Shown here piece by piece: positions 1-40,189 of a stretch of DNA of 40,189 bases. The translations under genes and the position numbers were made by a program. Every line of letters begins with the position of its first letter. Position 1 is the first letter of the stretch. The notes beneath the pieces were generated by a model. It was given only the letters and a program-made list of their open reading frames with translations, did not search any database and had not been told where the DNA came from. Origin of the DNA: a virus. The stretch is taken from positions 1-40,189 of the IMG/VR virus record IMGVR_UViG_3300042562_001705. One strand, 5' to 3'.

Positions 1-569
1 TTGCCGCATCGTTGCCCGCACTTCCAAGTTTAAAAATGCCAGACATGCCAAGTTTCCCCGGACTAGATAAGGCCGGTATTCTCCTCGGCGCTGGCCCAAA
101 ATTTATTGCCGAGAAAATTACAAAATACACAACGATAGTTCCCCCATTTGTACCGGGCCTTAAAATAAACATGGCAATGATAGGTGGGGCGATTGCGATA
201 ATTTCCGCGTTGTCTTCTGGAAATCCGAGTGCAATATTAAAGTCGTTGGTAGAAGATATGATAGATCAGGCCGTGGGAGATTTGAAAGACCAAGTCGGCG
301 ATGCTGTAAAAGGTGCATTGGACCAGACCGGCGTGTCTAGTCTACAAGACCAAGTACAAGGAATACAGGGGGATGTCGAGTCCAAGGTATCAGCCGCAGT
401 TGGTGATGTACAAGGCGGTGTTTCTGGTGCTGCGCCAGAAAATACTTCCGGCGGCGTTGCCAACCTGAATCTATCGGCTGTGGCAACACCGATAAACAAC
501 ACACTTTCCGGTGCTACTTCATTCACAAATGATAAAATAACTGCATTCGGCATCCCTCCGTCGGGATAA
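1..569 (+). CDS. Unknown protein, 5'-partial, probably virion-associated
   Basis: The reading frame is open to the left edge, so the true start may lie upstream. Internal candidates are TTG at 12 and ATG at 36. The visible N-terminus is rich in Pro, Leu, Met and Ser with a repeating LPALPSLKMPDMPS pattern. A hydrophobic stretch (KINMAMIGGAIAIISAL, about residues 51-67 counting from the TTG) is followed by a helical, Gln/Asp/Val-rich region and a Gly/Ser/Thr-rich C-terminus. I recognise no family. It sits directly before the baseplate wedge genes, so a role in the baseplate hub, spike or tail tip is plausible but only from position. The single hydrophobic segment could also be a buried helix rather than a membrane segment. 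Confidence 0.6.
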   Translation, partial: AASLPALPSLKMPDMPSFPGLDKAGILLGAGPKFIAEKITKYTTIVPPFVPGLKINMAMIGGAIAIISALSSGNPSAILKSLVEDMIDQAVGDLKDQVGDAVKGALDQTGVSSLQDQVQGIQGDVESKVSAAVGDVQGGVSGAAPENTSGGVANLNLSAVATPINNTLSGATSFTNDKITAFGIPPSG

Positions 570-585
570 TTATCAAAAATACATT

Positions 586-594
586 ATATTTATA
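586..594 (+). promoter_or_regulatory. Recurrent ATATTTATA motif
   Basis: The sequence ATATTTATA lies 15 bases before the ATG at 610. It is one of ten copies or near-copies in intergenic gaps of this window. Its reverse complement contains TATAAATA, the T4 late-promoter box, so it may be a -10 type late promoter element. This is inferred from recurrence only. Confidence 0.4.
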
Positions 595-609
595 TAAAGA
601 ACCGTATAT

Positions 610-1074
610 ATGAAAAAATCAGAACTATTAGAAATGATTAGAACTGTGGTGAAGGAGGAAGTTAATCAGGCACTTCCACAACTTCTCATGGAAGTATTGG
701 CCGAAAAGATTGTAAGCAACGAAACGCCGGTAAAATCCGCCGCGCCTAAATCGTTCAGTGGAACGGCACCGATACCGGCAAGTTACCGAAAGCCCCAAGT
801 TGCACTGGATGCTCCGTTACGATCAGAAGTTAAGGTACCAAATATTTTCTCTGCAAATTCGAAGTTTGGCTCAATATTAAATGAAACTCGTGGCGGGCTT
901 CCTCAAGATACCGTCGATGATGCGCCCTCTGCACACGACGCGCTGAGAGCCATTCCACAGGAAGTTTTAAACGAGAACCGAGACGTTGCTGCGGTGGCAA
1001 ACGCCATGACCAGAGATTATTCTCAAATGTTAAAGACAATCGACGCAAAAGCCAAGGCAAAGCGACCAATGTAA
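610..1074 (+). CDS. Small helical protein of unknown function in baseplate cluster
   Basis: A 154-aa protein starting at an ATG 15 bases after an ATATTTATA motif, without a clear Shine-Dalgarno sequence. The first 25 residues (ELLEMIRTVVKEEVNQAL) form an amphipathic helix. It closely resembles the ends of several prohead-region proteins in this window, including the sequence downstream of the prohead protease stop codon. The middle is Pro/Ala/Ser-rich and probably flexible, and the C-terminus is helical and basic. No domain is recognised. The stop codon is one base before the gp25-like start, so the two are probably co-translated. A wedge accessory or assembly factor is possible, on position alone. 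Confidence 0.75.
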   Translation: MKKSELLEMIRTVVKEEVNQALPQLLMEVLAEKIVSNETPVKSAAPKSFSGTAPIPASYRKPQVALDAPLRSEVKVPNIFSANSKFGSILNETRGGLPQDTVDDAPSAHDALRAIPQEVLNENRDVAAVANAMTRDYSQMLKTIDAKAKAKRPM

Positions 1075-1075
1075 A

Positions 1076-1486
1076 ATGGCAACAACCGCGCAGCCCTATG
1101 GAATTACGTTACCCATAACGCATGGGCAACAGGGATATTTTGCGCAAAGCTATAATTTATTAGATCAAGTAAAATCAAACCTTAATTTGCTTCTCAGAAC
1201 AAAAAAAGGAGAACGGCGGATGAGCCCGGAATTCGGGTCTGGGCTGTGGAATGTTTTATTTGAAAATTATACGGACGATATTAAACCAATTATCGAAAGT
1301 ACCATAAGAAAAGACATAGCTAGATGGATGGGATATGTAAGCATTAAAGAAATTTCTATTGACGTTGCCGACGATGAACTTCCGGATAAAAATGCACTGA
1401 AAGTATCAGTTACATTTACCGTACCCAGCGCCGGAATAACCCGGCTTCAAACGTTGAATCTATCGATGAATACAAATAACATATGA
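1076..1486 (+). CDS. 25: Baseplate wedge protein, gp25/gpW-like
   Basis: A 136-aa protein of the GPW/gp25 family, whose T4 (gp25) and P2 (gpW) members join the baseplate wedge to the sheath and help to start sheath assembly. The diagnostic segment is visible at about residues 40-60: RTKKGERRMSPEFGSGLW followed by an NVLFEN helix, matching the family pattern of a Gly-Glu-Arg turn, Pro-Glu-Phe-Gly and a Leu-Phe-Glu helix. Length is typical (T4 gp25 is 132 aa). The stop overlaps the start of the gp6-like gene in an ATGA, and gp25-gp6 adjacency is the usual order. The family name contains an old lysozyme annotation that does not apply here. Confidence 0.93.
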   Translation: MATTAQPYGITLPITHGQQGYFAQSYNLLDQVKSNLNLLLRTKKGERRMSPEFGSGLWNVLFENYTDDIKPIIESTIRKDIARWMGYVSIKEISIDVADDELPDKNALKVSVTFTVPSAGITRLQTLNLSMNTNNI

Positions 1487-3438
1487 TATTCGACACACCA
1501 AAATCATTCCAACCAGAGAAAAAAGATATAAAATATCTAAACAAGGATTTTTCTCAATTAAAACAATCCCTGATCGAGTTTACAAAGACATATTATCCGA
1601 GTACGTACAAGGATTTTAGTGACGCTTCTACCGGGATGATGTTTATTGAAACCGTCGCGTATGTTGGCGACGTTTTGTCTTATTATATAGATTATCAATT
1701 CAAAGAAGGAATGTTGATCAATTCCGAGGAGCGAAAAAACATTATAGACTCAGCGAGATCGCTTGGATACAGGTCCAAAGTTACATCTCCCGCCGTAACG
1801 ATGCTGGATGTTTACCAACTAGTTCCCGCCAAAATGGGAGACGGCGGAGAAATGGCACCCGACTTGAACTACGCGCAGATAATAAAACCGGGAATGTCGA
1901 CCGTGAGTGATTCCGGCGTAACATTTTTAACAAATTCTCCCGTGGATTTCACGGTCGATACAAAAAACGACCCGCTGGAAATATCGGTGTTTCAAAGAAA
2001 TGCATCTGGACAACCCGAGTTTTTCGTTTTGAAAAAAAGCACAAGTGCGTTTTCCGGACAATTTTTTACAAAGACGGTGGCGGTTGGTACACCGGTTCCA
2101 TTTTATAAAATTTTGCTGGAAGATAAAAATATTATAGAAATATTTGATATATATGATTCCGACGGAAATCGCTGGCACGAAACAGATTATCTGGCCCAGA
2201 ATTTAGTACCAGTCGATTACGAAAACATTTTTAAGAATGACGTAACTCTGTCAGCAGATCGCGACGTTGTTCCGTTTCTATTGAAGTATATCAAAACGTC
2301 AAAAAGATTCGTTTCCGGTGTTAACGCCGATAATACAACATTTTTAGAATTTGGTTCTGGGACTAACATTGCCGACGACGAAGTTATAATACCAAACGTA
2401 TACACGGTTGGAAAAGTGACTACGTTCAAAACAGAAAATGTATCTTACGACCCATCCAACTTTTTGCTGTCTAAAACCTTTGGCCAAGCGCCGGGAAACA
2501 CGACATTAACCATACGATACGTGGTCGGAGGAGGTATTGAGAGTAACGTCAACGCGAACTCAATTAAAAATGTTTCTCGGGTTGAATTTTTTGGCGACTT
2601 GACTGAACTCCCGACCCTAGAGTTAAACTTAACCAACCTAGTCAGAAGCTCGGTAAAGGTCAATAACCCGGTTCCTGCCACCGGTGGCGGCGGGGCCGAA
2701 ACTAACGAGGAAATAAGAAATAACGCGCTGGCAAACTTCGCATCTCAGAATCGGGCGGTGACGCAGAAAGATTACGTAGTAAGAACATATGGTATGCCCC
2801 AAAAATATGGCTCCATTGCCAAAGCATACGCAGTAACCGACGCGCAATTGGACATCGCCAACGTTCAAGCGATGCCAACCGGAATAGAGACCAGCAGTTT
2901 GTCCGTCGGCGCGATTAATACATCAAACCCAGACAAAAACAACCCGTTCGCTATCAATTTGTACGTTTTATGCTACGATAAGAGTCAACGGCTGATAGTT
3001 TCCAATGAATCCATTCGCCAGAATTTAAAGAATTATTTGAATCAGTATAGAATGTTGACGGACAGCGTAAATTTACTCAACGGTTTTATTATAAACATAG
3101 GCGTGGATTTCACGATTGTTGCGTACAAAAACTATAATAAGCGTGAGGTTTTGGCCAACTGTATTACGTTGGTTCAACAATTTTTTGATATTAATGGCGT
3201 TCAGTTCTGCCAACCAATTAATTTAAGTAGGTTGGAATTAGAAATTGCCAAGGTGGATGGAGTTCAATCGGTATCATCACTCAGAGTTAAGAATTTAACG
3301 CTGAAAGACGGTGATTACTCTCCATACGAATATGACATTAACAAAGCGACGATGGATCGAGTAATATATCCGTCGATTGACCCGTCAGTTTTTGAAGTAA
3401 GGTTCCCGACCAAGGACATTGTTGGTCGAGTAGCATAA
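1483..3438 (+). CDS. 6: Baseplate wedge protein, gp6/baseplate J-like
   Basis: A 651-aa protein of the gp6/P2 gpJ/Mu gp47 baseplate family. Residues about 40-100 carry the N-terminal signature: DASTGMMFIETVAYVGDVLS, then YYIDYQFKEGML and an RKNIIDSARSLGYRS helix. A central J-type motif at about residues 405-440 reads GGGAETNEEIRNNALANF, then QNRAVTQKDYVVR. In T4 two gp6 copies and one gp7 form the core of each wedge and link wedges into the inner ring. Length equals that of T4 gp6 (660 aa). The ATG overlaps the gp25-like stop. No truncation or frameshift is visible. Confidence 0.93.
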   Translation: MIFDTPKSFQPEKKDIKYLNKDFSQLKQSLIEFTKTYYPSTYKDFSDASTGMMFIETVAYVGDVLSYYIDYQFKEGMLINSEERKNIIDSARSLGYRSKVTSPAVTMLDVYQLVPAKMGDGGEMAPDLNYAQIIKPGMSTVSDSGVTFLTNSPVDFTVDTKNDPLEISVFQRNASGQPEFFVLKKSTSAFSGQFFTKTVAVGTPVPFYKILLEDKNIIEIFDIYDSDGNRWHETDYLAQNLVPVDYENIFKNDVTLSADRDVVPFLLKYIKTSKRFVSGVNADNTTFLEFGSGTNIADDEVIIPNVYTVGKVTTFKTENVSYDPSNFLLSKTFGQAPGNTTLTIRYVVGGGIESNVNANSIKNVSRVEFFGDLTELPTLELNLTNLVRSSVKVNNPVPATGGGGAETNEEIRNNALANFASQNRAVTQKDYVVRTYGMPQKYGSIAKAYAVTDAQLDIANVQAMPTGIETSSLSVGAINTSNPDKNNPFAINLYVLCYDKSQRLIVSNESIRQNLKNYLNQYRMLTDSVNLLNGFIINIGVDFTIVAYKNYNKREVLANCITLVQQFFDINGVQFCQPINLSRLELEIAKVDGVQSVSSLRVKNLTLKDGDYSPYEYDINKATMDRVIYPSIDPSVFEVRFPTKDIVGRVA

Positions 3439-3466
3439 ATATAGGTAGAATATCTTTCCGGTGGTT

Positions 3467-3475
3467 ATATTTATA
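3467..3475 (+). promoter_or_regulatory. Recurrent ATATTTATA motif
   Basis: ATATTTATA begins 27 bases before the ATG at 3494, in the 55-base gap after the gp6-like gene. A second element, CATAAATATA at 3434-3443, resembles the T4 late box on the coding strand. One or both may initiate transcription of the following genes. This is inferred from recurrence. Confidence 0.4.
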
Positions 3476-3493
3476 AGGTAAAGATTACTATAA

Positions 3494-4843
3494 ATGCACT
3501 ACTTTTTATATCCAAGCAAAGACACGTTTATTACCAATTATCCACCTTACATGTTTAAAAATATGGGGTTGGACGAGGTTTTGGAAGTAGAAAAGAGAAT
3601 TTCGACAAATAGCTGTTCCAGTACAACCACATACGACGCGTTAGTTGGATATACAAGTTCTAGCATCGAGCTTTTGTCCGGGTCTATGTCTGCATCATAC
3701 GATCCAAACTCAAGCGACCCGAGTGTTGTTTCTAGCTCGTATGTCGCATTCTATACAAACATGACATTGGGCTCGGTGTTGTCTCGCGCACTGCTGTACT
3801 TTGATTTGACAACAGTATCACAATCCATTGCAGCCGGTGGAATAGTTTCCGGGTCTAGTCCTAAATTTTACTTAAATTTAAAGGTGTGCGAGGCCAAGGA
3901 AGTTCCGGTAGAATACAAGTTGATCGCATACCCGGTGTCTCAATCGTGGAGTATGGGTACGGGATACAAATACGACGGTGCCACTTCTGCCGATGGGGCA
4001 AATTGGAAGTTCTATGACGGTCAATTAATGCCGTGGGCGAGCGGGTCACTGTCCGATTGTAGTGGCGGTGGAGTTTGGTGGACTGACAGTGCATCAATAA
4101 GTAACGATACTGGTTATCATGAGATTCCTGCTATATCGGTATTTAACCCATATCCAGACTGTCCCAATTCATTTTTCCCAAATATTATAACATCGTCTTA
4201 TATTTATCCACCACCCGGTCCATATGGGTGTGAACAGGGATTTAACTACCAGTCGTCGGACGTTAAAATGGACGTAACTACCATCGTGAATGCTTGGCTC
4301 ACCAATCAAATACCCAACCGTGGATTTATTTTGATGCACAGTGATGAATCCAGTTCACTCGATTATGGGAAATTAAGATTCTTTTCAAAGGAAACCAACA
4401 CAATATATTCACCATATTTGGACGTTGCGTGGGAGGACGCGACGTTTTACACGGGCAGCGCCGATCCAATACAAATCAGAGACGCGGTTGTTAACATAAA
4501 GAATATGGCAAAAGAATATATTCACGGGTCTATTATCAGAATGGAAGTTACAGCAAGAAAGCGTTATCCGGTAAAAACATTTACTAACAAACTGTCAGAT
4601 TATTTGGCTCCTTATTATTTGCCAGCAGACAGTTTTTATTCTATAAAGGACGCGGAAACAAATGATGTCGTCATGCCGCCGGACATTTACACCAGATTAA
4701 GTTTCGATGCTAACGGAAACTATTTCATGTTAGATACGACCGGACTGCCGCAAGAAAGATACTTTAAAGTAGAAGTGCGCTCGGAGCAAAGTGGTTCAAT
4801 AATGACATATACCGTCCCTACCGCATTTAAAATTTCCAGATGA
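3494..4843 (+). CDS. DNRLRE-domain virion protein, probable baseplate or fibre component
   Basis: A 449-aa protein. Residues about 85-325 match the DNRLRE/CBM-like beta-sandwich pattern known from cell-surface proteins. There is an early strand SRALLYFDLTTVSQS, a central Trp-rich section, then KMDVTTIVNAWLTNQ, NRGFILMHSDESSS, a KLRFFSKE strand and YSPYLDVAWED. The C-terminal third, about 335-449, resembles a second beta domain. In bacteria such domains decorate surface or secreted proteins and some bind carbohydrate. Here, between gp6 and the gp7-like giant, it is probably a baseplate-attached protein. Its end overlaps the next ATG (ATGA at 4840). The structural role is inferred; the domain match is from pattern recognition. 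Confidence 0.75.
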   Translation: MHYFLYPSKDTFITNYPPYMFKNMGLDEVLEVEKRISTNSCSSTTTYDALVGYTSSSIELLSGSMSASYDPNSSDPSVVSSSYVAFYTNMTLGSVLSRALLYFDLTTVSQSIAAGGIVSGSSPKFYLNLKVCEAKEVPVEYKLIAYPVSQSWSMGTGYKYDGATSADGANWKFYDGQLMPWASGSLSDCSGGGVWWTDSASISNDTGYHEIPAISVFNPYPDCPNSFFPNIITSSYIYPPPGPYGCEQGFNYQSSDVKMDVTTIVNAWLTNQIPNRGFILMHSDESSSLDYGKLRFFSKETNTIYSPYLDVAWEDATFYTGSADPIQIRDAVVNIKNMAKEYIHGSIIRMEVTARKRYPVKTFTNKLSDYLAPYYLPADSFYSIKDAETNDVVMPPDIYTRLSFDANGNYFMLDTTGLPQERYFKVEVRSEQSGSIMTYTVPTAFKISR

Positions 4844-5061
4844 AAGCAAATCCAAATCTAACGGGATATAATCAAGCCGACATTGAGAATTTGTATAGGA
4901 GCAGTTCCATAGTTCCCGACGTGGACGAATATTCCAATTTAATCATTCAAAATACAAGCAATCAGCTTTATTCGTCGTCGATTACTATCCCACTTCAAAA
5001 CGTGGTATACAACCCGACCAAGGTTGGAACAAAATTAGACCCGACATTTTACGAACTATGA
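4840..5061 (+). CDS. Small protein of unknown function between baseplate genes
   Basis: A 73-aa protein that begins in an ATGA overlap with the preceding gene and ends in an ATGA-type overlap with the next (ATG at 5058). It is therefore probably translated by coupling with both. It is polar, rich in Asn, Ser and Tyr, with no cysteine, membrane segment or recognised motif. It may be a clamp or linker between the flanking baseplate proteins, which is inference from position only. Confidence 0.7.
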   Translation: MKANPNLTGYNQADIENLYRSSSIVPDVDEYSNLIIQNTSNQLYSSSITIPLQNVVYNPTKVGTKLDPTFYEL

Positions 5062-8000
5062 ACATGTCTGATATAAAATACAGAATTTCTTCAACCGCGT
5101 CGTTGAGTGTGGGTTCATTTTTGACCGAAGAAGATTTGTATTTTTACTCGGAAGGACGCACGGCGAAAAATATACCGTTCGGCCAATCGGAAAAAGACTT
5201 TGTTCAATTCTCGGTGTATACCTTTGACGAAACGTTTATTACATCTTCGATTGCGTATTCTCCGGGTACATGGACGCCGCACACGAATTCTTATTATAAT
5301 GTATTCAATCGCCCAGTTCAATATTACTACGATTCATTTACAACCGACTGGTTAGTTTTAGGTACCGAAACGCAATCTTTGTTTTTCGACGTTTCTAGAA
5401 ATTTGAATTCACTTGGGATATCGGACGGAAATTACAAGGTTTGCATAGAGCTTGGGCGAGACGAGGTGGGCAATAAAGACGAGCGGCTCCTGATTGATTC
5501 TATATCTAACAGTAGAACAGAGATTACATTAATCCCGAAGACACTAAAGGGGTCTACCGGTTCTATCAATATCGAATATGATATTTTTTCTAATAATCAA
5601 ATACAGGTCAGCGATGTTGCCGATTCGTTGATATATTCAATTTCGAAACCGGAGCTTTACAATTTGTATTTGTTGGCGAAAAAACAAGACCCAACCGGAT
5701 CGGCGGCGCTGATGTTTAATTACGGGTTTAAGCAGGATGTAGACGTGACGACGTTCATTACCGACCTTTACTACGGAGTGAGAAAGGGCGGTATACGCAG
5801 TAATGGGCAATATTCTACGAATGATATTTTGGGGATATATGATCAGTTTAAGAACCTGCTTTATGAAAATTATTCTTCCGGTATAACGTTTCAAGACATA
5901 AAGAACTATTACTATAGCTTGTTTGTTTTCATTGCTGACCAAGAATTGAACAGGATCTCAAATAATAAACCAAGTTCTTACCCGGAGATCGTAAATTTCT
6001 TAGCAAGAATATATTACAATTTTGTATTTTTTCCGCAAATCACGAACATAGAGAACAACGTTGATACTAATTTAACCGGGTATTTCAAACATTACATTGC
6101 GCTGCCCAGCGGAATGTCGATTTCTATTCTGAACAAGAAAACTATTCCTTCTACCGATCCAAGATTTTACGACAGGCTGGCGCTAAAGTTAGAATCTCCA
6201 CTCCCGGTAGATGTAATATTAGGGTCCGACGCTTGGATTACCAACTGTTTTGGATTTTTGCCAATCGTACAAAATTTGTATTATTTTTCCCAGCGAGTAA
6301 TTCAAACCTTTCCACTACGAGGACCAAATTTTCTCATTAAAATCGAGAACGAGGGAAATTCAACAGAAGCTCTCTCAATGGAAACGTTGATACGAGAGAC
6401 CGGAAGTCTGTATAACGAGCTTATAACTAAACTAGACGCGAAGCAAGCCGTGGTCGTTGATACGATAGATTACAGAGAATTTAAAAATTTTGTAAACTTT
6501 TCGTCCGCGACGTTTAGACTGGGGGCGTTTGATGTAAAGCGTTCAAGCATTGAAAAGTTATACGGCGATATACAAGAATACGACGCGCAATTGTTAATCA
6601 ACCCAAACGACCAATTTTACCAAAAAAACAAGACCGACGCGAACAGCGAGATAGATTCCCTTGAAGCGAGCATGGATGGCTATGAAAAGTTCTTATATGA
6701 CAATCCAATGTGGTTCACCCGGCACGCCGAGGTTGTCGATGGATACTCCACGGCTTCGCTTTACGACAAAGACAATGGTGGGGCGTTAGTTAGCAACTTG
6801 CCACAATTTTTGGTCGAGGCGTATTCCGATAACGAAGACTATATCAAATTTATAGCTATGGTAGGCCATTTCTTCGACAATCTCACGTTGGCGGTTCGAC
6901 AGATGACCGACAAGAACGACTCGGCCAGTTCCCCAAATAGCGGAGTTTCCCTTGACGTAGTTGGGGATATGTTGAAGTCCTTGGGCTGGGACGTAGAAAT
7001 GTCCAAGGAAAACTTGTCCCTGCTACTGTCGTCGTTCTGTAAGGCGGACTTTGACGAAGGAACTGATCTGTATAACCAAAGCAGGCAATTCTCAGAAGAG
7101 ACCAGAAACAAAACAATATGGAAACGTATATTAAACAGCTTACCGCTGATATACAAAACGAAAGGAACAGAAACTTCGCTAAATGCGCTTATTTCTTGTT
7201 TTGGGGTGCCGACCAACCTTATAAAAATAAAAGAGTATGGTGGAATACAAAACGTCAGCGACTTGACGGATACCTCGTTGTATATCATCGACGAAGTTAA
7301 GTACGAACCGTATTTCAGCGGGAGTGGGGAATATTTTCAGATTAATTGGACCGGCAGTGCACAATCATTAGAATTTAATTTTAGGTTCGACGCTGCCAAC
7401 ATACACGATGAAGGTCAATATTTTAGACTTGTGAATTGTTCCGATGTGTGGGCGTTGGGTGCCCGCAGAGAAAAAGGAAAAGACTGGGGAATTGTTTTTT
7501 TTAGTATAGACGACGGGTTTGGAAATGTTCGAACGGTTGCCACCAGCCGCGCGCCAATATTTGACGGAAACTCGTATCACGTGCTGCTGCGCCGGGGCGA
7601 TGTTGCGCCGGAATTTCACGCAACCTCGTCGTATAACGAGTACGCCACCAAATACGATCTGATCTTACAGAAGTCGGAAGACGACCGGATTACGTTTGTT
7701 ACCACCGGCAGTGCGTTTTTGAGTGGCAGTTATAATACCGCGTTCGAGTCTGGTTCATTCATCTACGTCGGAAATTACAATCAAAACACATCGTCTGTAA
7801 ACATTGACCCAGAAGCGTTCTTTGGTAATATCGATGACATAAATATTTGGGAATCTCCCATTTCTAATAACCGGTTTCAGAGCCACACGCTGAACAGAAG
7901 TTCATACGACTTGGAATCTCCGCAACAGATGATTTTAGATAATTTGTTCAGAATTTCTTTCGAGCGGCCCGTGGACTTATACGATTTAGACGGCGTGACA

Positions 8001-9674
8001 TTAAACAACCTGTCTTTCCGGAACGACTTTTCAACCTTTAACGCAGTCAACTTCCCGAGAAAAGCTGCCGCGATTGAACAAGCGACGTTTTGTGGTCCGA
8101 GCGATGCGTCCGTATTTCCGTATCAATTCAGCAGAAAAGATGTCAGGTTCACGATGCACGTACCAGACTATGGCGCAAATAAGTTTAGGAGCAACAAGAT
8201 AAATTATATAGAACAGGAACTTGTCGGAGATTTATCGTCGGATACTCGGTCTTCCATGCAATCCAGTCAACTGTCGTCGGTAGACTCCAACAGGTTGGGG
8301 ATATTCTTTTCTCCGTCAGAAATACAAAACAAAGAAATAATCAAGTTCTTCGGCGAATACCAACTTGGAGATTTGATTGGTAATCCAGCCGATGTTTACC
8401 AAAATTCTTATAAAAAATTTGAAACATTCAAGCAAATATATTACGAGCAAGGGTTTGGTAATGTAGATTACCAATTCTTCATGAACGTGATAAGGTTCTA
8501 CTTTGATAAAGCAATGTTCAAGTATATTAGGTCAATAGTCCCAGCCAGAGCCAAATTGGTCGACGGTATATTAATAGAACCGTCAATTTTAGAAAGACCA
8601 AAAATTGCATTCAAGCCAATGAAGAAGGAAAACATTGGCCAAAGAGAGGGTCACGCAGCAGTATCGGAGAAAATTGCTGGGTCTATGCGTGCGCCAATGG
8701 ACGCGGTGCTGACGATCAAGAATTCCGGTGCAGAAATTTACTCTGACGTAAATTCTATATTTTTTCCGTCGGACAGTGACTTGTACGGTCCCGCCGTATA
8801 TTCCCAAGGTGGAGTGACGTTTTACAAGGACGAATATTACAGAGCAGATGTTATAAAAATTAAAAAATCTTATCAAGTTTGGAGAGACGTGATATTACCA
8901 GCGGCGTCGTCCTCTCAATACGACCAACGAGTAAACCTCGGCGGTCGGGCTCAAACAGTAACCTCTTCTTATTATAAGGTCAATTTGACAAAACTTCCAA
9001 CGATTTATGAATATCCGATAACTATGTCTTCGGCAACCACTCCACCAACTTCTGGTAGATTCTATTTCTCAGGAAGCGTAAGTTTTGACCCATCAACCTC
9101 TGGGGTTGGTAGTTACGCCACGTCGACCGGCCATTCGCTAATCGGAGTTATAACCGGTAGTATTTTTGGTAGTGTAAATTCGTTAGTGCTCGAATCGAAT
9201 GCGACCATAAATTCTCAGGGATTGTATATGGTCGCATCATATATTCCAAGCTCACCTGTTACATACAGTGGGAATTTTTACACGGCATCGGGTATTCAAT
9301 ATTTTGACGGAACGGTTCAGGGAGCGCCGCAGACTGCGCTATACTATTCCACATTTATGTCCACGGGATCAATATTTCAAGAATTTAAGCAAAAAACCGC
9401 GGGAAATCTGTTTGGAATCCTCGGTCCGGGTGTATCATACAGCTACTCTGCTTCGCTATTAAACTATCCGCACAACGCCACCCCACTAAACGGATATTTC
9501 CAAACGCACCACAAACACCAAAGAAATCAGTTTTCTTATCGAGAAATAACGTCTTATGATAGCACTGGGAGATTTTTCAAGTGGAAAAAGGGAAGTCAGA
9601 ATAAAAAAACTACGGTTAATGTCGAGACCGGCCTTCTCGACAATAGCTCGCCAGTTGAAACAAAAACGGTATAA
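5058..9674 (+). CDS. Giant baseplate wedge protein, gp7/P2 gpI-like core with LamG-like domain
   Basis: A 1538-aa protein. Residues about 605-735 form a helical block. Inside it, NSLPLIYKTKGTETSLNALI followed by a CFGVP turn resembles the tail protein I family (P2 gpI), the counterpart of T4 gp7; gp25-gp6-gp7 would mirror the P2 W-J-I order. Residues about 757-947 look like a LamG/concanavalin-type sandwich, with paired strands LEFNFRFDAANI and FFGNIDDINIWESPIS. The last 250 residues are rich in Ser, Thr, Gly and Tyr and resemble tail-fibre sequence, ending in a basic segment. T4 gp7 is 1032 aa, so this version is extended by lectin-like and fibre-like modules. Assignment as gp7 is by order and one motif, so moderately sure. 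Several minus-strand open frames inside it are shadows. Confidence 0.8.
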   Translation: MNMSDIKYRISSTASLSVGSFLTEEDLYFYSEGRTAKNIPFGQSEKDFVQFSVYTFDETFITSSIAYSPGTWTPHTNSYYNVFNRPVQYYYDSFTTDWLVLGTETQSLFFDVSRNLNSLGISDGNYKVCIELGRDEVGNKDERLLIDSISNSRTEITLIPKTLKGSTGSINIEYDIFSNNQIQVSDVADSLIYSISKPELYNLYLLAKKQDPTGSAALMFNYGFKQDVDVTTFITDLYYGVRKGGIRSNGQYSTNDILGIYDQFKNLLYENYSSGITFQDIKNYYYSLFVFIADQELNRISNNKPSSYPEIVNFLARIYYNFVFFPQITNIENNVDTNLTGYFKHYIALPSGMSISILNKKTIPSTDPRFYDRLALKLESPLPVDVILGSDAWITNCFGFLPIVQNLYYFSQRVIQTFPLRGPNFLIKIENEGNSTEALSMETLIRETGSLYNELITKLDAKQAVVVDTIDYREFKNFVNFSSATFRLGAFDVKRSSIEKLYGDIQEYDAQLLINPNDQFYQKNKTDANSEIDSLEASMDGYEKFLYDNPMWFTRHAEVVDGYSTASLYDKDNGGALVSNLPQFLVEAYSDNEDYIKFIAMVGHFFDNLTLAVRQMTDKNDSASSPNSGVSLDVVGDMLKSLGWDVEMSKENLSLLLSSFCKADFDEGTDLYNQSRQFSEETRNKTIWKRILNSLPLIYKTKGTETSLNALISCFGVPTNLIKIKEYGGIQNVSDLTDTSLYIIDEVKYEPYFSGSGEYFQINWTGSAQSLEFNFRFDAANIHDEGQYFRLVNCSDVWALGARREKGKDWGIVFFSIDDGFGNVRTVATSRAPIFDGNSYHVLLRRGDVAPEFHATSSYNEYATKYDLILQKSEDDRITFVTTGSAFLSGSYNTAFESGSFIYVGNYNQNTSSVNIDPEAFFGNIDDINIWESPISNNRFQSHTLNRSSYDLESPQQMILDNLFRISFERPVDLYDLDGVTLNNLSFRNDFSTFNAVNFPRKAAAIEQATFCGPSDASVFPYQFSRKDVRFTMHVPDYGANKFRSNKINYIEQELVGDLSSDTRSSMQSSQLSSVDSNRLGIFFSPSEIQNKEIIKFFGEYQLGDLIGNPADVYQNSYKKFETFKQIYYEQGFGNVDYQFFMNVIRFYFDKAMFKYIRSIVPARAKLVDGILIEPSILERPKIAFKPMKKENIGQREGHAAVSEKIAGSMRAPMDAVLTIKNSGAEIYSDVNSIFFPSDSDLYGPAVYSQGGVTFYKDEYYRADVIKIKKSYQVWRDVILPAASSSQYDQRVNLGGRAQTVTSSYYKVNLTKLPTIYEYPITMSSATTPPTSGRFYFSGSVSFDPSTSGVGSYATSTGHSLIGVITGSIFGSVNSLVLESNATINSQGLYMVASYIPSSPVTYSGNFYTASGIQYFDGTVQGAPQTALYYSTFMSTGSIFQEFKQKTAGNLFGILGPGVSYSYSASLLNYPHNATPLNGYFQTHHKHQRNQFSYREITSYDSTGRFFKWKKGSQNKKTTVNVETGLLDNSSPVETKTV

Positions 9675-9699
9675 AAATAGTAAAAAAGTAAAAACGTAT

Positions 9700-9708
9700 A
9701 TATTTATT
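9700..9708 (+). promoter_or_regulatory. Recurrent ATATTTATT motif
   Basis: ATATTTATT lies 15 bases before the ATG at 9724, the same spacing as the copy before 610. It is one of ten intergenic copies; a late-promoter or RNA-signal role is inferred. Confidence 0.38.
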
Positions 9709-9723
9709 TAGAAAGCAACCTAT

Positions 9724-10353
9724 ATGGCGTACATCAATAATGAAACAATTACCGTAGACGCGGTCCTCACAAAAAAAGGCCGAGAGCTATTAGCCGCCAG
9801 AGGCGGATTAAACATTACGTCATTCGCATTAGCGGACGATGAAATTGACTATAGTTTATATCAACCAAACCACCCACAGGGATCGGCGTATTATGATCTA
9901 GCTATTAGGAACACGCCGGTATTCGAAGCGTTCACCGACGAAACCCAAGTATTGAAGTATAAGTTGGTAACACTGCCATCCGGCGTGACTTCTATACCAG
10001 TCATTTCACTAGGTCAAAGTTCAATCGACGTTGACAAAGATTATAAGGGCGAGGTCGTAGTTGTGCCATCAACGAATCCAGTTTACAACACAACCCTCGG
10101 GTATACTGCCATTTTGGCCAATAAAAATGTTGGTACTATTATCGGTGAACAGTTGCAAAACATCACAAACGCGACAATTCCAACTTTTATTGGTGACGTA
10201 TCTTCGACCACCGCCCAAGTGGCACTGGGACTAAGATTCAGGTTTGTTCCAAACGCTTCATTGACGCAGACGGTGACGACGACACTAACCGTGGTTGGCA
10301 ATGAAAGTGGCGGGTCTGTATCTATTCCAGTGACCGTGAATGTTAGAACATAA
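9724..10353 (+). CDS. Conserved virion structural protein
   Basis: A 209-aa protein with a distinctive N-terminus: TVDAVLTKKGRELLAARGG then ITSFALADDEIDYSLYQ (about residues 10-45). I recognise this as a conserved pattern in structural proteins of myoviruses, often encoded beside tail fibres, though its exact role is unknown to me. The remainder is beta-rich and Thr/Val-rich, and the last 50 residues (TTTLTVVGNES, then SIPVTVNVRT) resemble an immunoglobulin-like strand pattern. It follows the gp7-like gene and precedes two fibre-type genes, consistent with a baseplate-fibre connector. No Shine-Dalgarno sequence is evident. Confidence 0.75.
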   Translation: MAYINNETITVDAVLTKKGRELLAARGGLNITSFALADDEIDYSLYQPNHPQGSAYYDLAIRNTPVFEAFTDETQVLKYKLVTLPSGVTSIPVISLGQSSIDVDKDYKGEVVVVPSTNPVYNTTLGYTAILANKNVGTIIGEQLQNITNATIPTFIGDVSSTTAQVALGLRFRFVPNASLTQTVTTTLTVVGNESGGSVSIPVTVNVRT

Positions 10354-10361
10354 TATTTATT
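10353..10361 (+). promoter_or_regulatory. Recurrent ATATTTATT motif
   Basis: ATATTTATT overlaps the stop codon of the 209-aa gene and ends only 3 bases before the ATG at 10365. At this spacing it cannot be a -10 box for a leadered message from that ATG. It therefore argues either for an RNA or translation signal, or for a chance match. Confidence 0.25.
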
Positions 10362-10364
10362 GAT

Positions 10365-11474
10365 ATGATTTTTAAACAATTCGATACAACAGACATAGTA
10401 GCCGGTAGAACACAGCCCGTTTCGACTGGTATGTGGAGCGACGGCGAAACTTCGTGGCCTTCATTTTTTACTAGCAGCGGTCAAACAGAAGCGTCGGCGT
10501 CTCAATACGAGCCGCTCAATGGGTTATATTACACGAACGTATACGACGCCAATCCAGATGCTACCGCGTCGGCGGATTTGTATTTTTCGATTGCGTATGG
10601 ACATTTTGACGGGTCCGGTTCCTCTACGTTTGACACCTCGTCGCAGGGAAGCTTGTTGTATCCTACCAAGGCAATTTACAATCAATACAGAAATTTACTT
10701 TTAACCCCCGGCGATCAGAAATTCACATTTCTAGCGTCTTCTGGTTCGGGGCAGGTATATCAAGACACCAAAGAGATATATGTTATCTCGTTTAAAAATA
10801 CTAAATTTAAAGATCGTCTCGATCCCGGGCAATTTGAAATAACTCTTTCTGGCAGTGTCGGCCTCGGCGCCGGCCTCCGATTAATTGACGATTCGCGCGA
10901 TAGTACAAATACGGGTATACAGACCGGGGGGAAGAGATACAACTTGGTCGAAGGTAGTTTAACCGGTGGTTCTACCTTTGTAGGATTGTATCCCGGGGTA
11001 GGAACAATGTATCCAGATTTAGGAATTGTCGTATTAAACGCGACGAGGCTGCACGCATTAATCGGAAGCGTTGCCGGGAAGTCACTAAGTTTCTCGGCGG
11101 CTGATTGGGCCGGTCAGTTTGCTAGAATGCCTGAATTATTATTTAAATCGATAGTGCTTGGTGCGCTGACAAATCCAATACAGGCACGGGTAACTGAGTA
11201 CATTCCTGCAAGACATTTCTTCGTTCGCGTAAAGAACCAAGAATATAACTATTCCAATAATCCTACGTTTGTTATCAATTCCACAGAGACATCAAACTCT
11301 CAAGATGTTGGTAAGCTAAGATTTTCGGACTTTTACACCGACCCGAAGGTTTACGTTACCACAATCGGCTTGTACAATGAGAGCAATGACCTCGTTGCTG
11401 TCGCGAAGTTAAGTCAACCGCTGTTGAAAGACTTCACGAACGAGTGTTTGATCAAAATAAAAATTGACATATAA
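10365..11474 (+). CDS. Fibre-type virion structural protein
   Basis: A 369-aa protein. Its N-terminus (IFKQFDTTDIVAGRTQPVS) and C-terminus (VTTIGLYNESNDLVAVAKLS then QPLLKDF) are both echoed in the next gene's 1082-aa product. The C-terminal module also includes HFFVRVKNQEYNYSNNPTF. The central part is Gly/Ser/Tyr-rich and beta-predicted. I recognise the general pattern from structural proteins of T4-like environmental phages but not a characterised function. The shared ends suggest both proteins attach to the same virion partner and differ in the central receptor-facing or spacer part. Expression is probably late and shared with its neighbours. Confidence 0.75.
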   Translation: MIFKQFDTTDIVAGRTQPVSTGMWSDGETSWPSFFTSSGQTEASASQYEPLNGLYYTNVYDANPDATASADLYFSIAYGHFDGSGSSTFDTSSQGSLLYPTKAIYNQYRNLLLTPGDQKFTFLASSGSGQVYQDTKEIYVISFKNTKFKDRLDPGQFEITLSGSVGLGAGLRLIDDSRDSTNTGIQTGGKRYNLVEGSLTGGSTFVGLYPGVGTMYPDLGIVVLNATRLHALIGSVAGKSLSFSAADWAGQFARMPELLFKSIVLGALTNPIQARVTEYIPARHFFVRVKNQEYNYSNNPTFVINSTETSNSQDVGKLRFSDFYTDPKVYVTTIGLYNESNDLVAVAKLSQPLLKDFTNECLIKIKIDI

Positions 11475-11514
11475 AAAGACTCGTGGGTTTGTAGTCAAAT
11501 CCTGTAGATTGCGA

Positions 11515-11523
11515 ATATTTATC
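11515..11523 (+). promoter_or_regulatory. Recurrent ATATTTATC motif
   Basis: ATATTTATC in the 54-base gap before the ATG at 11529, ending 5 bases upstream of it. It differs from the main form at the last base. The remainder of the gap shows no convincing hairpin. Confidence 0.25.
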
Positions 11524-11528
11524 TGTAT

Positions 11529-14500
11529 ATGATAAAGCAATTCTCTGCCGGTGACATAACCGTTCGACCGTTTAAGACGTTCAAGAACTGGGTTGTGCAG
11601 AGTTTGGACTCGGCGTCAGTGGATCGATATGGTTCAAGTACTTATTATAATAGCATTGCTGAGATAAACGAGGGAAAGAAAATCACTAGCATATTCTTTC
11701 CAAGTGGAAGCGCATTTTACACTAGTTCAGCCGAGCCAATGAATCCGTCTGGAAAATATGCAAGGAACATTTACAGTTTAACAAACACGATGTTCTATAA
11801 AAACGCCGGAAACCCGATCCAACTGTTTGGTGTTGAGCGGTGGGGAACTGATAGAATAACGGGAAAAAAAGAAATCAGAGAAATTAACGACCGAATTATT
11901 ACATTGGCATTGAACCAGTCCGTCTGGGGGGAAAAGGTTCGTCCTAACACGGTGAAGATTTTGGACAATTCCAATCGACATACTACTTTTCGCATATATG
12001 ACGACGGTTACACCAATTTGTACATAAGTGGGTCTCAATTTTCCGATTATTCAAAAATTGGCGGGGTGTTAAATTTAGCGCCGAGACCATATTTTGACAC
12101 TGCGTCAATACAATATTTTGTAACGCAGAACGACGGAACCACCGACTACATTTCATTTGAGGTGGCTAAAGAATACGCCAGCACGGGGTTGAATGTGTCA
12201 TATGTATCACATTCGGTTTCTTGGAGTTTCGACGAATCCGCCGCGAGAAATTATTTCCAACCAGAAAACGAACATTTTGGAGAATCGGTTAGTTGCTGGT
12301 ATAAATATGTCGCCGTTGGCGCATCTATGGATGAATATAGTTTGTCCACGGCTCGGCAGGGGTATGCTGCGATTTTTAAGTATGACAGCAACGTTGGAGG
12401 TCACCGACTGATTAAAAAATTCTACTGCCCATTCAGCCAAAATTCATTGGCACAGGAATTTGGAGCGGACACATCGTTCTTACTGTCGCTAGAAAACAAC
12501 AATTTTTTAATGCTCGAACAGTCAGATTTTAGTTCTTCTTATTTGGAGGACTCTTTTGGGTATTCTGTCGCTGTTCGCGATAATTTTTTGGTAATAGGAT
12601 CGCCCACTGGATCTCTGTACGCAAGCGGCTCGCTAGAATTTTTGAGTGGCTCACACCCCGGGTTCGTTTATGTATACCAAAAAGACAAGGGCGGAATAGA
12701 TAATTGGGGAATACTTAACGCATTGGTGGGCAGTTCCAACGGAGATTTATTTGGAAACTCGGTTGCGATAGACAGTGACGTTATGGTAGTTGGTGCCCCC
12801 GGAGTGAGTGGGAGTGAGGGCGCGGCGTATGTGTACAGACGCAAGAGATTTATGGTCACGGGGTCGGCTGAAACTGGTTCAGCGGAAAATTCGGCGAGTA
12901 TTTATGACTCAATTCAGGACGATGCGTGCGACGGTGTTCCAAGAATTTCAGGTAGCTCGTATTTAGTTGTTGGAAATTACACGTGGACAAGAGAAACGGT
13001 GCTTTCTTCTAGTGTGCTGCAATCCGGAGATAAATTTGGGTGGTCAGTAGCTATTGATTCTGGCAGTATTGTGATCGGAACAAACAAGACTGGCTATGGT
13101 TACGCGTCTGTTTTTACGGCATCTTACTCGGGAATATGCCCGACGGCCTCGTGGGGAGAAGTATCCAGACTTTACGCTGACAATTCTCTCGGAGACTTGG
13201 ATGCTGGTTCACCGTTATACGCAAACGATGTATCTAATACTATATCCTCGAACGGGTTTGGTAAGACGGTGGCCATCAGTAATAATACCGCGTTGATTGG
13301 CTGCGCGTATGATAAAGCATTTGTCCCGTATCAACCATATCCCGGCGATAAAACCGTTCTTGGTGCCGCGTATTTTTACCAAAACATTTCGCTGTGTGGT
13401 ACCGCAAGCTTTTACAAAGTATTAAAAACATTTGGGGACCGAAGCATCGATACCAACAATAACTTTGGTCGAGCAGTATCGATTGAGAATAATTTTGCGG
13501 CCATCACTTCTTGGCCAGACAGACTGTCCAGACTCGTGGATTATGCAACTGGCTCTTTCATCTTGGAAGATTACAGCTATGATTCAACGTCGTCACAAGA
13601 CCCGAGAGGTGTGTTAGGTCGCGTTGTATTATATAATTACGACGACGTTAACGAAGTTTGGAAATTAACCGGCGAACTAAAACAAAACAAAGAAGAATAC
13701 AAACCGGCGAATTTATATGGGTATTCGGTATCAGTGTGTTCCGACTTTTTGGCCGTTGGTGCGCCGGTAGTCAACGAGGCAACCGCGTCCGCAACTTCCA
13801 GTATATTTGATCACAACACTCAAATATCGGCTTCGTTCCCGTCCAACGTTTCTGGTTCGGTGTTTATCTATCCAATGAGCAATTATCAGGTCGACCCTTA
13901 TATTGGAAACGTTTTTTATAAGAATGGATATTTTGTATTGACTACGACCGGGTCATCGTTCCGTAATATATTTACTGGCACCGGTCCTTCCGGATTTAAT
14001 CTGGAATATCAAGGTACCCACACTATTTACGAACATGAATATTTGGTATCCATACGTCCGGGGGAATTTAATTATAGCACGAACCCATCGTCGTTGGTAA
14101 ATAATCCCCTCGCATTTGATGTCAACCAAGACGGGGTATTTGACATTTATGACATAGATTTGATTATGCGGTATCTCCAAAAGAAAAAGTTTTTGGATGA
14201 CTTTGTATTTGATGACGACGGACTTGTTTTGGAACAAGATACTTTACAAGATTACAGTTGGTGGAACAATGATATTTTAATGATTGAATCGGAAGACGTT
14301 CTCGTGCGCGAACCTTTATTTACCGATGGCGGAGTACCATTATACGCAAATCCTTTTACACGCGCTGCATTTGAATACATCGAAAACAATTTGGTATCAA
14401 CCGGGATATTGGATATTGATGGTAACGGTAAAATTAATACCAACGACGGGTACATTCTATCGTTATATTATTTGCAGACGCTAAACCCGACCAGCGTGGC

Positions 14501-14777
14501 TCCGTTACTCGATGCCAGTTCCGCGAGAAAATATGTCAAAGATATTAAGGAATACTTAAACCAATATTGTCTACAGAGTTTACCAGTTGTAAACCCAGAG
14601 TTTTTAAGTTACCAATATTCTTCTTCATACGATTCGACTGGTTCATATTTGTCACCGGTTATCACGACAATCGGGCTATACGAGAATAATCAATTGGTCG
14701 CCGTGGGAAAAATGGGTCGACCTTTGAAAAACTTGATCGACTGGCCACTCAACATTGTTGTCCGTTTTGATACTTAA
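11529..14777 (+). CDS. FG-GAP beta-propeller fibre protein with split dockerin-like EF-hands
   Basis: A 1082-aa protein. The N-terminus (MIKQFSAGDITVRPF) resembles that of the preceding 369-aa protein. Residues about 251-745 hold seven FG-GAP/integrin-alpha-type repeats. Their starts read FGESVS, FGYSVAVRDNFLVIGSP, FGNSVAIDSDVMVVGAP, FGWSVAIDSGSIVIG, FGKTVAISNNTALIG, FGRAVSIENNFAAI and YGYSVSVCSDFLAVGAP, consistent with a seven-bladed propeller. Two calcium-loop motifs follow: D864-V-N-Q-D-G-V-F-D-I-Y-D875 and D962-I-D-G-N-G-K-I-N-T-N-D973. Each is followed by a helix with a YLQ motif, as in type I dockerins. The C-terminus (VITTIGLYENNQLVAVGKMG) matches the end of the 369-aa protein. A calcium-stabilised receptor-binding fibre is the likely role; receptor and partner are unknown. 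Confidence 0.85.
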   Translation: MIKQFSAGDITVRPFKTFKNWVVQSLDSASVDRYGSSTYYNSIAEINEGKKITSIFFPSGSAFYTSSAEPMNPSGKYARNIYSLTNTMFYKNAGNPIQLFGVERWGTDRITGKKEIREINDRIITLALNQSVWGEKVRPNTVKILDNSNRHTTFRIYDDGYTNLYISGSQFSDYSKIGGVLNLAPRPYFDTASIQYFVTQNDGTTDYISFEVAKEYASTGLNVSYVSHSVSWSFDESAARNYFQPENEHFGESVSCWYKYVAVGASMDEYSLSTARQGYAAIFKYDSNVGGHRLIKKFYCPFSQNSLAQEFGADTSFLLSLENNNFLMLEQSDFSSSYLEDSFGYSVAVRDNFLVIGSPTGSLYASGSLEFLSGSHPGFVYVYQKDKGGIDNWGILNALVGSSNGDLFGNSVAIDSDVMVVGAPGVSGSEGAAYVYRRKRFMVTGSAETGSAENSASIYDSIQDDACDGVPRISGSSYLVVGNYTWTRETVLSSSVLQSGDKFGWSVAIDSGSIVIGTNKTGYGYASVFTASYSGICPTASWGEVSRLYADNSLGDLDAGSPLYANDVSNTISSNGFGKTVAISNNTALIGCAYDKAFVPYQPYPGDKTVLGAAYFYQNISLCGTASFYKVLKTFGDRSIDTNNNFGRAVSIENNFAAITSWPDRLSRLVDYATGSFILEDYSYDSTSSQDPRGVLGRVVLYNYDDVNEVWKLTGELKQNKEEYKPANLYGYSVSVCSDFLAVGAPVVNEATASATSSIFDHNTQISASFPSNVSGSVFIYPMSNYQVDPYIGNVFYKNGYFVLTTTGSSFRNIFTGTGPSGFNLEYQGTHTIYEHEYLVSIRPGEFNYSTNPSSLVNNPLAFDVNQDGVFDIYDIDLIMRYLQKKKFLDDFVFDDDGLVLEQDTLQDYSWWNNDILMIESEDVLVREPLFTDGGVPLYANPFTRAAFEYIENNLVSTGILDIDGNGKINTNDGYILSLYYLQTLNPTSVAPLLDASSARKYVKDIKEYLNQYCLQSLPVVNPEFLSYQYSSSYDSTGSYLSPVITTIGLYENNQLVAVGKMGRPLKNLIDWPLNIVVRFDT

Positions 14778-14781
14778 CGTT

Positions 14782-14790
14782 ATATTTATA
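14782..14790 (+). promoter_or_regulatory. Recurrent ATATTTATA motif
   Basis: Exact ATATTTATA, 23 bases before the ATG at 14814, with a good ribosome binding site between them. This is the layout expected of a promoter -10 box and leader. Confidence 0.42.
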
Positions 14791-14799
14791 ATAAACAAC

Positions 14800-14804
14800 A
14801 GGAG
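14800..14804 (+). promoter_or_regulatory. Ribosome binding site AGGAG
   Basis: AGGAG nine bases before the ATG at 14814. It is one of the few strong Shine-Dalgarno sequences in the window and fixes the start of the 95-aa protein. Confidence 0.7.
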
Positions 14805-14813
14805 AAATTATAT

Positions 14814-15101
14814 ATGCCAGCATTACCAAACACACCGAGACCATCAAAATCAGAATCTCTAGAAGATTTGTATAAACAAGTCAACGCGGCGAACCCGTCA
14901 GGCATTCGCGCCCAGATCGTGAATCGTCAAGGTCAAATGGCGTGGGGGTTGAGTAAGACCGGCGGTGGTCAGTCTTTGACAGATTTTATGTCAAACCAAT
15001 ATCAGACAAACTTTGGTCGTAACGGCGGTGGTCCATTTACTCCAGCGGGTCTAAACTACGCAGCGCAGACGTTAAAACACGATAATTCAAATTATCATTA
15101 A
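14814..15101 (+). CDS. Small protein of unknown function
   Basis: A 95-aa protein with a strong AGGAG ribosome binding site. The N-terminus is Pro-rich (MPALPNTPRPSKSES), followed by a short helix (LEDLYKQVNA). The second half is rich in Gly, Gln, Asn and Phe (TGGGQSLTDFMSNQYQTNF and NGGGPFTPAGLNYA). There is no cysteine, membrane segment or known domain. It closes the baseplate/fibre gene block. The low-complexity, aromatic and Asn/Gln-rich composition suits a small virion component or a tether, but this is inference. Confidence 0.72.
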   Translation: MPALPNTPRPSKSESLEDLYKQVNAANPSGIRAQIVNRQGQMAWGLSKTGGGQSLTDFMSNQYQTNFGRNGGGPFTPAGLNYAAQTLKHDNSNYH

Positions 15102-15124
15102 GATATTATAATAAAAAGGTTATA

Positions 15125-15616
15125 ATGAAATGTCTAGGACTGGATTTAAGCACGACGGTCTGTGGGTACGCCATAACAGAGAATAAGGCAATTTTACACG
15201 CCGGATTCATCGATATAGCAAAGGTGGAGGGATACCGAGAGAAAGCCGATCTAATCATAGCTACGCTGGTCGGCATGACCTTTGATAAAATAATAATTGA
15301 AGAGAGTCTGTTTGGTTTCGCCGGTGGTGGGACTTCTCAGCAAGTTATTATAAAGCTTGTCAAGAATAAGGCGGTCGTTGGTTACATTCTAGAAAATCAT
15401 TATGGCATCAAGGTTGAGTCCATCCACGCGCAAACCGCTAGAAAAAAGGCATTGGGTGCGGCTCGGGTAAAGGGAGTCAAGGCTAAAATGTACGTCAAGG
15501 GAGCGATTGAAAAGTTGTATGACATGACGCCTTGGACGGTTTATAATAAGAAGAACAATCCGGATAAAAGAATGGAAGATTTGTATGACGCCCTAGTACT
15601 GTCATTGGCGGGTTAA
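15125..15616 (+). CDS. RuvC-like Holliday junction resolvase
   Basis: A 163-aa RNase H-fold nuclease of the RuvC/poxvirus A22 type. It would cut branched DNA during recombination-dependent replication and before packaging, the role played by the unrelated endonuclease VII (gp49) in T4. The acidic catalytic pattern is present: D7 in CLGLDLSTT, E59-E60 in KIIIEESLFGFAGGG, and the C-terminal D-x-x-D-A pair in EDLYDALVLSLAG (about 152-156). The Gly-Gly-Gly-Thr-Ser-Gln turn after the second motif and a basic helix (TARKKALGAARVKGVKAK) fit the family. AAAAGG lies 5 bases before the ATG. It opens the replication/recombination block. Confidence 0.85.
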   Translation: MKCLGLDLSTTVCGYAITENKAILHAGFIDIAKVEGYREKADLIIATLVGMTFDKIIIEESLFGFAGGGTSQQVIIKLVKNKAVVGYILENHYGIKVESIHAQTARKKALGAARVKGVKAKMYVKGAIEKLYDMTPWTVYNKKNNPDKRMEDLYDALVLSLAG

Positions 15617-15632
15617 CTTTTTATAAGTTGAC
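15612..15632 (+). other. Inverted repeat after the resolvase gene
   Basis: GTTAACTT (15612-15619) can pair with AAGTTGAC (15625-15632) around a TTTAT loop: eight pairs including one G-U. It overlaps the resolvase stop codon and the TTGACA box of a promoter-like sequence. No T-tract follows, so it is not a standard intrinsic terminator. It may be an RNA-processing hairpin. Confidence 0.35.
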
Positions 15633-15655
15633 ACGACGCCCGGGCTGTGTATGTT
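15628..15655 (+). promoter_or_regulatory. Sigma70-like promoter candidate before primase
   Basis: TTGACA at 15628-15633 and TATGTT at 15650-15655 are separated by 16 bases. The -35 box is perfect and the -10 box matches 4 of 6 positions. It lies before the primase and Mre11-Rad50 genes, whose products would be wanted early, so a host-type promoter is reasonable. The expected start point leaves only a few bases before the 15668 ATG. Unproven. Confidence 0.3.
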
Positions 15656-15656
15656 C

Positions 15657-15660
15657 GGAG
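15657..15660 (+). promoter_or_regulatory. GGAG ribosome binding site fixing the primase start
   Basis: GGAG lies 7 bases before the ATG at 15668. It favours that start over an in-frame GTG at 15647, which has no ribosome binding site and would add seven residues. Confidence 0.6.
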
Positions 15661-15667
15661 ACTTAAC

Positions 15668-16654
15668 ATGTCTACGTTAAAGTTTTCGGAGCTTACCACA
15701 CTTTTAAACAAGTCCTTGAAGGAGGAGGGTAGACTGCGAAAGGGCAACAACTTGCAATTTCACTGCCCAGTTTGCCATCACAGAAAACGAAAGCTTGAAA
15801 TATGCTTGGATTCCCCGTACGAATGGCATTGCTGGGTATGTGACATCAAAGGTCGTGGACTCTATTGGCTGTTAAAACGGTTAGATGCCCCGGCAGGATT
15901 GTTTGGAGATTTGGAAAAAATTGTTGGTGCATACTCGTATAACCCCGGTATTAGTACCGACGTGTTCCGAGACAGAATCGCTGCGTTGCGAAAGCCAAAG
16001 TTTGATTTGTCGATTCCGAAGCCAGCATTGCATTTGCCCCGCGAATTCAAAAGCTTAATGGACAAGGACGGAAGCATTGAATACAGAATTGCGAGAAAGT
16101 ATGCAGCGACCCGCAAATTAACCGATTGTGATATTATAAAATACAACATCGGATATTGTTCTACGGGGCAATACGCAAACCGACTGGTTTTTCCTTCCTA
16201 CGACAAAGACAACGACCTGAATTACTTTTCTTGCCGCAGTTATTACGACGACGTTGCATACAAGTATCTAAATAGCGAATTCTCTCGGAACATAATCGGG
16301 TTTGAGAACATGGTGGATTTTGATTTCCCGATATATCTTTGTGAGGGTGCACTGGATGCAATATCGCTCAAACGCAACGCTATTCCACTGTTCGGAAATA
16401 CAATTAGTCGAAAATTGGCATGGGCAATTTCCACCGCCAACTGCCCAGAAATTAACATTGTACTGGACGACGATGCTTTGGCCGAGGCCATAAAGATAGT
16501 GCAGTACATTCACGGCATAGGAAGAAACGTAAAATTGGTCAGGCTGTCCGGAAAAGACCCAAATGTATTGGGATTTATAAAAACCGTCGAGGAAATAAAA
16601 AAAACTGACACCGTTGGGTTTGGTGAGTTAATGAAACTAAAACTTAAATTATAA
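15668..16654 (+). CDS. DNA primase with zinc finger and TOPRIM domain
   Basis: A 328-aa primase from the chosen ATG, comparable with T4 gp61 (342 aa). An N-terminal zinc-binding ribbon uses C33, C36, C55 and C58 (FHCPVCHHRKRKLEI and EWHCWVC), with H32/H54 nearby. The TOPRIM domain carries the conserved acidic sites: the E in IYLCEGALDAISL and the D-D-D in INIVLDDDALAEAIKI. It would make RNA primers for lagging-strand synthesis with a phage helicase that is not in this window. It lies between the resolvase and the Mre11-Rad50 fusion, three bases before the latter. I do not see a helicase domain fused to it. Confidence 0.9.
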   Translation: MSTLKFSELTTLLNKSLKEEGRLRKGNNLQFHCPVCHHRKRKLEICLDSPYEWHCWVCDIKGRGLYWLLKRLDAPAGLFGDLEKIVGAYSYNPGISTDVFRDRIAALRKPKFDLSIPKPALHLPREFKSLMDKDGSIEYRIARKYAATRKLTDCDIIKYNIGYCSTGQYANRLVFPSYDKDNDLNYFSCRSYYDDVAYKYLNSEFSRNIIGFENMVDFDFPIYLCEGALDAISLKRNAIPLFGNTISRKLAWAISTANCPEINIVLDDDALAEAIKIVQYIHGIGRNVKLVRLSGKDPNVLGFIKTVEEIKKTDTVGFGELMKLKLKL

Positions 16655-16657
16655 TTT

Positions 16658-19600
16658 ATGACAATAGACACATACGAAAAATTAAACATTGGTATCTCGC
16701 GGGTAGATAAGATTGTTCACGTCTCGGATATTCATATCAGACTAACCAAGCGACACGAAGAATACCGCCGTGGATTCGAGAAGTTATACGCCGAAATCGC
16801 CAAGACTCCAGAAAACACGCTCATCATAAACACCGGAGACATTTTTCACTCGAAGGTTGATCTTTCTCCGGAACTAGTACAAACCGGGTGGCAATTCCTA
16901 AAGGCACTGGCCGATCTTCGCCCGACCCTTCTCGTCGCGGGAAACCACGACTGTTTGATGGCAAACGCCGCACGGTTGGACGCGGTTTCGCCTATCGTTG
17001 AATGTTTGGCGCACAAGAATTTGTTTTATTTGAAGGACAGTAAGCTCTATGGTGCCGCCAATATTCTCATAAACAACATGAGCGTGTTCGGAGACCCGAC
17101 CGAATACATAAAATTTCCCGCAATTTCGAAGAAGATCAAAAACGAGTTTGACACCAAAATTGCGATATATCACGGGCCAGTACTTGGGTCTGTGACAGAC
17201 GTTGGCTACCAGATCACGAACCGAACCATAATGGTAGAAAAATTTGACGGGCACGACATTGTTATGTTGGGCGATATTCACAAGGCACAGGATTTACAAC
17301 AATACAATCCAGCCGAGGGAAAGCCCATTATTAGATATGCCGGATCGTTCTTGCAACAAGACCACGGAGAGGCGCTGGCCGGTCATGGGTTTTCGCTGTG
17401 GGACGTGGCGACGAGGGAGTATTTACATGTCGAAATTCCAAATGAATATGGATATTTTACAATCGACGTAGAGAACGGCCAACTTGTCACCGACGTTTCT
17501 TCGCTGCCGAGCAAGGCAAAATTGCGGGTTAGACACAAAGAAACATCGACCGGCGAGTACAAGCGAATAGTTGCCGAGTTGAAGACCAAGTACGCAATCA
17601 GCGATGAAATTTATATGCGTCTGGACCCCAACGATGGTATTAAGAAAATACAATCGGTTGATGTGTCAAGTTTAGTCCAGATTGGAAGCGAAGATTACCA
17701 AAACAAACTTATCACCGAGTGCTTGAAGGCTAAATACCCAGACTCGATGAACGATGCTACGATAGCCGAGGTTTTGAAGATAAACAAGGAACTTAACGCA
17801 ATAGTGAAAGTTGGTGGCCGAGCCAGAAACGTCAATTGGAAACCCATCCGGTTTGAGTTTTCCAACATGTTTAGTTACGGGGAAAATAACGTGTTGGATT
17901 TTACTAAGTTGCAAGGTAACTACGGAGTGTTTGCCGCCAATGCAAGCGGAAAGTCTTCGTTGATGGATGCACTTTGTTTTACAGTATTCGATAAATCGGC
18001 ACGGGCGTTTAAGGGGGTGTTTGTTATGAACGACCAGAAAAATTCATTTTTTGGAAAATTTGAATTTGAAATCAACGACGTAAAATATTTCATCGAAAGA
18101 AAAGGCACGCGAGACAAAAAGAATAATGTTAAGGTCGATGTTGATTTTTACTGGATTCGCGGCGACGAAAAGGTTCCGCTGAATTCCGACCAGCGGCGCA
18201 GTACAAACGAAGTTATCCGCGATTATTTGGGAGATTACGAAGACTTCATATTAACTACACTCGCATTACAGGGCGGTAAAGGTTCTTTTATAGACATGGG
18301 ACAGTCGAATCGCAAAGAACTTCTTTCCCAGTTCATAGGACTGGACTTGTTCGACAAACTCTCGGAAAAGGCATCCGATGCCGCCAAGGAGATAAACGGT
18401 GCGATCAAAACGTTCAATAAAGAGCATAGCCAATTGCGGGCAGAATCGTTAAAAAATGACTTGTTACTGTTGGAGTCAAAATTACTGGACCTCACAGACA
18501 GAAAGGAAGCGTACACGAGCAAGAGACAGCAGTTGGAAGATGCGGCGAAGGCCGAAGAAGCCAAGATCGTGCGATTACAAAATGTACCAGCTACTATAGA
18601 CGGTATCGTGGGCGAGCGTGGCGCATTAACGGCGCAGAACGTAAAGATGGCGGCGGCAATTGAAGTCTACACTAAAGAGATCGGTGAATACAAAGCCGCT
18701 CACGCCGCGCTTCTGCTAAAGCTCAATGAGTTTGACGCGCAGACATTGAAGGACTGCGCCGAAAAACACGCAAGTCTTGGAAGATTGAAGCAAAAAACCG
18801 ACAGCGAGTTAGAAAAACTAAAGGTCGTCGTTCGGGAAAAAAAAGTAAAAATAGAACACCTTGAAAAGCATGAGTACGACAAGAACTGTAGATATTGTTG
18901 TAATAGTATATTTATAAAAGACGCGGTTGCTGCCAAGGAAAGTTTGGTGAAGGACATGGCCGAGGGAAAAGACTTGGTACAAAGTTCCAAAAAGTTTGCC
19001 GAAGACATGTTGGCATTAGAACCGTCTGTTCAATTATATCAAAACCTATCAAACCTAAAGGCGCAAGTTAGTGCGGCGGCGGCGCAGGTTTCTAAAAAAG
19101 AACTCGATAAAAACAACGGGGAATCAGTTATAGAAAAGAACACCCGACGAGTCGCTACTATAAACGAACAGATAGCATTGTATGAGCAATCTAAAACGGC
19201 AATCGAATCCAATAAAATTATTGAAGTTGAGATTGCCAGACTAAAGGTGGAATTGTACGGGGTTAACTCGACGTTAAAAACGATCAACTCCGAATACATT
19301 GATGCATACAGCAAGAAAGTCTCATCCACGGACCAAAAGAAATTAATCGAGGCCCAGATTGAAAAGATGGTAGAATATGAAGCACAGAGCGCGGCATATC
19401 AGTATTATCTCGTAGCAGTGGGCAAAGACGGTGTTCCTTATCAAATCATTTCTGATGTAGTCCCCAGCATTGAACAAGAAGTCAACAACATACTGTCGCA
19501 AATTGTAGAGTTTACGATGGAACTAGAAACCGATGGTAAAAATGTCAACGCATACATAAAGTACGAAGACAGGCATTGGCCATTAGATTTAGGTTCTGGC

Positions 19601-19870
19601 ATGGAAAAATTCATGGCGTCATTGGCGCTTCGGGTCGCGCTTGTAAATATTAGTAATCTACCAAGACCAAACTTTTTGGTCGTGGACGAGGGCTTTTCGG
19701 CGCTGGATGCTTCTAATATGCCGTTAGTCCACTCCCTTTTTGACTACCTCAAGTCCAACTTTGAGTTTATTATTATAATCAGCCATTTAGATGCGATGCG
19801 AGATATGGTCGATAAACAGATCGAAATAAAGAAAGAAAACGGGTTCAGTAAGTTGGATAATACGGTCTAA
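16658..19870 (+). CDS. Mre11-Rad50 (SbcD-SbcC) fusion, combined gp47-gp46
   Basis: A 1070-aa single frame joining two normally separate subunits of the recombination nuclease. Residues 1-350 are the Mre11/SbcD phosphoesterase: D24 and H26 (HVSDIHIR), NTGDIFHSK, VAGNHD, IYHGPV and MLGDIHKAQ. From about 385 comes Rad50/SbcC: FEFSNMFSYGENNVLDF, a variant Walker A at A426-A-N-A-S-G-K432-S, a long coiled coil, a zinc hook C744-R-Y-C747, a signature LGSGMEKFMASLALR (about 977-991) and Walker B with LVVDEGFSALD. It would process DNA ends for recombination-dependent replication. In T4 and E. coli the parts are two genes in the same order. No internal stop or ribosome binding site suggests separation. 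Confidence 0.95.
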   Translation: MTIDTYEKLNIGISRVDKIVHVSDIHIRLTKRHEEYRRGFEKLYAEIAKTPENTLIINTGDIFHSKVDLSPELVQTGWQFLKALADLRPTLLVAGNHDCLMANAARLDAVSPIVECLAHKNLFYLKDSKLYGAANILINNMSVFGDPTEYIKFPAISKKIKNEFDTKIAIYHGPVLGSVTDVGYQITNRTIMVEKFDGHDIVMLGDIHKAQDLQQYNPAEGKPIIRYAGSFLQQDHGEALAGHGFSLWDVATREYLHVEIPNEYGYFTIDVENGQLVTDVSSLPSKAKLRVRHKETSTGEYKRIVAELKTKYAISDEIYMRLDPNDGIKKIQSVDVSSLVQIGSEDYQNKLITECLKAKYPDSMNDATIAEVLKINKELNAIVKVGGRARNVNWKPIRFEFSNMFSYGENNVLDFTKLQGNYGVFAANASGKSSLMDALCFTVFDKSARAFKGVFVMNDQKNSFFGKFEFEINDVKYFIERKGTRDKKNNVKVDVDFYWIRGDEKVPLNSDQRRSTNEVIRDYLGDYEDFILTTLALQGGKGSFIDMGQSNRKELLSQFIGLDLFDKLSEKASDAAKEINGAIKTFNKEHSQLRAESLKNDLLLLESKLLDLTDRKEAYTSKRQQLEDAAKAEEAKIVRLQNVPATIDGIVGERGALTAQNVKMAAAIEVYTKEIGEYKAAHAALLLKLNEFDAQTLKDCAEKHASLGRLKQKTDSELEKLKVVVREKKVKIEHLEKHEYDKNCRYCCNSIFIKDAVAAKESLVKDMAEGKDLVQSSKKFAEDMLALEPSVQLYQNLSNLKAQVSAAAAQVSKKELDKNNGESVIEKNTRRVATINEQIALYEQSKTAIESNKIIEVEIARLKVELYGVNSTLKTINSEYIDAYSKKVSSTDQKKLIEAQIEKMVEYEAQSAAYQYYLVAVGKDGVPYQIISDVVPSIEQEVNNILSQIVEFTMELETDGKNVNAYIKYEDRHWPLDLGSGMEKFMASLALRVALVNISNLPRPNFLVVDEGFSALDASNMPLVHSLFDYLKSNFEFIIIISHLDAMRDMVDKQIEIKKENGFSKLDNTV

Positions 19871-19873
19871 TAT

Positions 19874-19882
19874 ATATTTATA
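19874..19882 (+). promoter_or_regulatory. Recurrent ATATTTATA motif
   Basis: Exact ATATTTATA immediately upstream of the hairpin that covers the 19905 start codon. As a -10 box it would start an RNA at or just before the hairpin, placing the whole structure in the 5' leader. Confidence 0.4.
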
Positions 19883-19909
19883 GCCATAGGGGTTATAATA
19901 ACCTATGGC
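19883..19909 (+). promoter_or_regulatory. Hairpin sequestering ribosome binding site and start codon
   Basis: GCCATAGG (19883-19890) and CCTATGGC (19902-19909) are perfect 8-base inverted repeats. The right arm contains the ATG at 19905. The AGGGG Shine-Dalgarno candidate (19888-19892) begins in the left arm. An alternative fold pairs GCCATA with TATGGC and GGTTA with TAACC around a TAA loop, with a two-base bulge. Either way initiation of the following fibre gene would need unfolding, suggesting translational control. Confidence 0.6.
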
Positions 19910-22094
19910 TCAAATCACAGATTATACCGACACATATTTTTTAGTATCCGACTTCAACGGCACATTCTGCGCGGGCAAAAACTCGTTTGTAATTAACCCG
20001 ACAAACAACGTAATACCAGACACAGAGATTGTTGTTAGAGCATACGACTCAACTGGCAATGTAATGCCGGTAAGCCGAGCGGCACCACAATATGCTAAGT
20101 ACGCCGAACAAACCCACGCCGGATACGTGTATACTTGCTTTACGGCGGCAGGTACTGTGTCTGGCGTTGGTCGGCTAGAGATTGGGGGAATGGTGGTCAA
20201 CGTTGGTGACTATACTGGTAGCATCGCTTATTATCAAGGCGAAGCATATCCAGTGAATGCGTCTACACGATTGCCGCTAACACAGACTCCTGTCGCGACA
20301 CCATTTCCACAAGAGAGTGCGGTGTTGATAAAAAACATTCTGATAGACATTACACAACCGACAAAATCGGAAGTGAGGTTTTTTGATTTCCCCAGTGTAA
20401 GTGTACATTCTCAGATTTATCCGACCCCAATTTTTCCTTATACATCGTATAAGATGGCAACCGGGTCTATATCAGCAATTGCGGTCGCTCCAAAGCATAA
20501 TTCTGTCGGGGATTACGACTATCAGTTTGATACGCCATTATATCAATTATTTTTGAAGGCCGGGACAAACTTCGTTTCTTCGATGGAGGGGGAAAAGATC
20601 AGGATTAAATCTCCGAGGATAAAAAAGTTTACATACACTAGCCTATCCAATAACGAGGTAATTAAAGAAAATATTACACTTCAAACGGATTTCATCGCAA
20701 ATATAAAACGGGTGGTCAACAGCAATTCTATATTATTGGATATTCCGTTTTCTACGGTGTCCGAAATGGTCGGTATTTCGAATGAAGATTCTCCATACGC
20801 GAAGAATAATCTCGTTGAAATTAAAGGGTACACTGTTAATGACGATCCTCTAAAGCAGAGCGTTTTTCACAAAAAGAATTTTTATACTCTGAGCATTGAC
20901 GACGGAGACTTTGAGATATTTTACAAAGACATTGACACCGAGTTGTCGCTTATGCCGTCTGGGAGCAAGTTTTTGTTTGACGTGGAATGTAATTCTTTGC
21001 GGCTACTTTGTGGAAACTTAGATTCTTATAAAATATATGGTAAAAGCTTAAACAGCCCAGAAACATCCACTCTATTATGCGAGGGAAAAATAGAGCCAGA
21101 CGAACACCTCGTTTCTACTAAATTTAACAATGGTGTTTATAACTCCCCCGGCAATTTCTACAGCCAACCCTATCTATCCAAATATTGGCTTGTTAATGGT
21201 AGTTGCACAATGTCGCAGGATAATTCTACGTTAATCGACGGTGCGAGGATAAGTCACCCCGCAAACACTGACCAATCAAGCTATGTCATATTTAAAGATA
21301 ATACGTCCGTGGGCACGCGGAGCACTCAGTACGTCGACTATTCTTTGGGCTCGAATTCCTATTGGTACGGAGACACCAACGCGTTCGTAAATTATGGTAT
21401 ATTCCCGTCGGCGTCCTATGGGGGGCTGTCTAACATACCGATTCTTTCGGGATACGCCGGTTCGCAGGAAAATTTAATCTCCGGGTCAATTCATGATAGT
21501 AACCCAATAAAGCTGCGCCAACACACTCTATACAGACTTTCGATGCGGGTACGGGCAGCGGCTACCAACAGCAGCAACTCTGCAATGTATGTTTACTTTT
21601 TAAGTGGACCAAATAAGACGAAAATAGGTTATATAGATAATTCTTACAATTTTGGTGCCAACGAGGTGTATTCTAATACGTTTTTCGTCAATTCGACTAC
21701 GTTCGGTACAATTATCCTCGTTCCGGTATCGGGCGAATGGAGTATTTCCGCGTTATCGATCAAGCCATATCAAAACGTTGATTATTCAATCGACTCGTTT
21801 GCTGTCAAAATACCGCACAAAAACTTCGTAACAAACGAGTTATATGAGGTAGAAGTAGAACTTTATGACTCGGCTGGCGCGCTGGCTTACGGTAAAAACT
21901 CATACACGTTTAAATATAATAAGGTATTCTCTCCGTTGAAAAAGCAGGTATTTATAGATCCGGCTGGCTTGAACGAGCAGGCCGGTGGAGGAAGTATACC
22001 GGACATAAGTTCTGACACAAACTTTTTATATATAAAAATATTCGGAACGTGGTATCGTACTCCAATAGCAACGTCTCCACAGCCGGGGCCATAA
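19905..22094 (+). CDS. Tail fibre-type virion protein
   Basis: A 729-aa beta-rich protein. The first 110 residues form a domain with Val/Tyr/Gly-rich strands. The centre alternates short strands and loops. A region at about 430-620 (SYVIFKDNTSVGTRSTQYV and HTLYRLSMRVRAAATNS) resembles a carbohydrate-binding-module jelly roll. The C-terminus (NFLYIKIFGTWYRTPIATS) resembles the terminal strand found in many phage fibre proteins. No enzyme motif is seen. Its start codon lies inside a hairpin. It directly precedes the glycan-modification island, which makes it a candidate substrate or a co-regulated adsorption protein. Function is inferred from composition and context. Confidence 0.7.
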   Translation: MAQITDYTDTYFLVSDFNGTFCAGKNSFVINPTNNVIPDTEIVVRAYDSTGNVMPVSRAAPQYAKYAEQTHAGYVYTCFTAAGTVSGVGRLEIGGMVVNVGDYTGSIAYYQGEAYPVNASTRLPLTQTPVATPFPQESAVLIKNILIDITQPTKSEVRFFDFPSVSVHSQIYPTPIFPYTSYKMATGSISAIAVAPKHNSVGDYDYQFDTPLYQLFLKAGTNFVSSMEGEKIRIKSPRIKKFTYTSLSNNEVIKENITLQTDFIANIKRVVNSNSILLDIPFSTVSEMVGISNEDSPYAKNNLVEIKGYTVNDDPLKQSVFHKKNFYTLSIDDGDFEIFYKDIDTELSLMPSGSKFLFDVECNSLRLLCGNLDSYKIYGKSLNSPETSTLLCEGKIEPDEHLVSTKFNNGVYNSPGNFYSQPYLSKYWLVNGSCTMSQDNSTLIDGARISHPANTDQSSYVIFKDNTSVGTRSTQYVDYSLGSNSYWYGDTNAFVNYGIFPSASYGGLSNIPILSGYAGSQENLISGSIHDSNPIKLRQHTLYRLSMRVRAAATNSSNSAMYVYFLSGPNKTKIGYIDNSYNFGANEVYSNTFFVNSTTFGTIILVPVSGEWSISALSIKPYQNVDYSIDSFAVKIPHKNFVTNELYEVEVELYDSAGALAYGKNSYTFKYNKVFSPLKKQVFIDPAGLNEQAGGGSIPDISSDTNFLYIKIFGTWYRTPIATSPQPGP

Positions 22095-22113
22095 AAAATA
22101 AAGCAATTTTAGT

Positions 22114-22141
22114 TTGACAATTAAAATTTTGGTTATATAGT
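22114..22141 (+). promoter_or_regulatory. Sigma70-like promoter for the glycan-modification island
   Basis: TTGACA at 22114-22119 and TATAGT at 22136-22141, 16 bases apart, match the bacterial housekeeping consensus at 6/6 and 5/6 positions. The intergenic ATATTTAT motif is absent here. The predicted start point is only about two bases before the ATG at 22150, so the message would be nearly leaderless, or the true start lies elsewhere. Confidence 0.5.
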
Positions 22142-22149
22142 TTTAGGTT

Positions 22150-25100
22150 ATGCAAAAATTAAATGTATCTGCACATACATCGTACGTCGGGGAGACTGGA
22201 ATAAACCATCATTTTAGATCATTTTTAAGGGAACTTTCTAAGCACTGCAATCTGAAGGTTAGGAATTTTACAGTCGGAAGTACGTGGGGCGGGATGAACT
22301 CCACGCCGCATAACAACGAACCATATTTTAACGAGATCGATAAAAGTATTCTGTATCGACAGACTTTAACTGACGACGGAGTAAGAACCGATCACCCGAT
22401 ATACACTGACTATACTGGTAAGTTCGATGTAAATTTAGTATCAGATATTGCTAACCATTATTACTTTTTCGAGCAATACAATGGCCCAAAGATCGCGTAC
22501 TTTGCGTGGGAAAGTACGCGGATACCCGGAGCATTCTTCGAAAAATTAAAAGAATTCGACGAAGTTTGGGTACCGAGTACTTGGCAAAAAAAGAATTTGT
22601 GTGAGCAGGGATACGACGAGAACAAAATAAAAATCGTATCGGAGGGAGTTGAGAAAAATACATTTTATCCAGAAGAGGTCTCTTACGATAAATACTATTC
22701 GGACGGAAGATTCAAGTTTGTCATGTTTGGAAGATGGGAATTTAGAAAGTGCACCAAAGAAATTATTCGCACTTTCCTAGACACTTTCACGCAAGATGAA
22801 CCAGTCGATTTGATTCTTTCTGTTGATAACGGGTGGGCTGTGGACGAATGTAAAAGTACACAGGCAAGATTGATACGCCACGGGTTTCGAGATGACAGAT
22901 TAAAAACAATTAGTTTTTGCGATAGAGAAGACTACGTTAAGTTTCTTAAAAAGGGTCACGTATTTCTCTCGTGTTCTCGCGGAGAGGGGTGGAACTTGCC
23001 ATTGATCGAGGCAATGTCATGTGGCACGCCGTCTATTTATTCCAACTGTTCTGCGCAATTGGAATACGCCAGTGAAAAGGGATTGCCGGTCAACGTTCTA
23101 AGACAAATCCCCAGTGATACTGACGATGGGCTGTATCACGAGCCAGATTTTAAACATCTTTCAACGGTAATGCGAGATGCGTATGTCAATTATAGTCAGC
23201 ACAAGGAAAAGGCGGTAAAGGATTCCGAAAGCATTAGAGAAAAATTCTGCTGGGAAGTCGCGGCAAAAATCGCATCGGAACGGATAGATGCCGTTTACAA
23301 TAAACACGCGGACAGAAGATTAAAAGTCCTTTATATCACTCCACACTTATCTACCGGCGGATGCCCGCAATTTCTATTAAAAAAGATTAAAATATTGGGC
23401 AATCAGCACGAACTACACTGCGTTGAGTATGCCAACTACGGCGGATACACGATCCAGCGGAAACAAATTCAGGAAAAGTTAAAAGAACGATTCTACGAAG
23501 TGGGGCAAGATAAGCAAGAAATTGTAAATATAATAAAACGAATTTCCCCCGACGTGGTCCACTTTGAAGAAATGCCAGAATATTTCATGGACGACGCCGT
23601 TGCTAAAAACATATACGATTCGGCCAGAAAATACTCTATCATAGAAACATCGCACGATAGTAGTTTTAACCCAGCCGGGAAACGATTCTTCCCAGACAGA
23701 ATGCTTTTGGTCAGTCCGTACCAAAAAGAAAACTTGAAGTCCCTTAACATTCCATCGGAGGTGTACGAGTATCCGCTGTCAATTAATATAAGAAAACCGA
23801 GAGCCGCCGCATTGAAGACTCTTAATTTAGACCCGAAGAAAAAACACGTAGTTCACATCGGATTATTTACTCCTCGGAAAAACCAAGCCGAAATTGTCGA
23901 GTATGCAAAAATGCTGGTCGATTACCCGGTACAATTTCATTTTGTCGGAAATCAGGCACCTAACTTTGAGAGTTATTGGGGTCCGATCATGAAAAATTTT
24001 CCGGCCAATTGCACGTGGTGGAACGAAAGAAAAGACGTAGAGAACTTTTATCAGGCGGCGGATTTGTTTTTATTTGTTTCTAAGGAGAACATCGGTGACA
24101 AAGAAACGAGTCCGTTGGTGCTCCGAGAGGCGGCGTCTTTTAACGTACCGACCTTGATGTACAACCTACCAGTGTACGTGGGCATGTACGATGAATATGA
24201 CAATGTTAAATATTTAAACAAAGATATGAATAAAAATTATAATATGATTCTAGAGGCTATCCAACTCGCACCGTCGGGCACAGAAGCTAAAAATAAAATG
24301 GAAGTCGAATTCGGGGATGTCGTGGTAGATTTGGGAGCAGGTACTGGAAAATGGTCAAATGCCGCAGTAAAACGGGGCGCAAGTGAATTGTATAGCTTCG
24401 AGCCAATCGCGAGAGATGCACTGGCGTTAAAACGTAATGTACCAGAAGCAACGGTGTTCCAATTGGCAGTGAGTCACAAGAACGAAGTGATTGAATTAAA
24501 AGGCACCGATAACAGTGCCAACAAAGTTGTAGCAATAACATTGTCCGACGTGCTGAATTTAGTGAACAGAACGATCAACTTTATTCACATCGACATTGGA
24601 AATTTTGTTACCCACATATTCGACGATTTGTCATACAGTGACTGCTCCAAGATAAATAAGATGCTGATTAAGCTCGTTGACACTGGTTCATTGTCCGAGT
24701 TCTCGGACACATTAAAGTCTAAAGGATTTCATTTGGAGTACCAGCCGACACCCGACGGTTTTTATGTGACCGCACAATTTGTGCGGATCGCCGATGTAAA
24801 TATTAATTACAATAACACCGATAACAAAATTGAGTATTCTTCAAAGACAGATATTCCCGATGCCACCGTCACCGTGAGAGACATTGACTCGAAAATGGTG
24901 ATGTGGGCCGCGAACCATGCGCCTCTGGTGCAAAACATAGGGTATTGGATAATACCCGTCGCAAAACAATATCGCGATTTTGAAACCGACCCACTGTTCG
25001 GTGGATTAACAGTGGACATTTACCAAAAAGATCAGCTTATATTTTCAAAAGATTTTAGAATAAAGCACTTGTCTATAAAAAAACCAAAGACAAAAATACG

Positions 25101-25731
25101 CAACAACTTTTCTCCGTGCTATGACAATTATATGGAGTTTTTTGTTCACAGGATTTACGAAAAATATATGGCCGGGAAATCATTTGATGTTATCGTAGAT
25201 GTAGGGGCCAATGCTGGTATGTGGGTGGAATATGCCCGGAGCGTGGCAAAGTATAAAAAAATATACGCGATTGAGCCCAACGTTCAGGCATTAAAAATAC
25301 TCAACGATTCATTTACGGAAGAAGAGCTTACCGTCGTAGACAAGGCGCTATATCCTACCGACGGTGAATTGGAATTCTTCGTGGACCCAGCCAACTCGAC
25401 GATATCGTCCATAACCAGTCTCTCGCATCTCAGCGCCACATATAAGGTCAAATCTATTTCATTTAAATCGTTCGTAAAAGAGTTCGGGATTGATACAATC
25501 GATTTAATGAAAGTGGACATTGAAACGGGCGAATACGGTCTATTTGGCTCGTTTGCTCAAGACGATTTTGATAAGATTAACAACTTATTGGTCGAATATC
25601 ATTTATTTGATGGACGCACGTACGAAAAAGACGCAACCAATTTAGTCAATACATTTAAATCGGCGGGATTTTCCGTTGAAATATTCCCGCAACATTCCGG
25701 TGGCGGATTCATTTTTGGGACAAAAAAATAA
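22150..25731 (+). CDS. Four-domain GT4-GT4-methyltransferase-methyltransferase fusion
   Basis: A 1193-aa cytoplasmic enzyme without signal peptide. Residues 1-385 are a GT4-like glycosyltransferase (WVPSTWQKKNL; EGWNLPLIEAMSCGTPSIYS with the E-x7-E pattern). Residues 391-710 are a second GT4-like unit (ITPHLSTGGCPQFLLKKI; GLFTPRKNQAEIV; SPLVLREAASFNVPTLMYN). Residues 715-877 are a Rossmann methyltransferase (VVVDLGAGTGKWSNAAV) whose FkbM-type catalytic motif is degenerate (HIDIGNFV). After a beta-rich linker (878-985), residues 990-1193 are an FkbM-type O-methyltransferase (VIVDVGANAGMWVEYAR; MKVDIETGEYGLF). It would transfer two sugars and methylate the product. Sugar donors and acceptor are unknown. 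It opens the island behind a sigma70-like promoter. Confidence 0.88.
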   Translation: MQKLNVSAHTSYVGETGINHHFRSFLRELSKHCNLKVRNFTVGSTWGGMNSTPHNNEPYFNEIDKSILYRQTLTDDGVRTDHPIYTDYTGKFDVNLVSDIANHYYFFEQYNGPKIAYFAWESTRIPGAFFEKLKEFDEVWVPSTWQKKNLCEQGYDENKIKIVSEGVEKNTFYPEEVSYDKYYSDGRFKFVMFGRWEFRKCTKEIIRTFLDTFTQDEPVDLILSVDNGWAVDECKSTQARLIRHGFRDDRLKTISFCDREDYVKFLKKGHVFLSCSRGEGWNLPLIEAMSCGTPSIYSNCSAQLEYASEKGLPVNVLRQIPSDTDDGLYHEPDFKHLSTVMRDAYVNYSQHKEKAVKDSESIREKFCWEVAAKIASERIDAVYNKHADRRLKVLYITPHLSTGGCPQFLLKKIKILGNQHELHCVEYANYGGYTIQRKQIQEKLKERFYEVGQDKQEIVNIIKRISPDVVHFEEMPEYFMDDAVAKNIYDSARKYSIIETSHDSSFNPAGKRFFPDRMLLVSPYQKENLKSLNIPSEVYEYPLSINIRKPRAAALKTLNLDPKKKHVVHIGLFTPRKNQAEIVEYAKMLVDYPVQFHFVGNQAPNFESYWGPIMKNFPANCTWWNERKDVENFYQAADLFLFVSKENIGDKETSPLVLREAASFNVPTLMYNLPVYVGMYDEYDNVKYLNKDMNKNYNMILEAIQLAPSGTEAKNKMEVEFGDVVVDLGAGTGKWSNAAVKRGASELYSFEPIARDALALKRNVPEATVFQLAVSHKNEVIELKGTDNSANKVVAITLSDVLNLVNRTINFIHIDIGNFVTHIFDDLSYSDCSKINKMLIKLVDTGSLSEFSDTLKSKGFHLEYQPTPDGFYVTAQFVRIADVNINYNNTDNKIEYSSKTDIPDATVTVRDIDSKMVMWAANHAPLVQNIGYWIIPVAKQYRDFETDPLFGGLTVDIYQKDQLIFSKDFRIKHLSIKKPKTKIRNNFSPCYDNYMEFFVHRIYEKYMAGKSFDVIVDVGANAGMWVEYARSVAKYKKIYAIEPNVQALKILNDSFTEEELTVVDKALYPTDGELEFFVDPANSTISSITSLSHLSATYKVKSISFKSFVKEFGIDTIDLMKVDIETGEYGLFGSFAQDDFDKINNLLVEYHLFDGRTYEKDATNLVNTFKSAGFSVEIFPQHSGGGFIFGTKK

Positions 25732-25732
25732 T

Positions 25733-26362
25733 ATGGCAACCGGAGTATACAAAATAACAGAAGAGTTTGAGCAGCAATTGGCCAAATACACGGGCGCTCC
25801 GCACGTTATAACGGTGGATAACGCAAGCAATGCACTATTTTTAAGCTTGTATTATGAAAATATAAAGGGTAAAACCGTTACTATCCCAGCAAGAACATAT
25901 CCCAGCGTACCGTGTGAAATTATTCATGCTGGTGGGCACGTTGAATTTGAACCCGCAAATTCAAAGACCATTAAGGGAGCTTACCAGCTAAAGCCAACTC
26001 GGACGTGGGACAGCGCCCTGCGATTTACGCACAACATGTATATTCCCGGGGCGTTTATGTGCGTATCGTTCACCGGTCCATATAAGCATTTTAAATTAAG
26101 CAAAGGCGGAGCGATCCTGACGGACGATTACCATGCGCATCTGTGGTTTAAACGAGCGCGGTATAGTGGACGGCGGGAATGTTCGTATCACGACGATAAT
26201 TTTGACATGCTAGGTTGGAATTTTTACATGATGCCCGAATTGGCCGCTAGGGGATTATTGATGATGAACCAATTTTATAATTTTGACGGTACTCCAAAAT
26301 CCAACGAAGATTTGGAACTACCGTACCCAGACCTATCAAAATTTAACATTTACAAACAATGA
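25733..26362 (+). CDS. Compact DegT/DnrJ/EryC1-type sugar aminotransferase
   Basis: A 209-aa protein from the ATG two bases after the previous stop; an upstream in-frame ATG at 25676 would overlap the fusion gene by 56 bases and is not preferred. The fold-type I aminotransferase pattern is visible: NASNALFLSLY, TVTIPARTYPSVP, the cofactor-contacting D93 in TWDSALRF, and SFTGPYKHFKLSKGGAILTDD with K118 the likely PLP lysine. Typical family members have about 370-400 residues. Here the linker between the Ala-Gly strand and the Asp motif is shortened and the C-terminal domain is missing. It may be a reduced nucleotide-sugar aminotransferase or an inactive relic. The gene overlaps a 35-codon ORF by ATGA. 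Confidence 0.75.
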   Translation: MATGVYKITEEFEQQLAKYTGAPHVITVDNASNALFLSLYYENIKGKTVTIPARTYPSVPCEIIHAGGHVEFEPANSKTIKGAYQLKPTRTWDSALRFTHNMYIPGAFMCVSFTGPYKHFKLSKGGAILTDDYHAHLWFKRARYSGRRECSYHDDNFDMLGWNFYMMPELAARGLLMMNQFYNFDGTPKSNEDLELPYPDLSKFNIYKQ

Positions 26363-26466
26363 GCGGGATCAGTATAAAAAATTTAAAAGAGGCGGTCGGA
26401 AACATTACCGGCGTTTTTCATGTTGATGCCGTGTGGTGGGGAGACCAGTATTTTGTTCGAAATTAA
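26359..26466 (+). CDS. 35-aa micro-ORF between sugar-modifying genes
   Basis: A 35-codon frame starting in an ATGA overlap with the aminotransferase stop and ending one base before the ATG of the acyltransferase (26468). Product: a short helix-like start (SIKNLKEAVGNITG) and an aromatic end (VWWGDQYFVRN). The tight coupling on both sides favours translation. It could be a real small protein, a coupling leader that carries ribosomes to the next gene, or the stub of a deleted gene. No family recognised. Confidence 0.4.
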   Translation: MSGISIKNLKEAVGNITGVFHVDAVWWGDQYFVRN

Positions 26467-26467
26467 T

Positions 26468-27016
26468 ATGCGAGGATTTAATAATTATGAATCGGGAGAG
26501 TTAGTTGCAGCCGGAATGTCGGTTGGAGACGACGTAAATATAGCAAACGATGTTATAATACACAATCCACGAAACATCGTAATTGGTAGTAACGTTAGAA
26601 TAGACACGCAATGCATGCTGATCGCTGGCCATGACACCAAAATTACAATCGGAAACGATGTTCACATTTCTGCTGGATGTTATTTTTACGGGAGTTCTGG
26701 TAATATTACACTGGAAGATTGTACTTGCACGTCGGGTCGTTGTATTCTATACACCGCGAACGATGATTACACCGAGGGATACATTGCTAATTCTATGGCA
26801 GATGAAAAATATAAAAAAGTAACAACCGGGGATATTTTATTGCGGAAACATGCGCTCGTGGGATGTTACACCGTGATTTTACCCGGCGTGGTGTTGGATT
26901 ACGCGACCTCGGTTGGTGCCCACTCACTGGTCAACAAATCGACCAACCCGTTTGATATAATTGCTGGCGCACCCGCCAAATTCATAAAAAAGAGAAAAAA
27001 CGTATATTTAAGCTGA
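26468..27016 (+). CDS. Hexapeptide-repeat O-acyltransferase (left-handed beta-helix)
   Basis: A 182-aa protein from ATG 26468; an in-frame ATG at 26420 would add 16 residues overlapping the micro-ORF. Imperfect hexapeptide repeats run from about residue 18 to 165 (VIIHNPRNIVIGSNVRID; TKITIGNDVHISAGCYF). The family's closing motif follows (GCYTVILPGVVLDYATSVGA; IIAGAPAKFIKKRK). Length matches the WbbJ/maltose acetyltransferase type, which forms trimers and acetylates sugars from acetyl-CoA. In context it probably acetylates an amino or hydroxyl group on the glycan made by the island. Its stop overlaps another micro-ORF start. Confidence 0.88.
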   Translation: MRGFNNYESGELVAAGMSVGDDVNIANDVIIHNPRNIVIGSNVRIDTQCMLIAGHDTKITIGNDVHISAGCYFYGSSGNITLEDCTCTSGRCILYTANDDYTEGYIANSMADEKYKKVTTGDILLRKHALVGCYTVILPGVVLDYATSVGAHSLVNKSTNPFDIIAGAPAKFIKKRKNVYLS

Positions 27017-27117
27017 TGTATAAGGGAAAAAAAGTTATATTGACGACGACTGCGTGCAGAAGGCCCGAGTTATTACACGCGGCAATAATTGGCCTGCGGC
27101 GACCAACTACTGCATGA
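27016..27117 (+). pseudogene. 33-aa ORF resembling the start of a glycosyltransferase
   Basis: ATG at 27016 overlaps the acyltransferase stop, and the TGA at 27115 overlaps the next ATG (27114). The product, KGKKVILTTTACRRPELL followed by HAAIIGLRR, looks like the first beta-strand and helix of a GT-A glycosyltransferase (strand, Arg-Pro-Glu-Leu-Leu, helix). It stops just where the complete GT2 gene begins. It is most simply a remnant of an ancestral glycosyltransferase gene displaced or duplicated here, but it could still be translated as a coupling leader. Confidence 0.4.
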
Positions 27118-28856
27118 AATTAAGTATAATAATATCTTCATACAAATTTAAGCAATATATTAAAGAATGCGTCGATTCTATTTTACGGCAGCGCATGTAC
27201 TTTGAATATGAAATCGTCATACGAGACGATGGCACAAACGATGGAACGCACGAATATTTACTGTCGTTGTACGGGAATAACGATAAGATAAAGCTGTTGG
27301 ATTCTGCAACGAACGTTGGCGCGGCAAAAAACCTCATTACATTGTTGAACTCCACGTCCGGAGAATATGTAGCACACCTAGACGGTGACGATGTATTGTG
27401 CGACGCCGACCACTATCAACGGTCGGTAGACTTTTTAGATGCAAATCAAGAATACGCGATGACAAGTGGAGGTTACAAATATATAAAGGGGGGAGAGATA
27501 ACCCCGGTGGAACATTGGTTGTGTGGCGGAAAGCAAGTCGTAGAATTAAAAGATCTGTTAGTGGAAAATTACATATCTCTTGGTCGGGTATTTAAAAAAT
27601 TCAATGTACCAGAACGGCTATTTGACGGCGCAATATATCCAGACTGGATCATGAATTTTGAAATATTGAAGGCTGGTAAGGGGTATTGTTTCGTTAACAA
27701 CTTAGTTGGATATTATCGCATTCACAGCGGCGGGATGTTCACGATGGGCACTGACGAAGAAAAAAACAGAAAAAAAGAAATAGAAAAACTCGAATTAACC
27801 AAGAGATACACGTTATTTAAAAATAAAGTAATTACCATAGTTGATAGTTATGTCCGCAACGATTCTGTAAAAAATAAGCTGTCAAACATGCTTGACTGGT
27901 TAAATACCGACGGACACGAGATTTTATTGGTGTCGAATACGGTCATAGACCCGGAACTAATAAAAAAGACAAAGTTTTATTTATATGATAGTAGAAATCA
28001 ACTGTTCAAAGAAAAATATGAAAACGTACCATCGGTAGATCTTTGGCGGGGATATGATACTTTTGCAATCCACGATATAGTTTTCGATTTTCAAAGGCAC
28101 GGGCTGTCCGTGTTAATAAATCTATTTAATTCTTTGTTATATGCTAAAAGCCAAGGATATGTGTATTTTCAAAGATTTGAAGTGGACGATTTATACGGGG
28201 TACATTCTAGGGATTTTATTTCAAAAGTACCGGAAAAATGTCACGTGGAAAATAAGAAGGGACTATTTTATTACAATAAACAAAATAACCCACCGGACGT
28301 TTCTTTCCATTATTATTACTGCGAGATTGATCACTTTCTAAACAAAGTTAAAAAAATAACGTGCGAGTCAGATTACGTAGAATATCTGCGCAATTTTTAT
28401 GGTAACAAAGACTTTAAAATTGTAGAAACATTTATATATGACAATTTAACGGCGAATGGAGATTGCGAGATTTTATCACGGTCGGGGAACCAGATGCAGA
28501 CAGAAGATTTCACCGACACCCAGTGGAACACGGAAACGTCTGCTAGCGGACTTGATAAAAAATATCGCGACTGTGCAACTAAGATATATCAAATAAAACC
28601 TTTACATGGTGCAATAAACGCATTAGGATACGTGGTATTTACTTATTCATATAAAGATTCGCACACGCAACGTAGAATAGAAGTGGAAACCGACGATGGA
28701 AACATTACCAATCTTGTTCATGCGACGTATTCTATGGGCGGCTGGGTGTGGAATATGTTACCGGACAAATGCAAATCAATTATTGTTTATGACGGCGACG
28801 TACTACTATATAAAGAATATGTTAGCGAGTGCATTTCTTACATCAACTTTAATTAA
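27114..28856 (+). CDS. GT2-family glycosyltransferase with C-terminal extension
   Basis: A 580-aa protein from ATG 27114, chosen because KLSIIISSYKFKQYIKECVD is the normal first strand of GT2 enzymes; an in-frame upstream ATG would add 20 unrelated residues. The GT-A domain (about 1-230) shows EIVIRDDGTNDGT, NVGAAKNL and the metal-binding D-x-D in YVAHLDGDDVL. Residues about 270-450 (EILLVSNTVIDPELI, KFYLYDSRNQLF, YFQRFEVDD) resemble a second glycosyltransferase-like domain seen in other viral sugar enzymes. The C-terminal 100 residues look like a beta-sandwich, similar in style to the linker regions in the two large fusion enzymes. Donor and acceptor are unknown. Confidence 0.85.
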   Translation: MKLSIIISSYKFKQYIKECVDSILRQRMYFEYEIVIRDDGTNDGTHEYLLSLYGNNDKIKLLDSATNVGAAKNLITLLNSTSGEYVAHLDGDDVLCDADHYQRSVDFLDANQEYAMTSGGYKYIKGGEITPVEHWLCGGKQVVELKDLLVENYISLGRVFKKFNVPERLFDGAIYPDWIMNFEILKAGKGYCFVNNLVGYYRIHSGGMFTMGTDEEKNRKKEIEKLELTKRYTLFKNKVITIVDSYVRNDSVKNKLSNMLDWLNTDGHEILLVSNTVIDPELIKKTKFYLYDSRNQLFKEKYENVPSVDLWRGYDTFAIHDIVFDFQRHGLSVLINLFNSLLYAKSQGYVYFQRFEVDDLYGVHSRDFISKVPEKCHVENKKGLFYYNKQNNPPDVSFHYYYCEIDHFLNKVKKITCESDYVEYLRNFYGNKDFKIVETFIYDNLTANGDCEILSRSGNQMQTEDFTDTQWNTETSASGLDKKYRDCATKIYQIKPLHGAINALGYVVFTYSYKDSHTQRRIEVETDDGNITNLVHATYSMGGWVWNMLPDKCKSIIVYDGDVLLYKEYVSECISYINFN

Positions 28857-28864
28857 AACTTAAT

Positions 28865-31693
28865 ATGAAAATTATAAATATAACGCCGGGAATCATTGCC
28901 ATTCCACCAAATGGCTGGGGGGCAGTGGAAAAAATTATTTGGGATTACCACACAGAATGGACGCGGCTGGGAATTAAGAGCGAAATAAAGTACTTGAGTG
29001 ACACCACTTATAACGATAGCACCGTCGTACACGTTCACGTCGCCAACTTAGCTAACATGTGTCACGATAGAAACATCCCGTACGTTTTTACAATCCACGA
29101 TCATCATGCATTTTTATATGGAAGAGACTCGCAGTGTTTCAGGGACAATCTAAAAGCAATTGAAAACAGTATAATTTCACTCTCGCCGTGCAAATACTTG
29201 GTGGACTTTTTTGGTAATAAAAAATTAAGATATTTTTCTCACGCGGTAAACACGGACACCTTCGTCAACAAAAAATACACGGTTCCAAACGACAAAATTC
29301 TTTGCGTTGCTAACAATGGATATTCACACGACCAGTCGGTAGACAGAAAAGGATTCGCGATTGCAATCGAGGCTGCAATGCGGCTAGACTTACAAATTAC
29401 AATAGCCGGTCCTAAAAACAATAAAAACTTTTTCGATATACTTTCTCCCGAACTTAATAATTACAAAAAGTTAACGAAGCTATATGATTTGAACGAGGCC
29501 GACTTGGTAGAATTATACAACAACAATTCTATATTCCTGCACCTGTCGGAATTGGAGGCGGGGCATCCGAACTTAACACTGCTCGAAGCAATGGCGTGCG
29601 GGTTGCCGGTGGTTGGAACGTTTGAATCACCAAAATACAAAGGGATGTATGTCGTGGAACGTAGTGTCGAGTGCGCCGTTGTCGGAATATCGGAAGTAAT
29701 AAAAAATTACAATCAGTACAAACTCGCCGCCGAGGAAAACGCCAAGGAAAACTCATACGCAAATAAGGTGGTTGAAATGGCCGATATATACAACGAATAT
29801 AAAGAAAAAATATTTTCAAATAAAATATTACACAATTATAAAAATTGCAACAAATCTCACCGAGAAGCAGAAAACAATATATCCATTACATTCAACGATG
29901 GACCAAAGGTCGAGATCACCGGGCCGGTAGAAAAAAAGTATAAGATCAGGTTCGTTGATTCAAAGACTAGCGAATGTATCCACGAAGCGCAAATATATAA
30001 CAATATGTGGACGGTGGCCAGCCGCAGATATTTTATAAAATGGAAGATAGAAATATTTGAAATGTTTGTCGATGGAACGGAATCCTTGGTAAAAGAATAC
30101 ATTTTAAACTTGAGAAACAGGCGCGTTAAAATAGTACTGGACACCGAGAGTCTGGGTGATTTAATTGCATTTGTTGAACCGGTGAGTGAGTTCCAGAAAC
30201 AGCATCAGGCTAACGTCGATTGTGTAGTATATAACGCCGCGCTGCGAAATATATTTAAAAAGAGTTACACCAACATTAATTTCTTGGATGTTAATGGGAG
30301 CGGCGATGAGTATTTTGCTACATATTGGATTGGGTATTTTAACGACTGGGCAGATAGAATAACCAACGACCCACGCACGATTTCGTTGACGGCGGTGCCG
30401 GGAACTATCCTTGGCATAGGAACAATGGAACTGCGCCCAAATTTATCATTTCACAAAAAAGTCCGAGACTCAGCACAAAAGAAATACGTGTGTATATGCA
30501 CGCAAAGCACTGCACAATGTAAATATTGGAATAACCCAAACGGGTGGAAGACTCTTATAGCATATTTAAACGGCCTTGGTATGGAAGTTTGGTGCATCGA
30601 TCTTCACAATAACTACGGAAGTAATGTGATGAACCAAATGCCGGTGGGGGCGATTGACAAAACCGGGGAATTGTCGCTTGAAGAGCGGATGGCTCAAATA
30701 GAAGGCGCAGAATTCTTCGTTGGCCTTGGCTCTGGCATGTCTTGGTTGGCATGGGCGGTCGGCAAACCGGTGATACTAATCAGCGGGTTTAGTCAACGTT
30801 GGGCGGAGTTTTTTACTCCACACAGAATCATAAACGACGACTTTTTTAATCCTCGGCGGCTGTTTGATAAATTTCCGTGCCACGGGTGCTGGAACGATCC
30901 GTCTTGCCGATTTGACAAAGGCGACTGGATGTGGTGTCCGCGTGGAAAAGATTTTGAATGCACAAAAAGCATTAAACCGGAACAGGTTATAGAACACGTA
31001 AACCAAATAATAAACAAGAAAGACAATCCAGAATTTGATTATAATCCACAACCAACGTGGTCAAAATATCTGCTGCACAGAGAATTATTGGAAGATACGA
31101 GCATATATGAAAAATTGTTTCAGGTCGAACCCGGTGACGTGGTAATGGATGTTGGTGCCCACGTTGGGGCGTTTTGCCAATCTATCAAACCACACAGCCC
31201 CTCGAAAATCTTTGCTGTTGAGCCGAGTCAGTTGCGAGGAAATACACTAAAGCGCAATCTAAAAGATGTTAACGCCGTAATTATCAACAAAGGAATACTC
31301 GACACGGTTAAAACAATACCCGGAGGGTTGTTATTTGATGGAATTGTGGAGGATTTGCATTGTACCACGTTCAGAAACATCATAGATGAACATCACATAT
31401 CAAAGATAGATTTCTTAAAACTTGATTGTGAGGGCGGAGAGTACGATATTATAAACTTAGAAAATATCGAATGGATAAAGGCCAACGTGAGTAAAATATC
31501 GGGGGAATGGCACCTTCACGGACCAGCCCTTCGCGAAAAGTTCAGAAGTTTCAGGGATAACATACTGGTCAATTTCAAGACGTATTATGTGTATAGCGTC
31601 GATAACGTCGATATTAAATGGAGTCTTTTCACCGAGGACTTTTTGCAGCGATATACCGATATACATCTTTACATAGATAACCGAACACCATAA
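28865..31693 (+). CDS. GT4 / autotransporter-type O-heptosyltransferase / FkbM methyltransferase fusion
   Basis: A 942-aa protein. Residues 1-320 are a GT4-like domain (NGWGAVEKIIWDYH; AGHPNLTLLEAMACGLPVVG). Residues about 338-415 are a beta-rich strand-loop-strand region. Residues about 419-720 resemble bacterial autotransporter O-heptosyltransferases (TibC/BAHT, GT9-like): KIVLDTESLGDLIAFVEPV, NPNGWKTLIAYLNGLGMEVW, FVGLGSGMSWLAWAVGKPVI, and a cysteine cluster C672-x2-C675, C691, C699 (FPCHGC; DWMWCPRGKDFEC) like the family's iron-binding motif. Residues 733-942 are an FkbM-type O-methyltransferase (VMDVGAHVGAF; FLKLDCEGGEYDII). In bacteria BAHT enzymes put heptose on Ser of adhesins. Here the acceptor may be a virion or host surface protein. 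Confidence 0.88.
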   Translation: MKIINITPGIIAIPPNGWGAVEKIIWDYHTEWTRLGIKSEIKYLSDTTYNDSTVVHVHVANLANMCHDRNIPYVFTIHDHHAFLYGRDSQCFRDNLKAIENSIISLSPCKYLVDFFGNKKLRYFSHAVNTDTFVNKKYTVPNDKILCVANNGYSHDQSVDRKGFAIAIEAAMRLDLQITIAGPKNNKNFFDILSPELNNYKKLTKLYDLNEADLVELYNNNSIFLHLSELEAGHPNLTLLEAMACGLPVVGTFESPKYKGMYVVERSVECAVVGISEVIKNYNQYKLAAEENAKENSYANKVVEMADIYNEYKEKIFSNKILHNYKNCNKSHREAENNISITFNDGPKVEITGPVEKKYKIRFVDSKTSECIHEAQIYNNMWTVASRRYFIKWKIEIFEMFVDGTESLVKEYILNLRNRRVKIVLDTESLGDLIAFVEPVSEFQKQHQANVDCVVYNAALRNIFKKSYTNINFLDVNGSGDEYFATYWIGYFNDWADRITNDPRTISLTAVPGTILGIGTMELRPNLSFHKKVRDSAQKKYVCICTQSTAQCKYWNNPNGWKTLIAYLNGLGMEVWCIDLHNNYGSNVMNQMPVGAIDKTGELSLEERMAQIEGAEFFVGLGSGMSWLAWAVGKPVILISGFSQRWAEFFTPHRIINDDFFNPRRLFDKFPCHGCWNDPSCRFDKGDWMWCPRGKDFECTKSIKPEQVIEHVNQIINKKDNPEFDYNPQPTWSKYLLHRELLEDTSIYEKLFQVEPGDVVMDVGAHVGAFCQSIKPHSPSKIFAVEPSQLRGNTLKRNLKDVNAVIINKGILDTVKTIPGGLLFDGIVEDLHCTTFRNIIDEHHISKIDFLKLDCEGGEYDIINLENIEWIKANVSKISGEWHLHGPALREKFRSFRDNILVNFKTYYVYSVDNVDIKWSLFTEDFLQRYTDIHLYIDNRTP

Positions 31694-31754
31694 CTAAATT
31701 GCACCGAAAACCACAGGATAACTATATATATAGATATAAAACGTTACATATTAT

Positions 31755-32387
31755 ATGAAAAAAGCATCTGGAAAAAGCAACATCGACATCGTTAAAAACT
31801 ATTTAAGCGGCGAGCGCCCATTTATCCAAGTCGGATACACGGGAGATGTCAATAAATACATTATCAGAAAAGAGGGAGAAACTTGGTCGGACTCTGGCGG
31901 AAAAAACTGGATACAGACTAAGAGTGGACCACAGACCGTGACCCCGCTTATGGACATGATTAGAGAGGAAACGAACGACAAATGCGCGTGCTGTGGCCGG
32001 GAGATTAGATGGGGCAACAAATACGACAGAAAAATGTTTAATAAGACCACAAAATGTTTCGACTGCTTGGTTGAAGAAGAAACACAACTTAGAATAAAGG
32101 GGCAGTATAAGCTGTACGAGACTAGGAAGCTGTTGGAGAACGAACTATCCTATTTGAAGGATATAAAGCAAAAGTTGAAAGAAAGCAAAGAATACCTCAA
32201 AACTGAGAAAAAGATCACGTTCGTAAATTCCAACGGGTTGGTAGAAGAATGGACCAACGACGCAAGAGTTGGGCTTGAGAAAAACGTACAAAAAGATTGG
32301 GTTCTCTGTTTAAAGAAAATAGAATCCGCGGAAACCGAACTTAAAAAAGTAAACGATGAAATTAATAGAGTCCTTGAACCAGCATGA
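31755..32387 (+). CDS. Zinc-finger and coiled-coil protein of unknown function
   Basis: A 210-aa protein. Residues about 75-105 contain two CxxC knuckles (KCACCGREIRWGNKY; TKCFDCLVEEE) that would bind one zinc. The N-terminal 70 residues are mixed alpha/beta. The rest is a charged helix pattern (ENELSYLKDIKQKLKES; LKKIESAETELKKVNDE), probably coiled coil. It has no clear Shine-Dalgarno sequence and overlaps the next gene by 32 bases. It lies near the position of the small terminase subunit in T4-like genomes (two genes before the large terminase), but nothing in the sequence identifies it as such; a DNA- or RNA-binding role is inferred from the zinc knuckles. Confidence 0.7.
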   Translation: MKKASGKSNIDIVKNYLSGERPFIQVGYTGDVNKYIIRKEGETWSDSGGKNWIQTKSGPQTVTPLMDMIREETNDKCACCGREIRWGNKYDRKMFNKTTKCFDCLVEEETQLRIKGQYKLYETRKLLENELSYLKDIKQKLKESKEYLKTEKKITFVNSNGLVEEWTNDARVGLEKNVQKDWVLCLKKIESAETELKKVNDEINRVLEPA

Positions 32388-32745
32388 GGTTGTTTTGGCA
32401 ATAGCTGAAAGAATCAATGTAAAGTATCCAGATGCGTTTGGAAGATGCTCGCTGATGGCAGAGGACTTGGCGGTGGAGTTAAAAAAACACGGAATACCGG
32501 CGAGACATGTTATGGGTCAGTTCCAGTTGGACGAACCAACGGCCAGCAAATACACGGACGGCGACAACGACGAACCAGTGGATGAATATCTCGTTGATCA
32601 TGATTGGGTGACGGTTGAAGGTAAGATACTAGACGTTTCGGCCAGACAGTTTAAACGTGATGTTAACGACCAAATTCCAGACGTTGTTTTCATAGATTAT
32701 ACCAGCCCATTATTTTTAAGATACAACGAATTGGGGGAAGCATAA
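32356..32745 (+). CDS. Transglutaminase/papain-like fold protein with Cys-His-Asp triad
   Basis: A 129-aa protein with a pattern typical of small transglutaminase-like/papain-fold proteins: C31 at the start of a helix (GRCSLMAEDLAVELKKHG), a strand IPARHVMGQFQL, H82 in VDHDWVTVEGK and D93 in ILDVSARQF. These give a plausible Cys-His-Asp triad. Such proteins can cleave or cross-link peptides, or be inactive folds. It overlaps the preceding gene by 32 bases and ends 6 bases before the terminase. In this position it might process a head protein or a peptidoglycan/peptide substrate, but substrate and timing are unknown. No alternative start keeps the catalytic cysteine. Confidence 0.7.
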   Translation: MKLIESLNQHEVVLAIAERINVKYPDAFGRCSLMAEDLAVELKKHGIPARHVMGQFQLDEPTASKYTDGDNDEPVDEYLVDHDWVTVEGKILDVSARQFKRDVNDQIPDVVFIDYTSPLFLRYNELGEA

Positions 32746-32751
32746 ATAACT

Positions 32752-34401
32752 ATGGCAACTACAAAGAATATAAAAGACGTAATGCGCGAAGAATACATGA
32801 AGTGCGCAAAAGACCCCATATATTTCATGCGGAAGTATGTAAAAATACAACACCCACAGCGCGGGACTATTGCGTTTTTAACCTACCAGTTTCAGGACAA
32901 AACCTTGGGGGAGCTTGCCAAGTTCAAACGAAACATTATTTTAAAGTCTCGCCAAATGGGTATAACAACACTGGTTGCTGCTTATGCTCTGTGGCTGATG
33001 ACTTTTCACAGCGACAAGGAAATTTTATGCTTATCAATAACACAAGAAACGTCAAAGGCGATAGTAACGAAGGTACGGTTTGCGAACGACAACCTTCCGT
33101 CGTGGTTGAGGGTCAAGGCCGCAACGGACAACCAGCTTTCATTACGATTGGTGAACGGTTCTCAAATACGTGCCGTGTCGTCTGCTGGTTCATCTGGACG
33201 TTCCTCTGCGCTCTCTCTGCTTATTGTTGACGAAGCCGCGTTCATTGACGGAATTGAAGAAATATGGCTGTCAGCACAACCGGCACTGTCCACGGGTGGT
33301 AATGTCATTATACTATCAACCCCGAACGGCGTCGGAAACTTTTTCCACAGAATGTGGATAAAAGAAGATGAACAGGGCGACGACGTGTTAAACCGAATAA
33401 GTTTGCCGTGGCACCTTCACCCAGACCGAGATCAAAAATGGAGAGACGAACAGGCCAAATTATCCGGTGAAAAGGGCTCGGCTCAAGAGTGTGACTGTGA
33501 ATTCAGTACATCCGGAAACACAGTCATTGATATACCAATATTACAGTGGTATGAAAAGACGTATTGCACAGAACCGTTAGAGAAGCGCGGGTTTGACAAA
33601 GGTTATTGGATTTGGAAATACCCGGAACCGGGTAAATCTTATATGGTATGCGCGGACGTGGCCAGAGGGGACGGGCGAGACTTTTCCGGGTGCCACGTAT
33701 TGGACATAGAAAGTTTAGAACAAGTCGCCGAGTACAAGGGCAAGTTACCGACAAAAGAATATGGACGAATGCTGATGGCAGTCGGGTTTGAATATAACAC
33801 TGCGCTACTGGTTCCAGAAAATGCGACTGTTGGTTGGGCGGTAATTCAAGAAATATTGGACGGCGATTATCCCAACCTATTTTACAGCGGCCCGGATATA
33901 CAATACGTAGACGCGGAATCTCAGACAACAAATAAGATAAATTCCGATGAAAAGAAAATGACCCCGGGGTTTACAACGTCAAACAAAACCCGCCCACTTA
34001 TTATATCAAAACTGGAAAGTTATTTTAGAAATAAAGAGGTAATTGTATACAGCAAGAGATTAATTGACGAACTTAACGTGTTTATCTGGAAGTCTGCCGG
34101 GGTATCGTTAAAAGCCGAAGCCATGACCGGTTATAACGACGATTTAGTAATGTCTCTAGGAATAGGGCTGTGGATCAGAGACGTGGCTCTACGGCTTCGT
34201 AAAGATTCTGACACGGCTGTAAAGTCAATTATTTCCAGAATAGGGTCCACCTCGAAAGAACAGGCGGGCAAAAATTTGACATCTTTCATAAAAAGTGGCG
34301 CGGCTAACCCGTGGGGAGTCCACCACAATCCTTGGCAAATGCACGTGGGTGGACCGGGTTCACAATCAAAACCGCAAGATTTGACTTGGCTCTTGCGATA
34401 A
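32752..34401 (+). CDS. 17: Large terminase subunit, gp17-like
   Basis: A 549-aa DNA-packaging motor. The ATPase Walker A is deviant: K65-S-R-Q-M-G70-I-T-T, with Ile where T4 gp17 has Lys. A lysine at the first position may replace it, as proposed for lambda gpA. Walker B is present in SALSLLIVDEAAFIDG, and the coupling motif follows in VIILSTPNGVGN. The C-terminal RNase H-type nuclease has acidic residues D302 (CADVARGDGRDFSG), E356 (LLVPENATVGW) and D463/D464 (GYNDDLVMSLG). The size is close to that of T4 gp17 (610 aa). It docks on the portal encoded next. The motif CATAAATA directly precedes its start. Confidence 0.95.
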   Translation: MATTKNIKDVMREEYMKCAKDPIYFMRKYVKIQHPQRGTIAFLTYQFQDKTLGELAKFKRNIILKSRQMGITTLVAAYALWLMTFHSDKEILCLSITQETSKAIVTKVRFANDNLPSWLRVKAATDNQLSLRLVNGSQIRAVSSAGSSGRSSALSLLIVDEAAFIDGIEEIWLSAQPALSTGGNVIILSTPNGVGNFFHRMWIKEDEQGDDVLNRISLPWHLHPDRDQKWRDEQAKLSGEKGSAQECDCEFSTSGNTVIDIPILQWYEKTYCTEPLEKRGFDKGYWIWKYPEPGKSYMVCADVARGDGRDFSGCHVLDIESLEQVAEYKGKLPTKEYGRMLMAVGFEYNTALLVPENATVGWAVIQEILDGDYPNLFYSGPDIQYVDAESQTTNKINSDEKKMTPGFTTSNKTRPLIISKLESYFRNKEVIVYSKRLIDELNVFIWKSAGVSLKAEAMTGYNDDLVMSLGIGLWIRDVALRLRKDSDTAVKSIISRIGSTSKEQAGKNLTSFIKSGAANPWGVHHNPWQMHVGGPGSQSKPQDLTWLLR

Positions 34402-34436
34402 TATACGCCTATATGTTTATAAAATACACCGGATGT

Positions 34437-34445
34437 ATATTTATA
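34437..34445 (+). promoter_or_regulatory. Recurrent ATATTTATA motif before portal gene
   Basis: Exact ATATTTATA, 33 bases before the ATG at 34479, in the 77-base gap after the terminase gene. A second similar element, TTATAAAATA (34417-34426), lies upstream. The gap otherwise holds only AT-rich leader. Confidence 0.4.
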
Positions 34446-34478
34446 AGATGTGCGCTCATATATATACACATATAACTT

Positions 34479-36425
34479 ATGGCAGACCAAAAAGACCTAT
34501 TTACAAGATTAAAGAAAATGTTTTCGACGGACGTTATCGTCCGTAATGTGGGCGGCAAGAAGCTGAAAGTAATTGACACCGACGAAATTCAATACGCGAC
34601 TGACAGAAACAGTTTGCGCGATAGGTTTAACCGACTCAGAAGTTCGACCTATAACTTACACAACCGTGATATGTCAATGGCATATCAAGCGTCTCGATTG
34701 GAGCTTTTTAGAGATTATGATGTAATGGACATGGACCCCATTATCGCATCGGCGCTGGACATTTACTCCGATGAATGTTTAGTTCCAAGCGAATTCGGTA
34801 AGATATTAACAATTCACTCGGAGAATGAAAACATCAAAAAGATCCTCGAAAATCTTTTTTATGATATTCTCAACATTGAATTTAACATGTGGTCGTGGAC
34901 CAGAAACATGTGTAAATACGGAGACATGTTTTTGCGGTTGGAAATATCTCCGGAGTATGGTGTATACATGGTTCATCCGATAAGCCCATATGAAATTACC
35001 CGCGTCGAAGGATCGGACCCAAAGAATGTAAACTATGTAAAATATCAGCACGATGGAATGGGCGGGGGAATGGAATACGAGAATTTTGAGATAGCGCACT
35101 TTAGACTGTTGAGTGACAGTAATTTCCTTCCGTATGGCAAAAGCATGATTGAACCAGCCAGACGCGTGTGGAAGCAATTGAGCTTGATGGAAGACGCAAT
35201 GTTAATCCACCGTATCATGCGCGCACCCGAGAAGCGTATGTTCTATATTGACGTTGGCAACATTCCACCAGCAGACATTGATGCCGCGATGCAAAAAGTT
35301 ATCGGGCAGGTAAAAAAGGTTCCGTACATTGACGAGCGCACGGGCGATTACAATTTGCGATTCAACTTAAATAACATGATCGAAGACTTCTATCTTCCGG
35401 TTCGTGGCAGTGACAGTGGAACTAGAATCGACACGTTGCCGGGTATGGAATTTACGGGCATCGATGACTTAGAGTATATTCGCAATAAGATGATGGCTGC
35501 ACTAAAGATTCCAAAAGCGTTCTTGGGATACGAGGAAGGACTGTCTGGTAAGGCGACCCTCGCAGCAGAGGACGTTAGATTTTCTAGAACAATTGGTAGA
35601 ATTCAAAGAATTATTGTGTCTGAGTTAACTAAGATCGCAATTGTTCATCTGTACGTTCAGGGGTACCAAGACGCGTCGTTGGTTGATTTTGAATTAGAAT
35701 TAAGCAACCCGTCTACGATATTCGAGCAAGAGAAAATAGAAATTTGGTCCAGTAAAGTTGCTGTGGCCAACGATATGATGGAGGCCAAATTGTTTAGCAA
35801 GCGGTGGATATACAACCATGTATTCAATCTTTCGGACGATGATGTCGAGAATATTCAACAAGATATTGTCAAGGATCAGAAAGAGCTTTGGAGAATGAGT
35901 CAGATTTCCGAGCAAGGCAACGACCCGGCAACCAGTGGACAGAAGATGGGCGAAGATGGGGCGTCGGATATGGGAGGCGGCGGTGATATGGGTGGAGGAG
36001 GGTTGCCAGATTTGGGCAGCGGCGATGCGATGGATGGCCCAGCGTCGGGTGGGGGGGATTTGCCAGAACTGGAAGAAGTTAAAGAAGGCGGTGCGGTTTT
36101 AGACGAAGAGACTAGAAAAGAACGCGAACGAGGAGGTAAACACCGCCCAAGCCAAGAAGGTAATAAAGCAGAGTATACAAGTGGATTCGATAAAACTCGC
36201 GGGGAAGACCCGCTGGGGAAGATGCAAAATACCGAAAAGCCCAACAAGTCAAGTAGGGGATTGAAACATATATACAGAGGCTCTCCATTATCACTACAAG
36301 AAGATTTAAAAACATTAAAGTTAAATCTGCGGACAAAATATAATAAAAGCCAGAAAAAGACAATTCTTGAGAAAAAGTCCATGTTAGATGAGTCTAATCT
36401 GATTCAAGAAGATAAACAACCGTAA
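34479..36425 (+). CDS. 20: Portal protein, gp20-like
   Basis: A 648-aa portal protein, expected to form the dodecameric head vertex through which DNA is pumped and to which the tail attaches. Recognisable gp20 features include DRNSLRDRFNRLRSSTYNL and YDVMDMDPIIASALDIYSDE near the N-terminus. Further on are FNMWSWTRNMCKYGDMFLRL, ARRVWKQLSLMEDAMLIHRI (wing/stem helices) and MMAALKIPKAFLGYEEGLSG. The T4 protein is 524 aa. The extra length is a C-terminal tail from about residue 490, with DMGGGG repeats, acidic and Pro-rich stretches and a basic end, probably disordered and possibly inside the head. Position directly after terminase supports the call. Confidence 0.95.
   Translation: MADQKDLFTRLKKMFSTDVIVRNVGGKKLKVIDTDEIQYATDRNSLRDRFNRLRSSTYNLHNRDMSMAYQASRLELFRDYDVMDMDPIIASALDIYSDECLVPSEFGKILTIHSENENIKKILENLFYDILNIEFNMWSWTRNMCKYGDMFLRLEISPEYGVYMVHPISPYEITRVEGSDPKNVNYVKYQHDGMGGGMEYENFEIAHFRLLSDSNFLPYGKSMIEPARRVWKQLSLMEDAMLIHRIMRAPEKRMFYIDVGNIPPADIDAAMQKVIGQVKKVPYIDERTGDYNLRFNLNNMIEDFYLPVRGSDSGTRIDTLPGMEFTGIDDLEYIRNKMMAALKIPKAFLGYEEGLSGKATLAAEDVRFSRTIGRIQRIIVSELTKIAIVHLYVQGYQDASLVDFELELSNPSTIFEQEKIEIWSSKVAVANDMMEAKLFSKRWIYNHVFNLSDDDVENIQQDIVKDQKELWRMSQISEQGNDPATSGQKMGEDGASDMGGGGDMGGGGLPDLGSGDAMDGPASGGGDLPELEEVKEGGAVLDEETRKERERGGKHRPSQEGNKAEYTSGFDKTRGEDPLGKMQNTEKPNKSSRGLKHIYRGSPLSLQEDLKTLKLNLRTKYNKSQKKTILEKKSMLDESNLIQEDKQP
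35967..36002 (+). repeat. Tandem DMGGGG repeat in portal C-terminus
   Basis: Two consecutive copies of the hexapeptide DMGGGG (portal residues 497-508), followed by further Gly-rich segments (LPDLGSGDAMDG; SGGGDLPELEE). The bases are similar but not identical between copies, so the repeat is held at the protein level. It marks a flexible linker. Confidence 0.7.
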
Positions 36426-36451
36426 ATATAGAGTTTTTATCATATATGCAC

Positions 36452-36464
36452 ATATTTATAAATA
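36452..36464 (+). promoter_or_regulatory. ATATTTATA overlapping T4-type late box TATAAATA
   Basis: ATATTTATA (36452-36460) runs into TATAAATA (36457-36464), the exact T4 late-promoter box, and TATTTATAAATA is a perfect palindrome. The second box ends 10 bases before the ATG at 36475. This is the best copy with a direct link to known T4 late promoters. Confidence 0.5.
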
Positions 36465-36474
36465 ATCAAATTGT

Positions 36475-37350
36475 ATGAAGAAGCTGAAACACTCTAAGTA
36501 TAAAAACGCCGGGATATTATTTGAACTTCTTGTTCGTCAGGTAACGGCTGATATATTGAACGGAAACGAAGATTCAAAAGCTAATAATATTTTAAGAAAA
36601 TATTTTACCGAATCTACTGAACTTGGTAAGGAGAATCGTTTGTACCGAATAATAATGGAAGAGAAAACCAAGGACCAGTCGTCGGCGGATAGGTTGCTCG
36701 AAACAATCATTAATGGCAGAAAAAAGTTGAATGAAAAATCTCTCACGCTTCAAAAGTATGAACTGATTAAGGAGATTAAAACTAATTATCCAATCGACAG
36801 CTTTTTGAAGGGCAGCATTTCAAATTATAAATTATTGGCTTCCATTTATAAAGTATTTGAGGAATCCGTCAATGTGCTGGAATGTGATCCAAGAGAAATT
36901 TATCGCGCGAGGAATTGTATTGTAGAGAGCATTGCTGCACCCAAGACCCCGACACGAGTAATAACCGAAGAAGAAAAGAAAGATTTGATACGAGTATACC
37001 AACAACAGAACGAGGACGTTCGCTTGCTGGCGTATAAATTGTTGGTCGATTCATTTAATGAAAAATATAAGAATCTCGACGACAAACAAAAGGTGTTAAT
37101 TAGAGAATATATCAATAACGTAAGTAACACCAATTCACTGCGCGAGTATATTAACACAGAAGTTCCGGATGTGCGCAAGCAAATTACCGAACTTAAAGTC
37201 AAAATTAACAACGACGTGGTTCGTATCAAGTTAGACGAAACCTTAAATCAATTGGAAAAAATTACCAAGGGAACGCTGGTTAAAGAAAATCAAATTATGG
37301 CACTCATGTTGAGTTATGAACTTATCAAAGAGTTGAAGCAAATTAAATAA
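36475..37350 (+). CDS. Helical head-region protein of unknown function
   Basis: A 291-aa, strongly helical and charged protein (Lys/Glu/Leu-rich). It starts KKLKHSKYKNAGILFELLVR and ends MALMLSYELIKELKQI. There are no cysteines apart from two isolated ones, no membrane segment and no known motif. It sits between portal and prohead protease, where T4 has the prohead core genes 67 and 68. It may therefore be a prohead core or assembly factor, although the sequence itself does not show it. The ATG is 10 bases after a T4-type late box, and its stop is one base before the next start. Confidence 0.75.
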   Translation: MKKLKHSKYKNAGILFELLVRQVTADILNGNEDSKANNILRKYFTESTELGKENRLYRIIMEEKTKDQSSADRLLETIINGRKKLNEKSLTLQKYELIKEIKTNYPIDSFLKGSISNYKLLASIYKVFEESVNVLECDPREIYRARNCIVESIAAPKTPTRVITEEEKKDLIRVYQQQNEDVRLLAYKLLVDSFNEKYKNLDDKQKVLIREYINNVSNTNSLREYINTEVPDVRKQITELKVKINNDVVRIKLDETLNQLEKITKGTLVKENQIMALMLSYELIKELKQIK

Positions 37351-37351
37351 C

Positions 37352-37852
37352 ATGGCACAAGACACCAAACAACTTATCCGCGAACTTGTCGACGAAGTAT
37401 TAAAAGAAATGACTTCTACCGGAGGGGTTGCCGGTTATATGACACCCAACGCATTTCGTGGACACCGGAGCAAAAAGAAATCAGCCGAACGTTCAATGCC
37501 GGGTGGAAAAGTAGTTGGCGATGAAGTTGAGACGGACGATACCACTATAGGCGAGGCAACCGACGACCGTTTACCAATACTTCGGCGTGGTGGGCTGTCA
37601 GAGGACCGCAATCGCTATCGCAATTTTAAAAACAGCGATTTAATGAAAACGCACTCGAAAATCTCCTGTGGTATCAGTGAAGCAAAAAAGATGTTGGGCG
37701 AAGTTGAATATCTGCTGGGGATATGTGAAAGATTAAAAACCGAGGCGGATGTTCCTACAAATAATCTTTGGGCTCGCACGAGACCTAATATGCGAGAAAT
37801 TCACCTCCGCTTGAAGGAAATCGCAAAACGAATTAACCGAATGGGTAAATAA
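37352..37852 (+). CDS. Small head-region protein with amphipathic N-terminal helix
   Basis: A 166-aa protein. The N-terminus TKQLIRELVDEVLKEMTS is an amphipathic helix of the type shared by several proteins here and contains a Leu-x-Glu site (L-K-E at about 18-20) like the T4 prohead protease cleavage consensus. A basic, flexible middle (AFRGHRSKKKSAERS) is followed by a helical C-terminus (REIHLRLKEIAKRINRMGK). No known domain. It lies one base after the preceding stop and is probably part of the prohead core set, by position. Confidence 0.72.
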   Translation: MAQDTKQLIRELVDEVLKEMTSTGGVAGYMTPNAFRGHRSKKKSAERSMPGGKVVGDEVETDDTTIGEATDDRLPILRRGGLSEDRNRYRNFKNSDLMKTHSKISCGISEAKKMLGEVEYLLGICERLKTEADVPTNNLWARTRPNMREIHLRLKEIAKRINRMGK

Positions 37853-37859
37853 CACACAT

Positions 37860-38450
37860 ATGAAACTTCAAGACTTAGCCAGAAAAATTTTAAAAGAAGA
37901 CACTTGGGGAAACAACCCATCTTCCGCTGGGAGCATGAATCTGGGCCGTTCGCCCACGGCTAAATCGCCAAATCCGACATATTATAATCCTCGACCGGAA
38001 GTGGAGAAGTTGATAAGTAACGTAGAAAAATCGGAGGCCGGTGAGGAGATGAAACTAGACACCAGCGTGTCTCAAAAATTAGTTGGTAAGAACGCAACGG
38101 TCAAGGCGTCCAAAGGGTCCGTTGGACAAACCGAGAAAGAGTATACAATTGATGTTTCCTCCGTGGATGTCCACAATTTAAACGATGTATTTTATATTGT
38201 ATTAAAAGGCAAGGAACGTGGAAATGGCAAGGAATCCGATTATTATGTTAATACAAATTTCCAAGTAAAAATAAATGCAAACGCAGAGCCGGAAGCACAA
38301 GAAACTCCGGAATCACCGGAGCCGGTGGCAGTTAGTCGGGGGCCGCAACCGCAACCACAATCACAGTCTAAGCTGAAACATGTGGGCGGGATGATTCCCA
38401 GTAAACCGTTGAACGCGCCGTCGCGCAGAAACATTATTCCACAAGGATAA
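37860..38450 (+). CDS. Head-region protein of unknown function, Pro-rich C-terminus
   Basis: A 196-aa protein. It starts with a short amphipathic helix ending in Leu-Lys-Glu (KLQDLARKILKED). A low-complexity Asn/Ser/Pro region follows, then a central beta-rich domain (about 70-135; TVKASKGSVGQTEKEYTID and DVFYIVLKGKE). The C-terminal tail is Pro/Gln-rich (SRGPQPQPQSQSKLK). I recognise no family. It is between portal and prohead protease, so a prohead core or head completion role is possible. The next gene begins 5 bases after its stop with a usable ribosome binding site (AAGGA). Confidence 0.7.
   Translation: MKLQDLARKILKEDTWGNNPSSAGSMNLGRSPTAKSPNPTYYNPRPEVEKLISNVEKSEAGEEMKLDTSVSQKLVGKNATVKASKGSVGQTEKEYTIDVSSVDVHNLNDVFYIVLKGKERGNGKESDYYVNTNFQVKINANAEPEAQETPESPEPVAVSRGPQPQPQSQSKLKHVGGMIPSKPLNAPSRRNIIPQG
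38443..38447 (+). promoter_or_regulatory. Ribosome binding site AAGGA for prohead protease
   Basis: AAGGA overlaps the end of the preceding coding region, with 8 bases between it and the ATG at 38456. It supports this start for the protease. Confidence 0.55.
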
Positions 38451-38455
38451 CCCAT

Positions 38456-39079
38456 ATGAGCAGACAACTATTAGTAGATTATATTCCGTTTGAAATAACT
38501 CCTCAAATGTTAAATGAGGCCAAAGCAAACACAAACGGCACGTTGGTTTTGTCTGGTCCGCTGCAAAAAGCGGGCGAGAAGAACCACAACGGGCGAGTCT
38601 ATCCAAAAGAAGTACTTATTAGAGAAATAGAAAAATACCAACAAGTAATCAGGGAGCGCCGCGCTCTGGGGGAATTGGATCACCCAGATTCATCTATTAT
38701 CAATCTAAAAAATGTATCGCACAATGTTCGCGAGGCGCACTGGGAGGGTGACACTGTCGTCGGACAGATTGAATTGTTAACCACGCCGAGCGGAAACATT
38801 GCCAAAGAATTAATTAAAAACAACGTTATGTTGGGCATTTCTAGTCGAGGCTTAGGCTCTGTGCGTAATATTGCCGAAAATACCGTCGAAGTTCAGGAAG
38901 ACTTTGAACTTTTGTGCTTTGATTTGGTGTCTTCTCCTTCAACCCGTGGCGCATATATGGGATTGAACGAAAGCATTGCACACGAGCGCAAGGTCATCGC
39001 GACAGTTGATAAAAGAGACATTAACAAATATTCAAATATAGAAACTCTAATCAGAGAAATTTTGTCGGAGGTACGTTGA
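38456..39079 (+). CDS. 21: Prohead core protease, gp21-like
   Basis: A 207-aa serine protease of the herpesvirus-assemblin/T4 gp21 fold, which matures the prohead by cutting scaffold and head proteins. Visible landmarks are SGPLQKAGEKNHNGRVYPKE near residues 34-53, catalytic His76 in ALGELDHPDSSII, and the nucleophile in LGISSRGLGSV (S129 or S130). Size equals that of T4 gp21 (212 aa). The C-terminus is an amphipathic helix (NIETLIREILSEVR) ending at TGA. The same frame continues open for 21 codons beyond the stop, encoding another helix of the same type. Downstream genes fit scaffold and capsid, as in T4. Confidence 0.93.
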   Translation: MSRQLLVDYIPFEITPQMLNEAKANTNGTLVLSGPLQKAGEKNHNGRVYPKEVLIREIEKYQQVIRERRALGELDHPDSSIINLKNVSHNVREAHWEGDTVVGQIELLTTPSGNIAKELIKNNVMLGISSRGLGSVRNIAENTVEVQEDFELLCFDLVSSPSTRGAYMGLNESIAHERKVIATVDKRDINKYSNIETLIREILSEVR

Positions 39080-39145
39080 GGATCAGTCCAAGAAATTATA
39101 AGAAGTATGGTTAAAGAAGCAATAAACGAAATAGCCGCGAAGTAA
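39080..39145 (+). other. In-frame extension after the prohead protease TGA
   Basis: Directly after the TGA the same frame encodes 21 residues, GSVQEIIRSMVKEAINEIAA plus a final Lys, before TAA. The sequence is helix-like and very similar to the N-terminus of the 610-1074 product (EMIRTVVKEEVNQ). It may be made by UGA readthrough, be a small independent peptide starting at the internal ATG (39110), or be what remains after a stop mutation. Confidence 0.4.
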
Positions 39146-39154
39146 ACTTATCTT

Positions 39155-39163
39155 ATATTTATT
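39155..39163 (+). promoter_or_regulatory. Recurrent ATATTTATT motif
   Basis: ATATTTATT, 8 bases before the ATG at 39172. Short spacing would give a very short leader if it is a -10 box. Confidence 0.35.
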
Positions 39164-39171
39164 ATACATAT

Positions 39172-40101
39172 ATGAATAACAAAATTACAAATCCTTTTCT
39201 AAAACAGATGTTGGCGGAGATAGCTAGTAACGCGACCAAAGGCAGAATGGTCGACCTAAATTGGACGGAAATCAACGAGGCTAAAAAAAAGAAAACTATA
39301 AAGAAAGAAGCGGCCAAAAGACCGCCACAAGAAGACCCGACCGCGGGTACCGAAGATGAAACACCAACACAACCACCAAGTCCCAGTGGCGCGCCAGATG
39401 CCGGAGATCAAGTCCCGGCAGATGGTGATAGTGGATTACCAGACCTCGGCTCTGACCCAGCACAAGAAACTCCTCCCTCTGAGACCGATGGCATGGGCGG
39501 ATCAGACGTGCCACCTTCCGAACCACCCGCCGAAGACCCAGAGCAGGCGCAAGCCGACGCCGAGAAAGCAAAGGCCGACGTAGAGCAAGCTAAAGCGGAA
39601 AAGGGTCAGGCCGAAAAAGAATTGGAAGACCAAGCTTATATTAAATTAAGTTCTCAAAGCGGAACGCAGTTTCTATTAAGTAAACTCTTAGATCACGCAT
39701 TTAAAACCAATACAATCGACGCGTTGGCTGGTGAAATGGTTGGAAAGCTGAAAGTAGATACACCAGAAGACATGTCCACATTTATTGAAGAATTGTCACC
39801 GTTTATGGTAATACCGGGAATGGCGCAATTAATTTCTTCTATGAAAGAACTGGCGACAAAACAAAATCCATCTGAAAAATCCCCGGAGACTGGCGAAGAA
39901 CCAGCGCCCGGAGAAATGCAAGAAGTTGATCATTCTAATAATGACGCCACAGACCCAACGCATCAATTGCAGCAGAATGACGCGCCGGTTAAAACTGGCA
40001 GTGATAGAAAAAAAGGAAAATACCCGTGGTCCGACGACTGGGATCAGTCCGAAAAAGAGGGCGGGTATAAAGACGTTACAGGTAAATGGAACAATAAATA
40101 A
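39172..40101 (+). CDS. Acidic scaffold-like head protein, gp22 position
   Basis: A 309-aa protein. The N-terminal helix NPFLKQMLAEIASNA contains a Leu-Ala-Glu site. A Lys-rich segment (EAKKKKTIKKEAAKR) leads into a long Pro/Glu/Asp/Gly-rich disordered region and an Ala/Glu/Lys coiled-coil repeat (about 122-150; ADAEKAKADVEQAKAEK). A helical domain follows at about 160-230, and then an acidic tail with a basic, Trp-containing end (KKGKYPWSDDWDQ). Position after gp21 and before the probable capsid gene is that of the T4 scaffold gp22, and the acidic, low-complexity, helical composition agrees. No direct sequence match is claimed; a head decoration or internal protein is the alternative. Confidence 0.7.
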   Translation: MNNKITNPFLKQMLAEIASNATKGRMVDLNWTEINEAKKKKTIKKEAAKRPPQEDPTAGTEDETPTQPPSPSGAPDAGDQVPADGDSGLPDLGSDPAQETPPSETDGMGGSDVPPSEPPAEDPEQAQADAEKAKADVEQAKAEKGQAEKELEDQAYIKLSSQSGTQFLLSKLLDHAFKTNTIDALAGEMVGKLKVDTPEDMSTFIEELSPFMVIPGMAQLISSMKELATKQNPSEKSPETGEEPAPGEMQEVDHSNNDATDPTHQLQQNDAPVKTGSDRKKGKYPWSDDWDQSEKEGGYKDVTGKWNNK

Positions 40102-40106
40102 TTTTT

Positions 40107-40189
40107 ATGAATGTACTAAAACTAAGACAGCTTATTGAAGGATTTAATCCGTCTGGTCAAACAGCGGCTAAGAGTGATCAACCAATTGG
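40107..40189 (+). CDS. Start of next gene, probably major capsid protein (gp23 position)
   Basis: An ATG five bases after the previous stop opens a frame that runs to the window edge: MNVLKLRQLIEGFNPSGQTA is the beginning, 27 complete codons in all. The N-terminus has the amphipathic helix and Leu-Ile-Glu followed by Gly, which fits the T4 prohead protease consensus (Leu/Ile-x-Glu before a small residue). In T4 the gene after 21 and 22 is 23, whose N-terminal segment is removed by gp21. The call as capsid protein is by order only. Confidence 0.5.
   Translation, partial: MNVLKLRQLIEGFNPSGQTAAKSDQPI

Follow-up and report, generated by a model that had tools for sequence, protein, structure and literature searches.

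TibC is the defining member of the BAHT family of protein O-heptosyltransferases, to which AAH also belongs; it is dodecameric, and those BAHTs with tested activity modify protein serines, the bacterial substrates being autotransporter passenger domains (PMC4358343). Relative to the LPS heptosyltransferase WaaC, a beta-barrel and an iron finger are insertions unique to TibC, in which D110 is the catalytic base, T226, K230, R286 and W305 bind the sugar, P300 sets the donor stereoselectivity, and Cys 339, 342, 358 and 370 coordinate Fe (PMC4358343). In phages, comparable glycan clusters have been read as host-surface modification (PMC7824862); a term search of the text of that paper gave no mention of heptosyltransferase, FkbM or aminotransferase. 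Glycan clusters of phages are already known, and what looks new in the locus described here is a phage BAHT clade and a 209-aa DegT enzyme.

The window, which is the whole stretch of DNA that was analysed, is an entire IMG/VR virus record of 40,189 bases. It encodes a baseplate wedge, a DnaG-type primase, a fused SbcD/SbcC-like nuclease, terminase large subunit, portal and prohead protease, and judged by its sequence it is a fragment of a T4-like phage with a contractile tail. By terminase, the closest isolates are Microcystis phage Mel-JY01 (51%) and the Flavobacterium phages of the immuto group (48%). In the nuclease (16658-19870) the SbcD-like and SbcC-like halves are joined in one 1070-aa protein, with homologues of similar length in two other loci (L009, L032). 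Among the tail genes there is also a 1082-aa protein (11529-14777) with FG-GAP repeats and a type I dockerin domain.

The island consists of five co-directional genes at 22150-31693 (Table 1). The first-pass annotation had proposed five enzymes here, with four or more glycosyltransferase (GT) domains, three methyltransferase (MT) domains, one aminotransferase and one hexapeptide acyltransferase. All five ORFs are open on the + strand, and a Pfam search returned GT and MT matches and every other enzyme class claimed. The tally is three GT4, one GT2, one GT9-type heptosyltransferase, two FkbM, one weak MT, DegT and a hexapeptide acyltransferase; this makes at least five GT domains by Pfam, and fold search points to one more, which is GT-A-like and would be the sixth. 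Because homologues begin there, 25733, 26468 and 27114 are probably the true starts of the aminotransferase, acyltransferase and GT2 genes. From its model (pLDDT 73; best Foldseek matches heparosan synthase 2 and chondroitin polymerase), the GT2 protein probably has a second GT-A-like domain (~aa 240-465) and a C-terminal beta domain; it also has a weak GtrB-like PHROG match. None of the five island genes is a nucleotide-sugar synthesis gene (epimerase/dehydratase or kinase), NDP-4-keto-sugar dehydratase included. The island had been placed between a fibre gene and packaging genes. The packaging genes are there, since two small genes and then terminase, portal and protease follow on the 3' side, but the fibre label of the upstream gene (19905-22094) is unproven because that gene has no Pfam or PHROG match.

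Table 1. Coordinates in the window of the island genes, their key domains and the promoter-like elements
Feature	Position	Strand	Details
Sigma-70-like promoter TTGACA-16-TATAGT before island	22114..22141	+	11/12 match
Fused protein, 1193 aa	22150..25731	+	GT4a aa 1-388; GT4b 389-705; weak FtsJ/FkbM-like MT 706-885; beta domain and FkbM MT ~1013-1175; Pfam GT4 and GT4 (PF00534 1.5e-19, two stretches), FtsJ-like MT 2.3e-9, FkbM 1.6e-16
Mini-AT (miniature DegT sugar aminotransferase), 209 aa	25733..26362	+	Pfam DegT 2e-15; PLP Lys118 at 26084-26086, Asp93 at 26009-26011
Left-handed beta-helix (hexapeptide) acyltransferase	26468..27016	+	Hexapep PF00132 4.9e-8 (Pfam, ORF 26420-27016)
GT2 glycosyltransferase	27114..28856	+	PF00535 1.2e-21 (Pfam, ORF 27054-28856)
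Fused protein GT4c - BAHT heptosyltransferase - FkbM methyltransferase, 942 aa	28865..31693	+	Pfam GT4 2.2e-10, GT9 4.3e-10 / TibC_1st 2.2e-4, FkbM 5.5e-8
BAHT domain with N-terminal beta-barrel	29819..31012	+	Residues 319-716 of 942-aa protein; TibC E 1e-67
Iron-finger motif C672-x2-C675-x15-C691-x7-C699	30878..30961	+	Equivalent to TibC Cys 339, 342, 358, 370
TATATTTATA-like motif	586, 3467, 9700, 10353, 11515, 14782, 19874, 34437, 36452, 39155	+	Before mostly structural genes

The protein O-heptosyltransferase domain of the first-pass annotation was strongly confirmed. Residues 319-716 of the 942-aa protein align with TibC of enterotoxigenic E. coli (4rap/4rb4) over nearly the full TibC length, with 39% identity in 355 aligned residues, and are best taken as a full TibC/BAHT-type enzyme. 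The catalytic Asp is conserved (D432 for TibC D110), and so are the sugar-nucleotide residues (T549, K553, R608 and W627 for T226, K230, R286 and W305). The N-terminal beta-barrel is present, as the alignment starts at barrel residue 22 of TibC. At the tip of the TibC thumb, a beta-hairpin with F265 and V266, the V is kept and F265 is deleted, and P300 is replaced by Gly. No autotransporter acceptor and no AIDA-type repeat domain was recognised among the proteins searched in the 40-kb window.

How widespread is this enzyme in phages? The scan of viral contigs gave at least 586 BAHT-related stretches. The 96 distinct phage homologues all have the catalytic Asp and the Trp, 95 have the iron-finger Cys, and only 66 keep the equivalent of TibC R286. 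A maximum-likelihood tree splits 13 bacterial rows, TibC included, from 49 phage rows by a 100/100 branch, with the phage side far more diverse than the bacterial side; the source of the bacterial rows was a set of 398 evenly drawn Pseudomonadota genomes, 7 of which have a BAHT, the query was phage-derived, and the root of the tree is undefined. The phage clade looks undescribed, and the open-access literature gave no paper on a phage BAHT or a miniature DegT enzyme. Thirteen genes of ~1300 aa lie directly 3' of a BAHT gene, of which 8 are tail sheath and 5 are RNA-ligase/nucleotidyltransferase-like. Tail sheath is the next gene after BAHT in eight relatives from about three BAHT branches, and in the lineage of the window itself GT4-BAHT adjoins the set of terminase genes. 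The ~1300-aa proteins of five loci (L124, L125, L126, L127, L129) have weak RNA-ligase and cytidylyltransferase-like matches. Several other loci (L016, L017, L010, L018-L020, L023) carry a tandem pair of BAHT-type copies, of which the second can be aligned only from domain residue ~96-102 onward and seems to be without the beta-barrel.

The first-pass annotation took the degree of domain fusion, together with the protein O-heptosyltransferase domain, as suggesting a virion- or host-protein glycosylation system that may be undescribed. Its reading as a glycan-building island stands, but fusion in itself was rejected as the novelty: across related phages the same modules recur as separate genes, among them GT4(b)-beta-FkbM of 644 aa, GT4-BAHT of ~705 aa and BAHT alone. 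In the domain survey BAHT alone occurs 51 times, GT4-BAHT 37 times and GT4-BAHT-FkbM 3 times (the window, L122 and L136). In several loci the mini-AT follows a GT/FkbM protein within a single fused chain, and module content differs between related phages. Because relatives have the same modules as separate genes, we read the fusions as lineage-specific shuffling of recurring modules, the window being one outcome of a modular system.

The aminotransferase gene, an ORF of 228 aa in the first reading, was revised to 209 aa with its start one base past the preceding stop codon. Normal DegT enzymes have ~370-390 aa; relative to the DegT enzyme 9bgp, ~23 N-terminal, ~44 internal and ~106 C-terminal residues are absent, so that there is no complete C-terminal small domain. 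The predicted AF2 structure (pLDDT 88, pTM 0.87) has the large domain of fold type I by Foldseek, its top PDB matches being of DegT type and the best GDP-perosamine synthase (1.4e-7, TMq 0.63). D93, S112 and K118 are invariant in 41 mini-AT sequences, the Lys aligning with the DegT lysine. Stand-alone homologues are nearly all 208-215 aa long and end at the same residue. Across many phages mini-AT conservation is 75-87%; between phage copies whose synonymous sites are mostly saturated (pS ~0.6-0.9) the proteins are 78-89% identical, and dN of ~0.08-0.18 against a mostly saturated dS points to strong purifying selection. A frameshifted or truncated relic was rejected on the shared end residue and this selection. 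Since lengths and ends are constant, K118 and D93 invariant, and the confident model matches DegT aminotransferases, the mini-AT is, as far as sequence and model can tell, a complete 209-aa enzyme and not a fragment. An hhalign comparison of the mini-AT alignment with a full-length WecE-like protein gave no useful match, the diversity of the profile being low. A miniature DegT aminotransferase likewise looks undescribed; we know of no smaller fold-type-I PLP aminotransferase, and a search of the open-access literature was also negative.

At least 580 viral stretches encode relatives of the mini-AT. A T4-type major capsid protein was found in 21 of the 38 records searched, which include two BAHT loci without mini-AT in the stretch examined. 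In the seven MAGs that have a mini-AT a Gp23 search gave no match, but neither did any control. In bacteria the gene is rare, with 0/397 Pseudomonadota and 1/394 Bacteroidota, seed genomes aside. The single bacterial case (G734, L118) lies on a 3.15-Mb contig, adjoins a GT2 gene and is of the 213-aa paralogue type. Two loci (L038, at 6019-6648 and 8738-9373, and L040) have two paralogues, ~45% identical, in one cluster, and the lone bacterial copy resembles the second type. In Synechococcus phage S-SCSM2R (L107, 4438-12471) the mini-AT is 195 aa long and 32% identical, and its cluster also includes GTs, radical SAM, an annotated inosamine amidinotransferase and 2OG oxygenases. Another mini-AT is on a MAG contig, possibly a phage contig, that also bears a class II ribonucleotide reductase with a LAGLIDADG/intein insertion (L112, 3698-6556).

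The neighbours of the mini-AT give a hint about its function. A hexapeptide acyltransferase lies directly 3' in 35/61 scanned loci, with a PglD N-terminal domain in 21, and the next gene overlaps the mini-AT by 4 nt in 39/64 dereplicated loci. Acyltransferase homologues adjoining the mini-AT in relatives are 65-74% identical. On the upstream side lie GTs, FkbM methyltransferases and, in some cases, proteins resembling GDP-mannose dehydratase/epimerase. By analogy, the pair follows the PglE/PglD logic, as for 4-acylamino-4,6-dideoxy sugars. A mini-AT was found within ~8 kb of the BAHT in only 1/65 BAHT loci. Since only some phages have both, the two may act on separate glycans.

The host-like promoter of the first-pass annotation is indeed present before the island; by intergenic shuffles, 0.02 matches this good are expected over all intergenic sequence. 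A near-identical element, TTGACAAATAAAAATATGGTTATAAT, precedes the island of a relative (L036), and TTGACA-N10-16-GGTTATA has only these two copies in the loci examined. Another motif, ATATTTAT, has 12 copies on the + strand of the window, 10/12 in its 1.1 kb of intergenic DNA and lying 12-42 bases 5' of ten mostly structural genes, and it is enriched between genes in relatives too. The TATATTTATA-like motif overlaps the reverse complement of the T4-type TATAAATA, and is possibly a late promoter. No copy of ATATTTAT was found before the island. Because the island has a host-like promoter in its place, it may not be co-expressed with the virion genes; it may also be transcribed by readthrough from the upstream gene.

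Then what does the island make? It probably decorates a protein or a surface with a methylated, amino-sugar-bearing glycan. We put at about an even chance the reading that this T4-like phage uses the island to build a glycan in the cytoplasm, for protein O-glycosylation. The BAHT domain would take ADP-heptose from the host LPS pathway and attach the heptose to serines of an acceptor that is repetitive and rich in beta structure, most plausibly a virion tail, sheath or fibre protein, and the GT4 and GT2 domains would extend it. The mini-AT would aminate an NDP-4-keto-6-deoxy-sugar supplied by a dehydratase of the host or by one encoded elsewhere in the phage. The hexapeptide enzyme would N-acylate this sugar into the acylamino sugar used in the chain, and the FkbM domains would O-methylate the product. 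While enzyme classes, catalytic residues, operon structure and conservation are read directly from the DNA, we infer the substrates, the order of the steps, the acceptor and the biological role.

Counted for protein glycosylation are the TibC match with all reported catalytic, sugar-binding and iron-finger residues, the retention of the Asp, Trp and iron-finger Cys in phage homologues, the protein serines that BAHTs of tested activity modify, the tail sheath gene after BAHT in eight relatives, the place of GT4-BAHT beside the terminase genes in the window's lineage, the mini-AT/acyltransferase pairing and the purifying selection. No island protein has a transmembrane segment, as expected for cytosolic acceptors. 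Counted against it are the lack of a found acceptor, of the late-type motif and of an NDP-4-keto-sugar dehydratase among the island genes, the missing F265 and replaced P300, and that BAHT and mini-AT often stand apart; lipid-linked glycans, too, can be substrates of soluble GTs. The narrower reading is tentative, somewhat short of an even chance: an undescribed virion protein-glycosylation system of aquatic T4-like phages, in which an old and diverse clade of iron-finger O-heptosyltransferases would act on the tail, together with a roughly half-size, single-domain fold-type-I PLP aminotransferase, perhaps the smallest of its kind, that is conserved above terminase.

The main rival, a serious one that we find doubtful on balance, is host-surface modification, in which LPS core, O-antigen or capsule would be remodelled for superinfection block or altered adsorption, with the heptosyltransferase-fold domain acting on the LPS core. 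It agrees with the published reading of the cyanophage and jumbo-phage clusters (PMC7824862), with the weak GtrB-like match of the GT2 protein, with a host-like promoter in place of the late-type motif and with the varying module content of related phages. Against it, the GT9 domain is of BAHT type, with beta-barrel and iron finger, unlike WaaC (PMC4358343), and the island has no transmembrane protein and, by Pfam, no flippase, polymerase or lipid-carrier transferase among its genes. If instead the BAHT acted during infection on host adhesins, autotransporters or another host protein, the host-like promoter and the autotransporter substrates of bacterial BAHTs (PMC4358343) would fit, but the phage clade is separate and more diverse, with no sign of recent capture with a host substrate. 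A cognate host substrate would also often be missing, because bacterial BAHTs are as rare as counted above; we consider this quite improbable. T4-like phages glycosylate their DNA, and sugar enzymes could in principle decorate phage DNA bases. There is very little chance of this here, since the window proteins searched included no enzyme of base modification and gave no match to a T4-type DNA glucosyltransferase, and to our knowledge neither a BAHT domain nor FkbM methyltransferases belong to the DNA-hypermodification pathway.

BAHTs were defined as bacterial tools for glycosylating autotransporter adhesins, and a larger, more diverse phage branch would shift the presumed home of the family and offer a direct way into the glycosylation of phage virions, which has been little tested. 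How far a fold-type-I PLP enzyme can be pared down would be seen from a complete DegT enzyme of 209 aa. Between immuto and the window the mini-AT is 72% identical and terminase 48%; this conservation above terminase suggests an important role.

Compared with known systems, the window BAHT shares with TibC and AAH the N-terminal beta-barrel, the GT9-like core, the catalytic Asp, the Thr/Lys/Arg/Trp set and the four-Cys iron finger. It differs in being phage-borne, with GT4 fused in front and FkbM behind, in lacking the thumb Phe and a recognised autotransporter in the window, and in belonging to a separate clade. With the DegT/DnrJ/EryC1/StrS aminotransferases (GDP-perosamine synthase 3bn1, PglE-like) the mini-AT shares the large-domain fold, the PLP Lys and Asp and the N-acyltransferase pairing, but it has 209 aa against ~370-380, with ~44 core residues and the C-terminal small domain absent. 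Like the LPS/polysaccharide clusters of cyanophages and jumbo phages (P-SSM2 type; PMC7824862), the island combines GTs, sugar-modifying enzymes and methyltransferases in one polymorphic cluster; unlike them, it is without nucleotide-sugar dehydratase/epimerase, is heavily fused and includes a protein-glycosylation domain. The glycan cluster of Flavobacterium phage immuto (MW353177, ~49-60 kb), a T4-like relative, shares the mini-AT and GTs. There the gene after the mini-AT bears the annotation 'pilin glycosylation protein', and the cluster includes GTs and an epimerase, but the genes are separate, a full-length WecE-like aminotransferase is also present, and the cluster is far from terminase. 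The 1227-aa 'methyltransferase FkbM' gene of Microcystis phage Mel-JY01 (PP395634) has GT4a and BAHT in one protein upstream of the terminase set as the window does, while its BAHT is 38% identical and the mini-AT was not detected there.
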